From assembly GCA_013306675.1 (NCBI GenBank), contig JABLUY010000016.1, positions 210,465-274,464 of the forward strand: 64,000 nt of DNA. The letters run 5' to 3'. Source of the stretch: Thraustochytrium sp. TN22. Taxonomy: Eukaryota > Sar > Bigyra > Thraustochytrida > Thraustochytriidae. How positions within the stretch are numbered: the stretch's first letter is position 1; each line of letters starts with the position of its first letter. A program made the position numbers and the translations under genes. Below the pieces are notes generated by a model. It did not search any database. It was not told the origin of the DNA and saw only the letters and a list, made by a program, of their open reading frames with translations. Below are positions 1-64,000 of the stretch, one piece after another.

Positions 1-3000
1 CGGGATGCCGAGCTTCGCGCGCTCCGGACGGTCGAAGACAGTGAGGCGCGAGGCGAGGAGCTCCATGGCCTTGTAGGCGTTGCTGACGGTCTCGTGGAGG
101 TTTTCTGCTTCAGCGGCAATCTGTGTCGCTTCGGATGGATCGCGCTTGGTCGCGAGCTGCTCGAGCTTGGGGCGTAGCTGCTGGTCGACATAGTCCTTGA
201 AGCGCGCCTTTTCGACGCAGAGTGTGTGCAGGAAGTCGCTTTCCTGCGAGTGAGCTTTGATGACACAGGCCACGCAGGTGCGCCTGAGGTGTGCCGGCTG
301 GGCGAGGAGGCGCGCGTGCAGGTCAACACTGGGGTTGTCACGCACATAGTGTAGGCGGTCGAGAAGGTCGAAGCGGCGCTGCGCCGGCGCGAGGCAGCGT
401 GCGGCAATGTCTGCGAGGATATCGTCAAGATCAACCTCGTACTGCCAGAGCCTGCTGAGGTCGTCGGCTGTCTTGACCTTGAGCTGGATGTTGCGCTGGA
501 GGTCGTGGTACTCGTCGTGCGCGGCGCGCAGCGAGAGCATGGCCTGTGCATGGATCTCGGAAAGAATGCGTTCGGCCATGCGCGCGCATTGCGCGTGCAG
601 CGCTGCCTTGGCGCTCTGGAAGTCGATCTTGAAGAGCGGGACGCGCACGTGATTGGGCAAATCATCGTCGATGCGCGCTGCCACGGAGCGCAGGCGCAGG
701 ACCTCGCACTCGCTGGCCTGCAACATGGCGAGCTCGACCTTGAGTGCGTCGACGCGCTTGAAGCCGGCATCGAGGTCCGCCTCTGACGTCGGAAAGGGCT
801 CGGTCTGGCGAAAGGTGAGCGTCCGGCCCTTGTAGGAGCGAAAGCGCGACTCGTCGCGCGTGGGAATAGACTCGGTCGCCTCGTTGAAGGGGGCGAGCAG
901 AAAGGCGCCTTCTTCTTCACCGCCAGCGCCCCTGCGGTCGCCGCCGCGCTTCACAGAGAAGGCAATATTCTCGCCAACGGAGGCATCGCTGGAGCGGCTG
1001 CTGCCAGGACTGCTCAGCGAGGAGGAGGAGGAGGTCGAGGCCGTACTGGCGGCCGTGTGTGCCCATCCGAGGCTGCTGTTCGCGTCCGGATCATCCTCGT
1101 CGTGTTCGGCGAAACCTTGACCGTCCAGCGTAGTCCCATCCGGCAAGGTCTCAAGAAGCGAGATGGAGGGGGGCGCGCGGAACGAGGATGTGCTCAACGG
1201 CATGGTCCTGCCGAAGCGTGCAGAGGAACTCCGCGAGGAGGACTTGATGAGCAGAAAGCTGGCAATGTCGGCACTGCTGTCGAGGCGGCGGGAGCGCTTG
1301 GCGAGGGGCAGGGTGAACCACTGCACGTAAAGACTGAGGTCGAGGTGCGCGACATGCTGCAGATCGGTGTTGATGCCCTGGAGAATGGCTGCCTCGAGCC
1401 CGTGCAGCTTCTCGGCGACCTCCTCAGCGGCATCCATGGATTCGGTGACGATGGCGTCGAGGCTGCATCTGGCGCCCCAAATACAATCGGCGACGAAGTC
1501 GAAGGGATCGTCCGGCAAGTCAGCGCCCTGAAGCATGCGGTGGAAGATGAAGAGACGATGCCCGTTGAGGTCGGCGCGGCTGCGACGCACGGTTCTGATA
1601 CTCTGCAGGAGAATGGGCAGGAGCGGCTCGCTCGCCGGGCCGCCTCCGTGCGGCATGGCGTCGTCGCGGCGATGCATGGAGCGCAGCGCTGCAAGGACTG
1701 GGACGAGGTCATCGGCCGGGTCAGCAATGGACAGCAGCGTGCGCGCGAGCTTCTCGAGCGTGGCGAGCACACGCTGGCGCACGTCGTCAAGCGCTGGCTT
1801 GAAGACGGCGCCCTCGTGGAAGTGCAGCTCGACTCCAAAGAGCCCGGCGTGGTGTGTCTGCGCTGCGAGGCAGTCCTCAAGGCGCACGTCGATGCGGCGG
1901 CCTCGCGACGGCTCGTGGCGCATCACCGTGGCGCGCAGGCCGGTGCTGGCCTCGAAGATGTTCACGTACCGCTGCAGGGAGACTCGCATGAATTCGAAGA
2001 GGTGCTGGCGCGCCACGAGGCGTGTGCGGAGCACGAGACGCTGTGTGCAGCTGTCCTGGTACTCCTCGAAACTGCGCTCGTAGAAATTGTAGATGGCGCC
2101 GTCCGGGCTGGGCTGGCCCTGCAGCTTGCCGAGGCACGTCATGATGATGCTATGCAGCCACTTGCTCTTGAGTAGGTGCGCGATCGTCTGCAGGTGCAAC
2201 TCCTGCTTTTTGGTGAAGGCCTCGGCGCGCATGGGCGGATGAAGGTCATCGAGATCGGCAAAGAGGGTTACCTCGCGGCCGTTGGCCGCCAGGACGCGCG
2301 GGAGCTGGAGTCCGGCCTGGTGCGCGAGCGACACAAAGTGGCGAAGATGCTCGTAGCACTCCAGCATGTGGGTGCCGAGTGCCGCGCACGCGTCTGCGAA
2401 TGGAATATCCCGCTCGCAGCTGCGCTGGCGGCTGCGAGCTTGCCAGCGGACGAGGGCGTCCTGATGGTCCCGGTACACGGAGCGCAGATGCCATTGCTCC
2501 ACTTGGAAGGCGTGCAAGGCCAGCATGCGAGGGCGCGCCCACTCGGGCGTCCCATTCCACTTGCGCAGGAGCCTACGGCGGCGGCGTTGCAGCTGCCGCG
2601 CTGGCTTGCTGCTCAAGAAGAGGTTGTACGCACAGGCCGCGTCGTGAAGGTGCGTCTCCGACTCTCGTGGAAGCTCGTCGCCGAGCATTTCGCGCGCTTT
2701 GCGCGCCACACGCTGCAGCGGGGCGGCGCCGTGCTCGCGTAGCCCGAGGCGGCGCGCGACCTGGTCCAGAAGGACTGACTCGTTCGTGGACGGCGCATCC
2801 CGGTGTACGGGCCCCTCTCGAAGCATGGGTGCTGGGAGAAGGCGCGTGAAGATGGTGTCGACGAGCTCCTGCACGCGGTTCTGCCATGGCGCGTCCGGCT
2901 CGTTGAAGGCGGGCTCGCTGCAGTCTGCCCCATGCAGGAGGCGGTTCATCTCCGCGAGAACATCCGCGAGCGTGAGTGAAGCATGCGAGTCTTGGCGCCC

Positions 3001-4344
3001 GAGGTCTGTTTTGTCCACGTCTGCGTCCGTATCATTCTGAACGATCTTGGTGGCGGAGGCGGGGGCGGCAGCGCTCGCGAGCGGAAAGTTGAGCGCGGAC
3101 GCGATAATGCGGCTGCGCATGGACCAGAGGCGAGAGGCACCATCGCCTGCGTCAGCGAGGTAGGCGTCCTGGGGGCGCGGGTGGGCGGCGAGGAAGTGGG
3201 CATGCTTCCAGCGCATGCCTTCAATGAAGCGCAGCTCGTCAGCCAGACGAACGCGAGTCCGATAGCAGGCGATAGCCTCGTTTTCAAAGCGGACGATGGT
3301 GCGCGGGCAGTGCTTGCGGGCGACCCTTCCATTGCCGTGGATGCTAACGCCAATGCTGTAGAGGCGCCTCTCCGGGTCGTAGTCGTGGACCTGGCAAGGC
3401 ACCTCGACCAGGACGGCGCGGAGGGTGCTGAAGGTTTGCAGAAAGGCCGGCGTTGCGCCCTGCGAGCGCCCTGTGAGGTGCGCGTGGCGGTCGTCAACCC
3501 AGTCCTGATCATGTAGCGTGCACGGCGGGCCGGGCTCGTGGCCGCAGACACCAGGACCGAGGTCAAACTCGTGGAGAAAGAGAACCCGCGTAGTGCGGTC
3601 CTTGTCCGGCAGCGTGAAGGTCTTGCGCTGCGGCGCGCAGACGTGCGCGTCGTCCCTGGTCCCATTTGACGATGCCGTCAGCGCGCTGTCTGGTCGTGGC
3701 CGCTTGCGTGGCGGCGTCTTGGCAAAATGCACCAGACGGCTCGTATGCGTGCCGACGAGCCGGAACGCTGGACTGTATGCGTTCGCGATGCGCGAGCTCA
3801 TGGAGTCCTGCGGCGAGGCGAGCGAGAAGGATCGCGACGGGTCTGCTTGGAGTGTCGCCGCGGCACGTAGTTTGCGGTCAAGGCTGATGCGGCGCGGCGA
3901 AGACGCGAGCCGCGGCGAAGGAAGGCCTGCAGGCCGCCGGGGTGCTGCCGGCTTTTCTGCTGCCTTCGCCACATACGACTTCCACGCAGACGGGTCCTGC
4001 GCTCTGACCGTGTCCGCGAGCTGCGCGCGCGAGTCTGCGAGCTCCTCCACGCGCGCGTCAGCGAGCTCCTCCACGCGCGGGTCTTGTTCGCGGTCCTTGG
4101 CCAGCGTCTCCTCCTCGTCCTCGTGTTCGTCCTCCTCGTCGTGGTGCGTCTCGTCCTCCGCCGTTTCAGCGGCGGCGAAGAAGACGAGCTCGCGCGTCAC
4201 GAGGCGCTTGTCGAGGCCGCCCTCACGCAGGTCCACGCGCTTGAGCGCCGCCTCCGTGCCTTGCAGCGCGCCCATGATGGCCTGCAAGGCCCTGTCCCAG
4301 TCTTCATCGCCGCCGCCCTCTGCGAGCGCGTCGTCCAGGTCCAT
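1..4344 (-). CDS. Axonemal-type dynein heavy chain, N-terminal stem (partial)
   Basis: Continuous minus-strand frame of 1448 codons from an ATG at 4344 to the left edge, where it is still open, so the motor (AAA ring and microtubule stalk) lies outside the window. The first ~250 residues are acidic and low in complexity. The middle matches the dynein heavy chain tail, for example KWLHSIIMTCLGKLQG near 2150, followed by an FYERSFEEYQ stretch and LFEFMRVSLQRYVNIFE near 2000. A long helical stretch near 700-100 (IHAQAMLSLRAAHDEYHDLQ, then RLWQYEVDLDDIL) fits the linker-proximal part of single-headed inner-arm chains (DNAH3/7/12-like). Dynein heavy chains drive axonemal sliding, so the organism probably makes flagellated cells. 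No intron was seen. An additional 5' exon in the upstream 400 bp cannot be excluded. Family call is from remembered consensus, not a search. Confidence 0.8.
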   Translation of the reverse strand, partial: MDLDDALAEGGGDEDWDRALQAIMGALQGTEAALKRVDLREGGLDKRLVTRELVFFAAAETAEDETHHDEEDEHEDEEETLAKDREQDPRVEELADARVEELADSRAQLADTVRAQDPSAWKSYVAKAAEKPAAPRRPAGLPSPRLASSPRRISLDRKLRAAATLQADPSRSFSLASPQDSMSSRIANAYSPAFRLVGTHTSRLVHFAKTPPRKRPRPDSALTASSNGTRDDAHVCAPQRKTFTLPDKDRTTRVLFLHEFDLGPGVCGHEPGPPCTLHDQDWVDDRHAHLTGRSQGATPAFLQTFSTLRAVLVEVPCQVHDYDPERRLYSIGVSIHGNGRVARKHCPRTIVRFENEAIACYRTRVRLADELRFIEGMRWKHAHFLAAHPRPQDAYLADAGDGASRLWSMRSRIIASALNFPLASAAAPASATKIVQNDTDADVDKTDLGRQDSHASLTLADVLAEMNRLLHGADCSEPAFNEPDAPWQNRVQELVDTIFTRLLPAPMLREGPVHRDAPSTNESVLLDQVARRLGLREHGAAPLQRVARKAREMLGDELPRESETHLHDAACAYNLFLSSKPARQLQRRRRRLLRKWNGTPEWARPRMLALHAFQVEQWHLRSVYRDHQDALVRWQARSRQRSCERDIPFADACAALGTHMLECYEHLRHFVSLAHQAGLQLPRVLAANGREVTLFADLDDLHPPMRAEAFTKKQELHLQTIAHLLKSKWLHSIIMTCLGKLQGQPSPDGAIYNFYERSFEEYQDSCTQRLVLRTRLVARQHLFEFMRVSLQRYVNIFEASTGLRATVMRHEPSRGRRIDVRLEDCLAAQTHHAGLFGVELHFHEGAVFKPALDDVRQRVLATLEKLARTLLSIADPADDLVPVLAALRSMHRRDDAMPHGGGPASEPLLPILLQSIRTVRRSRADLNGHRLFIFHRMLQGADLPDDPFDFVADCIWGARCSLDAIVTESMDAAEEVAEKLHGLEAAILQGINTDLQHVAHLDLSLYVQWFTLPLAKRSRRLDSSADIASFLLIKSSSRSSSARFGRTMPLSTSSFRAPPSISLLETLPDGTTLDGQGFAEHDEDDPDANSSLGWAHTAASTASTSSSSSLSSPGSSRSSDASVGENIAFSVKRGGDRRGAGGEEEGAFLLAPFNEATESIPTRDESRFRSYKGRTLTFRQTEPFPTSEADLDAGFKRVDALKVELAMLQASECEVLRLRSVAARIDDDLPNHVRVPLFKIDFQSAKAALHAQCARMAERILSEIHAQAMLSLRAAHDEYHDLQRNIQLKVKTADDLSRLWQYEVDLDDILADIAARCLAPAQRRFDLLDRLHYVRDNPSVDLHARLLAQPAHLRRTCVACVIKAHSQESDFLHTLCVEKARFKDYVDQQLRPKLEQLATKRDPSEATQIAAEAENLHETVSNAYKAMELLASRLTVFDRPERAKLGIP

Positions 4345-4745
4345 GGCTGGCGGGGCCGGGCCGGGCTGGGCCTGCGCGGCGTGCTGCGCGGCGCCGCACG
4401 CCCGGGCTGCGGCGCCTTCGTCTTTGCGGCTTGCTTGGCGCGGCTTGGCGCGGCGCCGCGCAAGTTCGTAGTGGGAGTAGGGCTCTTTGCTTTGGCCGGT
4501 AGCGGGGGTTGCGCCTCGGTTCTCACAGTCAGATCACTACCAGCAGGACAACAGTTTGCTTGCAGCCGCGAGGGGAGAGCGCATGGCACTCCAGGCCAGG
4601 CCAGGCCAGGCCAACCACGGCAAGGACGTGGCGTGGCGGCTTTCGCGATGCCCCAGACAGGGCAAGACCTAAAGGTTGATGCGTGTGCCAAGAGCGACAA
4701 CGATGGAAAAAAGAGAAAGCTGTTGTGGAGTCGCGAAAGCTGAGG
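4345..4745. other. Intergenic spacer upstream of the dynein gene
   Basis: About 400 bp between the dynein start and the end of the next minus-strand gene. It holds four-plus copies of GGCCA at 4591-4612 and no convincing coding frame. It may contain the dynein promoter or a small non-coding first exon. Confidence 0.5.
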
Positions 4746-5228
4746 TCAGGAGCTCGTAGCGTCTGTAGTGTCTGCAACCACAGCAGCGTCAGAAGCGGTA
4801 CTGGCAAGAGAGCTAGGAGAGACGTCTTGGACGGCGGCAGCGGCGGCGCGAGCGGCAGCCTCGGCCTCCTGGCGGAGACGGCTTCGCTCGAGCGCGGCGG
4901 CCTTGCGCTCGGCTTTTTGGCGGGCAAGGCGCTCCTGAAGGTCGCGGCGCTCGTCCTCGATGCGCTGCGTGTACTCACGCTCGCGGTCCTCCTTCTCGCG
5001 AAGCAAGTCCTTGATGAGGCACTGCATGAGCGAGGCGTGCGAGATGGCCTGCGGCAGCGTGAGTTTCCTGCGCTCGCATTCCTGCCCAAGGGCGTCAGTC
5101 GTGGCGCGGGCGGGTACGCGCGCGAGTCAACTCACCTGTCTGAGCTCGAAGGTAGACTTGGCGTGGACGTTGTCGAGCGTGAAGTCGGCGGGCGCCACTG
5201 CGTCCTCGACCTGGTTGTCGGTTGTCAT
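4746..5228 (-). CDS. Small coiled-coil protein, two exons
   Basis: Exons 5228-5136 and 5081-4746 are joined over a 54 bp intron (GTGAGT donor, GGGCAG acceptor, phase 0), giving 142 residues. The protein starts MTTDNQVEDAV. Its second exon opens ECERRKLTLPQAISHASLMQ, then a charged heptad-like helix from about residue 55 to 110 (KEDREREYTQRIEDERRDLQ) and an Ala/Ser/Asp-rich tail. The helix is almost certainly a coiled coil. No family was recognised. The position next to a dynein heavy chain invites a flagellar role, but that is only proximity. The intron is very short compared with others in the window. Confidence 0.6.
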
Positions 5229-5253
5229 GCTGTGCAACGCAGTCAAGTGCTAC

Positions 5254-5294
5254 GTGGCGTGGCGTGGCGTGGCGTGGCGAGGCGTGGCGTGGCG
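5254..5294. repeat. GTGGC pentanucleotide tandem repeat
   Basis: About eight copies of GTGGC with one interruption (GAGGC), lying just 5' of the small coiled-coil gene on the minus strand. Confidence 0.85.
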
Positions 5295-5809
5295 GAGCGG
5301 CAGCGACAGCAGCAGCGCAGCGCAGCGCCGCGGCGGAGGAGCAGCCCGTGCGCGCGAGCGCTCGCCCGCCGCACCGCGCAAACTGGGACGCGCGTCCCAG
5401 CCCGGACTGATAGAGAAAGAAAGCGCGACGGAAGGTCGCGTAACGCTCAGGCGTTGCTTAAACGGCGCCGTAACGGCCAACGGATGATGGCGCCGCGGAC
5501 GGGGTGTGCGTGCGAACATGGTTCGGAAAATGAATGAATGCGGAGGCCATGCGGAGGCATTATGCGGAGGCATTATGCGAGGTTGCAGCTCGCAACAGGC
5601 AACCGTGAATCAGGAACGCGGCGCCGCTGAGTGGAGCGCCGCGGAACTTGAAAGTCCATTCGCCGAGCGCTGGGCGGCGCTGCGCTACGCAGGGCTGCTG
5701 CGCAGGTGCGCGCAGTCCGCGAGCGAGCAAGCGTGAGCAAGCAAGCAAGCAAGCACGCGAGCGAGCGAGCGTGCTCAGCAGGCAAGCGCGCAGCGCGACA
5801 CTCGAGACG

Positions 5810-6709
5810 ATGGCCACCAAGGAGGCGCCGTCGGAGGTGTCGATGAACCAGATCTGGCGCGAGGTGATCCGCCGCGAGGACAATGCGCTGAGGAACAAGG
5901 AGCGCGTGTACTCGTGCAACCTGAACGCGCTGCGCAAGGACCGCATCACCGAGGCGCCCGGCGTGCGTGCGGAGCGGCGGCGCGAGCTGACGGCGGAGGA
6001 GGACGGTGAGTGGAGTCACGCCATTTACCAAGGAAGGCGCTGCGAGGCAAGACAGCTGACGAAGGAGGACGTGCTGCAGCGGAGGCCACTCGCATCCTGG
6101 AGAGCTACGGCATCAAGACGCGCGTGGAGGATCCGGCGACGCTGCGCGTGCCGCCCACGTCGAGCGGTCAGTACGGGTAGGTTCTGGCTGTTGATTGGCA
6201 AGCGAGGGGCACGCGTTGCAATGCAAGCTGCGGGCTTTGCACGCGCTCTGTGTGTCTGTCTGTCTGTCGGGTGGCAGGCAGGGCGTCTCGAGTCGGACGA
6301 GCTTGATGGTGAGGCGCAGCGTGGCATGACGCAGACGAACACCTCTTGCATCGGGCTGCCACTCAGTCACTGCCTGTGCGGCGGCGTGAGGCGTGGCACG
6401 TGGCTGTTCGCGCCTGGAGGTGTCTCGATCTCGTGTACTCGGGTCGGGCGGGCCGGGCTCGGGCGTGATGGCTGAGCCGCTGAGCGAGGGTGAGCGCGGC
6501 CGCGTAGCTTGCGTTACGTATAGCATACATCTCCCGAGCGTGGGCGCGGCCGCGACGTTGACTGACGGGCTACGCTTCACAGGAACTTCTTGTACTTTAC
6601 ATACCCTGACGAGCGTCGGCAGGAAAACGTACGGCAGAGCTGCGAGGAGACCAAGTACGCCAAGAACTTTGCGGCCATGACGGGCAAGTCGGCCTTCGCC
6701 AAGCAGTGA
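5810..6709 (+). CDS. Small uncharacterised protein, three exons
   Basis: Exons 5810-6005, 6080-6176 and 6583-6709 join to 420 nt (139 residues). Donors are GTGAGT and GTAGGT, acceptors are CTGCAG and TTCACAG, intron phases 1 and 2, and the frame closes exactly at TGA 6707-6709. The protein begins MATKEAPSEVSMNQIW, has a basic helical first exon, a middle with RILESYGIKTRVEDPATLRV and a C-terminal part with FLYFTYPDERRQENV. The exon joins make smooth protein (GQYG then NFLYFTYP), which supports the model. No known family was recognised. A (GCAA)n and (GCGA)n tract at 5725-5770 precedes the ATG. Confidence 0.65.
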
Positions 6710-7814
6710 CGAGGCGGGCGAGCTCGGAGGACTGCGAGAAGGCGCGAGAAGGAGGGAGGAGTCGGTTTGCTGGTTCGCCGCTCATGACGATGAAACCATG
6801 ATGAGCAGCGCCGGCCTTCCGACGATGGTGTTGCGTTCAATGCGTTAGCAGGTAGTGGTAGAGGGTAAAACACACGCGTTTCCTCTTCCCAGGAGCACAA
6901 ACTCCGCAAGGCCTGGCCTCGCCTTGCGAGGCGCCTGCCGCGCCTGCGAGCCTCGTCTCGTCACGTTCCTGCCGTGACCGGCGTAGCCTAGCCTAGCCAG
7001 GCCCCTCCATCATGCAGCGCATGCCGGCGCTGCGACGCGCCCGCTGCCCCCTCGCCGCCCGCGGCGCCGCCTCCCCGCGCGGCGGCGTCCCGCGCCAGGG
7101 CTGCAGCCCGCGACCCGCGGCGCGCGCGCGGGGCTCCGCGAGCCGCCGCGACGCCCCGCGCGCCCCCCGCGCCGCCCCCGCGCGCGCGCGCCGCCGCCGC
7201 CGCCCGCCGCAGCCTGGGCAGCCTGCGCGCGCGGCGCGGGCCCGCCGTCCGTTGGCCCGAGCCGCCGCGCAGCCGAGCCGAGCCGCGCGGCGCGGCGCGG
7301 GCGGCGGCGGGGCGGCGCGCGGCGCGCGGCGCGGCGCGGCGCAGACCAGACGCGCAGCCCGCGCGCGCCGGCCCGAGCGCGGCGAGCGGCCCGCGGCGGC
7401 GCGGCGCGGCGCATCGCAGCGCGGCGCATCGCAGCGCAGACGCGCAGCGCCGGCGCGGGGCGAGGCCGGGCCGGGCGCGCAGCGCGGCGGCGCGCGGCGC
7501 GGCGAGGCGCGCGCGCGCGCGCGGCGGGCGCGGCGGCGCGGCGCGCGGCGAGGCGCCGCGGGCGAGCGAGGCCGCGGCGAGCGAGGCCGGCGAGGAGCGG
7601 CGGCGCGGCCGGGCGCGGCGCGTGCGGCACGCGGCGGGCGCGGCGCGTGCCGCGACCCAGGCGGCGGCGGGCGGGCGGGCGCGCAGAACAGAAAGGCGCG
7701 CCGGCGGGGGAGGCGAGGCGAGGCGCGGCGAGGGAGGCGCGGCGAGGGAGGCGCGGCGAGGCGAGGCGGGGCGAGGCGGGGCGGGGCGAGGCGAGGCGAG
7801 CGAAGCGCGGCGCG
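6710..7814. other. GC-extreme, T-poor leader upstream of the KIX gene
   Basis: About 1.1 kb without a convincing gene. From roughly 7265 to 7815 the plus strand is almost free of T and built of GCGGC, GGCGAG and GAGGC words, so long open frames occur on both strands by composition alone. It probably holds the promoter and 5' leader of the next gene. Confidence 0.6.
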
Positions 7815-9078
7815 ATGCCGGCGAAGAAGAAGCGCAGCAGCAGCAGCTGCAGCAGCAGCAGCAGCGGCGGCAGCGGCGCAGTGGAGCAGAAGCAGACCGG
7901 CGCCGGGGCGGGGACGGCGCCGGGCGAAGCGGAGGGCGAGGGCGCAGGCGGGCTGCGCATCGGCGACCTGAGCAACGCCAAGGCGACGGCGTGGCAGGAC
8001 CCGGCGCGCGATGCGGCGCTGCGCACGCGCGGGTTCGTGCGCATCGCGCAGATCATCTCGCGCGGCGTGGCCGCGGAGAACAAGCGCAACAAGCCCAAGG
8101 AGTACCGGGTGTCGCTCATCCTGGAGCGCATGTGCTACGAGAGCGCGTGCACGCGCGACGAGTACGTTGACCTGCGGTCCTTCAAGGTGCTCCTGCACCG
8201 CATGGCGGCCGAGAAGGCCAAGCGCCGCACCACGAGCAACTCGGACGGCTTCAGCTACCCGCTGCTGACGGCGGCGGACTTTGACAAGGCCAGCGGCGCG
8301 CCCAGTGCCTCGCTGCATCACCTTTCGTCGGACGCGCCCGTGCCGCCGCCGGCGCTAGGCCGCTCGTGCGGCCGCGCCACGCCGCCCTCGCTCGCCCTGC
8401 AGCAGCACCAGCAGCACCAGCAGCTGCTGCACCACCACCACCAGCAACGCTTTCCCCAGCTGCAGCGCTTCGACTTTATGGGCCGCGCGCAGCACCAGCA
8501 CCAGCACCAGCTCCTCAACCACCACCACGACGCCGATGAAGACCTGGCCAGCGCGCTGGGCCTCATCAAGGAGGAGCAGCTCGGGCCCGAGGCTGCTTCC
8601 GGCAGCGACCTGGGTTTCGGCCCGTCGGCGGCGTCCAAACCGCCCACGCCCATTTTGCCGCAGCGCGAGCAGAGCGTCGGCAGCGTCAGCAGCGTCTCGA
8701 GTGGCTCGCACAAGATGCTCAAGCTTGAGCCGCGCGCCCTTGGCTGCTTCGAGGAGGACAACACCACCTCGCGGGCTCTGCTGGATTTCCTGGACTCCTC
8801 CTCGGGAACTTTGCCGCTCACGCGCGGCATCTCCAACAACAGCACCGGCATGGGTACGCTCATGGAGATGGACTTTACGCCGCTCCCCTTTGGCCACTCG
8901 TCGTCCCCCGCCATGCTTTCGCCAATGGCGCCCATGCCTCCCTATCCCGTCTCGAACGCTTTTTTCCCCGGCGACGAGGAGCCTGACGGAGGGGCCGCCG
9001 CCAGCAGCGCAACATCCTCCAGCAACAACTCCAGCGACGTCGCGGCCCCCGGCTTCGGAAGCAGCAGCGGCGGCGGCG

Positions 9079-9109
<31 letters not shown>

Positions 9110-9740
9110 CAGCAACAACAGTAACCGCGAAAACAGCGGGCGTGACCCGGACGGGAAGCCGGGCCTGCGCAAGTCGCTCTCGCTCTCGACCTCGTCTACG
9201 CTCTCGACTGCCACCTCGGCGGGATCCGGGTCGCCGCAGTACCAGCAGAAGCAGCAGCAGCAGCATCAGTCTTCACAGCCCGACCACCTCCTGGATCCCT
9301 TTGACGCCAGCAAACTCTGGGCGCTTCAGCAGCCGCAGCTCGGACCAAGCGCCTACGGCGGCTTTGGTGCCGGCAATTTGAACGGCTCCAACAAAAAGGT
9401 GCGCTCTCACAGCGACAGCAATTTGCCCGTCTTTAGTGGCAACACCGCTGACGCCGTCGCTCCCCTCGAGGACGGCGTCTCGTTTCGGCCCGGCATCCAC
9501 GGCTCATTCGGCTCCGCCATGCCCTCGCGCCTTTCGCGCGGCGGCGGTCTGGGCCGCAAGGATCCTCAGGACCGCCACCGCTCCCGCCAGCGCACGCCGC
9601 GACGCCGCCAGAGCGTCGCCGGCTCGCGCTTCTTTGCAGATTCCGACGGCCTCAATGATCGTGGCGATGTTGCCACGCGGCCCGGTGCCCAACTTGGCGG
9701 CGCTTGGCAGCGGGCGCGCTGCTTTGCGGGTGCCGATTGA
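7815..9740 (+). CDS. KIX-domain coactivator-like protein
   Basis: 641 residues from ATG 7815, chosen because the frame upstream is compositionally biased sequence. Residues ~69-137 read FVRIAQIISRG, then a short basic linker, then RVSLILERMCYESACTRDEY and a final basic helix. This parallels the CBP/p300 KIX domain, whose third helix has the MYESANSRDEYY signature. KIX domains bind transactivation peptides of transcription factors, so a nuclear transcriptional cofactor is likely. The rest is low complexity: His/Gln runs (8400-8540), Ser/Asn runs (9060-9130) and Gln runs (9245-9270), as in coactivators. There is no HAT or bromodomain, so this is not a CBP orthologue. The basic last ~110 residues are of unknown function. 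Confidence 0.65.
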
Positions 9741-10555
9741 TGACCATGACCATTCTATTGATCTCTTGTTGACATTTTTTTTTCTGTTTCATCCATTCTT
9801 TTGCTTGCTCTTCTGCCGAGAATGTTGGGTGAGAAGAGAAGATCACCTCATCCACCGAAAGTCTTGATGATTGCCGCTGCGGGCTGATTGCTTGCTCTGC
9901 AAGGGAGAGCCAAGACTTGCGGCAAAGAGGGACTCGGACTGTCTGTTTATGAGTTGAGGGCCTGCTCCTGTGCCTACACTACAAAGACCCGGCATCCGCC
10001 GTGTGCGTGTCCTGGCACCACAAAAAGTCTTTGCACAGTCGCTCACGGCTTTGGCCGACTTACATCGAGGTTGCATCGCATTCACTCGTGTTGGCCGGAA
10101 AACGGCAAACGCGTGAAGGTTTGGCACATTCTCAGGCGTCGTAAACGAATTCATCAGTGGGCTTGAGCCACACGAACTCGCGCTGCGCTCGCTCAAGTTG
10201 AGCTCGTGCAACTTTTCAGCTCGCGCAACCTTTGAGCTCGCGCAAATCTTGAGCTCGCGCAACTTTTGAGCTCGCCCAAGCTGCGCTCGCGCAAGCTGTG
10301 GGCTTGAGCCACACAAATTCGCGCTGCGCTCGCTCGAGATGAGATCGCGCAACTTGCGCTCGCTCAAGTTGAGCTCGTGCAACTTTTCAGCTCGCGCAAA
10401 TCTCGAGCTCGCGCAACTTTTCAGCTCGCGCAACTTTTCAGCTCGCGCATGATGCGCTCGCGCAAGCTGCGCCAGCATCGAGCTGACGTTCATTTTGAGC
10501 CGACATTCCTTTCGCACTTGAATATTTATGTCATCCGAGTCAGGCAGTGGGGAAA
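9741..10555. other. Spacer with a complex direct repeat
   Basis: Between a plus-strand and a minus-strand gene that converge. 9741-10157 shows nothing recognisable. 10158-10475 is the repeat described separately. Open frames through the repeat read only Leu/Arg/Ser periodic sequence and are not called. Confidence 0.5.
10158..10475. repeat. Two-level direct repeat of GAGCTCGCGCAACTT words
   Basis: A unit beginning GGGCTTGAGCCACAC occurs at ~10158 and again at ~10307 (period ~150 bp). Inside each unit, ~15-20 bp words of the type AGCTCGCGCAACTTTT are repeated five or more times. No spacers or protein-coding logic was seen. Confidence 0.8.
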
Positions 10556-12979
10556 TCAGCCAATGAGTGCATCGAGCGCGACCTTCATGTCGTAAATGCC
10601 CTCCTCTGTAAGAGCGGAAAAGACCGTCGAGGAGGCACCCGTAATGGCGGCCAGATCGCTGAGGTGCGAGGAACCCGTGGAAACCGTGGCAGCAAAGACG
10701 TGGACGTTGGCACTGTAGGTGGAGGCGGCGTTGGCCACAATGTTCTCGAGCTTGTTCTTGGACTTGGTCTTATCGTCGAGCGTGGAAGTGCCGTGCGTGA
10801 GGAGGAGAACGACAACCTCGCGCGCGTACGAGTCGCCGAAGATCTCGGACTGCGCCGTCTGGAGAGTCGGGAGGTAGCACTGCTTGGAGCCCTGGGCGCC
10901 GTACTCGCGACCCCTGCGGATGAGCTTCCTGGAGGAGCGCGTGGTGTCCTTCCAGAAGCTATCGCCTCCACGCGCGTCGGAGACGGCGCAGGATGAGGAG
11001 GCCAGGCCGACGCGGAAGGAGGCAGCCTTGTCCATAATGAACTTGCGCACCTTGTTGGCGAAGTTGAAGAGCTGGTCCTGGCACGACTGGCCGGTGAGCG
11101 CCGCGGCGCAGAGCGTTTCCTGGGCGGCGGAGATGACGGAGCGGTCGTAGGCGAGGAAGAGATCCACCGAGGCCAGACTACGCTCGCCGTCGTCAACGAT
11201 GGGCTCGCGGTAAGCGGTGGGCGGCGGCGTGGAGTAGGCCGTGGTAGTGCAGAGCGAGGCGTCGAGCTCCTCAAGCACGGTGTCCACGTCGGCCCAGGTG
11301 GAGGCAGTGAAGATGTTCTCGGCGAAGCTGTCCTCGTCGTTGGTGGAGACGACCTTGGAATCATCGTAGGTGAGGCACTCCACCTCACTCGGGTCGGCGG
11401 TGGTCACGTCGAAGCCAGCGGAGCACCACTCCGTGTCGTCGTCCCAGAGGCAGGCTCGGTTCGTGGCGCGCTCAACGCAGCACGAGCTGCCTTCGAGAGC
11501 GCCGGTGAAGAAGTCTTCCATGGAGCTGCGGCCGTCAACGTTGGGCACGCCGACGAGCGCGATGCGCACGCCATCGCCACGCAGCAGCGCGGCGCGCTGG
11601 GGCACGATGTTGGTGATGTAGTCGCAGCGCGTGCGACTCGTGTACGGGCTCTTGGAGCGCCACTCCCAGACGCCGTCGCCGTAGTTCTGGAAGGGCGTGC
11701 CGTCGGTGACGACAATGACAACCTTGTCCTGGCCCTCCTGGTAGTTGGCCTGCATGTGTGCGCGCACCATATCAAAGGCCTCGGCGAGGTCGGTGCAGCA
11801 CTCGAGCGAGGAGGAGGCGACGTCGGCGTCGACGGCAGACTCGAAGGCGGCCTGCGAGGCGAAGGTCTGCAGCGGGATGCGAACCGCCGTGTTGGCCTGG
11901 CTGCCAAAGGTGGCGACGCCGATGCGCGAGGTGCCCCCGAAGCCGACGCTGCTGCCGACGCCCTTGACAATGGCCATCATCTCGTCCTGGAAGCGCGAGA
12001 GCTCCATGGACTCGGAGGTGTCGACGAGCACCATGACGTCGCGCGAGACGTCCTCGCAGCCGGGCGTCCAGGCCTTGCAAATCTTGTCGAGCGAGGCGTC
12101 CACGAGCGGGTCGAGCTCCCAGGTCTCCACGGAGAAGGCGTGGTCCGCAATGGGCGTGGACACGAGCGGCGTGTAGGCCATGGTGCCGCACGAGGTCTGC
12201 GAGGGGCTCACGTCGGTGTTGGTGTAGCAAATCTCGTTGTCCGGGAGCGTGCCCTTGAAGTAGTCGATGTTGACGAGCTTCGCCGGGTCCTTGTGCGGCA
12301 CGCCGATGAAGAAGACGCGCACGCCCATCTCCTTGAGCTTGCGCATCTCCTCCGGCACCAACTCGGTAGCGTACTCGACGCGCTTCTCGTCGCGCTTGTT
12401 CTTGGTGCTCTGCGTCCATACATCGAGCGACATGCCGCGACTGCTGTAGAAGCTCTTGGCGCGCGAGTCGCCCTTGACGCCGTAGTCGCCGCTCAGGTAG
12501 TTGATGTACGGCTGGCCGTCCGTCACGAAGAAGGCAATGTTCTCAAATCCGCTTGCCAGGCTGCTGTCGCTGAACATCTCCTGCGCCAGGATGGCCGCCT
12601 CAGCGTGCGTCGTACAGCACCGCAGCGGCGTCTGACCGCGCACATTCGCGTTGACCGCCGTCTCAAAGGTCTCCGGCGTGAACTCCGTGAACGGGATGCG
12701 CTCCTCGATGTACTGGTTGAAAGTAATCACGCCGGCCTCATACTTGGCGCCGTCCGCCGTGTTGCGGAATCCGCAAAAGGTGGAGATGATGAAGTCCATC
12801 ATGTCCTCGTCGAAGTGCGTCTGCTCAATGCTCAGGCTTCCGTCCAGGATGAACAGGATGCGCCGGTTCGCCGGGTCGCACTCCTGATACTTCGTGCAGT
12901 TGATCACGGCCTCCGCGCCGCGCGGGGCCACCACGGCCGCCAGCGCCAGCGCCAGCCACGTCGTCACCGCACGCATCAT
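10556..12979 (-). CDS. Secreted protein with three von Willebrand factor A domains
   Basis: 807 residues, single exon. Residues 1-24 (MMRAVTTWLALALAAVVAP...) form a signal peptide. VWA 1 starts near residue 42 with MIDAS motif DGSLS and ends with a FVTDGQP strand. VWA 2 starts near residue 312 with DTSES and has VVTDGTPF. VWA 3 starts near residue 590 with DRSVI, which lacks the DxSxS consensus, so metal binding there is doubtful. Many cysteines lie around and between the domains (for example CCTTHAE and CCTDLAE), as expected of an extracellular disulphide-bonded protein. There is no membrane anchor. Likely role is adhesion or cell-surface matrix, inferred from the family only. Confidence 0.85.
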   Translation of the reverse strand: MMRAVTTWLALALAAVVAPRGAEAVINCTKYQECDPANRRILFILDGSLSIEQTHFDEDMMDFIISTFCGFRNTADGAKYEAGVITFNQYIEERIPFTEFTPETFETAVNANVRGQTPLRCCTTHAEAAILAQEMFSDSSLASGFENIAFFVTDGQPYINYLSGDYGVKGDSRAKSFYSSRGMSLDVWTQSTKNKRDEKRVEYATELVPEEMRKLKEMGVRVFFIGVPHKDPAKLVNIDYFKGTLPDNEICYTNTDVSPSQTSCGTMAYTPLVSTPIADHAFSVETWELDPLVDASLDKICKAWTPGCEDVSRDVMVLVDTSESMELSRFQDEMMAIVKGVGSSVGFGGTSRIGVATFGSQANTAVRIPLQTFASQAAFESAVDADVASSSLECCTDLAEAFDMVRAHMQANYQEGQDKVVIVVTDGTPFQNYGDGVWEWRSKSPYTSRTRCDYITNIVPQRAALLRGDGVRIALVGVPNVDGRSSMEDFFTGALEGSSCCVERATNRACLWDDDTEWCSAGFDVTTADPSEVECLTYDDSKVVSTNDEDSFAENIFTASTWADVDTVLEELDASLCTTTAYSTPPPTAYREPIVDDGERSLASVDLFLAYDRSVISAAQETLCAAALTGQSCQDQLFNFANKVRKFIMDKAASFRVGLASSSCAVSDARGGDSFWKDTTRSSRKLIRRGREYGAQGSKQCYLPTLQTAQSEIFGDSYAREVVVLLLTHGTSTLDDKTKSKNKLENIVANAASTYSANVHVFAATVSTGSSHLSDLAAITGASSTVFSALTEEGIYDMKVALDALIG

Positions 12980-14625
12980 TCTAGAATCTATTCTTTCGAG
13001 CTAGAGTCGCTAGCTCCCTACAGCAACTGTGCCGCTGCAATGTTTCTGGTTTGCTTGGCCCATAGCTCGGCAAGCACGCCGTGCGGCCACGGCTCGAGCA
13101 CGCCCTCGCGACGCCGCGGCAGGACCCGCCGCGGCGCCGGCCTCCACTCGGGGCGCCACTGACCCTCCCGCGTCGGCTTTTGTCCATCGCCCGTGCACGA
13201 GACAGAGCGCCAGGGCAGAGTTGGAAGCGAAAGCTAGCAAAGTCCCAACCGCCGTTAACGGTCGCCCCACGCCCCACCCAAAAGCACGCGAACCTACCGA
13301 GCGACCCGGGCCCGGAGCAAGTAAGCAAGGCCTATCTGGCCCTGTCAAGCCTTGAGCGCAGCCGCAGCGCGTCGGACAGCCTGCTTTTTGCGGCCGCGTC
13401 AACTCGAAGTGAGCTGCTAGCTAGAATCAAGCGGGTGAAGAAGTGACTCGCGAGTCGCCGCCGGAGCGCGCAGCAGTGCCGATCTGGGGTGGCCAGCAAC
13501 ATGGCTGCAAGGGACGATCGCGCTGTGGGCTGAACGACAAGCAAGTAAAACAAAGGCATGGCAAGCAAACAAGCGCATGACAACCAAACGCTTGCAGTTA
13601 AGTTAGTGACAACCACGACTCTGGAGGGTCACTACAGAGCGCAGGCTCGTTGACTGCGACTCTTCGTAACTATCCCGCCAAGTTGCGGGCAGATTCGCGG
13701 AATTGTCGTCCAACGAGAGGTACAATTTTGCGATACGTTCCTGCGCTGGCTCGTCAGAAAGCGTCAGCTGGCTCGACAGCGAGCCGCAACTCTTCGTGTC
13801 CCGCAACCAGCGCCTACGTCCCAAGCTCGGAAGCGCTCAATCTTGTGCTTCCATTGCCGAGGTGCCAAGGCAGCTGGCAGCGTCGGCGACTGCACGACTC
13901 GAAGACGGCTGTGCGAGGTGGAGGTCCATATGCACTTTGAACCGGCTGGACGGCGATAGCCTGGAGTGAAAGGGGGAGGCCTGGAGCGAAAAGCTAGTTG
14001 CCTTGGATGCGAATGCGGCAACGGTTGCCCTGGTTGCTACAAGGATTGCAGCGATGTGGCGGCTCAAGCATGGCGCGCTCTCAGCGCACCGCGCGCGCGC
14101 GCGCATGTGGTCATGCAAGGTTGCACAATCGCGCACACCGCCTGAGTTCTGTCAGTCTTGCAAGATCTGTCGTTGGTCGGGTGTTCTTGCAGCCTGCCAG
14201 TGGCAGGCCGGCCTGAGCGGCCGTTCTTGAGGCGCGCCACTGACAATGAGACTCATCTGACTCACCGCGCAATGTTCTCCAGCTCACCCCCAAGCCCAGG
14301 CTGCTCTTGCTCTGTGCACGAGGTCTAGCTAGCTAGTGCACCGCACTTGGCCACATTGCCTTGCTTGCTTCCAGGCTCACTTTGCTTGCTCTCGTGCTCG
14401 CTTGCTTGCTTGCTTTTGCTTCCTTGCTTTCACATGCTTGCTTTTGCTTGCTTGCTTTTGCTTGCCTTTGCTTGCTTTGCTTTTGCTTTCTTTTGCTTGC
14501 TTGCTGGGCCGTGTTGCTTGGCCCTGTTGCTTGCACGTTGTTCTCGTCGTCACACACGCCGCGGTGGTGCTGCAGGACTTCATCAAGTTGCGGGCTTTGC
14601 TGCGCTAAGACTTGCAACCGATGCT
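12980..14625. other. Spacer with CTTGC/CTTTTG-rich pyrimidine tract
   Basis: 1.6 kb between the divergent VWA and WDR83-like genes. No convincing coding frame was found. 14340-14515 is a plus-strand pyrimidine-rich tract built from GCTTGCTT and GCTTTTGCTT words that ends about 110 bp before the WDR83-like ATG. GCTAGC words sit at 13415 and 14327. The spacer probably holds both promoters. Confidence 0.5.
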
Positions 14626-15543
14626 ATGCGCGAGGCGCGGCGCACAGAGCTGCGCGGCGCAGGTCGCGCAGGGGCGACGCTGGCGGCATGCTTCGCCGGC
14701 AAGTACGTGCTGACGGCGGGCGGCGACCGCAGCGTGCGGCTGTGGAATCCGACGCGCGATGAGGGCGAGCGCGAGGTGGCGGTCTTCGAGGGCCCGCACG
14801 GGTACGAGCTGGTGGACGTGGCAGTGAGCGCGGACAGCGACGTGATGGCGTGCTGCGGCGCGGACAAGTGCGGGTTCGTGTGGGACGTGGACGCGCAGAA
14901 GGTGGTGCGGCGGCTGCAGGGCCACCGCGGCGCGCTGACGGCCACGCGGTTCGCGGCGCGCAAGGATAGCCTTGTGCTGACGGGCGGCAAGGACTGCACG
15001 GTGCGCGTCTTCGACCTGCGGTCGCATGACCCGGCCGCCGTCATGACACTGGAGGGCTTCAAGGATAGCGTCACGGCCGTGGGCGCCGCGGCTGAGTCCA
15101 TTCTGGCCACCTCAGCGGACGGCTCTCTGCGCGTGTACGACGTGCGTCAGGCGCGCGTGGCGGTGGACCGCTTTGGCCGCGCACTATCGAGCCTGGATGT
15201 GGACGTGGAGCAGAACTGTGCGCTGGTCGCCTGTCTGGACCCGGGCGTGGTCACCTTTACAGACCTCGGCTCAGGGCGCGTCTTGCAGACATGCCGCGGC
15301 CACGAAAACAAGGAGAATCGTATCCCAGCTCGCCTGTTCCCTCTTGGTCCTGCCACGTACGCTTGTGCAGGCTCCGAGAATGGCGAGCTCTGGCTCTGGG
15401 CCCTTGGAACGGGCCGTGAGGCCCTCCGATTGCAAGTCCAGCGCGGCCCGCTCAGTGCCTTGGCGGTCTCTCGAGCTCATGGCCATGTTCTCACGGCTGC
15501 GTACGATGGCTGCATGCTTGTGCATGAGCTTGTGGCGAGCTGA
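14626..15543 (+). CDS. WDR83/MORG1-like WD40 scaffold protein
   Basis: 305 residues from ATG 14626 (MREARRTELRGAG), close to the usual ~315 of WDR83. The repeats follow the order of MAPK organizer 1: AGGDRSVRLWNP, CCGADKCGFVWDV, LTGGKDCTVRVFD, ATSADGSLRVYDVR, then an RGHENKENRI block equivalent to the GHKNQEYK segment of WDR83, then CAGSENGELWLW and LTAAYDGCM. WDR83 homologues scaffold MAP kinase signalling and are also found with spliceosomes. An upstream non-coding exon is possible. Start choice rests on family length and the pyrimidine-rich tract immediately upstream. Confidence 0.8.
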   Translation: MREARRTELRGAGRAGATLAACFAGKYVLTAGGDRSVRLWNPTRDEGEREVAVFEGPHGYELVDVAVSADSDVMACCGADKCGFVWDVDAQKVVRRLQGHRGALTATRFAARKDSLVLTGGKDCTVRVFDLRSHDPAAVMTLEGFKDSVTAVGAAAESILATSADGSLRVYDVRQARVAVDRFGRALSSLDVDVEQNCALVACLDPGVVTFTDLGSGRVLQTCRGHENKENRIPARLFPLGPATYACAGSENGELWLWALGTGREALRLQVQRGPLSALAVSRAHGHVLTAAYDGCMLVHELVAS

Positions 15544-15922
15544 CCGTAAGATTTCGCGATCGAACGACCTCGCGAGCGGAAAAGCCGAACATGCGAGGGG
15601 GCGTGGTCGATCGCAACCTTGCTGAGACGGGCTCGTCCGCTCGCTCAGAAGCGCAACACGGTTTGCCTTTGACTGTGAGCGCAGATCGAGCAGAGTGACG
15701 GACGATCATCATGGACGGCGATACCCAAGAAACCGTTGTTGAGACTCGGGTGTCCTCCTTCGCACAAAAGCAAACGAAGCACAAACAAGACGTTGAGTCA
15801 AGGTGAAAGTAGAACAGGCGCACAACAGCTTATAATGTACACTCATGCAACTTCGAGGACTGCAAGGCGCAGCACGAGCTCGGTCGCGCTCGCCTTGCAT
15901 ATCATTGCACGGCCATGGTGGT
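15544..15922. other. Convergent 3' spacer (WDR83-like / H2A)
   Basis: 380 bp between two converging stop codons. No gene, clear repeat or canonical histone 3' stem-loop was recognised. Confidence 0.5.
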
Positions 15923-16306
15923 CTACTGGGGCGCGGCCTTCTTCTTGGAGGGCATGAGCACGGCGTGGATGTTGGGGAGGACACCACCGGAGGCGATGGT
16001 GACGTTGCCGAGCAGCTTGTTGAGCTCCTCGTCGTTGCGGACGGCGAGCTGGATGTGGCGCGGGATGATGCGGGCCTTCTTGTTGTCGCGCGCGGCGTTG
16101 CCGGCGAGCTCGAGGATCTCAGCGGCGAGGTACTCGAGCACGGCGGCCATGTAGACCGGAGCGCCGCCACCCACGCGGTTGGCGTAGCCGCCCTTCTTGA
16201 GGTAGCGGGCGATGCGGCCCACGGGGAACTGGAGGCCGGCCTTGGCGGAGCGCGTCGTCGACTTGCCGCCCTTCTTGCCGCGGCCGCCCTTGCCCTTGCC
16301 CGACAT
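15923..16306 (-). CDS. H2A: Histone H2A
   Basis: 127 residues, no intron. [15 protein letters not shown], then [20 protein letters not shown], the [16 protein letters not shown] helix, [14 protein letters not shown] and the acidic-patch segment [12 protein letters not shown]. The docking domain ends [17 protein letters not shown]. It has no SQ[E/D] tail and no H2A.Z-type core, so it is a canonical H2A rather than H2A.X or H2A.Z. It is a core nucleosome component, transcribed divergently from the neighbouring H2B. Confidence 0.97.
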
Positions 16307-16825
16307 TCTGCTGGTGGCTTGCTGGAGCTGACTGGTGCTGCGACTCGCTGTGCTTGTCTGGTCCGGAGCTCGAGTTGCGGTTCTGCTCGCCCGCGCCGCC
16401 GCCCTGCGCCGGCCCGAGCGCCGAGCGGGAGCCCCCGGAGAGCGAGAGCGCCTGAAGGGCGGGCGGTCAGCGTGCTGGTCGGTTGGCCGAGCGCGGCCAG
16501 AACCCGGCGCGCGCCGGGTTTTGTGGTGCGAGCGAACCGGACCGCGCGAGCGCCGGCCCCGAGGCGGGGAGAGCGGGGAAAATCTTCTGGCGGGTGCAGG
16601 TGGCCAAGCAGGGGAAGGGTGGTTCTCGCGTACGAGAATCAAAACCCGGCGCGCGCCGGGTCGCGGGGGAGGCGCAGCGGCGGCAAGGGAGGGAGGGCGG
16701 GCGCGCGGGAAAAACGGGGGAGCGCGCGGCGGGCGGCGGGCGCGCGGCGGAGGCAAACCAGCAACTCGACGAGCGACAGCAGCAGCCGCAGCAGCAGCAG
16801 CAGCAGCACCCGCACCACTAGCAAG
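16307..16825. promoter_or_regulatory. Divergent H2A-H2B promoter with two palindromes
   Basis: 519 bp shared intergenic region. It contains a perfect 20 bp palindrome AACCCGGCGCGCGCCGGGTT at 16501-16520 and its 18 bp core again at 16644-16661, centres 142 bp apart. Just before the second copy, TTCTCG-CGTA-CGAGAA at 16623-16638 is another inverted repeat. These are candidate binding sites for a dimeric regulator that coordinates the pair. A CAG repeat (16780-16810) precedes the H2B start. Confidence 0.7.
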
Positions 16826-17188
16826 ATGGCCGGCAGCAGCAAGGGCGTGAGCAAGAAGGCCGCCAAGAAGGCCACGAAGACGGCTGGCGACAAGTCGAAG
16901 AAGCGCGCGAAGCGCTCGGAGACCTACTCCTCGTACATCTACAAGGTGCTCAAGCAGGTGCACCCGGACACCGGCATCTCCAAGAAGTCCATGAGCATCA
17001 TGAACTCCTTCATCAACGATGTCTTCGAGCGTCTCGCCACCGAGGCTGGCAAGCTCGGCAAGTACAACGACAAGGCCACCCTCTCCTCGCGCGAGGTCCA
17101 GACCGCCGTGCGCCTTGTCCTCCCCGGCGAGCTCGCCAAGCACGCCGTCTCTGAGGGCACCAAGGCGGTGACCAAGTTCACCAGCTAA
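16826..17188 (+). CDS. H2B: Histone H2B
   Basis: 120 residues, no intron. A Lys/Ala-rich tail ([20 protein letters not shown]) is followed by the typical fold: [60 protein letters not shown] and the C-terminal helix [11 protein letters not shown]. The Lys near the C-terminus that is ubiquitinated in H2B is present in the VTKFTS motif. It pairs with the divergent H2A. Confidence 0.97.
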
Positions 17189-17194
17189 ACCTGA

Positions 17195-17640
17195 TGACCT
17201 ATTCTCTGCCTGTGTAAATTGCCTTTTCTCCAGAGCATGAACTTGAACTTGCCCTTGTTGGTTGTTGCCAAGCTCACCGGCGACGATGGGACCTGGCCAA
17301 CGAGAGAAAGCGCCGTGCAGCTGGCATGACCGCTGCCAAGCTCACCTGCGACGACGGGACCTGACCAACGGGAGAAGACGTCGAGGCGAGGAGGCTCACT
17401 GGCGTGCACGGAAGACCTATTCTCTGCCCTTTCTTCACAGCATGATCTTCTTCATCTTGTTGGTTGCATGCAGCTGGCATGACCGCTGCCAAGCTCACCT
17501 GCGACGACGGGACCTGGCCAACGAACGAAGGCGTCGAGGCGAGCTGGCTTGGACGCATGGCCTAAAGTGATTCTCTGCCCGTGTAAACTACCCCTCCTCC
17601 AGAGCCTGAACTTGAAGTATTTACCTAGTTGGTTGCATGC
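17195..17640. repeat. Imperfect direct repeats downstream of H2B
   Basis: The word ATTCTCTGCC with flanking CAGAGC(A/C)TGAACTT and GTTGGTTG recurs at ~17200, ~17419 and ~17569. A block starting GCAGCTGGCATGACCGCTGC and continuing through the GACGACGGGACCTG word occurs at 17317 and 17470. Together they are three decaying copies of a ~150-215 bp unit in the 3' flank of H2B. Confidence 0.75.
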
Positions 17641-18757
17641 ACCGTCAAGCTTGCTCCATGGACCATGCTGCTCTCCCGCAAGGACTGACAGGAACTCTGT
17701 GGCCGACGAGAGGAGGCGACTCGGAGGGAAGGTGAGGCCTCTTCCCTCCCCTCACTGGCTTGCATGCATGTGTGAGCAGAGCTCAAGCACACAGTGTTGA
17801 AACCGGTTTCCCCGCGATGCCAATGACATCTCGGGGTACTGCTCGATCTTGGCAACATCTTTGATCTCGGCAACATCTTTGCTGGCCGGGTACCCGGCTA
17901 TGCCTACTAGATGGCTGTCTGAGATAGCTCGCTCGCGCTGCAGGGGGCTCGCTCGCTCTAGATGGTTCAGGCTGATAATCGCTCACTGTCAGCCCTTGCG
18001 AAAACCCAGTTCGCGACTCGCACGCTTGCGTTTGCCTTTGCCATTCTCACGCTCTTGCGCTTGCTCCTGGCCGCCCATTGCACTGATCGCGCCATTCTCT
18101 CGGACAGTACTACGCCGTTGCGATCCTCGCCCTTGCCTGGTGCCACTTGTTGTCGTGGACGGCTGACCGCCTGGAGCTACAGCCCGCGGCTTCAGGCAAG
18201 GTAGCCCGGTCAAGAGCGAGCTCCTCCATGCCACGGCCCGGGCTCAGACGTCAACGTGTGCCATGCCATGCCTGAGACACTTCTGCGAGACAGCCCGGCT
18301 CGCGGACAGCACTTACGAGCCTCGCCATGCGGCCGCTGTGTTTCTGGTGTGATTAGGGATCGCGATTCGCGGGCAGCGAGCGGGATGGCGAAATTTCTCT
18401 CGCCCGGACCATGCAGTGGTCGCTGGTCCTAACCGCGCGTGTGGTGTGCGTGTAGTGTGCGACGCTGTGCGTCAAGGCTTGGGCACGGGCTTGGGCATGG
18501 GCCTGCAGTGGGGCGACGCCGTTCGCTGGGCTTGTCGTCGGCGGCGACGTTCATCGCGTTAGGGCTGTCGCGGCAGGTGTGCGTAGTACCGATGCAGCAC
18601 GATGGTCTCCCCGTGTGCGACACGGCACGGACGAGGATGCTGACGTCAGCAGCACAGCAAAGAAGGGAAACTAACTTAGAAGAAAAACAAGGCGGGTGCG
18701 AACGACCGGCCTCGGGGGGGCAAACTATTCGATCGAGCATGGTCATGGTCATGAACT
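17641..18757. other. Spacer, nothing recognised
   Basis: 1.1 kb between H2B and the SET-domain gene. Short open frames only, none with a recognisable domain or splice support. Confidence 0.45.
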
Positions 18758-19405
18758 TCAAGCGCTGGCCTCCTTGGCCTCGAGAATCTCGGATGTAGCG
18801 GCGAAGTACTCGGCGTCGTCACAGGCGTCGAGGTCGGCGAGGTGCTCGGCGGCTTCGGCAGCGCCGCGGGCGCGCACAAAGGGGCTGACCTCCTTGAGAA
18901 TGGCGGTCCGGTCGGCCAGCGAGAGGTGCTTGAAGCCCTGCACGAAGCGGGCATGGCCAGCGGCCTTGCAGGTCGGGCACTGGCAGGGGAAGGGGGAGTT
19001 CATGTCCCACTCGGTGGTGTTGTAGTTGAAGAAGAGGTCCTCGCCGGCGGCCACGGGCTTGGTGACGACGAAGGAGGCGGACTTGCGGTCCTCGTCCACG
19101 ACGATGCGCGTGTTGGTGTCGGCGCAGGCGTGGCTGATGAACTCTGCGCCGCGCGTGGGCGCCACATGGATGGTCTCGTCGAACTGCACCGTGTGCATGG
19201 TGGGCCTGCCCTGCACGGGCTGCTCGAAGACGTTGATGATGGTGCCTGGCGTGAGTGCCACCTTGGCGACGGCCTTGCGCCCGATCGTCTTGGTCGGCAC
19301 CAGCTCCAGCGCCTCCTCGGTCGGCAGCATGGTGGACAGCGGCCTGCGCAGTGCGCCCAGCGCCGCGCGCCAGCCCGCGCCCCTCGTCGCCGTCGCGCTC
19401 AGCAT
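18758..19405 (-). CDS. SET-domain protein with post-SET motif
   Basis: 215 residues from ATG 19405. The N-terminus MLSATATRGAGWRAALGALR is Arg/Ala-rich without acids and could be a mitochondrial presequence. The SET fold follows: ISHACADTNTRI stands for the NHSCxPN motif and DLFFNYNTTEWDM for the (E/D)xTxxY-type strand. CQCPTC is a CxCxxC post-SET zinc motif, followed by a helical tail. Such small SET proteins are presumed lysine methyltransferases, and the substrate is unknown. A longer in-frame start at 19678 exists, but the added sequence is composition-biased. Confidence 0.75.
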   Translation of the reverse strand: MLSATATRGAGWRAALGALRRPLSTMLPTEEALELVPTKTIGRKAVAKVALTPGTIINVFEQPVQGRPTMHTVQFDETIHVAPTRGAEFISHACADTNTRIVVDEDRKSASFVVTKPVAAGEDLFFNYNTTEWDMNSPFPCQCPTCKAAGHARFVQGFKHLSLADRTAILKEVSPFVRARGAAEAAEHLADLDACDDAEYFAATSEILEAKEASA

Positions 19406-21117
19406 CCTGCCGCCCGTGCGCTCGTGCCTGCCTCGCCGCGCTGCGTGCCCGTGCCGTCGCTCGCTCGCTGTCAATCGGCTTTGCTCGCGCGGCCGGGGCT
19501 GAGCGGAGCGGCCGCCACGGCCGTGTGCCGCTTCTCGCTTCTGGCAGTCACAGGCAGTGCGGTCTGCCCTCCGCCGGCCGCTCGCGGCGCCGGGCCCGCC
19601 GCACTCAGCCACACCGGTGGAGGCTGTGAAGCCCTGCCAGCGCCAGCACAGAGCAGTGCAGGGCGGCGCGCGCGCCACTCCGCAAACACGCGCGCCAAAT
19701 CGCGGAGACCGCGCCCGGCACCGCCGAAAGCGCGGCCGCGCTCTTTCACTGCCGCTGGCCCGCCGGGCACTGCGCAGGCCGCAGGCGCGGGCATGACTGG
19801 CCGTGGCCGCCGCCGGCGCTGCTGCTCTGGAGCCTCTGGCAGGACGCCTCGGACTCGGAGACGAGCACGGGCCCGGCGCTCGCGCGGAAGCGCGCGGCGA
19901 GCGAGCGCCCCGGCGGACCGGCCGCGGGAGCGGGGAGCCTGGCCGGCAGTGCCTGGCAGCGGCTGAGGGCCTGAGCCTGTCAGCAGTGTCAGGCGGCAGC
20001 GCGGTGGCGGCCGGGCACGGAGCGCCACCTTGGCGGTTATCCGCGAGCTGCAGCTGATTGATTGATCTCCGGGAGCTCAGGCGGAACGGAGCTGAGGAGA
20101 CGCCGCGCGGCCTCGGACTGGGCCCCGGACTGGGAGGACTGACTGCCGGGCAGTGCCGCTGGCGGCTGGCCGGCCGCTCTCCCGGTCAGGCGCTGGCAGG
20201 CTGGGCGCTCGTGGCATCGCATCGCAGGATCGCAGCAGCAAGGCTTGGCAGTGACGGTGGATGGAGAAGAGATCGCGAGTCTCTAGCTAGGCTAGAGCTG
20301 CTCGCTGACTACTCACTGGCACTGTCAGCGTTCTTCCGTCGCGGATCGCGGCCGCGAGGGCCTGCCACAGCTGGTCGTCACGACGGTGTCTCTCCCGGCA
20401 GGTCGGCGCCACTGCAGCTGCAGTGCTGCCAGTGCCACCACTGGCCACTGGGGGCGCAGGCCGCGCAGCGTCTCGGTCGACCTGCCAGGCTGCCACTCCG
20501 AGTCCGAGTCTGGCCGCGCCGCGTCTGAGCCAGGCAGACTGAGGCAGACTCTGGCCGCCACGGCTCCGACGGCAGTGGCGGCGCGGCACGGCACAGTCCG
20601 CTCGCGGGTACTGGTACCACTGCAGTGCAGCACGAGCTCCCCGTCGCTGTGAGACTCTGAGCCCAAGCCCGGGCCTGAGCTGCAGAGCAGCGGCACTGGC
20701 CAAGGCAGGCGCAGCACTGCACGCGCAAGTGCAGCACGCGGCACGCCACCGTGACCGTGACGACGGGCCGCAGGAAGCAGGTCTGCCACAAACGGCGTAT
20801 GACCGTACTAAGTTAACTATGTCTGACGCCGCCCGGCCTCGATGCGACAAGTTGCCAAGCTTCGGACGCCGCGCCGCGCCCGAACGATGACACGGGCGTA
20901 GACAAGGCGCGCCCGCCGCGCCTGCGCTGGCGCAGGGCCAGCGCGAGCAAGCGCCAGCTCCTAGTTGCGGGCGCGGCGGGCCGGCCAAAGCGGACTTGCG
21001 GCGGCCGAGCGCCACTTGTGCGCCGCGCAGGTAACGCAAGTCGCAAGGCCGGCCTTCCGCCTCGTCCGGGCGCGGCGCAATTCAAATCGTGGGCGGCGGC
21101 GGCGCCGCGCGCGCGCG
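19406..21117. other. Spacer rich in TGCCAGTG words
   Basis: 1.7 kb between the divergent SET and Rab genes. No coding frame is supported. Many copies of TGCCAGTG/CACTGGCA-like words occur between 20130 and 20740. It probably contains both promoters. Confidence 0.45.
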
Positions 21118-22657
21118 ATGCTGCGCGGCGGCGAGGCGGCGGCGGCGGCGGCGGCGGCGGCGGGCGGCGAGGCCGGCGCCGCGGCCGGCGGCGGCGGCAG
21201 CGACGGCGCGGCCGCGGCGGGCGGCCGCGGCGAGCCGGCGCGAGACCCGGGCCGGGGCCAGGACCGCGCGCGGGACGAGGCAGCCGTGGACGAGGACGCC
21301 GTGTACGAGGAGGACGAGGACGAGGAGACGCAGGAGGATGGCGCGAGCGGCGCGGACGCGCGTCTCGGGCCGAGCGGCGCCGAGGAGGCGGACAACCTTC
21401 TGGACGACGACGGCGTCAGCGGCGACGACGAGGACGACGACTGCGACGACCTGGAGCTCGAAGACTTTTCGCAGCGGCGCGGCCGCAACCGCAGCCAGTC
21501 GTTTGTGAACGAGCTCGAGGACCAGGTCTTCCGTGAAAAAGAGGAGGAACTGCGTCGCAAGATCCAGGAGGAGCAACAGCTCCAGCAGGCGCAACACAGC
21601 CGCCAGTATCAGCAGCAGATGCTCCTGCAGCAGCAGATGCTCCTGCAGCAGCATCAGCATCAGCATCAGCATCAGCAGCAACAACAACAGCAGATGCAGA
21701 TGCAGATGCAGATGCAGATGCAGATGCAAACGCCCCAGCGCAACGGCCGCGGGGGGCTGACCAGCTACGACTCCATGGAAAACATGGCGCCGGCCATCAG
21801 GACGCAGCTCTCCGCCAAGACGCTGGAGATCATCACCAACCTGGATCACACAAAACACAATGCGCGCCTCAAGTCCTCCGGTAGCGGCCTCTTCCCATCG
21901 CCGGTCGTGCGCATGTCTGCCGAGGAGGCCGAGGAGGAGAGCCGCCTCGAGCGCCTGCCGCTCGACCCGTCCGGCCAGGCCAGCGGCGCGGCTCAGGCCA
22001 AACAGACCGCCGCCACGCCCGCCAAGGCGCGGCGGCGCAAGCGCCCCAGCGTCACCGGCGGTCTGCCCTCGATGAACGGCAAAAAGAAGGCAGCCGCCGC
22101 CACTGCCGCCGCGCAGGCTGACGACTTGCCCCTTTCGCCGACGTCAGGAACCTCAGGGACGTCAGGGACGGACACGGCCAAGACCGCCGTCGCCGTCGAC
22201 GAGGAGGTCGCGACCGCTGCCGACAGCGCCGCGGTGGCTACTGCCGCGGCAGTAGCCTCCGCGGCGGCGGCCGCTGCAGCAAGCGCTCCGAACGCCCAGG
22301 CCGGGGCCGATCCCAGTGCCGGCCAGGAGGTCGAGGGAGCGCCGGCCGAGGCTGCGACACCCAATCCCGGCGCCGAGACTGGCGCTGCAGCCGCGCCGGC
22401 GGACCCGAGTGCACCGGCAGAGACGGGCAACGCAGCCCCTGCGGCATCATCGCCCGCCGTACCGCCGGCCAACGGCGAAGCGCCTGTCCAGGCAGAGCCG
22501 CCCCCCGGCGAAGCCCCGCCCGCACCGCCCGCGGCGACCTTGGAGGTCCCGCGGCAGCAGGCAAAGCAGGGCGGGCCGGCCGAGCCCACCAAGCCACCGC
22601 CCAGCGGCGGCCTCGGCGGCGGTCCGTTGCCGCTTACGGCGGTCGGCCGTAACGAGG

Positions 22658-22693
<36 letters not shown>

Positions 22694-23550
22694 GGCGCGC
22701 GGGGCCGACGAACTTCTTCCGCGCCGCCATGATGGCCTTTTTGTGCAGCAGCGGCGCCCGCACGACGCGGTCCGTTTCAGGCGCCGAGCGGCCCGGCAGC
22801 CTGCCCGCGGACGCGCACACGGACGCCGCAGGCCCGGCGGCGCTGGGTGGGCGGCGGCCCACCGGCGAGGAGGCCGCGCTGTATCGGCGCACGGAAAGCA
22901 CCAACACGGCGAGCTCGGACCAGAGCGTAGACAGGTACGACCACCATGTGAAGATCCTGCTGCTGGGCGACAGCGGCGTGGGCAAGACCAGCCTCATGCT
23001 GCGCTTCGCGGACAATCGGTTCCAGGGCAACCTCATGAGCACTGCTGGCGTCGACTTCAAGGTGCGGTACCTGGAGGACGCCGAGGCGACGCAGGGTAAG
23101 CGCATCAAGTGCCAGATCTGGGACACGGCCGGTCAGGAACGCTTCCATGTCATCACGCGCACCTACTACCGCGGCGCGCACGGCATCGCGCTCGTTTACG
23201 ACGCGGCCAACGAGCAGAGCTTCAAACAGATCAGCTACTGGATGGAGAACATCCGCAATCACGCCGGCGAGGATGTGTGTGTGGTGGTCTTTGGCAACAA
23301 AGTCGACATTCCATCCCGTGTTGTCTCTCCGGAGCAGGGCCGCGCGGCCGCCGAGGCCTACGGCGCGCACTTTTACGAGACCAGCGCCAAGGTCGGCACC
23401 AACGTGCTCGAGGCCTTTGAGACGCTCTCCATGGAGGCTGTCGCGCGAATCGAGGCCAAGCGGCCCGCCAATGCCGATCCCAAGCCCGGTGCCACCGGCG
23501 GCAATGGCGTGCGCATCGACGCCGGCAAGTCTGTCTGCGCTTGCATGTGA
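21118..23550 (+). CDS. Large Rab GTPase with long N-terminal extension
   Basis: 810 residues from ATG 21118. The C-terminal ~200 residues are a Rab: G1 GDSGVGKTS (near residue 616), effector-region STAGVDFKVRYL, G3 WDTAGQERFH, G4 GNKVD, G5 ETSAK, ending CACM, a CAAX-like prenylation site. It is nearest the Rab8/Rab10/Rab13 style by eye. The ~600-residue extension has Ala/Gly runs, an acidic block (residues ~60-120), a Gln/His/Met-rich predicted coiled coil (21550-21730, with CAGATG repeats) and a Pro/Ala-rich linker. Typical Rabs are ~200 residues. Multidomain large Rabs (Rab44/45/46) exist in animals but have EF hands, which are not seen here. Likely role is membrane trafficking with built-in effector or scaffold sequence. 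Confidence 0.85.
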
Positions 23551-23790
23551 AATACTCGCTCATACACACACACACACACAAGGAATACATGCAGTGACAG
23601 GCGTGCCTTGCCACACACATGCACACAGGCTCACACACATTCATCCACAAAAAGGTCACCAGGAACCCCTTTTGGGCCCATGAGTGAGCGAAACGAATGA
23701 GACCTCCCTTTGTACTATTCTACTTACAGCTTCTTTCTTCAGTCCGCACCGTCATCTACTACATCGTCAGCATGCTTGCGTCGTGACACG

Positions 23791-24954
23791 TCACACGACG
23801 GGCGCGACTCGCTTGAGCGCCCGCTCGAAGACGTCTGCGCAAAACGCCGCGGCCACGTGCCGTGTCGTGAGCACCGGGAGAGCCGCCTCCGTGGCGGCGC
23901 GCACCGCCTGCACGGCGAGGCCCACGGCAGCGGTCGTCGCCTCGGTCTGATAGCGAGGTTCCTCGTCCTCGAACGGGTCCGCCTCCGCAACGAAGGCGCG
24001 GTCCGCGCCGAAGACCTCCGCGAAGTTGTCCCGGCGTGCCGCCAGATCCTCGCCGAAAAGGCAGCGCGCGCGTACCTTTTGCTCCGGCGTCGCCTCTTCG
24101 CTGTCCAGCGCGTCCAGCTGCTGAAGGCGCCGCAGCACACGCATGCGGTAGAACGGTTTGTCCTCCCACGGGTTCTCGCGCGCGTCCAGCGTCGCCAGCA
24201 TGGGCAGCAGCTCCAGCGGCGCGAGCTCCAGAAAGCGTGCCAGCCGATTCCTGTCGACGCAGAGCTTTTGTAGCGACAGGCACAGGTGAAGGCCGCGCAG
24301 ACTGCCAAGCTCATTGTCCGCGCACTGGAGCTCCTCTAGCCGTGGCAGCTCTTCGCAAGCGTGCAGCGTGCGCAGATAGTTGCCTTGGACACGCAACACG
24401 CGCAACCGGTCCAGTGCGCCAAGGCCGTCCAGCGAGTCCAGCCGGTTGTGCGAGAGGTCCAGCTCTTCGAGCTGCCGCAGCGCGCTCAGGTCTGACACGC
24501 GCACAAGATCGTTGTGGGCCAGGTCCAGCACGCGCAGGTTGCGGTGCGCGCAGCACGCCGACACCGAGGCGATCGCGTTGTGCGAGAGCCGTGCCACCTG
24601 AAGCATCGACCCAGTCCAGCCCGCGCCGCTCGGCCACGAGGCGGGCTCCGAGTCGTCATTTTGGTTCTCGCACGCCGGCGCCGCGAAGTCCAGCGCCTCG
24701 CGCAGCTCGTTGTGCGAGGCGTCCAGCCACACCAGGTCGCGAAGCTGCTCCAGCGGCCGCAGGGACTGCAGCTTGTTCCTGCTCACCGAGACCTTTTGCG
24801 CCCAGGGCCGCGCCGCCGCCTCCTCGCGCACATGCTGCAGTCCGCGCCCCTCGGCGCGCAGCTCGCCGTCCACCAGCCGCCCGCTCAGCGGGTCCACGAA
24901 CATCGCGCTGCGATGCTCCTCGCGCGCGTTTACCTGTCTGTCTGTGCCGCGCAT
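23791..24954 (-). CDS. Leucine-rich-repeat protein (SDS22-like repeats)
   Basis: 387 residues from ATG 24954; a later Met at 24903 (MFVDPLSGRLVDG) is an equally good start. Seven or so LRRs of 21-23 residues follow, with LxxLxxLxLxxN patterns (VSVSRNKLQSLRPLEQL, LDLAHNDLVRVSDL, LDLSHNRLDSLDGLGAL, ARENPWEDKPFY as the cap). The ENPW...YR..VL cap resembles LRRcap proteins such as LRR dynein light chain 1 and other ciliary LRR proteins. The C-terminal ~100 residues carry an acidic patch (ADPFEDEEPRYQ) and a final helix. It converges with the Rab gene; a CA repeat lies between them at ~23565. Function is not assigned. Confidence 0.75.
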   Translation of the reverse strand: MRGTDRQVNAREEHRSAMFVDPLSGRLVDGELRAEGRGLQHVREEAAARPWAQKVSVSRNKLQSLRPLEQLRDLVWLDASHNELREALDFAAPACENQNDDSEPASWPSGAGWTGSMLQVARLSHNAIASVSACCAHRNLRVLDLAHNDLVRVSDLSALRQLEELDLSHNRLDSLDGLGALDRLRVLRVQGNYLRTLHACEELPRLEELQCADNELGSLRGLHLCLSLQKLCVDRNRLARFLELAPLELLPMLATLDARENPWEDKPFYRMRVLRRLQQLDALDSEEATPEQKVRARCLFGEDLAARRDNFAEVFGADRAFVAEADPFEDEEPRYQTEATTAAVGLAVQAVRAATEAALPVLTTRHVAAAFCADVFERALKRVAPVV

Positions 24955-25591
24955 GGCCTTGCAAGCAAGACCGAGCGTGTGGCCTTGCTCGTGTGAGTGA
25001 CTTGAGTGTTCGAGCGAGGAACGGATAGCTGGGCTCGCTCGACGGCGAACCCGGCTTGCTGACGTGGCCTGACGTGGCCTACCCTGGTACCAGACAGACA
25101 CTGGCATGGATTCCACCTTTTCTTTCTCTCTGACCTGAATTCGCTTCTCATTGTCCTTGCGTCAAGAAGGGTGGTGCAACCCTTGCCCTGTGGTGAAAGC
25201 TCGCGTGCGACGATAGCGACACGTGCGAGACGGCACTACGAAAGCGACAACAGCGCCCCTCTCTCTCTCTCTCTCTCTCTTTGGAGCCCTCCCTCCTGCT
25301 CGCAATGGATGACTGGGACAGCGTCGCGTTCTAGGCTAGCTGCAGTGGTCACGGTGGTGGTACTGGTAGGCTAGTCTCGCTCAGATTCGCCACGCCTCCC
25401 TGTCACTGAGGCTCGCCACGCCTCATCAGAGTCACTGACAGGCTCGCCACGACGGGGTTGGACGGCCGCGGCAGAGCGCCTCGGCCTCGCGGTCGGCAGA
25501 CGAGGAAGAAGACCCGCGCGCGCGTGCGTGGGCCCGAGCGGACGGCGGCGGCGGAGCGGCGGCGGCAGCGACGGCGGGCGGCGCGGGCACG
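24955..25591. other. Divergent spacer with CT repeat
   Basis: 0.64 kb between the divergent LRR gene and the kinase-fusion gene. It has a (CT)n tract at 25259-25280 and direct repeats of GAGGCTCGCCACG around 25400-25450. Probable shared promoter. Confidence 0.5.
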
Positions 25592-28582
25592 ATGACGGAC
25601 TCGGAGGTGGGCTTCTCGCGCGCGGAGATGGACGAGACGTCGCTGGCGGGCGCCATGGAGCCGCCGGCCGTGCACGTGTTCGTCATGTACAAGGACGCGA
25701 AGGCGTGGGCGGCCAAGGTGGAGAAGATGGAGGAGTCGCCGATCGGGGCGGTGCAGGCGGCGGTCAAGGAGCTGAACGAGGAGCAGGATGGCGCGTTCGA
25801 GATCTGCACGACGGCCGCGCAGGCGCCCGGCGACGGCCTCGAGGAGGGCGACGTGGTCATCTTCCCGCAGCGCGTGCGCGTGCCGCAGGGCGCGGCGCGC
25901 GCGCGCGAGATCGTGGAGGCGCTGATGAAGCAGCGCAAGGAGGGCGGCGAGCTGCAGCTGAGTGGGACGGAGCGCGTGGAGGAGGGCTTCGTGTTCGTGT
26001 GCTGCCACGAGGCGCGCGACGCGCGGTGCGGGTTCTGCGGGCCCAAGATTCTGGCGGCCACGGAAAAGGCGCGCGCGGCACGCAAGCTGCAGGACTCGGT
26101 GCGCGTGGTGCGGTGCTCGCACATTGGCGGGCACCGGTTCGCCGGGATCAGCGTGGTCTTTCGCAACGACGCGGAGACGACGTGCGACTGGCTGGCGTAC
26201 GTGCGTGACACGGAGGAGGACGCGAACCACATGCTCGACCTGGCGACGGGCGTGGAGGAGACGCCGCAGCTGCGCGTGTGGCGCGCGCGCAACGGCATGA
26301 CACCGGCGGAGCACAAGGACTTTTGCGCTGCCTGCGCGAAGAAGCAAGGCGGCGACATCGAGGACCTGGGCGGCAAGGGCGCGGCGCCGCAGGTGACGCG
26401 GCCGTCGGTCAAGTCCAAGGCGAAGAAGAAGAAGGTGGAGGATATGACGGAGGAGGAGCTGGATGCCGAGGTGGGCTTTTCGCGGGCGGAGCTGGAGAAC
26501 CGCGACAGCCCGAACGGCGACGTGAACCCGCCGGACGTGCAGCTCTTCGTGGCGTTCAAGGAGCCGAGCGCGTGGGAGGGCAAAGTGGAGAACATGAAGG
26601 ACTCGCCGATTGCCACCTTCGGGGCGCTCCTCAAGGAGCTCTACCCGTCGATGCGCAAGATGGAGGTGTACCCGACGGCCGTCGAGCCGGTTGAGGGCGA
26701 GCAGGACGGCGACGTCCTCGTGTACCCGCAGCGGCTGCGCGTGCCGAACGGTGTGTCGCGCGCGCGTGAGGTCGTCGAGGCGGTCGTCAAGCACCGCTCC
26801 GAGGGCACGCCCCTGGAGATTGCGGGCAGCGAGCCGATCGAGGGCGCGCGCGTCTTCGTGTGCTGCCACCAGGCGCGCGACGCGCGCTGCGGGTTCTGCG
26901 GTCCCAAGATCGTCGACGCGCTGCGCCGCGAGGCGGCTCAGCGCGGCCTGGAGGCGCGCGTCAAGGTTCAAAAGTGCTCACACATTGGCAGCCACCGCAT
27001 GGCCGGCATGGGCATCGTGGCGCGCGACGACCCGGACAAGACCTCGGACTGGCTCGCCTACTTGACGGACAGCACCGAGGACGTGGGCCACGTGCTGGAC
27101 CTCGCCACGAACGCCAGCATGACGCCGGCGCTCGACAAGTGGCGCGCGCGCGTGGGCCAGACCCCGGACGAGCACAAGGACGCTTGCGCCGCCTGCGCGT
27201 GCAAGAGCGAGGACAAGCCAAAGGCCACGAGCGGGCCGCGGCCCAAGGTCCTCTTCGTGCTGGGCGGCCCAGGCGCCGGCAAGGGCACGCAGTGCGGGCT
27301 CATCAAGGAGGAGTTCGCCGGCGTCGAGCACCTGTCGGCGGGCGACCTGCTGCGCGCCGAGCGCCAGGACCCGACGTCCAAGAACGGCCAGCTCATCACC
27401 GAGTACATCAAGGAGGGCAAGATCGTGCCGGTGGAGATCACCGTGGAGCTGCTGCTCACGGCGATGAAGCGCAGTTCCGCCACGACCTTTCTCATCGACG
27501 GCTTCCCGCGCAACCAGAACAACCTGGAGGGCTGGGAACGCGTGGTGAGCGAGGACGATGCCGACGTCTTGGGCTGCCTCTTCTTCGACTGCCCAGAGGA
27601 GGTGATGGAGTCGCGCCTCCTGGAGCGCGGCAAGACGTCGGGCCGGTCCGACGATAATCTGGAGTCGATCCGTAAGCGCTTTCACACGTATGTGGACTCG
27701 ACGCGGCCCATCATTGAGCACTTTGAGAAGCAGGGCCAGTGCTTTCGCGTCGAGGCGAACCGCGAGGCGCACCTGGTTTTCGCCGACGTGCGCCGTGCGC
27801 TGCGCGACGATCTCGGCCTGGACGCCGCCAAGCCGCGCGTAGTCTTCGTGCTGGGCGGGCCCGGCGCCGGCAAGGGTACGCAGTGCGAGCTGCTCACGGA
27901 GAACTTTGACCTCTGCCACCTCTCGGCCGGCGACCTCCTGCGCGCCGAGCGCCAGAACCCGGACTCCAAGGACGGCGCCCTCATCGAGAGCTACATTAAG
28001 GATGGCAAGATCGTTCCGGTCGAGATCACCGTCAACCTGCTCCTGCGCGCCATGTTTGCGTCTGGCCGCGGCAGCTTCCTCATTGACGGCTTCCCGCGCA
28101 ACAAGAACAACCTCGACGGCTGGGCGTCCACCGTGCGCGACCAGGCTGACGTTCTGGGCTGCCTCTACTTTGATTGCCCTGAGGAGGTCATGGAGAAGCG
28201 TCTCCTGGAGCGCGGCAAGACCTCGGGCCGCTCCGACGACAACCTCGAGTCCATCAAGAAGCGCTTCCGCACGTACCAGGACGAGACCATGCCCATCATT
28301 AACCACTTTGACAAGGACGGCCGCTGCTTCCGCATCGAGGCTGACCGGAACAAGACTGCCGTTCAGGCCGACGTTAACAACCTCTTTGAGAACCGCCTCG
28401 GCTTGCGCCCCCTTAGCGCCTGGACCTCGGCGCCCGCCGCGCCCGCCGCGTCGTCCTCCTCGTCCTCCTCGCCCAAGCCCTTTGAAGCGGCTCGCAACCT
28501 GCCCGTCAGTCTCAAGATGGCGCTCGGTGCGGCTGCCGCGGCTGGCCTCGTCTACCTTGGCGTCCGTGCCTCGCGCAAGTGA
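25592..28582 (+). CDS. Fusion: two Apd1/AIM32-type 2Fe-2S domains + two UMP-CMP kinase domains + tail anchor
   Basis: 996 residues, single exon, start MTDSEVGFSRAEM. Two thioredoxin-like ferredoxin (sucrase/ferredoxin-like) repeats come first. Repeat 1 has CCHEARDARC (C-x8-C, ~residue 135) and CSHIGGHRFAG (HxxxH, ~174). Repeat 2 has CCHQARDARC (~423) and CSHIGSHRMAG (~460). This is the 2-Cys/2-His cluster pattern of yeast Apd1/Aim32. Then two nucleoside monophosphate kinase domains follow with P-loops GGPGAGKGTQC at ~556 and ~753, FLIDGFPRN, a short LID ERGKTSGRSDDN and IKEGKIVPVEIT, which is UMP-CMP kinase (not adenylate kinase 2) style. Residues ~974-992 are a hydrophobic helix with a basic tail, a likely tail anchor in an organelle outer membrane. 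Both halves look like internal duplications. All kinase and ligand residues checked are intact in both copies. Confidence 0.9.
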   Translation: MTDSEVGFSRAEMDETSLAGAMEPPAVHVFVMYKDAKAWAAKVEKMEESPIGAVQAAVKELNEEQDGAFEICTTAAQAPGDGLEEGDVVIFPQRVRVPQGAARAREIVEALMKQRKEGGELQLSGTERVEEGFVFVCCHEARDARCGFCGPKILAATEKARAARKLQDSVRVVRCSHIGGHRFAGISVVFRNDAETTCDWLAYVRDTEEDANHMLDLATGVEETPQLRVWRARNGMTPAEHKDFCAACAKKQGGDIEDLGGKGAAPQVTRPSVKSKAKKKKVEDMTEEELDAEVGFSRAELENRDSPNGDVNPPDVQLFVAFKEPSAWEGKVENMKDSPIATFGALLKELYPSMRKMEVYPTAVEPVEGEQDGDVLVYPQRLRVPNGVSRAREVVEAVVKHRSEGTPLEIAGSEPIEGARVFVCCHQARDARCGFCGPKIVDALRREAAQRGLEARVKVQKCSHIGSHRMAGMGIVARDDPDKTSDWLAYLTDSTEDVGHVLDLATNASMTPALDKWRARVGQTPDEHKDACAACACKSEDKPKATSGPRPKVLFVLGGPGAGKGTQCGLIKEEFAGVEHLSAGDLLRAERQDPTSKNGQLITEYIKEGKIVPVEITVELLLTAMKRSSATTFLIDGFPRNQNNLEGWERVVSEDDADVLGCLFFDCPEEVMESRLLERGKTSGRSDDNLESIRKRFHTYVDSTRPIIEHFEKQGQCFRVEANREAHLVFADVRRALRDDLGLDAAKPRVVFVLGGPGAGKGTQCELLTENFDLCHLSAGDLLRAERQNPDSKDGALIESYIKDGKIVPVEITVNLLLRAMFASGRGSFLIDGFPRNKNNLDGWASTVRDQADVLGCLYFDCPEEVMEKRLLERGKTSGRSDDNLESIKKRFRTYQDETMPIINHFDKDGRCFRIEADRNKTAVQADVNNLFENRLGLRPLSAWTSAPAAPAASSSSSSSPKPFEAARNLPVSLKMALGAAAAAGLVYLGVRASRK

Positions 28583-29091
28583 TGCTATAACGTGAGACAT
28601 GATGAAGACCTCCAGCGTCATTCTGGCCGACGCCAGCTGTTTCTTGATTGCTTGCTCTGCTCGTAGGAAGAGGCAAGGCTTGTACAGCAAACAAGGACCC
28701 GGCGCCGGCCTCGCTACGTTTGGTCCTAGTCCAAGCACTGCGTCCGCCTACTCCACACCTTTCTGTACAAGACGAAGAATGTACAAGACGAAGCATTTCA
28801 CTTGGCCTGCCTGGACCTCGTGGAACTTTTGCAGAGCCTGGGAGCCACGCGCTTTCCTGCATCGCCTGCGAACCTCGCGCGTGTCTGCACCGTCTGTGGA
28901 CCTCGCAAGTCCAAAACGCCTTTCTTCGACCTCGACTTCCTCCTTGTTCTCCTCGTCCAAGGCTTTGGTGGCAGCTAGCAACAAGGCAGCGACTGATCTC
29001 GTACGTTGCTTTTAGCCATAATCATGAGCAGTGTGCTTTCTCTCTCTCTGTGTAATACTACCAGTACAGGCGTCGCAAGCATGTGCCGTTT
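28583..29091. other. Convergent 3' spacer
   Basis: 0.5 kb between the kinase fusion and methionine aminopeptidase stop codons. Nothing recognisable; a CTCTCTCTCT run lies at 29039-29050. Confidence 0.45.
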
Positions 29092-29994
29092 CTAGGTGAG
29101 GATCTCAGCACCATGGTCAGTGATAATGATGGTGTGCTCAGCCTGAGCCGAATAGCCGCCATCCGCCGTGGCGACGGTCCACTTGTCGGACCAAAGCACG
29201 TGCTCCTGCGTGCCCTCGCAGAGCGCAGGCTCAATGGTGATGACCAGGCCGACCGGGAGGCGAAAGTCATCCTCGTGGTCAAAGTGCAGGACGTAGGGCA
29301 GGCAGTGGAACGTAGAGCCAATGCCATGGCCGCAAAAGGTGCGGCTCGTCTCGATGCCCTCCTCGCGGCAGCGGCGCGAGACAAGCTTGCCGACGGTGTT
29401 GAGCTTGACATTGGGACCGACGGCCTCGATGCACTCCTTAAGGATGGAGTCCGAGAGGCTGACGAGGTTGTCGGCGGACTCGCTGACCTGGCCGACGCGA
29501 AAGGTGCGGCTCGTGTCGCCGTGGTAGCCGTTGACGAAGCAGGAGACGTCCAGGTTAACAATGTCGCCCTCTTGCAGCTCGCGGTCGTCCGGGATGCCGT
29601 GGCAAATAACCTCGTTGATGGAGGAGCAGAGCGACTTGGGGAAGCCGCGGTATCCGAGCGGCGACGGGTACACGTTCTTGCTGACGATGAAGTCGTGCAC
29701 CTTGCTGTCGATCTCGTCCGTGGTGACGCCCGGCTTGACGAGCTCGCCAGCGTACTCGAGCGCTTCGCCGGCGAACTTGCACGCGTCGCGCATGCGGGAG
29801 AGCTCCTCGCTACCCTGCTCAAAGATGGCAAAGCCCGTGCCAGAGTGCGGGTCCACGCCCGTCGTCGCGTACGGCGGGCGCATGATGTGCTCCGGCACGC
29901 CTCGCCGCGCCGAGACCACGCCCTTTTGCAGCGGGCGCCCGGAACCGAGCCGCCGCGCCTGCGTGCTGGCCGCGCGCCGCGCCGCCGACCGCAT
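29092..29994 (-). CDS. Methionine aminopeptidase type I, probably organellar
   Basis: 300 residues from ATG 29994 (MRSAARRAASTQARRLG); an in-frame ATG at 30099 would add 35 residues. The enzyme removes initiator methionine. Family landmarks are all present in order: NEVICHGIPDD (substrate His), NLDVS and GDTSRTF (metal Asp pair), CGHGIG (metal His), ITIEPAL (metal Glu) and SAQAEHTIIITDHGAEILT (last metal Glu). There is no N-terminal zinc-finger region of cytosolic MetAP1. The Arg/Ser/Ala-rich, acid-free N-terminus looks like a mitochondrial presequence, so it is MAP1D-like. It lies 293 bp downstream of the start of the adjacent intergenic gap to the polymerase gene on the same strand. Confidence 0.92.
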   Translation of the reverse strand: MRSAARRAASTQARRLGSGRPLQKGVVSARRGVPEHIMRPPYATTGVDPHSGTGFAIFEQGSEELSRMRDACKFAGEALEYAGELVKPGVTTDEIDSKVHDFIVSKNVYPSPLGYRGFPKSLCSSINEVICHGIPDDRELQEGDIVNLDVSCFVNGYHGDTSRTFRVGQVSESADNLVSLSDSILKECIEAVGPNVKLNTVGKLVSRRCREEGIETSRTFCGHGIGSTFHCLPYVLHFDHEDDFRLPVGLVITIEPALCEGTQEHVLWSDKWTVATADGGYSAQAEHTIIITDHGAEILT

Positions 29995-30287
29995 CCTGCC
30001 CCGGTGTGCCGCGCCCGCGCCGCCGCTGCCGCGCAGGAGAGAGTCGAGTTCGAGGTCTCCTGGTCGCGTCGCGAAGTCCGCGGTGGCAGGCAGCTTCACG
30101 GACGGCCACCACTGCCACTGCCGTCTCCCAGTCAGTCAGTGAAGTGCAGCGCAGCGACGCCAGCGTGCGAAGACGAAGACGCGGAAGGACGGCACGCAGC
30201 GATCACAGTGCAGTGCAGAAGAGTGGCTCACAGTCAGGGCAAGGCCGGGGTGCAACCATGGTACAACATAGTATCACTTTCTTGACA

Positions 30288-32348
30288 TCAGGAGCGGCGC
30301 GCACGTTTGTTGGTGGGCGCATTCTTCTTCTTCTTCTTGCTCTTGCTCTGCTGCGCCTGTTGGTTCATGGAGCTTAGGAGCATCAGATTGAAGGCGTTGT
30401 TTCGCTGGTGCTGCAGGGTTGGCGCGGCAGCACAATCAGTGAGATCGACAAGATCCACGATGTCGTCAGGCGCCGCAGCAAGAGTCGCTCCACGCACCGC
30501 AGTGGAGGCCGATTCCTTCGCTTCAGCCAAAGCCGCAGGCGCGACGCTCTCCACGATGTCTGCATCGTCCTCACCCCGAGGAGTTTGCATGTGATGATGG
30601 GGAGACTTGCTCGTGCGCTGCGCAGTGCCAAGGGACCTGCTGTTTGGACACTGGATGGACTCCTCTTGCACGTCTCTCGGTGCTTGGCTTGTCGCAGCCC
30701 AGGCGGAAAGCAAGGTGGACGGTGCCTTGCGCTTGACGGGAAGCTTGGAGGAAAGACTGCCGCTTGAGCTCAAGCTGGAGGTCGAACTTGAGGTCAAGCT
30801 CGAGGAAGTGCTGGACGCCGCGCGCGGTGCAGCGGACTGGAAAAAGGACTGGAAGCGCGCCTGTTGCGCCGTCTGCCATTTAGAGGTGTCTTCTGCGAGC
30901 CACGAGCCGGGGATGTTGGCAGACTCAAAGGTGTCGAGCGCGAGGCCGAGGCGCGCAACAAAGGGGAGGGGCTCGAGGAGCTCGTAGCAGGCGGCAATGA
31001 CGTCGCAACAGCCCTGGGCCTCGATCTCGGCGATTTGGTCTGCAGGGGCGGCATCCTGCTTGAGGAGCGCGAAGCGCAAGAAGGGGTTCGGCTTGGGCAC
31101 GGAGAGCCGACGGGTGAAGCCACCGCCGCGTGAAGAGTAGTGCAGCGTGAGCTTCGTGGCGATGCGACCAAACATGACAGCGTCGGCGTAGGCGCGGTCG
31201 AAGAGCTCGGAGACGAGGAGGTGCAGCCAGGACTTGATTTGCGTCGCATCGGTGATGGGCGTGAAGGACTTGGCGCTGAGCAGCGACTTGGGCGCCATCT
31301 TGGGGTTGATGGCGCGATTGTCGATGCCGTTGGCGACGCCGAGCACCCAGCGCGCGGTCTCTGCGCCGATGCGAGCTTCGACGGAAGGCCAGTCGACGAC
31401 CGGCATGAAGTCGGCGAGCGTGGGCGGCGGTGGGTCCTGGGCAGGCGCGGCGCCGGGCGGGGCGGGCGAGGGCGCGGGCTCCGCGGGCTCCGCGGGGAGT
31501 AGGGAGAGCAGGTCGCGACCGAGCGCGCCGCCGAGGCCGGGGACCTTTTTGAGCGGGATGGAGCGCACGAGCGCCGGCCCGTAGGCGCGCGGCACGACAG
31601 TCTGTTTGGCGGGCTTGTTGTGCGCAGACGCGATCTTGGCGAGGATCTTGTTGGTGGCGATGCCACCGGACATGGTGAACTGGGTGGTGGCCAGGACGTC
31701 GTTGCGGATGCGCTCCATGAGGGCAGCGCCGCGGCGCAGATCGGCGTCGGCGGGACCGAGGTCGGCGGCGGCGTTGCCAAGGACGACGGTGCGCGTCATG
31801 GCGGCGTCGACTTCGTCGTCGGAGATGGCGAGCGGCGAGCCGCGGCGCACGAGCTCTGTGGCGTCGATGTAGGCCTCGTCGATGGAGGCGCGCTCGATGC
31901 AGCGCATGGGCACGTGGCGGCGCAGCACGTCCATGACCTGGAAGGAGGCCTCGCGGTAGCGGCGCAGCGATGCCTTGGAGTCGTTGCGGCCGGTGGAGGC
32001 GTCCTCGCCGTCGTAGCGCGGGCCTGCGGCGGCCGCCGCGACGGTTGTGGGCTGCGGCGGCGCGCCGCCGGCGTTCTGCGCGGCGAGCTCTAGCACTTCG
32101 ACGTGCACGAGCTGCACCTGGGGAAAGGCGTGCTTGACCTCCTCCGCCGTCATGCCTTTGGGGATACCGAGCGCGCGCATGGGGTAGTTGCGCGCGATCA
32201 CGCCGCCCCACTGCTGCACGCCCACGGGCACATGGCGCGGGATGCCCAGCCGCCGGTGCTCCACCTGGCAGTAGAAGGCGTCCAAGTCCAGGTGGAAGAT
32301 GACCTGGCGCCGCTGCTGCTGCTGCTGCTGCCGCTGCGCCTCCGCCAT
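30288..32348 (-). CDS. Y-family translesion DNA polymerase, eta-like
   Basis: 686 residues from ATG 32348 (MAEAQRQQQ); the frame is open to 32591, but that stretch is composition-biased. Catalytic core: IFHLDLDAFYCQVEHRRLG (first metal Asp), VGVQQWGGVIARNYPMRALG, the ERASIDEAYIDATE motif (catalytic Asp-Glu) and FTMSGGIATNKILAKIAS, followed by helix-hairpin KKVPGLGGALGRDL. The little finger includes RIATKLTLHYSS. QARFQSFF (~residue 493) matches a PCNA-interacting PIP box. The C-terminus is Ser-rich and ends with a Lys/Arg nuclear localisation signal (KSKKKKKNAPTNKRARR). No ubiquitin-binding zinc finger was recognised. It would act in lesion bypass at stalled forks. Iota is the alternative; the finger motif order favours eta. 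Confidence 0.87.
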   Translation of the reverse strand: MAEAQRQQQQQQRRQVIFHLDLDAFYCQVEHRRLGIPRHVPVGVQQWGGVIARNYPMRALGIPKGMTAEEVKHAFPQVQLVHVEVLELAAQNAGGAPPQPTTVAAAAAGPRYDGEDASTGRNDSKASLRRYREASFQVMDVLRRHVPMRCIERASIDEAYIDATELVRRGSPLAISDDEVDAAMTRTVVLGNAAADLGPADADLRRGAALMERIRNDVLATTQFTMSGGIATNKILAKIASAHNKPAKQTVVPRAYGPALVRSIPLKKVPGLGGALGRDLLSLLPAEPAEPAPSPAPPGAAPAQDPPPPTLADFMPVVDWPSVEARIGAETARWVLGVANGIDNRAINPKMAPKSLLSAKSFTPITDATQIKSWLHLLVSELFDRAYADAVMFGRIATKLTLHYSSRGGGFTRRLSVPKPNPFLRFALLKQDAAPADQIAEIEAQGCCDVIAACYELLEPLPFVARLGLALDTFESANIPGSWLAEDTSKWQTAQQARFQSFFQSAAPRAASSTSSSLTSSSTSSLSSSGSLSSKLPVKRKAPSTLLSAWAATSQAPRDVQEESIQCPNSRSLGTAQRTSKSPHHHMQTPRGEDDADIVESVAPAALAEAKESASTAVRGATLAAAPDDIVDLVDLTDCAAAPTLQHQRNNAFNLMLLSSMNQQAQQSKSKKKKKNAPTNKRARRS

Positions 32349-34637
32349 GGGGCTCACGCCGCCATGGCCCTGCGCGCGGCGGCCGAAAAAAGCGGCGGCG
32401 GCTCGACGCAAGTCTCCCCGCCGCCGCCCGCGGTGGCGGGCGCCCCGTGCACGGGGCGGGCTGCGTCCGCGGGAGAAGGGGGCTGGCGGGGCGAAATCGG
32501 TCGGCCTCGCAGATGCATAGGCCCAGAACCACGAGCCTCGGCCTCGCCGCGTGGTCGTGATCAGCGGCCCGCGCGCGTCGCCCGCGCTCACAGCCTCGCC
32601 AAGCGCATCTCGGGAGAGTCAAGACCGCGGCCAGCTGCGCTCAGCTGAGGCTGGGACGCGCGCGCGTGACCCGGGACGAGGCTGCGGCGCACGGCGCCAC
32701 GGCGCAGCACGGCGCCGCGGCGCAGCACGGCGCCACGGCGCAGCACGGCGCCGCGGCCGCCGCCGGCGCTACGCTCCGAAGTCCGTGCGAACCCCGCGGC
32801 CGAGCCGAGCCGGAGGCGAGCGGAGCCGCGCCGCGCGGCGGGCGACCCGGCGCGGGGCTCCGCGACGCGTCGACTGCGTGCGAGGCGGAGGCGCTGCGCA
32901 TTGGAGCGCCCGGCACCGGCACCCGCACGCCGCACGTGAACGCGGGCGAGGAGGGCGAGGGCGCGGCGGCCGCCTTGGCAAGGCCAACTTGAAGGCGCAG
33001 GCTGGCGGCGGTCGCGCGCGAACTCGCCGGGAAGCGCCGCGCCGCCGGAGAACCACGCGCGAGAGCGCCGCGCGGGGGATTGCCGGAGAGACCTCGCCTC
33101 TGTGTGCCGCTCTGCGCTCTGCGCTGCGAATCTGCGATGATGCGAGCATCGTGGCGAGCACAAGCGAGCACAAAGGCGCCACAAGGCAAGGTGCCAAGGC
33201 TGACTGTGAGTGAGGCGTGTCCGATCGGAGGCACGGGCGGCTCCAAGCCCCACTGGCAGCGGCGCGGCGCGGCGGCTGGCGGTTGTGCTCGTGCTCGACC
33301 AGCGAGACGAGGCGAGCCTCCAGTGCCTAGCTAGAGATCTTGACCGCCTGCCTGGCTGGCGCGCTGGGGCCTGGCTGGGCGGCCGGCCGGACTCGGCTCG
33401 GACTCGGAGTGGTAGCTGTCTCGGTGGCGGAGACTGGCGCGGCGACGGCCAGCGGCGCGCACCGCGCTCTGCTCCAAAGATTTCTGGCCGACCGTCCGAG
33501 TCCGAGTCCGGGTCCGAGTCAAGTTGTCTGGCTGAATGCCGACATTTCCTGGGCGTAGCGCGTAGTCCCGGACTCGGCGGAGTTCTTGCGGCGCTCCAGA
33601 AGCTTCCTCAGCGGCCGCGCAGGTGCGTCGGTGCAATGACGAGCCTGAAGATCAGGCGCTTCAGAGACGCCGCCGACCATGAGAGCGTCAGCCCCCGCAG
33701 ATCCCGTGCTCCTGACCTGCTCCGGTTGTGTGCCGGGGGGTCGGCTTGCGAAGTTGCGAGCGCGCTTTGGGTGAGCGCCCTAGCTTTGGCTATGGCTTGC
33801 CTTGGCCTAGCTGGCTAGCATAGCATAGCATGGCTTGCTTGCCTCGCCCTCTCAGCTTCCGCCCTGGCAGCTAGCTGGCTGGCTGCTCGGCGATGCTCGC
33901 TCGCACTGCCTCGCAGCGCGCGGCGCTGAGCGGGTTGTGGAGTGGCGAGGTGCCGCAAAGCGGCGCAGAGCGGCGCAGGCGAAGGCTGGCCTGGTCCAGC
34001 TGAGCGGGCCACTGTGGGCGACTGCCAGGGTCGTGATAAGTGTGCTGGACGGCGCGTCGCGGCCTCCCACGAGAGTCACTCTCGGCGCGTGGCTGGCTGG
34101 CCGTAAATGCATCACAAATGCGCGCACTCGGTGCGTGCCTGGCGCGGGCCGCGAAGGCGCCGAAGCGCTTGTGAAGATCATCGGGCGGCCACGAGGGCTC
34201 AGGCTGGAGTCTGGACCTCAGGCTGGGCTTCTTCGGGCAGCGTCCGCCCGACAGGGCGCCGAGGAGGCCGGCAGGCCTCGGCGCGTCGGTGGGAGGAGGC
34301 TGGGTACGGGCAGCGCGTGTCCCGCGAAGCGCATGAACGCGGAACTACCGGAAAGACCCAGGAGCCCCGGGGCAAGGCGCGTGGAAGCGGGACTTGCGCG
34401 AGCGAGCGGGGGCCAGGCACCTGCTAGCTCGCTCTAGCTAGCTAGCTAGCTAGAGCGAGCGACGGGCCTGCGATGGAGCGCAAGCAAACCCGCAACATCT
34501 GAGCAAGCTCGCAAGACACAAGCAAGCAGCAGCTCAAAGAAGAAGAAGAAGAAGAAGAAGCAGCCGCAGCCCAAGCAAGCCGCGCAGGCAGCCGCGAGGT
34601 GGACTTGATTTCGAGTCCCTGTACTTAGCCCAAGAAG
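32349..34637. other. Divergent spacer with low-complexity repeats
   Basis: 2.3 kb. It contains a tandem GGCGC(A/C)(A/G)CACGGCGCC array at 32685-32765, GAGTCCGAGTCCGGGTCC words near 33495, and GCTAGCTAGC tracts at 33330, 33870 and 34425-34455 before the next gene. Open frames here mirror composition and none is supported as a gene. Confidence 0.5.
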
Positions 34638-37076
34638 ATGGCGATCGTGGACCAGCAGCAGCAGCAGGAGCGCGAGCAGGAGACCATGGCGTCGGTGCCG
34701 CTCAAGAAGGAGCAGCCGCCAGCCCTGCTGGTGCCCAAGATCTCGGAGGCGGACTCGTCGGCGGGCGAGAGCGAGACCAAGATGAGCGCGAGCGCGAGCT
34801 CGGCGTCGCTGGCGAACCTGGACGCCACGGAGACGCGGTCGCACAGCAACTCGGTGCACTCGCAGGCGGCGGCCATCCCGCTGCTGGGCTTCGGCACCTT
34901 CAACGAGTTCAAGGACGGCGACAAGGTCAAGGAGGCGGTGAGCGTGGCGGTGCGCGAGGGCTACCGCATGATCGACTGCGCCTCCCTCTACGGCAACGAG
35001 AAGGAGGTGGGCGAGGCCCTGACGGAGTGCGTGGAGGCCGGCGAGGTGGAGCGCGACGAGCTCTTCATCTGCAGCAAGCTGTGGTGCTGGGACGCGGCGC
35101 CCGAGGACGTGGAGACGGCGTGCCGCAAGAGCATGGCCGACCTCGGCGTGGAGTACCTGGACTGCTACATGATGCACTGGCCGAACCGCATGGCCAAGGG
35201 CGGCAAGATGGTGTCGCCGGACTTTGGCGGCAAGTTCGAGTACGACGTCGTCCACGACGGCACGGACATTGAGAAGATCATGGAGACGTACGCCGCCATG
35301 GAGCGCCTCGTGGACGAGGGCCTGGTGCGCACGCTCGGCGTGAGCAACATGGGCCCGCGCACGCTGCAGGGCCTGCTGGAGCGCTGCGCGGTGCGCCCGC
35401 TCGTGCTGGAGGTGGAGATGCACCCGTACCTGCAGCAGCCGGGTCTGCTGGAGCTCTGCGAGAAGGAGGGCGTCAGCGTGGTGGCGTACTCGCCGCTGGG
35501 CAAGGTGGGCTACCGCAACAACGGCGACCCGTCCATTCTCGAGGACGAGACCATTCTGGAGATCGCCGAGGAGACCAACAAGTCGCCGGGCCAGGTCATC
35601 CTGCGCTGGGGCATTCAGCGCGGCGTCTCGGTCATCCCCAAGAGCCTCAACCCGGACCGCATCCGCGCCAACCGTGAGGTGCTCGACTGGCGCCTGACCA
35701 ACCCGCAGATGGAGCGCATCAGCACGCTGGACCGCGGCTTCCGCTTCTGCAGCCCGCCCTGGTTCGACCTCGAGCAGGACTCGGAGTACTCGGTGCGCGG
35801 CGGCCACCCGGGCACCCAGGCCTTCCGCACCCCGTGCGAGGTGGATGGCAACGGCTGCTTCCGCAACAAGTTCGAGCGCCCGGGCAAGTACCTCGAGACC
35901 GAGATTGTCATCCAGCGCGGCATCCTCAAGAACCTCAAGACCATCGGCAAGACCGTCATCCCGGAGGACTCGCACGAGGCGCCGTGCTACCTGGTCACGG
36001 ACGACATCGTCGACGGCCTCTACGGCGACGAGGTGCTCCAGGGCTTCCGCGACTGCGGCCTCAGCGTCGAGAAGATCGTCATCCCGTCGGCCGCCATGGA
36101 CGAGTCCGGCGAGCCCTCGACGGAGCCCTTCAAGAACTCGGAGCAGTTCCACCGCATCGTCGACACCATCCTCGCCAACGGCGTGTCCAAGCACACCTGC
36201 CTCATCTCGCTCGGTGGCGGCACCGTCGACAACATCACCGGCACCATCGCCGGCACGCTCTACCGCGGCATTAAGATGGTCACCATCCCGACCACCTCCA
36301 TGGCCATGCTCGACGCCTCGTGCGACTTCAAGAAGGCCTTCAACGTGCAGGAGTTCGGCAAGAACCTCCTCGGCTGCTACTACCCGGCTGACTACCTCGT
36401 CATGGACCCGGACGCGCTCTACTCGCTCTCGGACCGCCACATGCTCAACGGCATCGCCGAGGCCCTCAAGCACGCGCTCTGCCAGTGCACCGAGTTCACC
36501 GACCGCATCGTCAGCCCCCTGCGCGGCAAGACCGGCGAGGAGCTCTCTGCCGCCCTCCACGACGGCGACTACCTCCTCAAGCTCATCATCGAGTGCATGG
36601 AGAAGAAGGTCTCCACCCTCGGCCCCAACTACAACGCCGAGCACGCCTACAACGAGATGGTGCCCCAGTACGGCCATGCCCCCGGCCATGCCATCGAGCA
36701 CCTCTCCTGGCACCACGGCAACGAGCCCATGCTCCATGGCGAGGCCGTCGCCATCGGCATGTGCGTCTCCGCCGAGATCGCCTATCTGCTCGGCATCTGC
36801 GACGAGTCCGTCGTCGACGAGCACTACGACATCGTCGGTGCCACCGGCCTGCCCTGCTTCGTCCCGGAGAAGATGACCATTGACCAGATCCTCGAGACCC
36901 TCAAGTTCGACAAGCACTTTGTCGGCGGCAAGGCCACCATGGGCCTCGCCAAGCGCATTGGCTGGATGGCCGCCAACCCGGAGAACGACACCTACGCCTT
37001 CATGATCGACAACGATACCATGCGCCAGGCCTTTGAGCGCAACATTCAGCGCCGCGACGCCAAGGCCTCCAACTAA
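34638..37076 (+). CDS. Aldo-keto reductase fused to a 2-deoxy-scyllo-inosose-synthase-like sugar phosphate cyclase
   Basis: 812 residues, single exon. Residues 1-75 are Gln/Ser-rich. Residues ~77-375 are an AKR (TIM barrel, NADPH): IPLLGFGTF, catalytic Asp and Tyr in MIDCASLYGNE, Lys in ICSKLW, His in CYMMHWPNRM, and cofactor strand SVIPKSLNPDRI. Residues ~400-800 are a dehydroquinate-synthase-superfamily cyclase: SLGGGTVDNITG (NAD), IPTTSMAMLDAS, FGKNLLGCYYPADY, and zinc ligands Glu in GIAEALKHA, His in YGHAPGHAIEH and His in MLHGEAVAIGM. The KxxAFN...GKNLxGxYYP signature is closest to 2-deoxy-scyllo-inosose synthase rather than DHQS or EVS. The fusion predicts cyclisation of a hexose phosphate and reduction of the ketocyclitol or its precursor on one chain. 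Substrates are inferred. Confidence 0.88.
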   Translation: MAIVDQQQQQEREQETMASVPLKKEQPPALLVPKISEADSSAGESETKMSASASSASLANLDATETRSHSNSVHSQAAAIPLLGFGTFNEFKDGDKVKEAVSVAVREGYRMIDCASLYGNEKEVGEALTECVEAGEVERDELFICSKLWCWDAAPEDVETACRKSMADLGVEYLDCYMMHWPNRMAKGGKMVSPDFGGKFEYDVVHDGTDIEKIMETYAAMERLVDEGLVRTLGVSNMGPRTLQGLLERCAVRPLVLEVEMHPYLQQPGLLELCEKEGVSVVAYSPLGKVGYRNNGDPSILEDETILEIAEETNKSPGQVILRWGIQRGVSVIPKSLNPDRIRANREVLDWRLTNPQMERISTLDRGFRFCSPPWFDLEQDSEYSVRGGHPGTQAFRTPCEVDGNGCFRNKFERPGKYLETEIVIQRGILKNLKTIGKTVIPEDSHEAPCYLVTDDIVDGLYGDEVLQGFRDCGLSVEKIVIPSAAMDESGEPSTEPFKNSEQFHRIVDTILANGVSKHTCLISLGGGTVDNITGTIAGTLYRGIKMVTIPTTSMAMLDASCDFKKAFNVQEFGKNLLGCYYPADYLVMDPDALYSLSDRHMLNGIAEALKHALCQCTEFTDRIVSPLRGKTGEELSAALHDGDYLLKLIIECMEKKVSTLGPNYNAEHAYNEMVPQYGHAPGHAIEHLSWHHGNEPMLHGEAVAIGMCVSAEIAYLLGICDESVVDEHYDIVGATGLPCFVPEKMTIDQILETLKFDKHFVGGKATMGLAKRIGWMAANPENDTYAFMIDNDTMRQAFERNIQRRDAKASN

Positions 37077-37136
37077 AGCATTCAATCGAACAAACAAAGA
37101 ATTTTGGTACTCTAGCTAACTATCTTACTACTGCTG

Positions 37137-37174
37137 TGAATACACACACGATCGAGCAGCTGCAGCAGTAGCAT
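37137..37174. repeat. Left copy of a ~36 bp repeat flanking the TIR element
   Basis: ACACACACGATCGAGCAGCT, continuing GCAGCAGTAGCATT, lies directly left of the element and recurs at ~39527-39562, 64 bp right of it, in the same orientation. Confidence 0.85.
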
Positions 37175-37181
37175 TATTTAA

Positions 37182-39464
37182 TTAACACCGAGTCAGTGGT
37201 ATTCAAAGGAGGCGTTTGTGCGGACCTTTTGGAGTCAGCACCATAAAGGACTTTTCGGAAGCGGTTTTTTCGGTTGGCGTCGTTGGCCCAACGGCGAGAT
37301 ACGGCGATTGCCGAGGTCTTGGTGCTGTCGGATGAAAAGCAAGCGAGCAACAGAGCAAACTCGCTCTGGGCGTGCCCGGCGAAGGCGGGGCAAGCTCGTG
37401 CGCGGCCGCGCGCGCGCGATTGCAGGCGCGGGCGAGCTCTGACGGGCCCTGGGCGGGCCCTGGGCGGTGCTTTGGGCCTCTGGCAGGCATGTAGGGCAGT
37501 CAGAAAAGGTTTGAACGGCTACGTGGTCTTGGGTCCCGTCCAGCCTAACGACCACGCAGAGGTGGGCTCCTTGCAGCACTTCGAGCACGAGTATGGCGTG
37601 CAGCTGCGACGTAGATGCGTGTCAGGCGTGCGGCTGCTGCCCGTGCTGCAAGAATCTGCCACGCTGACGTGCACGTGCAAGAAGAAGCGTTGCAGCAAGT
37701 GCAGCAAGTGCCTGAGCTGCGCTTGGAAGTGCGCTACGCGCGCTGTGGAGACCGCCGGGCAGCCCAAGGCGCGCGCGGCGGGTGTTGAGGCCACGCGCAA
37801 GCTCGTGCAGCAACGCAAGATCCTCAAGATGACATTGATCTCATGATCAACGAGTCGGCCTTGGACGCTTGCCTGGCGGAAAGGTCCAGGCATGTCTCCG
37901 CCCGCGTCTTGTACGCAGTCTTCGGGTGGTCCGGAAGGCGCTCTCCAGGGTAGGCTCCAAGCTCGCCCGGACCAACTCGGCACATGAGGACGAGTTGGGC
38001 GAACAGAACTGGGCCGAGATGGTGCGCGCCATGCTGAGGGGGTTCAAGAGGATGGCGGAGATCGTCTACCCTGCGGCGCCAGAGCTGCTCGAGCAGAAGG
38101 CTCTAGAGAAGCTCGCTCCCATGCGCACACCGGAGAAGGACGAGCTCCTGCGGCGAAACATCATCCAGGTGATCTTGCGGCACACAGATAGGAGCCCGAT
38201 GACACGCCTCTTCCGTGCCGCGCTCTGCACAACGTACACGCATGAGAAGATCCAGCGGTGCCCTCGCCATCTTTCGGGCGCGATGGGGCGCTGACGAGGC
38301 AGCCTGGAAAGCCCTCGATGGTCCGAAGCCGCACAAGTTTCTCGAGGACAAGACCATCATCAACAAGTTCCACAACCTCAGGCGCGAACTCGCACGCGGC
38401 GACGGCACCGCCACACAAGCGCTCGCGCGAGTACCGGCGCGGGGCCAGCAGGGGCGTCGTGGAGGCGCTGGCAAGCGACAGAGGCTGGCAAAGCAGTATG
38501 CGGTGACGCTTGAGCACGCGCTTTACCATGGCATGGCCCCCGCAAGGGCCGTCACCTACTCCTGGGAGCAGTGGGGCCAGGACGAGGAAGCGTGGAAGGT
38601 GAGCCAGTGAGACCCGTTTCCAAGCGACAGACAACTTCGTGCCAAGCTTGCCAAGCTCAAGACGAAGCGCAAGAAGCTGGAGGGGCTAAGCAGCAGCAGC
38701 GGCGGCGGCGATGGGAGCAGCAGCAGCAACAAGAAGTGGCGCACGGCCACACCGTTGGCGCCGTGCACCAACCATGAGGACGACGATGACGACCACGAGA
38801 GCTGGGATGCTGAGGATGGCGATGACGAGCGAGAGAGGCAGATCGACCCTTCGGTAGGTGAAGAGCGGCCTTGTCGCCAAGGAAGGGGCCGCGCGGCGCG
38901 GCAGAACAAGCCGTACGCCGAGAGTGACGATGACTCGAGCGAACAGGAACCGCTCGTAGACCCTGGAGGCCGTGGAGAGTAGCCTGAGCTCAAGACGAAC
39001 GCTTTTCCACATAGAACTTGAACTTCCAGTCCCTTGTAGGGCGCCTAGCCCGCTTGGGCGCTCCTTGTTGGCGTCCTCCAGGTCCTTCTTGAGCAAGAAT
39101 CGCAAATCAGGTCCCGCCCTCTGCACCTTTGGCCAAGAAAAGCTCAGCAAGGCTTCGCTCGCCTCCCCTGACGCCTCCCCCCTCCCCCGCACGCCCCCCC
39201 TGGCCTTACTGCTCACGCACGAGAGGCCGCCCGCGCGCTGCCCTGCTTGGGCCCCTCATCATGGCGGGATCGCGCCGCGCCAACTCAAGCTCACAAGGAC
39301 GCCGCGCAGGACCGCGCGGGCGCGCTCAGCCCCATCCCCTGGACCCCCGCGCCCGACGCCGCGCTCGCTTTGGCATTTGATTGATTACCGAAAGGGTCTG
39401 AGTTGGCCAAGTCCTCAGCTCAACGTGGAGCCACCTACTACGAATACCACTGACTCGGTGTTAA
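37182..39464. mobile_element. TTAA-flanked terminal-inverted-repeat DNA transposon (candidate)
   Basis: 37182-37204 (TTAACACCGAGTCAGTGG + TATTC) is the exact reverse complement of 39442-39464, a perfect 23 bp inverted repeat. Each outermost four bases are TTAA, so a 19 bp terminal repeat starting CACCGAG with a TTAA target duplication is the simplest reading. TTAA duplications are the hallmark of piggyBac-type elements, but the usual CCY start of piggyBac ends is replaced by CACC and no DDE transposase was recognised. The ~2.28 kb interior carries one decayed Cys-rich gene. It inserted about 105 bp 3' of the AKR-cyclase stop codon. Confidence 0.72.
37593..38982 (+). pseudogene. Decayed Cys-rich gene inside the TIR element
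   Basis: Coding-like protein runs through several frames. A Cys cluster starts MACSCDVDACQACGCCPCC (frame from 37593) and continues one frameshift later as CTCKKKRCSKCSKCLSCAWK (from ~37669). Then DDIDLMINESALDACLAERS follows in another frame (37828), then a helical region with GEQNWAEMVRAMLRGFKRMA (to ~38240). The last frame (38250-38982) has a WGADEAAWK motif, a second WGQDEEAWK motif, an in-frame TGA at 38608-38610, a Lys-rich helix and an acidic tail. At least three frameshifts and one stop indicate decay. It could be the element's former transposase or DNA-binding protein. No family was recognised. Confidence 0.6.
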
Positions 39465-39680
39465 AAAACTCTCTCTTGCGGTTCGAGACATTTTGGCGCA
39501 GCAGCGCGAGCACTGCTAGTGAGTGAACACACACACGATCGAGCAGCTGCAGCAGTAGCATTGTCGCGTTGAAAAACTTGCGGTTCGACATTTGGCGCAG
39601 CAGCGCGAGCACTGGTGGGGACGATCGAGCAGCAGGCTGCAGCACACTCACCAGCAGTGCTCGCGCTGCTGCGTCATGTG
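39465..39680. repeat. Right-flank repeats of the TIR element
   Basis: CTTGCGGTTCGAGACATTTT, then GGCGCAGCAGCGCGAGCACTG (39474-39514), is duplicated imperfectly at 39577-39615. CAGTGCTCGCGCTGCTGCG at ~39653 is a partial inverted copy. The ~36 bp repeat shared with the left flank lies between them at 39527-39562. Confidence 0.75.
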
Positions 39681-40936
39681 GGCGCGCGACATTGAGCACA
39701 GCCGAAAGTCTCTCTTTCATCGGAGCGGAATGCGAGGCCCTTTTTCCCTCGGAGCGCAAGGTTGACCAGGGGTTGGTGATGCTCTACAATGGCCATCATC
39801 CGTTTTGATGAGCAGTAGCGCATGCTGCGACCATCGATCGCGACCGAAGCAAAAGGCCGTCAAAGTCCACATCGGGCGCCATTCATAGAGAGAGGAGAAG
39901 TAGCGAGGCAAGGGAACAAGCGAGCACGAACTGACAGTGAGAGCGTGTCAGAACGCAGGAAGTAGCGCGCTGCGAGCCAGGTGGCTCGGAAAAGGATGGA
40001 GAGCATCGCGCGCACCGTCCCCGCGCACACCGCCGAAGTAGTTGTGTTTACAAGAGCAATCAGTAGGCCGCCGCCTGGCCTGTGCAAGTAAATGCAACAG
40101 GTGGACTGCACTGCAGGCACTGCAAAAAACGCGAACAGACCAACGAGCGCAACCGCGCCACGAACGTAGTCGGCAAGCTGCAAGGGCCTGCACGAAACCA
40201 TGTACGCACCGCACGCCATCACCACGCACAGTACGGCACAGCACGGATCAGCACCGCACGGCGCACGCACAACGCGCACAACGCACACGAACCTTGTTGG
40301 TAAGCGCTCGCTCCTCGTCGAGTCCGCGTGTACTCTAGCCTGTGACAAGCTCGCAGCAGCTCACAAGCTCGCAGCAGCTCACAAGCTCGCAGCGCCTTGC
40401 AGCTCACAAGCTTGCGACCGATGCAAAACTTCATGCAACCGTCGTGGCTGCAGCTCGCAGCGGCAGGCAAGGAGAAAGCAAGGTCTGAGAAGCGCAGAAG
40501 GTGTGCTGTGAATCCGTGCAAGCTCCCTCGCCGGCGGCGCGACGTGGGTCGGAATCTGGACCGCGCCTACCCTCAGGTGGAAAATCTCGTGGGCCGCGCG
40601 GCCAAGGAGCGAGTCGGGCGGGTCACCACTGGATGCTCGCTCTCACTGTCAAGTGTCAGCTGTCGCCGTCGTGGTCATCAGGTTTTCTGTTTCCCCGCTT
40701 GAGAAACGCCGCCGGTGCCGACGCACTGCCAGTGCAAACAGCTCCTCGGCCGTACTCCTGGGCCTCGACCCACCGGCAGTCTGCCTGCCCGTGATCGCAG
40801 GTCTGCGCGTCTCGCGCGTCGACTGGCCGGCCGCCGGAGCGTCGTCCGCCGTGCAGTGCCTGCGCGTCCGGATCGCTTTGGCCAGCTAGCCAGCCGCCGG
40901 CCCGGTCCAGGACCCCAGCGAGCGAGCGAGTTTTCG

Positions 40937-40969
<33 letters not shown>

Positions 40970-43900
40970 CAACTTGCTTGGTCCCGTTGGTCCCCGCGGA
41001 TGGACGATTCTTTCTTGGGTATCCGACCATCCATCCTGCCGAGGACCCACGGCCGGTACCCCGGGGACCGTGACATCATCGCGGTGCCCTACCATTGTAC
41101 CACCTTGGAACCGGCGGGCCGGCGGCGGCAAGGACAAGCGCGGCGCACGCGCACTGCGCGCAGCGCACATCGCCGCTTTCATCGCCGCTTTCATCGCGCG
41201 TCCGGCCGTGCCGAGGCTGGGCTGCAGCGGGGCAGCGCGGGCATCCGCGCGCCGTCGCGTGCACCGGCGCCTAGCGCGCGAGGCGGCGCGCGGCGGAGCC
41301 TGGGCGGCGCCGCGCGCCACCTGCCCCCCTCCCGCGGCGCGAGGGCCGGTCCAGGCGCGCTGCGGGGGGAAGAGAAGGGGTGGCGGGGCAAGCGCGGCGC
41401 CGGTGGTGCGCATGAGATGCCAAGCTCGATCTTGTGAATCAATGAACGGAACCCTGCCGATTGCATTCAGCCGCAGGCTGACGCGCAGCGCGTTGCGCCG
41501 AGGCGTTCGTGCGAGCGGCTGAGGTCGTGCAGACTGTGCAGTGTGCGCGGGTCGGCTGCGGCGGCCCGTGAGTCATCTCCAGGCGAGGCGAGGCGCGGCG
41601 AGGCGAGGCGAGGGGCCGCAGCGGCGAGCTCGAAAGCCAAGAAGTGCGCCACCGGCGGCTCATGAGGCCGATCGAAGATCCAGATTCAAGTTCTTGACGG
41701 GTGGCCGTCCAAGCCGCGGCGTCGCATCTGCGCGCAGAAAAGTCCTTACCTTATAGAGGGACAGCCCCGACGCACAGGACCCACTCGAACTGCGCAGTCG
41801 TTGCACGGTTGCTCGCAGTGCGGCCGTGGCCGGTTTGCATCCGCTCACAGCCAGCAAGCACTGCCTCAGTCACACAGTGCCTCGCCCCGCCTCGCCTCGC
41901 ACAAGCCGCAATGCAAGAGCCCGTCCATGGATTGAGCGTGGCGACGCGGCGCCGTCCAGGACTCCAGGCCCGGCCTCATGAGGAAGAGCGCCCGGGCCCT
42001 GCCGCTCGTGCTCGTGGCGACGGTGGCGGGCTCAGCGCCGCGTGAGGCGCTGTTTCCGCTTCGACGATCGGGCGAGGAAGGCAGCGAGCAGCTGTTCATA
42101 CAGCCCTGGCAGCTGAGTGAGCTGAGCTGCCTGACGTGAACGCAGCCTGCCTGGCATTCTGCCACTGCACGCCGTCTGTCCGCGCGCGAGCGGCGGCGTG
42201 TCGATCGCCGCGGCTGCAGTGCTGGCTGGCTGGCGAGCGTGAGCCTGGGCTGGCTGGCGGCGACCTCGTTAGAGCTCGGCCAGCGCCGCGACGATGCTTG
42301 CCAAGGCCAGCCCAGCCCGGCCGCCAAGCCGCCAAGGTATCGCAGGGGACAGCACGCGGCTGTCGCGCGCGGCGCGTGCAGCAGAGCATCGCAGAAGCAC
42401 AGGCTTGAGCACAGACACAGACGCTGCGACGCCGCCGTGCAGTGGCCAAGGCTGCTCAGGCCGCGCCGGCGGCACTGGCGCAGGCTGGCGCAGGTCGCGA
42501 GGTCGCCGAGGCGGCCAGCGTCGCGCCGCCGACTTGACTTGTGGTGGCACCGAGGCAGGAGGCTCGGAAGCGGGCCAGCGTGGCCGGAGGGCACCATGCG
42601 CGTGGCGGCTCGGCTCCATCGCGGCAAATGCCAGAGGAGGAGTCGATCCATCATCCGCCCGCGCCGTGGCCGCGGTTGCTCCTCGCTCTGTCAGGCTGCG
42701 CCGCTGCCACAGCCTGCCTGCCAGCGAGTCAGCGACGCTGGGCCGCGCGCCATCGCCACTCCACGGCGTGCCGCGCAGTGCCGGTGCTTTCCTCGGCCAG
42801 CGAGCGCGGCCGACCCTGTTTCTTGCTTGCTCGCTTGCTCACGCATCGCGCAGCGCGCCGCCTGCTGATCCCGGCGCCACTCACTCGCTCGCTTCCCCTC
42901 GCCCACTCACTGGCTGGCTGGCGGCGGCCCTCCTCCTCCTGCCAGTGCTGCGCCTCCTGCCTCCCTGCCTCCCTGTATCCTCCCTCCCCTGCTCCCTGCC
43001 CTGCCTGCCTGCCGCGGCCCGCCGCCCGCCGCCCGCCCGCGCGCCGGGCCGAGCCGAGCCGAGCCGAGCCGAGCCGCGCGGCGCAGCCGGCAGCGGCGCC
43101 TCGCCGCGCCTCGCGCCGTGGGCGCAGGACGGCGGACGACGGCGGCTGGCCGGCCGGCGGCCGGCGGGCCGGCTGGAGCGCGGAGCGGACGGCCGGCTGA
43201 ACGCGGCGCCGCGGTCTCGCTCCGCGGCCAGCGCCGGCGCACCGCGGCGGCGGCAGAAGGGCAGAAGGGCAGAAGGCACAGGCGGCGGGCGGGAGGCAGA
43301 GCTGGGCGGCGCGCGAGCAGCGCAGCCTCCAAGAAGGGCGGCGAGGAGCGAGGCGAGGCAGCGGCGCGGCCAGACGGCAAAGCCCTGGCTGCTCGCGCGG
43401 CGGAGGGCGGCGCAAGGCCGCGCGCGGCGCGGGGCGCTGCGCTGCGCAGCGCAGCGCGGCGAGAGAGAGCGCGCCCGCGGGAGAGGAGCGAGGTGCAGCC
43501 CGGAGGCGAGCCTGCTGGGCAGCGCGGCGCGGCGCGGCGCAGCGCAGCGCGCGATCAGGCAGGCAGGCAGGCAGGCAGGCGGCGACCAGGCGAACGAACG
43601 CCGCACGCGCGCGCGCGCGCGCGCGGGACAGCGCCGCCGGCCCGCCCGCCCGCCCGCCCGCCGTGCGCGCGGCCCGCGCTCGCGCGCGGCAGAGAGGGCG
43701 CCGAGCACGCACAGCGCGAGCGATCACGAGGCGAGCAAGCACCGGGCCTCGCTCAAGGAAAGGAGCCGAGCAAGCAAGCAAGCAGGCGAGCACACACGCC
43801 GGCGCCACGTGCGCGCGCGCGCACGCGCGTGAGCACACGAGCACGGCGCAGTAGGCGGCTGCGGCGCAGCGCGGCACAGAACAGCAGCAGCGCACAGCGC

Positions 43901-44309
43901 GGCGGCTGCGCGGCACGCGCGGCCTCCGTCTCGCCCCCCGCATCGCAACCCATCGCAGCCCGCTAGCTAGCTAGCTAGCGGCCGGGCACGCGCGGGGTCA
44001 CCCGCTTGCTCGCTCGCTCGCTGGTTTACGTGCAGCCAGGCGGCCAGGCAGTCAGCTCCGGGCTCGCCCGCCTGGCCTGCAAGCGCGCGCGCAAGCGCGC
44101 GCTCGCGCGTGCACGAGCCATCGAGCTTGTCGCATAGACCTTCGCTCGCACGCGTGCTGGCGGCTTGGTTGGTTGGTTCGTCTTTCTTCGACTTGGGCAT
44201 CGTACAAGAGGAGGCGGGCCGCGAGCCAGACCAGATCGCGACGGGAGGGGCGCTCGCCCACGCAGCGGAGCGCGAGACAGACAGACAGACAGACAGACTC
44301 GCAACCACC
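39681..44309. other. 4.6 kb gene-poor, repeat-rich spacer
   Basis: No supported gene on either strand. Contents: CTCACAAGCTCGCAGCAG repeats (40345-40410), (GCTT)n at 40936-40970, a GGCGAGGCGAGGCG tract at 41580-41612, a T-poor GC-extreme block (~43050-43920), (GGCA)n at 43557-43580, (CGCC)n near 43645, (GCTA)n at 43962-43978 and (GACA)n at 44276-44297. Long open frames on both strands here follow composition. The right end is probably the leader of the pseudokinase gene. Confidence 0.5.
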
Positions 44310-46511
44310 ATGGGCGCGGGATTTTTGCAGAGCGTCCGCTCTCTGCTCGTGCGGCGCCCACGGCGCTCGAGCAGTAGCGCTCGCGACCAGCATGAGCTGG
44401 ACGACGCAGCCAGGGAGCAGCAGCACCAGCAGCACCAGCAGTGGCGCGCAACCTTGCCCTCGTGGCGCGCGCTGCGCCGCTCGCAGCAACAGCCGCATCA
44501 CGGGCGGCCCGCGAGCGCCGATTTCGCCCGCACCTGGTGGCTCCAGGGCCGCGCACGGCCCCTGTTTGCCGCCGCGCCCATCTCGTCCTCCTCCTCATCA
44601 TCATCATCACCACCACCAGCAACAGCAACAGCAACAGCAAGTGCGACATCCTCCGCCACCTTGGCAGAGGGCGGCCTGCGCCGACCGAGGTCCGAGCCGG
44701 CCGGCGGCATGCCAGGCGCCGAGGACGCCGGGAGCCTGGCCAGCGCGCCGGCGTCGCAGGCGGCCAAGCCCGTGCTGCGGCTGGAAAGGGAACTGCAGGA
44801 GCTGCAGGAGCGCGCCCGCGCCAAGGCAGAGGCAGAAGCCGAGACGCAGGCGCTGTTCGCGACGCTGACGAAACTCCGCGCCGCGCAGACGGGCGAGGAC
44901 GAAGAGCCACAGCGCATGGTGCTGTCCGAGGGCGAGTATCGCGGGCAGGCCGTCTTCGTACGCGACATTGCGCTGCGCGAGTCCGAGATCTTTGACGGAA
45001 ACCTGGAGGCTCTGCGCGCAACGCTTGACGCCGTGGAGAGCCTCGAGCACCCGTGCCTCACGCGCGTCGTCACGGCGCGCATCGTGGACGCCGGCGAACG
45101 CCTTGTCGTGCTGTCGCAGCGCGGCATGGAGAGCCTCGCAGACAAGATCTTCAAGAGCCGCAGCCTCTTTTACGAGGAGACGCTCACGCGCGAGGATGCC
45201 ATCGACGTGGCCTTTGCCGTCTGCGAGGGCGCCGACTACCTGCACTCGCACGGGATCTGGCAGCTCAACCTCAAGCCCAGCAGCGTCCTGGTCTTCGCCG
45301 GGGAAGACGACGCCCTCCTTGGCGGCTCGCCCTACAAGCTGTCCGAGTCCTGCATGCACCCCATACTGCGCGGCGCCTCGCTCGCGCGCCACGGCAGCCC
45401 CAACGCCTACGGCGGCACTGTGCCGCCGCTCGCGCGCGCCTTCGTGCCCATCACCTCGCCGCCCCTGCACATCGGCGCCAACGCCACCATGCCACGCGCC
45501 TTCAACCATACCTTTCCCATGGGCTCCAGCCTGTCCGAGTCCTTTGGCTCAGAGAACCCCGAGTACCTCGCGCCCGAACAGCTCGCTGGTGAGGGCGACA
45601 TCTCGCCCAAGGCTGACGTATTCTCCTTTGGCATGCTGCTCTGGCAGCTCCTGCATCTGCGCCATGCCTACCCGCCCAACTGGGGCCCGCTCATGATCCT
45701 CAAGAGCCTCCAGGCCGGCAACCGTCCCCACCTCGACACCAGCCTCGTCGGCATCGACAGCCCGCTGCGCCGCATCATCGAGCTCTGCTGGGCCGCTGAT
45801 CCGGATGCGCGCCCCAGTTTCGTCGAGGTCCGCCGCATGCTCCTCATCGCGCGCCAGATGCACCTCCAGACCGCAGTCGACCCGGAGTCTGCCTACGAGT
45901 CTCAGGTCATGCAACCCATCCCGCTGCGTGAGCGTGTGCAGCGCGACTCCGAGGGTAGCCTCACCGTGGAGCTCGGCGAGTATGACCTCCCCTGCCACGA
46001 GGAGCCCTGCCGCGCGCGCACGCCGCGCGCGCGCGGTGCCCTGCACCGCGCGGCTGCGCCCGTGCCTCCCATCGGCAACTCACCCGAGTGCCTGGACCCG
46101 GCGCTCGACGTTGACTTTGACGCCGCCGCTGCCACTGCGCGCGCCGCTGCAAGTGCTGCTGCTGCTCATGCTGCCAATGCAGCGGGCGCTCCTTGTACGC
46201 CTGATCTCCGCGACGCCTACGCACTCTCCTCGTGCGCCTCCACCTCGATGGCCTCCATGGCTTCCTCCTCCGACATCTTCGAACCAACCGCCGCCTCTTC
46301 AATCTCAGTCGGTACTGCCGTCTCCGTCTGGGACCCCGACACGCGCCAGTTTTCCGTCGCCACCGTGCGGGCCATCGACCCCGATCGACGTCTCATCGCT
46401 GTCGACCCGCCCTCTGTAAGATCCCCCATCCCCAGCAGCAGGAACTACCACACCGACCTCGACTGGGTCCATGAACATTTCGTGGCCATCCATGCTACCA
46501 ACGACAAATGA
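44310..46511 (+). CDS. TKL-like pseudokinase with coiled coil
   Basis: 733 residues from ATG 44310 (MGAGFLQSVRSLLVRR), which directly follows a GACA repeat. Residues 1-150 are Ser/Gln/His-rich, and ~152-190 is a coiled coil (LERELQELQERARAKAEAE). The kinase fold spans ~205-515. The VAIK strand reads VFVRDIAL (Arg for Lys), the HRD loop reads IWQLNLKPSSVLV (Gln-Leu-Asn for His-Arg-Asp), and DFG is replaced by LSES. Structural motifs persist: YLAPEQL (APE), KADVFSFGMLLWQLL and DARPSFVEV. Loss of all three catalytic motifs with an intact scaffold marks a pseudokinase. The C-terminal ~50 residues (VGTAVSVWDPDTRQFSVATV) look like a small beta-barrel, possibly Tudor-like. Likely a signalling scaffold. 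Confidence 0.85.
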   Translation: MGAGFLQSVRSLLVRRPRRSSSSARDQHELDDAAREQQHQQHQQWRATLPSWRALRRSQQQPHHGRPASADFARTWWLQGRARPLFAAAPISSSSSSSSSPPPATATATASATSSATLAEGGLRRPRSEPAGGMPGAEDAGSLASAPASQAAKPVLRLERELQELQERARAKAEAEAETQALFATLTKLRAAQTGEDEEPQRMVLSEGEYRGQAVFVRDIALRESEIFDGNLEALRATLDAVESLEHPCLTRVVTARIVDAGERLVVLSQRGMESLADKIFKSRSLFYEETLTREDAIDVAFAVCEGADYLHSHGIWQLNLKPSSVLVFAGEDDALLGGSPYKLSESCMHPILRGASLARHGSPNAYGGTVPPLARAFVPITSPPLHIGANATMPRAFNHTFPMGSSLSESFGSENPEYLAPEQLAGEGDISPKADVFSFGMLLWQLLHLRHAYPPNWGPLMILKSLQAGNRPHLDTSLVGIDSPLRRIIELCWAADPDARPSFVEVRRMLLIARQMHLQTAVDPESAYESQVMQPIPLRERVQRDSEGSLTVELGEYDLPCHEEPCRARTPRARGALHRAAAPVPPIGNSPECLDPALDVDFDAAAATARAAASAAAAHAANAAGAPCTPDLRDAYALSSCASTSMASMASSSDIFEPTAASSISVGTAVSVWDPDTRQFSVATVRAIDPDRRLIAVDPPSVRSPIPSSRNYHTDLDWVHEHFVAIHATNDK

Positions 46512-46834
46512 ACATTACAGTCTGACTCACACGTAACTAGCTACCAGCTAGCACATCTGCCTGCTCAGCTGCCCATTTCTTGCCATTGGCGCTCAACGGA
46601 GCTCACAGTCAGGCAGGCTGGCACAATCGTTGCAAGGTGGCAAGAGATCCGTTGCCGCCACTGGCACCGGAGAGCTTTGTCCTTCCTGCAGTGACCTGCC
46701 CTTTCTAACGTGTTTCAACTTGCACTGGTCCCAACTTGCCGCCAGTAGAGCCAGCTCCTCTCGCGCGCGAACGCGCGCGAACGCGCGAGCGCGCGTACGC
46801 GCAAGCAAGCAATAGACTGACGCCGACAGACCAC
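46512..46834. other. Short spacer upstream of the first AMT
   Basis: 323 bp. GCTAGC-type words lie near 46540 and a CGCGCGAACG/GCAAGCAAGC tract at 46760-46812 immediately precedes the AMT start codon. Confidence 0.5.
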
Positions 46835-48553
46835 ATGCACGCAACAGCATGGTCAGGGTCAGCAACCGCGGCGGAAACGTGCGTGGACCGCGAGCCACTC
46901 GACACAGGATGGCTTCTCCTTTGCGGCGTCCTCGTGCTGACGATGCAGGGCGGCTTCGCGCTGCTCGAGAGCGGCAGCGTGCGCGTCAATAACTCCGTCA
47001 ACATCCTCGTCAAGAACGTCTTCGACGTGATGCTGGGTGGCCTGTGCTACTGGGCGCTCGGTTGGGGCCTCTCACACGGCACGTCCGCCGCAGGCATCCT
47101 CGGCACGAGCGGCTTCTTCCCGGACGAGGACTTCGACTACGCCGGGTGGTTCTTTCAGTTCAGCTTCGCGTCGACGGCGTCAACCATTGACAGCGGGGCG
47201 TGCGCGGAGCGCATGAGGCTGGGCGTGTACCTGGCGCTCTCCGCATGGGTTAGTCTCTTCGTCTATCCCATCGCAAGTCACTGGGTGTGGCACGCCGACG
47301 GCTGGCTCCGCCAGCTCGGCTTTATTGACCTGGCCGGGGCCAGCGTCGTCCACCTGCTGGGCGGCGCCTCAGCGCTCGCTTGCTACCTGCGTCTCGGCCC
47401 GCGCATGGGCATGCTTGGAAGGCCCATTCCAGATCACGTCGTCTGCGTGGCGCCGCACCTGGAGCTCTCGCACCGCGTGTTCGCGGGCGACCCGGTCCTC
47501 ATGCTCTTTGGCTGCATGCTGCTCTTCTTCGGCTGGCTCGGCTTCAACGCCGGCAGCTCTCTCGGTCTCGGCGCCGAGGGCCATCGCCAGGCCGCGCACG
47601 TGGCCTTCACCACCATCTTGGGCTCCTGCGGCGGTTGCCTCGCCGGCTCAATCACAGGCCAACTGCGCACTGGCCTGCTGCGCCCCAACATCATTGCCGT
47701 AGCCATGCTGGCCGGTCTCGTCGGCATCACCGGCGCGGCCCACGTCATTCGCGCCTGGGAGGCGCTCCTGCTCGGCGCGCTCGCCGCCATCGCTGCGGTT
47801 CTCGCCATGCCGCAGCTGCACAGGCTCAAACTTGACGACCCCGTCGGCGTCTTGCCCAGCCATCTCGTCGCCGGCTTTGTCGGCACACTTGGCCCGGGCC
47901 TCTTTGCACACGCCTCCACCTGCGGCGGACTCACTGACATCGAAGAGGGGCTCCTGTACAACGGCAGCCTCCGCCTGCTCGGCATTCAAGTCCTGGGCGC
48001 AAGCGTCATTCTGGCTTGGGCTCTCGGGTGCAGCTTTGCCTTTCTCTACATTGTGGAACGCGGGATGGGCATTGCCATCCGCGTTGATCCGGTCACTGAG
48101 ATCGTCGGCACCGACGTGCTGGAGCACGGTGTCGACGTCTTCAAAAGACTCAAGCACACTGCTGCTATGCAGGCCATGATGAGCAGGCTCAACCCGAGTA
48201 GTACGCCCTCCCTGGACCTCGATCGCATGGACACTGCCCGCACCATCTTGCGCGGAGATCAGCGTCACCAGCGCGTCGTCCCGTTTAGCACGGAGCCGAA
48301 CGCCTCCTCGATCGCTGCCGTGGCTGGCAGCACGGACCGCGTGTTTCTCTCCCTTCAAGAGTCCTCCCCGGGCCGTATCCTGCCACATAGGGCGCACAAG
48401 CAGCAGCGCTCGCTCGACTCCACGCGCGTCTCCACCACCGCGGGCCAGCTCGAGGGTGATTCCCTTAGCTTTCTCAACCACAGCGTGCTTCACGTGCCTC
48501 CAGCGCAAGGCCCCGACAAAGACGACGTCGCGTCCAAACAAGACTCTGGCTAG
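46835..48553 (+). CDS. Ammonium transporter (AMT family), copy 1
   Basis: 572 residues from ATG 46835 (MHATAWSGSA). Eleven membrane helices are expected. Conserved AMT landmarks: GGFALLESGSVRVNNS (helix 1), FQFSFASTASTIDSGACAER, the IDLAGASVVHLLGG helix with the conserved Asp and the first pore His, GFNAGSSL, and DDPVGVLPSHLVAGFVGTL with the second pore His. The cytoplasmic tail starts TDVLEHGVDVFKRLK and continues ~130 residues of Ser-rich sequence. It moves ammonium across the plasma membrane. It forms a head-to-tail pair with the next gene. Confidence 0.93.
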   Translation: MHATAWSGSATAAETCVDREPLDTGWLLLCGVLVLTMQGGFALLESGSVRVNNSVNILVKNVFDVMLGGLCYWALGWGLSHGTSAAGILGTSGFFPDEDFDYAGWFFQFSFASTASTIDSGACAERMRLGVYLALSAWVSLFVYPIASHWVWHADGWLRQLGFIDLAGASVVHLLGGASALACYLRLGPRMGMLGRPIPDHVVCVAPHLELSHRVFAGDPVLMLFGCMLLFFGWLGFNAGSSLGLGAEGHRQAAHVAFTTILGSCGGCLAGSITGQLRTGLLRPNIIAVAMLAGLVGITGAAHVIRAWEALLLGALAAIAAVLAMPQLHRLKLDDPVGVLPSHLVAGFVGTLGPGLFAHASTCGGLTDIEEGLLYNGSLRLLGIQVLGASVILAWALGCSFAFLYIVERGMGIAIRVDPVTEIVGTDVLEHGVDVFKRLKHTAAMQAMMSRLNPSSTPSLDLDRMDTARTILRGDQRHQRVVPFSTEPNASSIAAVAGSTDRVFLSLQESSPGRILPHRAHKQQRSLDSTRVSTTAGQLEGDSLSFLNHSVLHVPPAQGPDKDDVASKQDSG

Positions 48554-49576
48554 TGGATGCCAGGTTGCTGACGCTGCTTTTGAATAGAATAAGCCCCTGA
48601 TGACTTGACAATGAAAATGTGCTTTGACGCAGGGTGTGCTTTGGCCCTTGGATGATGTGCAAACATAGCTTCACGCCCCTTACCACCCAAAGTCACGAGC
48701 GGGTACCACGATGGCGCCGCTGAGGGCGCCTCCTCCGCACATGCCTTTCGTTAGGACGTCAGGTAGAGGCTCGACCGCTTGAGAAAATTCGGGAGCAGTG
48801 CTACGGGTAGGTGCCCGCCCTGGTATGCGTTTTCGCCCTGCGGAAAGCAGAGCATGCCTTGCGCCTCCTCATCAGCATGCTGGAGGGACCGTTGTGCGGT
48901 CCAGGCAACCGTTTTCCACAGTTTCCACACAGAATCGCGGTCCCCTGACAGCAAAGAGTCGCTGGCACGGTGGGCGTCAAGTTTATGGTAGGGCGGCACC
49001 AAGCATGTACATGGGTCGTTTTCCTGGAAGCGGGCCTTGGCCCTGCGTCGAAGTCGCGCTCGTGCGCGGCCCGTGGCGCCGGCTGCCGCGATGCCTCCGC
49101 ACATCGCTGACTTGCCTTCGTGACTCACACCTGTCCAACGGCTCCCAGGTGCCAGTGAACTTTGAAAGACGCACCCAGTCCGGTAGTAGGGTCGGCTCCC
49201 ACAGTCCCTGACCCGCTTTCAAAGCGGTGGCGCGGCGATCGGTGGCATCGCCTACTTTAGTATGAAAGCAGCGCAGGCGGTCCAAACAGAAGGTGTCCGT
49301 TTCTCATGTCGTCTTTTCGGCCCGGTCGAGCAAGGGCAACGAGCAAGGGATCGGCGTCTCCCGGCTTACAGTATTGACTTCTGCGGATGCAAATTCCCCC
49401 ACCAGCAGAAGAGCCGCGTCTCCGCTCCTCCGCACCGGGCCGTCCCGGCCAGCAAAATGTCATCCCCGCCCCAGCTGGCTGGCAGGCAGGCAGGCAGGCA
49501 GGCAGGCTGGCTGGCTGGCTGGCTGACGGACAGTGACTGACTGATTGGCACGGCCAAGCCAAGCTCGTCGCCCACC
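48554..49576. other. Spacer between the AMT paralogues
   Basis: 1 kb, no gene recognised. A (GGCA)n/(GGCT)n tract at 49479-49524 lies ~50 bp before the second AMT start. Confidence 0.5.
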
Positions 49577-51253
49577 ATGACCGTGGGCAGCACCATGGTC
49601 GGCGGGAACTTGACGAGCAGCGCGTTCGCGAGCTGTGAGGAGCGCGAGCCGGGCGATACGGGATGGCTCATCTCCTCCAGCGTTCTCGTCTTGACAATGC
49701 AGGGCGGCTTCGCGCTGCTGGAGAGCGGCAGCGTGCGCGTCAACAACTCCGTCAATATCCTCGTCAAGAACATCTTCGACCTTGTGCTGGGAGGAATCGC
49801 CTACTGGTCGCTCGGCTGGGGTCTCGCATTTGGCACCTCGGCTGGTGGCTTCTTGGGCACGAGCAACTTTTTCCAAGATGACGACCTCGACTACGCATTC
49901 TGGCTCTTCCAATTCAGCTTCGCAGCCACGGCCTCCACAATTGACAGTGGCGCCTGCGCGGAGCGCATGCATCTCGGTGTCTACTTTGGCCTATCCTTTC
50001 TCATGACGCTTGTCACCTACCCGATCGCCAGCCACTGGGTCTGGAATTCGGACGGCTGGCTCAATCAGCTCGGCTTCATTGACCTGGCCGGCGTCAGCGT
50101 CGTGCACATGCTCGGTGGCGGGTCCGCGCTTGTTTGCAGCCTTATGCTCGGCCCGCGCATGGGCATGCTCGGTCAGCCGCTGCCCAAGGAGCTCGAGTGC
50201 GTCAAGAAGCAGCTCGAGCTCTCGCACCGTGTTTTCTCGGGCGATGCCGTCCTGCTCCTCTTCGGGGCCATGCTACTCATTTTTGGCTGGGTTGGCTTCA
50301 ACGCTGGCAGCTCGCTCGCGCTCACCGGCGCCGGCCACTTACAGGCCAGCCACGTCGCCTTCACTACCATTCTCGGTGCCTGCGGAGGCAGCGCTGCCGG
50401 CACTTTCGTCGGCTACATGCAGACCGGCCTCCTTCGGCCCTCGACAATCGCCACAGCTGTGATCGCAGGTTTGGTTGGCATCACTGGCGCCGCTCACGTC
50501 ATCCAGGGATGGCAAGCGCTCATTCTTGGTGCCATCGCCTCCGCAACCGCCGTGGCCAGCATCCCGGTCCTCCAAAAGTACAAGATCGACGACCCGGTTG
50601 GCGTCCTCCCCTGTCACCTCATCGCCGGCATCGTTGGCACCATTGGCCTCGGTCTCTTCGCCCACGAGCCCACCTGCGGCGGCGTCTCCAACATCGAGCA
50701 TGGGCTCTTTTATGCTGGCCATCCCAAGCTTTTGGGGATCCAGACGCTCGGCACGCTGGCCATCTTCTTGTGGTCCGCCGGCTTCACATACGGCTTCCTC
50801 ACCTTTGTCCAGCGCGTTCTCAAGGTGCCCATTCGCGTCGATCCCATCCAAGAGATGGTTGGCAACGACGTCGTCGAGCACGGAATTGACGTCTTCAAGC
50901 GCCTCAAGTATACAACCGAGATGCAGGTGATGATGGCCAAAATCAATCCAAACACCTCCCGTGACTATACCACGCTCGTCGCCTCCCGCGTGGCCTCTGC
51001 TCGCTCTGTCCTGGACGCCGGCGGCGCAGATGCGGCCAAGCGCAAGCCGCGTGTGGACGCTCGCTCTCGCACCGTGCTCGCCCTCTCCAAGGGCGACAAC
51101 CACGAGGCTTTATCCTTCATGTCAGCGAACCTCTCGCACGTCAGCAATGAAAACAAGGACCAGGACGAAGACGGCCACGTCAGCGCCCAGGATCTAGTCA
51201 AGAGTAGTATCTTCTCCGATCACGGAGAAGAGGAGTCCTCGGGAACAAAGTAA
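49577..51253 (+). CDS. Ammonium transporter (AMT family), copy 2
   Basis: 558 residues, MTVGSTMVGGNLTSS. It follows copy 1 closely along its membrane part: GGFALLESGSVRVNNS, FQFSFAATASTIDSGACAER, IDLAGVSVVHMLGGG and DDPVGVLPCHLIAGIVGTI, with both pore His and the conserved Asp kept. The tail again starts EHGIDVFKRLK but then diverges, with its own basic stretch (DAAKRKPRVDARSR) and an acidic end (HGEEESSGTK). The divergent tails suggest different regulation by phosphorylation of a common transport core. Tandem duplication is clear from order, orientation and sequence. Confidence 0.93.
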   Translation: MTVGSTMVGGNLTSSAFASCEEREPGDTGWLISSSVLVLTMQGGFALLESGSVRVNNSVNILVKNIFDLVLGGIAYWSLGWGLAFGTSAGGFLGTSNFFQDDDLDYAFWLFQFSFAATASTIDSGACAERMHLGVYFGLSFLMTLVTYPIASHWVWNSDGWLNQLGFIDLAGVSVVHMLGGGSALVCSLMLGPRMGMLGQPLPKELECVKKQLELSHRVFSGDAVLLLFGAMLLIFGWVGFNAGSSLALTGAGHLQASHVAFTTILGACGGSAAGTFVGYMQTGLLRPSTIATAVIAGLVGITGAAHVIQGWQALILGAIASATAVASIPVLQKYKIDDPVGVLPCHLIAGIVGTIGLGLFAHEPTCGGVSNIEHGLFYAGHPKLLGIQTLGTLAIFLWSAGFTYGFLTFVQRVLKVPIRVDPIQEMVGNDVVEHGIDVFKRLKYTTEMQVMMAKINPNTSRDYTTLVASRVASARSVLDAGGADAAKRKPRVDARSRTVLALSKGDNHEALSFMSANLSHVSNENKDQDEDGHVSAQDLVKSSIFSDHGEEESSGTK

Positions 51254-51976
51254 TGACAAGGCATCGTGGCATGCTGCCTTTTCTACTGCGCACTGACTCA
51301 AAAGAGGCAACGTTGCAAAGAGCTCTATTCTTGGCTCCAAAGCCAACGCAGGCATGCGGTCTGCAGATCTTGCGTTCCCACCGAGCTGGCTGCGCGACGG
51401 TAGCATGCCAGCACTGGCAGCCAGGCCAAATTTCGTGGGTGGCTGCGAACTTGAGAGCGTTTCAGTGAGCGCGCATGCTTGAGCGACGCTGACAGTTCCT
51501 CCGACTCGTCGGCCCAGCGATTCTGTCGGCAGCGATTCCGACGTGTCGCTGACATGTATGTTGCTGGCTGTCGCGCTGGCGCTTGCGGGGGTGCATGCCA
51601 TGCACGACTCGCAGCCAAGCGAAGCGTGGCCGCTCATGCGTTGCTGTGCAAAACCGCGCAAAACCTTTTCCCCGGAGAGGCCCGGCTCAAAAAAACTTTT
51701 CCTCGGCGGGCCCCGGCTCAGAAAACCTTTTTCCCGGCGGGCCCCGGCGGGCCCCGCGCCGGGGCCCCGGCTCAGAAAGCCTTCTCCCAGCGGGCCCCGG
51801 CTCAGCTCCGGACGTCCCGGGGTCACACGTAAAAAAAGACCAAAAAGACAAGCAAAAAAGACATTCAACACCGGGGCTTCGCATGCAGTCCCCTATCATA
51901 CTACTAGCCCGGCCCTACGTGACTTTACTTCTCAGTGCGAATGAGATGAGGTGTTGCCCACGTGTTATGATCGAAT
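51254..51976. other. Spacer downstream of AMT2
   Basis: Holds the GGGCCCCGGCTCAGAAA repeat described separately and otherwise nothing recognised. Confidence 0.45.
51655..51812. repeat. GGGCCCCGGCTCAGAAAACCTTTT tandem repeat
   Basis: Four or five imperfect ~40 bp units of CGGCGGGCCCCGGCTCAGAA followed by A/C/T-rich ACCTTTTC. GGCCCCGGC and CCGGGGCC words allow strong local hairpins. Confidence 0.8.
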
Positions 51977-52008
51977 GTGGGAGGAGCTTGTCAGTTCAAA
52001 CTTATAAA

Positions 52009-52188
52009 GGCTATCATTGACGTGGCGGCCGCATTGCTGTCTCGAGGAATCGCGGCTATCATTGACGTGTCGGCCGCATTGCTGTCTCGAGGAATCGCGG
52101 CTATCATTGACGTGTCGGCCGCATTGCTGTCTCGAGGAATCGCGGCTATCATTGACGTGTCGGCCGCATTGCTGTCTCGAGGAATCGC
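52009..52188. repeat. 45 bp tandem repeat, four copies
   Basis: Copies at 52009-52053, 52054-52098, 52099-52143 and 52144-52188, starting GGCTATCATTGACGTGTCGG. They are identical apart from one base (GTGGCGG for GTGTCGG) in the first. The stop codon of the LRR-only gene (52151-52149) lies inside the last copy. Confidence 0.97.
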
Positions 52189-53892
52189 GAAAATAGTGGT
52201 ACAACAGCACGGAGCATGCTAGCGCGCGCCTGCAGTACAGCGAGGCGCTCCTCCGCAACCTTCAACTGGAGCGCCTTGCCTTGCGCACTGGATGACGTAT
52301 CCTCTGTCGACAGCAATTCGCACTCGTGCACAGCGGCCTGCGGCAAGAGTCGCTGCCGCGACAGCTGCACTACGGAGCGCAGCACCTGCACCATCAGCAC
52401 CGCCTCGCACAGACCTTGGCGCGCTGTGCGCAGCTGACGGTTCAAAGCGAGCTCGTGCGCCAGGTCTCCTCCGCTCGCGTCGAGCGTTGACGGAAGCACG
52501 CTGGGAAACAAAAACAAAAAAAGAAGAGTCAGTGGCTCTGCCTTGGCGAGCGCGACCAAACCACGCACCGGAGCTTTTGCAGTGCTGTGTTGCCACGCAG
52601 AGCATCCACAAAAGCTTGTCCGCCGAGTGGAGTCACTTTGGGGTTTGCCACGAGGCTTCGCGTGCATCAACTCATTAGCTAAAGGCTCTGAAAAAAAGCG
52701 ACCGGCCAAAGCAGCCGGTGAAAGCGACCAACGAGAGCGACCGACGGAAGCAATAGGTCGAGCTTGCACGCACCTGAGCTCTTGGAGGCGATTGTTCGCT
52801 TTGAGAGCCTCCGCGAGCGAGCGCACGCCGTCGTCGCCCACCTCACAGTATGCGAGGCTGCGCGAGGAAAGAGGTGAGCCCGTGAGTCACACTGGATTAT
52901 TCTTAGCCACAGCGGAAGTCTGAAACCGTACTTGAGCTCGCGCAAAGACTCATTCTCCATCAGAGCTTGCGCCAGCGCCTCTGCGCCTTCGTTCCCGATG
53001 GAGCTGCGAACCAAGCTGAGGGCGCCGTTAGCGTCCCACGAGCAAGAGCGGGCCTCCAGTCCTCTCATGCGGGACTCACTACAGTACGCGGAGTGACTTG
53101 TTGGCCCCGAGCGCTTGCGCCAGTGATCTGGCGCCAGCGTCGCCGATGGAGTTCCCTTCAAGGCTGCACGGACCGTGAGCCAACATGGCTTTGCAATGCA
53201 AGGCTCAGCGCAACGTACTCCAGAGTCGCCAGCGATGTGTTCTTCTCCAGCGCCCGGGCCAGCGCCCCGGCGCCCGTAGGACCAATGTCACAGCTGTAAA
53301 GGCTGCGATACAAGCTGTTATGAGTTGCTGGGCATCGCCAAGTCAGGAAAAGTGCCAATCAACGCACAAGAGCTTCTGGAGCGACGGGTTGCACGTCAGC
53401 GCACGTCCGAGCGCCTGAGCACCCACGTCGCCGATCTGGTTGCCTCCAAGTCTGCGACGCGCGGCGTACATGAGCCGTTGCCGTGCCTCCTCGCCACGCG
53501 GCGAGCACAACTCACTCTAGTTCCGTCAGCGTCTCGTTGCTCTGCAGCGCCAGAGCCAGCGCCTCGGCGCCCGCCGGCCCAATCGAGTTGTCCGATGCGC
53601 TGGAAGCGCGCATGTCAGTGAGACGGCCCGAGCCAAAGCACGATCGAGCCAAGGAACTCACTTGAGCTCGAGCAGAGTCTCGTTATGCACGAGCCGCTGC
53701 GCCAACGCAGTGGCGCCTTGCGAACCAACCCAGTTCCATCGAAGACTGCGACCAGCGTCCCTTGCTAGGGTCAGACGGCCATCTTTCACGCGTTCCTCCC
53801 TCGTGCTCCAACGTCCTATGCACGTACTCCAGGTGCGAGGCGCCCTCGTCCAGGCGCTGCAGAGCGAGCGTGACGACCTCCGAGTCCTCCAT
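52149..53892 (-). CDS. LRR-only receptor-like protein, one LRR per exon
   Basis: Nine exons: 53892-53828, 53745-53662, 53599-53516, 53451-53368, 53302-53219, 53163-53080, 53015-52932, 52857-52774, 52500-52149. They total 1005 nt (334 residues) and the frame closes. Exons 2-8 are each exactly 84 nt and each encodes one 28-residue ribonuclease-inhibitor-type LRR, e.g. WNWVGSQGATALAQRLVHNE. Every intron is phase 2 (donors GTGAGT, GTACGT, GTGCGT). Exon 1 encodes MEDSEVVTLALQRLDEGASH, equivalent to the first exon of the ROCO gene upstream. The last exon encodes a helical C-terminus (LRTARQGLCEAVLMVQVLRS) instead of Roc-COR-TIR. It looks like a relative of the ROCO gene that lost or never had the signalling module. 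The start could be further upstream. Confidence 0.8.
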
Positions 53893-53906
53893 TGCCGAGC
53901 AGCGCC

Positions 53907-53953
53907 GCGCAGGGACGAGCACGGTCGCCCGCGCAGGGACGAGCACGGTCGCC
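53907..53953. repeat. 23 bp direct duplication upstream of the LRR-only gene
   Basis: GCGCAGGGACGAGCACGGTC + GCC occurs at 53907-53929 and 53931-53953, just 5' of the start codon. Confidence 0.85.
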
Positions 53954-54160
53954 ACCCAGCTTCAGTCGTGCACTGCACCACGCCGTGCCGCACCGCGCCG
54001 CACCGTGCCCAGCTGCGCCGCCGCGTTGAACGCCCGGACAACTTTGCTTCTCCCGACAGGTCCGGCGCATAAAAAAAGGACTCGGAGCGAACTTCGGTCC
54101 TCACGCACGGCACCCAAGCGTATCCCAGAGCCCGCAAGCGAGAGAGAAAAGGAGAAAGGT

Positions 54161-57100
54161 TCAAACTGTACTGTTGATGGCGCTCTTGATCATGGCAGCG
54201 AGCTCTGCAACCTCGTAGTCGTTACCGCCCTCGAGCATGTTCGCATACAAGGGGGATCCGCCCCAGCCGAAGCCAAAAAAGCCCTGCCAGGCCGAGGTGA
54301 TGGTCATGTCCGCCTCCAGCACACAAGGCACCATGCGCGCCTGGGTGTGCTGGTTTCGGATGTAGGCAAACTCGTCGCGGCAAATGTCGTCCTGGCTCGC
54401 TGGTGTGTTGACCTTATCCATGTAGCGGCGCGTCACGAAGATGACGCTCGCCTTGGACTGGTCGATGCCTTGCGCCATGGCCCGTGTCACGTTGCCCTGC
54501 TGCGCTTCGGTCTGGTCCAGCCAGCAGCGGATGCCGTGCACGGAGTTGAGCGTCTCGGCGACCTGACTCACGATGCGATGCGTCGCGTTGTGCGGGCCCC
54601 AGTCGTGCGAGAGAAATACATCAAATGGCTTGGCGGCGTCCGTGCCGGCGTCGCGCAGCTGCAGGGCCTGAGGCGTGCAAGCTACCACAGCGCCAAAGGC
54701 AGCCAGGGGGAGCGACTTGCCCCCGAGCGAGCGCACCTTGCCGTCGTTGGACGGCGCGGCGAGCTCGCCCGCTGAGGCGCACGAGCGGGGCTCCATGGTG
54801 CCGTCAGAACTGACAAAGATCTTGGTTCGCAGCGCACTTTTCATGAAGGAGGTGTTGATGCCTTCAAGGCCGGCCTTGAGCAACGCGATGCGGTCCACGA
54901 GGCTTTGGGAAGAGCCTGAAGCGAAGCGGATCACCACACGGCGGTGATCGTACTCCATCTCCAAAAAGGTATCGACGCCATCGAAGAGCATGTGTACCGT
55001 GTCCGCTGTCACCTCCAGGACGTGCGCCCGAGAGTGAAAGGTCTGCACGAAATGAGCCACGAGGCGCTGGAAGATGCCCTTGGGCAGGACACTGAATTTG
55101 ATGTATGCCAGCGAGCCTCCCGCGACCGCGGCGAGGCCTTTGTTGCGGGTCTCGCCATCCGCTGGCCCAAGCAGGCTCGGAACCAGCAATGCGCCCTCCG
55201 CGTCGATGATCTCGTCTTCTTCATCTCGCACACCAATCCAAGGGCTCGCGCTCGCCAGGAGCATGTCTTCCATCAAATCTGTGAGGTAGGCCACGTGGTC
55301 ATTGCGCCACAGCCACGCCAGCAAGGCGCGACTCGCCACAGCGCGCCCTTCCCAGGCCTCGAGAGCGCTCTCGAGGCTCGGCGGGAGTTGCTCATCGTGG
55401 AGAAGCCGCTCCTTGTGCTTGTCCATGTGCTGCGCGTCGCAAATGACGCGCGAGAGCTTGTTGAGCAGCCATTGCGGCTGCAGTACCACGACCTTGCAGA
55501 GCGACTCCGAGCCGCGCAGATGCACCAGCACGCCCAGCTCGTGCAAGTACTCGAGCATCTCGACCACTTCCGCGCCGTCGAGCCCACCGTGCACGAGCGC
55601 AAATTGCTTGACCTCGTCGAGCGTCAAGTGAGCGTGTCGCGTCGCGAGCAGCTTGTCCAGGCAGAACGACCAACGGAGAGGCACCTCGCGGGCGACGAAG
55701 CTCTTGTGTGCAACCGCCGCCGTCAGGGCGGCGCGCAGCCGCGCCACGCGCCCCTTCGCGTCCCCGCGGCTCATGTTGTTGAGCGGGAAAAAGCGCAGGC
55801 GCTCCTCGTCGTTGCGTACCACCAGCGGTCTCCCGCCCAAGCCGCGAAGGGCCGTCTTGTCAAGGGCCCTTTGGATCTGCTTGTGCTGCGCCGCGTCAGG
55901 GACCTGGTCCAGGTACGTCCCCACGAGCACGACGCTGACGTCCGGTGCGTGCAGGCGGATGGACTCGAGCCAGTCACGCAGCGTCGCCAGGGCGTCCTCG
56001 GGCGTGGCGAGCCGCTCATACTCGGCCGCGTCCAGCTGAGCGTGAAAGGCCTCCTTGCCCAGCACCTCGCGCATGTCAAAGACTAGCGCGTACACGCCGT
56101 AGCGCGTCAGGAAGAGGTGGTGCAGCGCGTAAAAGACCTCCTGGCCGCCGTAGTCCCAGATGGTGAAACTCACCTCCTCGTCCACCTTGGCGCCCTGCTC
56201 CTGCACGCGCACCCTCATCTGAGCGTTGTACGCTCTTGCCATTTCCTTTTCCATGGTAACGACGGGTCGAGGCGCAGGCGCAGTAGGAGGCGCAGGCGGA
56301 GAAGCTCGTGCCGATGTGGTCACGCTCACGGTCAGCTCCTTCTCCGCGCCTGCTCCTCGTTGCCGGTAGGTGTGCTTGGCGAGCTGCTCGCTGAGCACCG
56401 AGGCGTCCAAGTCGGCTTGTTCCACCCAGTCCCGCGTCCGTGTCAGCTTGAGCTCGACGCCGATCGTCGACTCGTGCTCAAGCACCACGGTCTGGTTCAG
56501 CAGCGTGCGGATCGTTGACGACTTGCCTGAGGCGGCCTGGCCAACCACCATGGCTTTGGCCCGACCCCAGCGAACCTTCTTGTTGCCCTGAAGCGCCGCC
56601 AGTGCATCCGAGCTAAACGCGTCGACCTCCTCACGAACAATCTTGAGACGAGTGCCGATCCTGGCCGCGGTGGCTTTGCTCACGTGAGAGAGCACGAGCG
56701 TCTGCAGACAACTGGCAGGGTTTCGCTCCAGCGCTCGCGCCAGCGCTTCTGCTCCTGCGTCATCGATCTCGCTGAACTGCAGGCTACGTGTTTGGCATGG
56801 TAGGATCGTCAGTGATCTTGGCAATCCTACAGAGGTCTGTGGCAGATTTGTAAAATAACCCATGAGCGACTCGTGACATGGTCTTTCATCAGGTCGCAGA
56901 TACCTCAGAAAAAAAGAAGAAGCAAGCCAGGAACTCACTCGAGCTTTGTCAACCTGCACCGGCCGCTCTCCAACGCTTGCGCCAGCGCCTCGGCGCCAAC
57001 TGAACCGATGCTGTTGCGCGCCAGGCTACACATCAGCACCGCACGTTGTCAGTCTTCGCTGGTCCATCACGGCATCGACTTCCCCCTTAGAAGCCTCGGT

Positions 57101-58925
57101 AACTCCGAGCTTGCGAGCCGAAGCGTGTGCAACCACGCGACGAGGTGGACTGCATGCGGCTCGAGCGAAGATGGAAGCAAAGGAACTCACTTGAGGTACG
57201 TCAACATGCAATGGCCACTCCCCAGTGCGCGCGCCAGCGCCTCGACGCCTGCGGGGCCTATCGTGTTGCTAGAGACGCTGCATTCCAGTGATGAGAGAAC
57301 GTGTCAGCGAGCCTGATGTGCCATGCGATTTTGCCTCCAAGGCAGCCAGCAACGCAACAAGAAAAGGTAATGGAAAACTCACTCGAGCGCCGTCAGCGCG
57401 TACTGGCCAGTCTCCAGCGCTCGTGCGAGTGCCTCGGCGCCCGCGTCGCCCACGTTGTTGACGGGGAGACTGTATTGGGAAGAGGCGAGTCGTCAGGGAT
57501 CTTGCCCTGTGCACGTGTCGCCCAAGATCCTGGCTGCGGCCAAACGAAGCCTGCCCAGCCTGCCTTTGTGGCCGGGCCCGCGCGCACGTGTGAGAGTAGC
57601 CCGTGTCCGCGCGCACGCGTGCGATCACGCCATGTCCGCGCACACGCGTGCGATCAGGCCGTGGAGATCAGGCCATGTCCGCGCACACGCGTGAGGTCAG
57701 GCTGGTCACGAAGAGCCCGGGCGCGTCGATGCCGCCGGAGATGGCAAAAGGAAGCAACGAGAAAAGCAAGAAAGAGACTTACTCGAGCGTTTGCAGCGGG
57801 CACTGGCCGCTCTGCAGAGCTCGCGCCAGCGCCTTGCCGCCTGCCGCGCAGATGTTGTTGCTCTCCAGGCTGCGTTGTGTGGCAAGGTTCGTTGGTCGTC
57901 ACATTCCATCATCATCCACCATCTCCGCACGGGGCACGTGGTAGCGCCACGAGCACGCCTGCTCCGGTGAAGAATGTTTGTCGGACGCGTGACCTGACCG
58001 TTGCCTTCTCGTGCGATTCAGGCCGCTAAGCGCCTGATTTACTCAAGGCCGCCATGCATGAGTGAAACTCACTCCAGCGTCATCAGCCTACAGTCGTCGC
58101 TTTCCAACGCTCGCGCCAATGCTTCAGCGCCCACATCGCCAAGGTTATTGTTGTAAAGGCTGTGATTGGGCACGTCAGGTCGTCAGTGTGCTTGATGTCA
58201 TGCTGCCCTTCGAGGCCTGCACATCACACGCGGTGAATAAAAAACGAGGAGTGAAGGAAAAGGGAACAGCGAAAAGAGAAACTCACTCAAGCGCTGCCAG
58301 GGAGCACCGGGCACTCTCTAGCACCCGCGCCAGTGCCTCGGCACCTGCTGGACCGATGTTGTTGCTGATCAAAAGAAGGCTGTGTCCATGGACGTAGGGC
58401 AAGTTGTCAGTGGGCACGGTGGTCTCTTTGAAGGCTTGAAGTAGTGCTGAATGAGCTCAAGTGCGACGAGAGAAGCGCACTTTGCTTCACACGCTCCAGC
58501 TAGCTAGCAGTAGCCACGCTCAAGCACGAGACGGTTTCTACTTTTCGAGTTTGCCGGAAACAATGGAGGGATTGGGAACTCACTCGAGCGTCTTGTGCGT
58601 GCACTGGCCGCTCAAAAGCGATCGAGCCAGCGCTTCAGCCCCCGCGTCGCCGATGTCGTCGCTACACAGGCTGTGGTTTCCGTATGCAGTGCACCTTGTC
58701 CATGAGCATGGTGATTTACGTGGCGTCCAAGGTCGCTGCGCATCCGCCAATATCCACGCGATGGAGCCGGGATGATCTGCTGGCCTAGGCACCATCAAGC
58801 GCAGCGCAGACCGTCTGCCGACGTCACCGTCAGATTGCCGGCCCCTGCACGTACCTGAGCTCCGTGGCTCCATGCTCGAGCCTGCAAATGGCGTCTTCCA
58901 CGATGCCTCGAACCCGTTTGTCCAT
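54161..58925 (-). CDS. LRR-Roc-COR-TIR receptor (ROCO family), exon-per-LRR
   Basis: Nine exons: 58925-58855, 58670-58584, 58379-58287, 58159-58073, 57869-57783, 57469-57383, 57277-57191, 57025-56939, 56783-54161. They total 3309 nt (1102 residues) and the frame closes. All introns are phase 2, and exons 2-8 are 87 nt (one is 93) and encode one LRR each, e.g. NNICAAGGKALARALQSGQC. The large last exon encodes the last LRR, a Roc GTPase (P-loop GQAASGKSS ~310, IWDYGGQE ~437), a COR region (~560-900) and a TIR domain (~945-1100) beginning FDVFLSHDWGPHNATH, with CWLDQTEAQQG, VIFVTRRYMDKV and ICRDEFAYI. The C-x-x-E places Glu ~1029 where TIR NADases have their catalytic Glu. Likely a cytoplasmic STAND-like sensor. 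The frame is open upstream of the chosen ATG, so a longer N-terminus is possible. Confidence 0.85.
57590..57705. repeat. CATGTCCGCGCACACGCGTG repeat inside a ROCO intron
   Basis: About four imperfect ~27-36 bp copies of TGTCCGCGCACACGCGTGCG plus ATCA/GTCA in the longest intron of the ROCO gene. ACGCGT palindromes are regularly spaced. This repeat explains why that intron (313 bp) is the longest. Confidence 0.8.
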
Positions 58926-60212
58926 GATGAGAGAGAAATCCACAACCTCTCCGAGCTTAGGACAGATCGATAGCGCTCGAGCGCCGGCACCTGCGCCCGC
59001 GCATACGAGAGGCCGTCGCCGCCGACAGGCGTAGCTCGCGCCGTGGCGAGAGCAGCTCCGAGACCACACGCGTCCGCGACCGATCTCAGGCTGCCCTTGT
59101 GGCCGACGCAAGCGCCACGCCCCGGAAGTCCCAGCAGCGGCGCGCGCCGCCGCCAAGCCGCCGCGTGGCGCGCCCCGCCGCCGCGCAGACGCCGCGCACG
59201 CGCAGACGCCGCGCACGCGCAGGCGCCACGCAGACGCGCTCGGGTCTGCCGGAGTGGGAACCGCACGACACGGACGAGTCTGGCCTGACGCGCGCTCAGC
59301 CGCGCTCTGGCGCGCAACTCCAAGTTGAAAAAGGTGCCGCCGCCGGCGTGCCAAGGCGCAGCGCAAGGGTCAAGACCTAGCCAGACTGCGACGCACTGTG
59401 GCATGCGGAGCTCGTGCCGGCCGGCGAATGATTCCTGCGCAAATCACAATGTTGAGGCGATCGTGATGTGCGTTGAGCGCCTGATTGAACGGCAGCGGGG
59501 CCGTCGCGGCCGGAGAAAAGCGTGAGCCGGCGCAGCGGGCCACATCGAGTAACCTTACTCGCGGAGAGCGATCACCCAGCAGACACTGCCATTCGAGCGA
59601 CCGTCAACATGTCCCTGCGGCTCCATGTCACTCGAAGTAGGGGCCGGGGATGGGGGAACGAGCGAGCCGGGAGACAGCTACTCCTATGCCTCCCTCCGCC
59701 TGTCTGCGGCGGCAGCGAGATCTTGCACACGCAACTTCTACTTGGCGAAAAGGAGAACAATAGCATCGTGGCCAAGCAGGCACGAAGCGATCATACCAAG
59801 AATGACATGAGAAGGCAATGCGCAAGAGTTCGCGCCTTGTGCCTTGGCAGCAGGGCCCGGGCTACCAATGCAGCAAGCAAAGCCAGCCCAACGCAATCGC
59901 TTTGTTACGCTGAGAACTGACACCCAGAGGCTGGGCTCGTCACTTCCAGAGCAGCGGGAGCGCGGCGGCACGCTGCCGTTCTGCACGCCTGGACACACCT
60001 ACACGCATGCGTGCCGCCACAGTGTGAATGAATGGGCGGTGCACACTTGATGTCCTGGCACCAGTCTCCCATCTGCAGCAAGAAGCAGAACAACGGTTCC
60101 GCCAGCGACGCACCTGCGGGCTACTCTCGGCCAGGTGAGAGCCTGCACGCGTACGTCACGTACCTCCACGCGCGAATTTGATTCGTCCCATGAGCTACCT
60201 AACCACCTGAGC
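58926..60212. other. Spacer between the two TIR genes
   Basis: 1.3 kb. CGCGCAGACGCCGCGCACG repeats at 59170-59235. No independent gene supported. The ROCO frame stays open upstream to ~59366, so part of 58926-59366 may be its 5' coding or leader sequence. Confidence 0.45.
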
Positions 60213-61256
60213 TTAGCACTCGGCAAAGGAGGCAAAGGAGGCAGCTTTCTTCATCTTGAGAACGTGCACCATGCCGGATGCGTCACCAGCAACAATTGTG
60301 GCGCCCTGACGGACGCAATCTCTAATGGCATGATCCGTGGTGAAGCCCGCCCGGCCATCGGCAGGCAGGATCTTGACTTGATTTGCCACCTCATCCGCAA
60401 GGGCGTGGCGCCCCCACTCCAGACGCGTCGCCGTGGCTTGAGCGTCCACTTGCGCACCGGTCTGCAGGTCCCAGTGCAGCACGGTGCCGCTGCCGTCCTT
60501 GCTGGTGATGATGCCGCCGTCCAAAGCCACGCTGTTGACGGAATCAGTGTGCCCCTCGAGCACGTGCAGCATTTGGCCGGTGTGAGCGTCCCACACGCGC
60601 ACCGTGTTGTCGTCAGACCCAGACACGATCCGGTCGCCGTCCAAAGCCACGCTTAAGACGTTTGACGTGTGCCCCTCGAGCACGTGCAGCATTTGGCCGG
60701 TGTGAGCGTCCCACACGCGCACCGTGTTGTCGTCAGACCCAGACACGATCCGGTCGCCGTCCAAAGCCACGCTTAAGACGTTTGACGTGTGCCCCTCGAG
60801 CACGTGCAGCATTTGGCCGGTGTGAGCGTCCCACACGCGCACCGTGTTGTCATAAGACCCAGATACGACCCGATCGCCGTCCAAAGCCACACTTCCGACA
60901 TCGGATGTGTGCCTCTCGAGCGCGTACCGCATTTGGCCTGTGTGAGCGTCCCACACCCGCACCGTGGTGTCGTCCGAACCCGACACGATGCGGCGGCCGC
61001 CCAAAGCCACGCTCTTGACTTGCTCTGAGTGCCCCGCGAGCACGCACAGCATTTGGCCGGTGTGAGCGTCCCACACGCGCACCGTCGTGTCTTGAGATCC
61101 AGACACGATCCGGTCGTCTTGCAAAGCCACGCTGTTGACCCAATCAGTGTGCCCTTCAAGCACGTACAGCATTTGTCCGGTTTGAGCGTCCCACACGCGC
61201 ACCGTCATGTCTTCAGACCCAGACACGATCCGGTTGCCGTCCAAAGCCACACTGTT
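60213..61256 (-). pseudogene. C-terminal WD40 half, in frame with the TIR-NACHT gene after a TAA
   Basis: Same reading frame as the gene upstream, separated only by TAA at 61259-61257. It encodes the rest of WD repeat 5 and repeats 6-11 (HTGQML, HVLEGHTSNVLSVALDGDRI, SGSDDNTVRVWDAHTG), then two or three degenerate blades and a basic end (LKMKKAASFASFAEC). It has no ATG of its own near the break (the segment begins AAC AGT GTG GCT). Together with the upstream part it would make about 14 blades, i.e. two seven-bladed propellers. It is called a broken 3' part; readthrough, a sequencing error or an allelic null are alternatives. Confidence 0.65.
60547..60851. repeat. 120 bp WD40-coding repeats with exact identity
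   Basis: 60547-60731 is identical to 60667-60851, i.e. a 120 bp (40-codon) unit is repeated with no change over 185 positions. Adjacent units to both sides are more diverged copies of the same 120 bp period. Confidence 0.95.
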
Positions 61257-64000
61257 TTAATTAACTGCAGAGGTGTGCCCCATGAGAACGTGCAGCCTTT
61301 GGCCGTTATAAGCGCTCCATACGCGCACCGCCTTGTTTTCAGATCCAGACACGATCCGGTCGCAGTCTATAGCCACGCTGTTGACAGAATCAGCGTGCTC
61401 CTCGAGCACGTGCAGCACTTGGCCGTCGCGAACGTTCCACACGCGCACCGTGCTGTCCCAAGACCCAGACACGATCCGGCCGCCGTCCAAAGCCACGCTA
61501 GTGACTTCTAAAGTGTGCCCCACGAGCACGCGCAGCATTTGGCCGGTGTGAGCGTCCCACACGCGCACCGCATTGTCGTCAGACCCAGACACGATCCAGT
61601 CGCCGTCCAAAGCCACGCTGGTGACTGTCGAGGTGTGCCCCTCGAGGACGTGCAGCATTTGCCCGATGTGAGCGTCCCACACGCGCAATGTGTTGTCCAA
61701 AGAAGACCCAGACACAATCCGATCGCCGTGCAGAGCCACGCCGAAGACAGTGCTCTTGTGACCCCTGAGCACGTGCAAAAGCGGATCGCGCGGCGGGGCG
61801 AGGGACTGCTTGACGGGGCAGAGCCACGATTTTCGCGGCGGTTCGAGCGTGCGTCGCAGGGGGTGGTCGGAGTCGGTGATGCGTGCGAGGATCTGGCTGG
61901 CGAGCTGGTCTGGGTCGGTGGTTACGGCGAGCATAACCTTGCTCAAGAGTCGGGGTGTGTCGCTGCGGGCGTCGAGCTTGGCTCGTTGTGTGTCGCGAAG
62001 GACGCCGCCGATGAAGGCATGGCGATCGTTGGGCGAAGACTTGGCCGAAAGGAGCTTGTGGACCCAGTTGAAGTCGTCGAGCAGCTTGAGGGCGTCGTCC
62101 TGTCGCTCGCTCATGCCGAGGTGGAAGATGACGTGCTTGAGCGCGAAAGTGGTGCTGTCATTAAGCAGAACCTCGGCAAGCGTTGCGTGGCCTTGATCGC
62201 ACTTGACCTGGAGATTTCTGCCCGCGCGGGCCCGGTCGGCGAGGAAGTCGGGCATGGACTTGTGGATGAAGCGCACGGTGGTGCCGACCACGTCGAGGAG
62301 CTGAGCAGCCCTAGCGAGCAGCTCTTCGGCCTCAAGAATGTCGAGGCCGAGGACCTCGGCGGCAACGCTAACGGGCAATGGATCGCGCGCAGCGCACATG
62401 GCGCCGAGAAGGGCGCGGTAGACCTTCTTGTCGCCTTGCAGCGGCCCGTTGAGCAGCCTGCCGAAGTACTCCTCGTACATGGCGTCGAGGCCGGAGGGCA
62501 AGAGGCCGGCAAGCTGGTCGGCCGTCAGCTTGCTCACGCCGTCATCATGGAGCTTGTTGTGCAGCATGGCGGCGTACAAGAAGAGACCTTGCGCGCTCTC
62601 TTCGAGCTGGGGGAGGGCCTTGTTGAGCTCCGCGTCGCTGGCCATGAAGTCCTTGAGCTTGGCGCGGAGGAACTTGGCGACGTCGGCCTTGTTGCGCTCG
62701 TCATCGAGGTCGAGGATGAGCGGATCGTAGTGGAGCAGGCGCTCGCGGATCTCGTCCTCGGGCCTCGAGGCGACGAGGAGGCCGAGCCAGTCGGGCGTGC
62801 TGCGGCTCCACTCCTGGCGAATGATGCGGAGGAGCGCGTCGCGCTGCTCGGGGTCGGCCTCGTCCAGCGCGTCCAGCGCCACGATGACGCGCGTCGCGGG
62901 CCTGTCAACCTTGGAGCACGGCTCGGCGATGATGCGCTTGAACAGCGTGAGCGGGTCCTTGTGCTTGGTGGCGTTGGCGATGAGCTCCGGCGTGTACTGG
63001 TCGCGCAGGCCCGGGACGACCGCGGCGAGCTGGTTGGCGATGCTGAGCAGGCACACGAGCACGTCCTTCGCCTGCACGTCATGGTAGCGGAAGAAGTGGG
63101 CGGCGCCGATGATGTAACGCTGCGAGCGGGACAGGCGCTGCGAGACACGGGCCGTGATGGACCGCCGGGGCATCTCGGGCGCCGCTAGACCGAGCAGAAC
63201 GGCGCAGATGGTGGCGATGGTGACGGATTTGCCAAAGCCGGCAGGGCCGAGCATGGCCATGATGCGCGAGCCCCAGCCGGACTTTCTGGCCCAGTCTTCG
63301 AACTCGCGGAGGATCCAGAGCCGCGTCTCGGCCTGGTACTCGAGCGCCTTGGCGCGGCCTTCGAAGCGAAAGTCGTAGCCGAGCTTGAAGAGGGCCAGAG
63401 GCGGCGCCTGGGTCGCTGCCTGCTCGGGCGAACCGACGCCGGCCTTGGCGCGGATCATGCCGGCGAGCCTCAGCATGTCCTCCTCAAACTGAGCGTCCCC
63501 GTCGCCTGAAAAGCCGAAGTACAGGTTGCTTTCGAAGACCATGCCGACGACGCCGGTCCACCTGTTCTGGGGAGGGATGGACGACTCCATGACGACCGCG
63601 AGCATGCGCTCGGGCTTGAGGCGGCCAGCGTGGCGAAACTCCCGACGGCAGTTGTCGAGCATGTCGTCTCCGTTGACGGCATCGTAGTACTCCTGCGACA
63701 GGAACGCCACGAAGACGCCGCAGTCTTCAATATTCTTGGTCATGAAGTCCATGATGTCGCCCTGCAGGTCATGCTCGTCGAAGATGACCCTGATGCGCAG
63801 CTGCGCGTAGCGTGCCTGGAAGAACCGCGCGATCCGCGCCACGCGTGCGTGATTGCGCTTGCCCGGCCCCCACTTGTGCGACAAGAAGACGGTCACCTGC
63901 TCGAGCTCGAGCTCATCTCCGGCGTCCGCCTCGGGGGCGGTCGGCGGCGCGGCGTCCGGCGCCGCCGCGCGCGGCCGCGCCGTCGGCCAGAAGCGCGAGA
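61257..64000 (-). CDS. TIR-NACHT-WD40 STAND receptor (5' partial)
   Basis: Open from the right edge, so the start is outside the window. An Ala/Pro-rich lead-in is followed by a TIR domain (~63900-63420): VTVFLSHKWGPGKRNH, VIFDEHDLQGDIMDFM, VFVAFLSQEYYDAV and DNCRREFRHA, whose C-x-x-E matches the TIR NADase glutamate. The NACHT-type ATPase follows: Walker A GPAGFGKSVTI (~63250-63215), Walker B VIVALDALDEAD (~62890) and ASRPEDEIR (sensor-1-like), then helical domains with a VRFIHKSMPDFLAD motif as in NWD proteins. WD40 repeats begin at ~61780 (LHVLRGHKSTVFGVAL). The frame hits TAA at 61259 inside WD repeat 5. Architecture equals fungal HET-E/HET-D type NWD proteins with TIR in place of HET. 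Likely a cytoplasmic sensor with inducible NAD-cleaving output, inferred. Confidence 0.88.
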   Translation of the reverse strand, partial: SRFWPTARPRAAAPDAAPPTAPEADAGDELELEQVTVFLSHKWGPGKRNHARVARIARFFQARYAQLRIRVIFDEHDLQGDIMDFMTKNIEDCGVFVAFLSQEYYDAVNGDDMLDNCRREFRHAGRLKPERMLAVVMESSIPPQNRWTGVVGMVFESNLYFGFSGDGDAQFEEDMLRLAGMIRAKAGVGSPEQAATQAPPLALFKLGYDFRFEGRAKALEYQAETRLWILREFEDWARKSGWGSRIMAMLGPAGFGKSVTIATICAVLLGLAAPEMPRRSITARVSQRLSRSQRYIIGAAHFFRYHDVQAKDVLVCLLSIANQLAAVVPGLRDQYTPELIANATKHKDPLTLFKRIIAEPCSKVDRPATRVIVALDALDEADPEQRDALLRIIRQEWSRSTPDWLGLLVASRPEDEIRERLLHYDPLILDLDDERNKADVAKFLRAKLKDFMASDAELNKALPQLEESAQGLFLYAAMLHNKLHDDGVSKLTADQLAGLLPSGLDAMYEEYFGRLLNGPLQGDKKVYRALLGAMCAARDPLPVSVAAEVLGLDILEAEELLARAAQLLDVVGTTVRFIHKSMPDFLADRARAGRNLQVKCDQGHATLAEVLLNDSTTFALKHVIFHLGMSERQDDALKLLDDFNWVHKLLSAKSSPNDRHAFIGGVLRDTQRAKLDARSDTPRLLSKVMLAVTTDPDQLASQILARITDSDHPLRRTLEPPRKSWLCPVKQSLAPPRDPLLHVLRGHKSTVFGVALHGDRIVSGSSLDNTLRVWDAHIGQMLHVLEGHTSTVTSVALDGDWIVSGSDDNAVRVWDAHTGQMLRVLVGHTLEVTSVALDGGRIVSGSWDSTVRVWNVRDGQVLHVLEEHADSVNSVAIDCDRIVSGSENKAVRVWSAYNGQRLHVLMGHTSAVN

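Follow-up and report, generated by a model that had tools for sequence, protein, structure and literature searches.

Do three neighbouring genes of a unicellular eukaryote, which resemble receptors of innate immunity, make up one functional cluster? The question is raised by a 64-kb stretch of DNA (the window), whose last base is exactly the end of its contig, C77. The sequence-only reading had described a co-oriented cluster of a TIR-NACHT-WD40 protein, an LRR-Roc-COR-TIR protein and an LRR-only protein. A Pfam profile search of the window matched TIR, Roc, COR-A, WD40 and LRR_6, and places a TIR-NTPase-WD40 gene, an LRR-Roc-COR-TIR (ROCO) gene and an LRR-only gene on the minus strand (Table 1). 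The three-gene observation is thereby confirmed with corrections: the architectures and the shared exon layout are borne out, whereas the ideas of a cluster as a unit and of a decoy are weakened. We rather favour the view that the three genes belong to a large family set of intracellular sensors of non-self, expanded in the lineage of a thraustochytrid-like stramenopile.

Table 1. Features of the three genes in the window
Feature	Position in window	Position on C77	Strand	Basis
Upstream ORF (913 codons) of TIR-NACHT-type-WD40 gene, truncated 5' by contig end	61260..63998		-	
TIR domain of NACHT-type gene	63507..63890	273971-274354	-	Pfam
NACHT-type NTPase, NPHP3_N	62763..63326	273227-273790	-	Pfam; NACHT model below cut-off
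WD40 array of 10.4 units (120 bp each, 79% matches), two of them with the same DNA sequence	60515..61777		-	
In-frame TAA within WD40 array	61257..61259		-	
Second ORF of NACHT-type gene, remainder of WD40 array, 347 codons	60216..61256		-	
ROCO exon 1, proposed start codon	58855..58925		-	hand exon model
ROCO LRR exon 2, phase 2-2	58584..58670		-	hand exon model + border script
ROCO LRR exon 3, phase 2-2, acceptor less certain	58287..58379		-	hand exon model + border script
ROCO LRR exon 4, phase 2-2	58073..58159		-	hand exon model + border script
ROCO LRR exon 5, phase 2-2	57783..57869		-	hand exon model + border script
ROCO LRR exon 6, phase 2-2	57383..57469		-	hand exon model + border script
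ROCO LRR exon 7, phase 2-2	57191..57277		-	hand exon model + border script
ROCO LRR exon 8, phase 2-2	56939..57025		-	hand exon model + border script
ROCO last exon: final LRR, Roc, COR, TIR, stop	54161..56783		-	Pfam + hand exon model
COR-A domain	55367..55675	265831-266139	-	Pfam
TIR domain of ROCO gene	54308..54619	264772-265083	-	Pfam
LRR-only exon 1, proposed start codon	53828..53892		-	hand exon model
LRR-only LRR exons 1-4 of 8, phase 2-2	53662-53745, 53516-53599, 53368-53451, 53219-53302		-	
LRR-only LRR exons 5-8 of 8, phase 2-2	53080-53163, 52932-53015, 52774-52857, 52569-52655		-	
LRR-only eight single-LRR exons, whole span	52569..53745		-	hand exon model + border script
LRR-only last exon, C-terminal domain	52149..52500		-	hand exon model + genome matches

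Domain architecture of the three genes

The upstream ORF of the NACHT-type gene matched TIR_2 (2.4e-8), NPHP3_N (5.4e-17) and WD40 (1.5e-30) in Pfam, and its WD40 array runs on into the second ORF. NPHP3_N, which we take to be a NACHT-like NTPase, scored 67 bits against a cut-off of 24.8, whereas the Pfam NACHT model itself reached 16.2 bits against 26.7, which corrects the earlier NACHT call. With TIR, NPHP3_N and WD40 the gene is a candidate for a STAND/NLR-type receptor; however, the array is split by a TAA, and the 5' end is missing because C77 stops at the last base of the window. That this gene is a pseudogene or carries an assembly fault, with only the ROCO and LRR-only genes working here, is about as likely as not. 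The in-frame stop and the termination of the contig inside the gene point that way, as does a close relative at C243 (TIR 84% identical) with an open frame of 1401 codons; additionally, C406 also terminates, 0.3 kb past a stretch with a WD40-gene end, as expected if such arrays break assemblies. Nevertheless, the WD40 repeat pattern is preserved in the ORFs before and after the stop, and the cell could still produce a receptor that is shortened to its first few WD40 units.

In the ROCO gene, the ORF at 54164-57025 (minus strand) matched Roc (2.1e-15), COR-A (6.5e-12) and TIR_2 (7e-12), and the upstream exons LRR_6 (1.2e-33). Roc (57.5 bits, cut-off 27) followed by COR (COR-A 46 bits, cut-off 35.3) is the order by which ROCO proteins are recognized, and the N-terminal LRRs are a usual, though not universal, feature of them. 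COR-A alone represents COR among the matches listed, which include neither COR-B nor a kinase domain. Bacterial LRR-Roc-COR proteins and human LRRK2 are the best solved relatives of the Roc-COR part, but here the output is a TIR and, among the matches listed, no kinase. The exon model gives an uninterrupted protein of 1102 aa with AG/GT borders, in which all eight introns are in phase 2 and the LRR exons measure 87-93 nt.

The LRR-only gene (LRR_6, 5.5e-42) is likewise modelled as an uninterrupted protein, of 363 aa, with AG/GT borders. Elsewhere in the genome its C-terminal domain has 24 matches at E<=1, of which 8 reach E<=0.001. The LRR exons are 84 nt long in seven of eight cases (27-aa repeat), as against 87 nt (28-aa Cys-type) in 6 of 7 LRR exons of the ROCO gene; the exon structure said to be common to both genes is therefore shared in phase and layout, but not in exon length or in the C-terminal domain. 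These two differences give the gene little resemblance to a recent, beheaded copy of the neighbouring ROCO gene, and the proposed role as a decoy is weakened by its own start exon and by a C-terminal domain that recurs in the genome.

Genomic repertoire and gene neighbourhoods

A Pfam profile search of the 37.9 Mb genome gave 123 TIR, 46 COR-A and 46 NPHP3_N matches. A TIR is linked to 36 of the COR-A and 22 of the NPHP3_N matches, while the other 10 and 24, respectively, have none within 2.5 kb on the expected side. The trio of the window is a sample of this large repertoire. Haplotype copies were considered as a source of inflated family counts; the effect is small but present, as 92 TIR fragments fall into 88 clusters at 95%.

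As for the organism itself, the genome holds a 3044-codon ORF for a PfaA-type PUFA synthase (2539.7 bits, cut-off 1010.1), and PF00504 had no match in the Pfam search of the genome; a pattern search for 18S likewise gave no match. Among eukaryotes without photosynthesis a large synthase of the PfaA type is a mark of thraustochytrids, and the organism is probably one of them. The thraustochytrid Schizochytrium aggregatum, however, has at most four ROCO genes according to excerpts of a study of ROCO families (PMC11378527), so that either the ROCO expansion is not group-wide or this placement is wrong; the point counts against the preferred reading.

Four loci, that of the window among them, have a ROCO gene followed by an LRR-only gene, where 0.06 would be expected. 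They are C77 (the window), C86, C387 and C121, and in each the LRR-only C-terminal exon lies 3.2-3.5 kb downstream of a COR-A match on the same strand. In the C121 pair the COR-A scores under the Pfam cut-off and lacks a TIR, and the C387 pair has a weak LRR-only match (E 0.017), though one preceded by LRR exons. The co-orientation first noticed in the window thus recurs for this pair, and the LRR-only gene beside a ROCO gene is probably its partner or regulator. The vicinity of ROCO and NPHP3_N genes, on the other hand, is barely above uniform expectation: 3 of 46 COR-A matches lie within 10 kb of an NPHP3_N match, against 1.1 expected, one being that of the window and the other two sharing a single gene on C215.

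Chance, or a local duplication of which they are relics, may quite possibly have placed the three genes side by side without joint function, though we lean away from this reading. Local duplication is common, since 13 of 46 COR-A matches have another COR-A within 10 kb against 1.1 expected, and the low count for ROCO with NPHP3_N agrees with such an origin. The order, strand and spacing of the ROCO and LRR-only genes, repeated at four loci, argue against it, as does C406, where the end of a WD40 gene again lies upstream of a same-strand ROCO gene; at C398 an NPHP3_N gene is found 13 kb upstream of a ROCO gene on the same strand. Since the families hold dozens of members, from which the three genes are draws, a cluster acting as one functional unit has become a weaker proposition.

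Variation in the sensor repeats and conservation of the TIR domains

In the ROCO and LRR-only models, the exon borders of which were chosen by hand, 17 of 17 introns are in phase 2. When the LRR matches were examined with a separate script, 15 of the 16 in the window showed both borders in that phase, the sixteenth being the last ROCO exon, where there is no donor; so did 60 of 85 in the window and fetched stretches taken together, with overlapping loci counted twice. C86 carries an exon array of 6.8 copies of 285 bp at 98%, and among the LRR matches listed, a part of 192 in all, the spacing is 315 and multiples at C11, 317-321 at C149 and 273-279 at C398. The spacings in the C11 and C359 arrays are almost equal, which may reflect haplotype copies. 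Further tandem repeats of other kinds are present in the same regions.

For 14 exons of C77, C86 and C406, raw pN/pS at the beta-face codons is 1.32 (bootstrap 1.08-1.66) against 0.36, an excess matched by 119 of 20000 random codon sets. This small sample consists of the distinct matches that are 28 aa long and have C or Y as residue 23, one of them from the LRR-only gene of C86, and excludes the 29-, 30- and 27-aa matches of those loci. A ratio above one is limited to this exon set, because the equally raw values for the face are 1.01 (0.56 elsewhere in the repeat) in the 27-aa set of 29 exons and 0.97 (0.51 elsewhere) in the seven exons of the window's LRR-only gene.

The WD40 comparison covered eight units, with the first, the interrupted and the last degenerate units excluded, and two of the eight are identical in DNA. 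The seven most variable positions include 5, 7, 21 and 23, which flank V6 (8/8 units) and D22 (7/8 units); at these four codons pN (0.60) is lower than pS (0.78), which counts against the preferred reading. The unit has 40 aa, as against 42 aa in Podospora. In excerpts on the NWD genes of the latter, codons 7, 9, 25 and 27 are reported to be under selection (PMC1805685); the four variable positions just named are their counterparts by layout and not by sequence alignment. The HNWD/NWD genes of Podospora anserina, as described in the same excerpts and a second one (PMC1805685, PMC2873952), further share a NACHT-type NTPase joined to near-identical WD40 units and variability at two position pairs around conserved residues. 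Taken together, the sensor parts look built for diversification.

The homogenised WD40 units and their variable positions, which recall the allorecognition genes of Podospora, raise the possibility, in our estimate an unlikely one, that the receptors tell self from non-self between cells of one species or of its relatives, or recognise bacterial prey, instead of defending against pathogens, with TIR-driven cell death as output in the manner of HNWD. However, a TIR stands where HNWD has its HET domain, and among the matches listed for ORFs of the window (25 of 34 families) HET is absent and TIR_2 occupies that position. Allorecognition is a role of the HNWD genes and would be a conjectural one for the gene of the window.

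The preferred reading, a set of non-self sensors, leans on the TIR domains as well. The glutamate equivalent to the catalytic E642 of SARM1 is present in 90 of 92 TIRs (36/36 ROCO, 16/17 NPHP3_N-linked and 38/39 other), a set drawn from the 123 matches with the other 31 sequences lying outside it. An alignment to SARM1 was made with another ROCO-TIR class, and one to tir-1, the nematode relative of SARM1, with the NPHP3_N-linked class. The idea that the glutamate is absent was rejected, as it had followed the wrong column; by the SARM1 alignment the residue lies in the later 'WVHKE' helix. Both TIRs of the window carry it, and cleavage of NAD by these domains is likely. The architectures support two sensor types and two switch types, each with a TIR, but the "same TIR output" of the sequence-only reading holds for the fold and the probable chemistry and not for the module, the two being 30% identical over 141 residues. 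Fold and glutamate are shared with the TIR NADases of SARM1, plants and prokaryotes (PMC7282519); here the domain is fused to Roc-COR or a NACHT-type NTPase, the NADase activity is predicted, and similarity to solved TIRs is weak. The quality of a single-sequence AlphaFold2 model of the ROCO TIR (mean pLDDT 45.7) did not suffice for a fold search. In viral contigs, pattern-based scans with the TIR alignment and with the ROCO protein found no relative, and none was found in phages; 18 stretches of genome contigs fit the pattern, three of which encode a relative at 35-39% identity, all on Acidobacteriaceae MAG contigs. PADLOC returned three weak TIR-region matches for the ROCO ORF and none for the NACHT-type ORF. 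Transfer from bacteria as the origin, and somatic recombination, were ideas that the analysis considered and laid aside.

Related ROCO systems and proposed function

Close parallels also come from algae, as far as excerpts of one study describe them (PMC11378527). The LRR-ROCO genes of Ectocarpus and other brown algae share N-terminal LRRs with Roc-COR, one LRR per phase-2 exon as in the window's ROCO model, tens of genes in some species and LRR-only sequences with the same exon type, and diversifying selection is reported for them. They differ in their 72-bp exon (23-aa LRR), as against exons of 84-93 nt with RI-type repeats here, and in the lack of other domains combined with LRR-ROC-COR, whereas here 36 of 46 COR-A matches are followed by a TIR; the present organism, moreover, is seemingly a heterotroph. 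The TPR-ROCO-TIR protein of the red alga Chondrus crispus, from the same excerpts (PMC11378527), shares Roc-COR and TIR, but its sensor is a TPR, as against LRR cassettes and dozens of copies here.

We infer a mechanism of ligand binding, oligomerisation and NAD cleavage with an immune purpose. The repeat sensor, an LRR solenoid or WD40 propeller, would recognise and bind a protein of microbes or of altered self. A nucleotide switch, which is Roc-COR using GTP or else the NACHT-type NTPase using ATP, would then change state and gather several copies, and the clustered TIRs would cut NAD+, so that the cell is starved or a signal nucleotide is made, leading to cell death or defence. The repertoire would vary as sensor repeats are copied as units, the LRRs as single-repeat phase-2 exon cassettes and the WD40 as units of 120 bp that stay within a single reading frame, and selection would act on the face that binds. 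It is distinctly improbable that the ROCO-TIR and LRR-only genes encode general signalling or cytoskeletal proteins, with the TIR as an assembly module and the arrays as by-products of a repeat-rich genome: roles of Dictyostelium ROCO proteins in chemotaxis and cytoskeleton dynamics (excerpts of PMC11378527) and the other tandem repeats speak for it, but family size, the conserved glutamate and the excess of amino-acid change on the LRR face of the 28-aa exon set speak against it.

More tentatively, the non-self sensors may form an immune repertoire of a combinatorial kind, based on two unrelated scaffolds, LRR-Roc-COR-TIR and TIR-NACHT-WD40. Frame-neutral copying of repeats would diversify each of them and make the receptor set vary among individuals or even among cell lines, while ROCO genes paired with a neighbouring LRR-only helper would drive NAD-cleaving cell suicide against viruses or bacteria. 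Among the papers listed from the open-licence literature we found no report of a TIR-receptor repertoire of this kind in such organisms, which leaves its absence unproven. The best-known examples of expanded, diversifying receptor families come from animals, plants, fungi and brown algae. If the proposal is true, a unicellular heterotrophic stramenopile would combine the exon-cassette LRRs of brown algae with the homogenised WD40 units of fungi, and couple both repeat tricks to the TIR enzyme used by plants, animals and bacteria. The LRR-ROCO genes of brown algae would gain a counterpart, probably within the same broad group, whose output domain can be seen, and variable immune repertoires in single-celled eukaryotes would become a directly testable question.

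Gene models and neighbourhood of the three receptor-type genes

The window is the final 64 kb of contig C77 in a 37.9-Mb genome of 453 contigs, and the set of three minus-strand genes at its end, described in the sequence-only reading, was confirmed with corrections. Pfam searches backed its domain calls for all domains but NACHT, whose model stayed below the cut-off (E 0.0097), the NTPase of this gene being a strong match to NPHP3_N. The ROCO and LRR-only genes are predicted models with hand-chosen exon borders, stop-free and with AG/GT borders throughout, in which 17 of 17 introns (8 ROCO, 9 LRR-only) are in phase 2; each middle exon is therefore a frame-neutral cassette for one LRR. A separate script placed both borders in phase 2 for every LRR match in the window except that of the last ROCO exon (15 of 16), and for 60 of 85 matches when other fetched stretches were included (overlapping loci counted twice). 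The cassette layout is not universal, since five LRRs at another locus (L033) share a single frame without such borders.

Coordinates of features in the window (unprefixed) and on other contigs of the genome
Feature	Position	Strand	Remarks
TIR-NPHP3_N-WD40 gene	60216-63998	-	5' end cut off by contig end
In-frame TAA	61257-61259		interrupts WD40 array of this gene
ROCO gene, predicted	54161-58925	-	LRR-Roc-COR-TIR; 9 exons, 1102 residues
LRR-only gene, predicted	52149-53892	-	10 exons, 363 residues
~45-bp repeat	~51980-52190		about four copies, by eye
Ammonium transporter ORF	46709-48550	+	PF00909, 308 bits
Ammonium transporter ORF	49541-51250	+	PF00909, 319.5 bits; neighbour of the preceding
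Single ORF	34629-37073	+	aldo/keto reductase, then 3-dehydroquinate synthase; possible fusion
Single ORF	25439-28579	+	sucrase/ferredoxin-like and adenylate kinase, two stretches each
TIR array	C160:1247-4627		tandem TIR-bearing unit; four TIR matches exactly 1043 bp apart, one TGA inside each
ROCO copies (L015, L020, L024)	C288:20655-40806		three in tandem, ~83-91% alike in DNA
LRR exon array	C11:306553-309384		spacings nearly equal to those on C359
LRR exon array	C359:8468-11293		
Single-frame LRRs (L033)	C398:51654-52154		
LRR matches	C398:313103-315160		spacing 273-279

Whether the cluster reflects more than chance differs between its members. A uniform model predicts 1.1 COR-A matches with NPHP3_N within 10 kb; 3 of 46 were found, namely that of the window and two that share one gene on C215. 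Outside this count, a WD40 gene represented by its 3' end (76% identical to that of the window over 123 residues) lies upstream of a ROCO gene on the same strand of C406, and C398 has an NPHP3_N gene 13 kb upstream of a ROCO gene, again on the same strand. The C-terminal exon of the LRR-only gene has 24 other matches in the genome at E<=1 (8 at E<=0.001), and on C77 (the window), C121, C86 and C387 it lies 3.2-3.5 kb downstream of COR-A on the same strand. As these are four pairs, window included, vs 0.06 expected, ROCO and LRR-only genes form a recurrent pair, owing to co-duplication or to function. Its members are uneven: COR-A on C121 is below the cut-off and without a TIR, and the exon matches on C86 (E 0.0017) and C387 (E 0.017) are weak. 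LRR exons nevertheless precede both, and the downstream gene on C86 has, by eye, a fitting first exon of 59 nt that supplies a start codon. On C421, three LRR-only C-termini are upstream of a sub-threshold COR-A.

The last residues and stop codon of the LRR-only gene fall within the first copy of the ~45-bp repeat; of the 24 other matches to its C-terminal exon (a query of 116 residues), 22 stop at residues 103-111, approximately where the repeat starts, and the rest at 93 and 113. Elsewhere, the genome carries a 3044-codon ORF for a PfaA-type polyunsaturated-fatty-acid synthase (2539.7 bits, cut-off 1010.1) and, close by on the other strand, an ORF of 2083 codons, an arrangement typical of thraustochytrids. 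On this ground the genome is probably that of a labyrinthulomycete. The genome gave zero matches to chlorophyll-binding PF00504.

Genome-wide repertoire and TIR output

At E<=0.001 the genome holds at least 123 matches to TIR_2 (114 of them above the curated cut-off), at least 46 to COR-A (42 above) and at least 46 to NPHP3_N (all flagged as above). Near-duplicates are few, with 88 clusters at 95% among 92 examined TIR fragments of the 123. A TIR follows 36 of the 46 COR-A matches within 2.5 kb downstream and precedes 22 of the 46 NPHP3_N matches. Upstream of two of the tandem ROCO copies on C288 there are TIR matches too, which suggests TIR-Roc-COR-TIR proteins.

Several sequence classes can be told apart among the TIRs; those of the ROCO and NACHT-type genes in the window share 30% identity over 141 residues. 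An alignment of 92 fragments shows a conserved glutamate in 36/36 ROCO, 16/17 NPHP3_N-linked and 38/39 other TIRs. In the profile of a second ROCO-TIR class it aligns (E-value 3.3e-8) with the glutamate of human SARM1 'WVHKE', residue 642 as counted along the 724-residue chain from a match start at 560, and the NPHP3_N-linked class aligns in like manner to nematode tir-1. For the window's ROCO-TIR class the correspondence comes solely from the 92-row alignment; among solved structures, this class matches a SEFIR protein and Cat1 best. According to one source, E642 of SARM1 is needed for NAD+ hydrolysis, and all prokaryotic TIRs examined need the putative catalytic glutamate (PMC7282519). Sequences with 35-39% identity to the ROCO-type TIR are encoded on three Acidobacteriaceae MAG contigs (L095-L097) and may represent bacterial relatives or contigs foreign to the MAGs.

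Signs of diversification in the sensor repeats

On C86, a 285-bp exon-plus-intron unit is present in 6.8 tandem copies (98%), and five copies encode the same LRR peptide. Constant spacing, as read from LRR match positions alone, was found on C11 (315 and multiples), C149 (317-321), one stretch of C398 and, partly, C379 (312, 315). The C11 and C359 arrays may represent two haplotypes that differ slightly in length. Beta-face codons (2, 3, 5, 26, 27) were chosen from general LRR knowledge after column diversity had been seen, and all pN/pS figures are raw counts rather than a codon-model test. For 14 distinct 28-residue exons (C77, C86, C406), the beta-face ratio was 1.32 (pN 0.51, pS 0.38; bootstrap 1.08-1.66) vs 0.36 at the remaining codons; 119 of 20000 random codon sets attained the beta-face value. 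The corresponding ratios were 1.01 vs 0.56 for 29 exons of the 27-residue type and 0.97 vs 0.51 for seven exons of the window's LRR-only gene.

The WD40 array consists of a 120-bp unit in 10.4 copies (79% matches); the examined part of two other NPHP3_N stretches (L011, L012) showed no 120-bp array. Eight complete units were compared, without the opening unit, the interrupted unit and the degenerate closing unit; two are DNA-identical. Variability is highest at seven positions, 5, 7, 21, 4, 23, 37 and 40, of which 5 and 7 flank V6 (8/8) and 21 and 23 flank D22 (7/8). By layout these pairs correspond to the codons reported to be under positive selection in Podospora NWD genes, 7, 9, 25 and 27, which bracket the conserved codons 8 and 26 pairwise on the propeller top face (PMC1805685, PMC2873952). 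At codons 5, 7, 21 and 23 pN is 0.60 vs 0.15 elsewhere; pS is high too (0.78 vs 0.20), so the ratio gives no demonstration of selection.

Relation to known ROCO systems and possible function

One ROCO count speaks against a labyrinthulomycete host, that of Schizochytrium aggregatum, a thraustochytrid. According to a single source, this and the other SAR species named have at most four ROCO genes each, green and red algae have them in multicellular species only, TPR-ROCO-TIR is named in Chondrus, and brown-algal LRR-ROCO genes show phase-2 single-LRR exons of 72 bp with no further domain combination (PMC11378527). In contrast to the brown-algal genes, the LRR exons here measure 84-93 nt with RI-type repeats, a TIR forms the output, and there are 46 COR-A matches. 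The receptor parts are already known; their combination and scale are new as far as the open-licence literature was searched.

The immune-type interpretation in the sequence-only reading is partly supported. Its suggestion of a decoy is less likely because the LRR-only protein has a C-terminal domain of its own; this protein may act on the ROCO protein as a modulator or helper. Our confidence is slightly reduced by the NACHT model falling below threshold, by the weaker ones of the four pairs and by the ROCO count given for Schizochytrium, and with these in mind we regard as somewhat favoured the explanation that these genes belong to a large, lineage-expanded set of intracellular non-self sensors with copied sensor repeats and TIR output. 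Judging beyond the anatomy by how these families are known to behave, binding at the sensor would release the Roc-COR or NACHT-type switch, whereupon the TIRs would assemble and cleave NAD+, leading to cell death or signalling.
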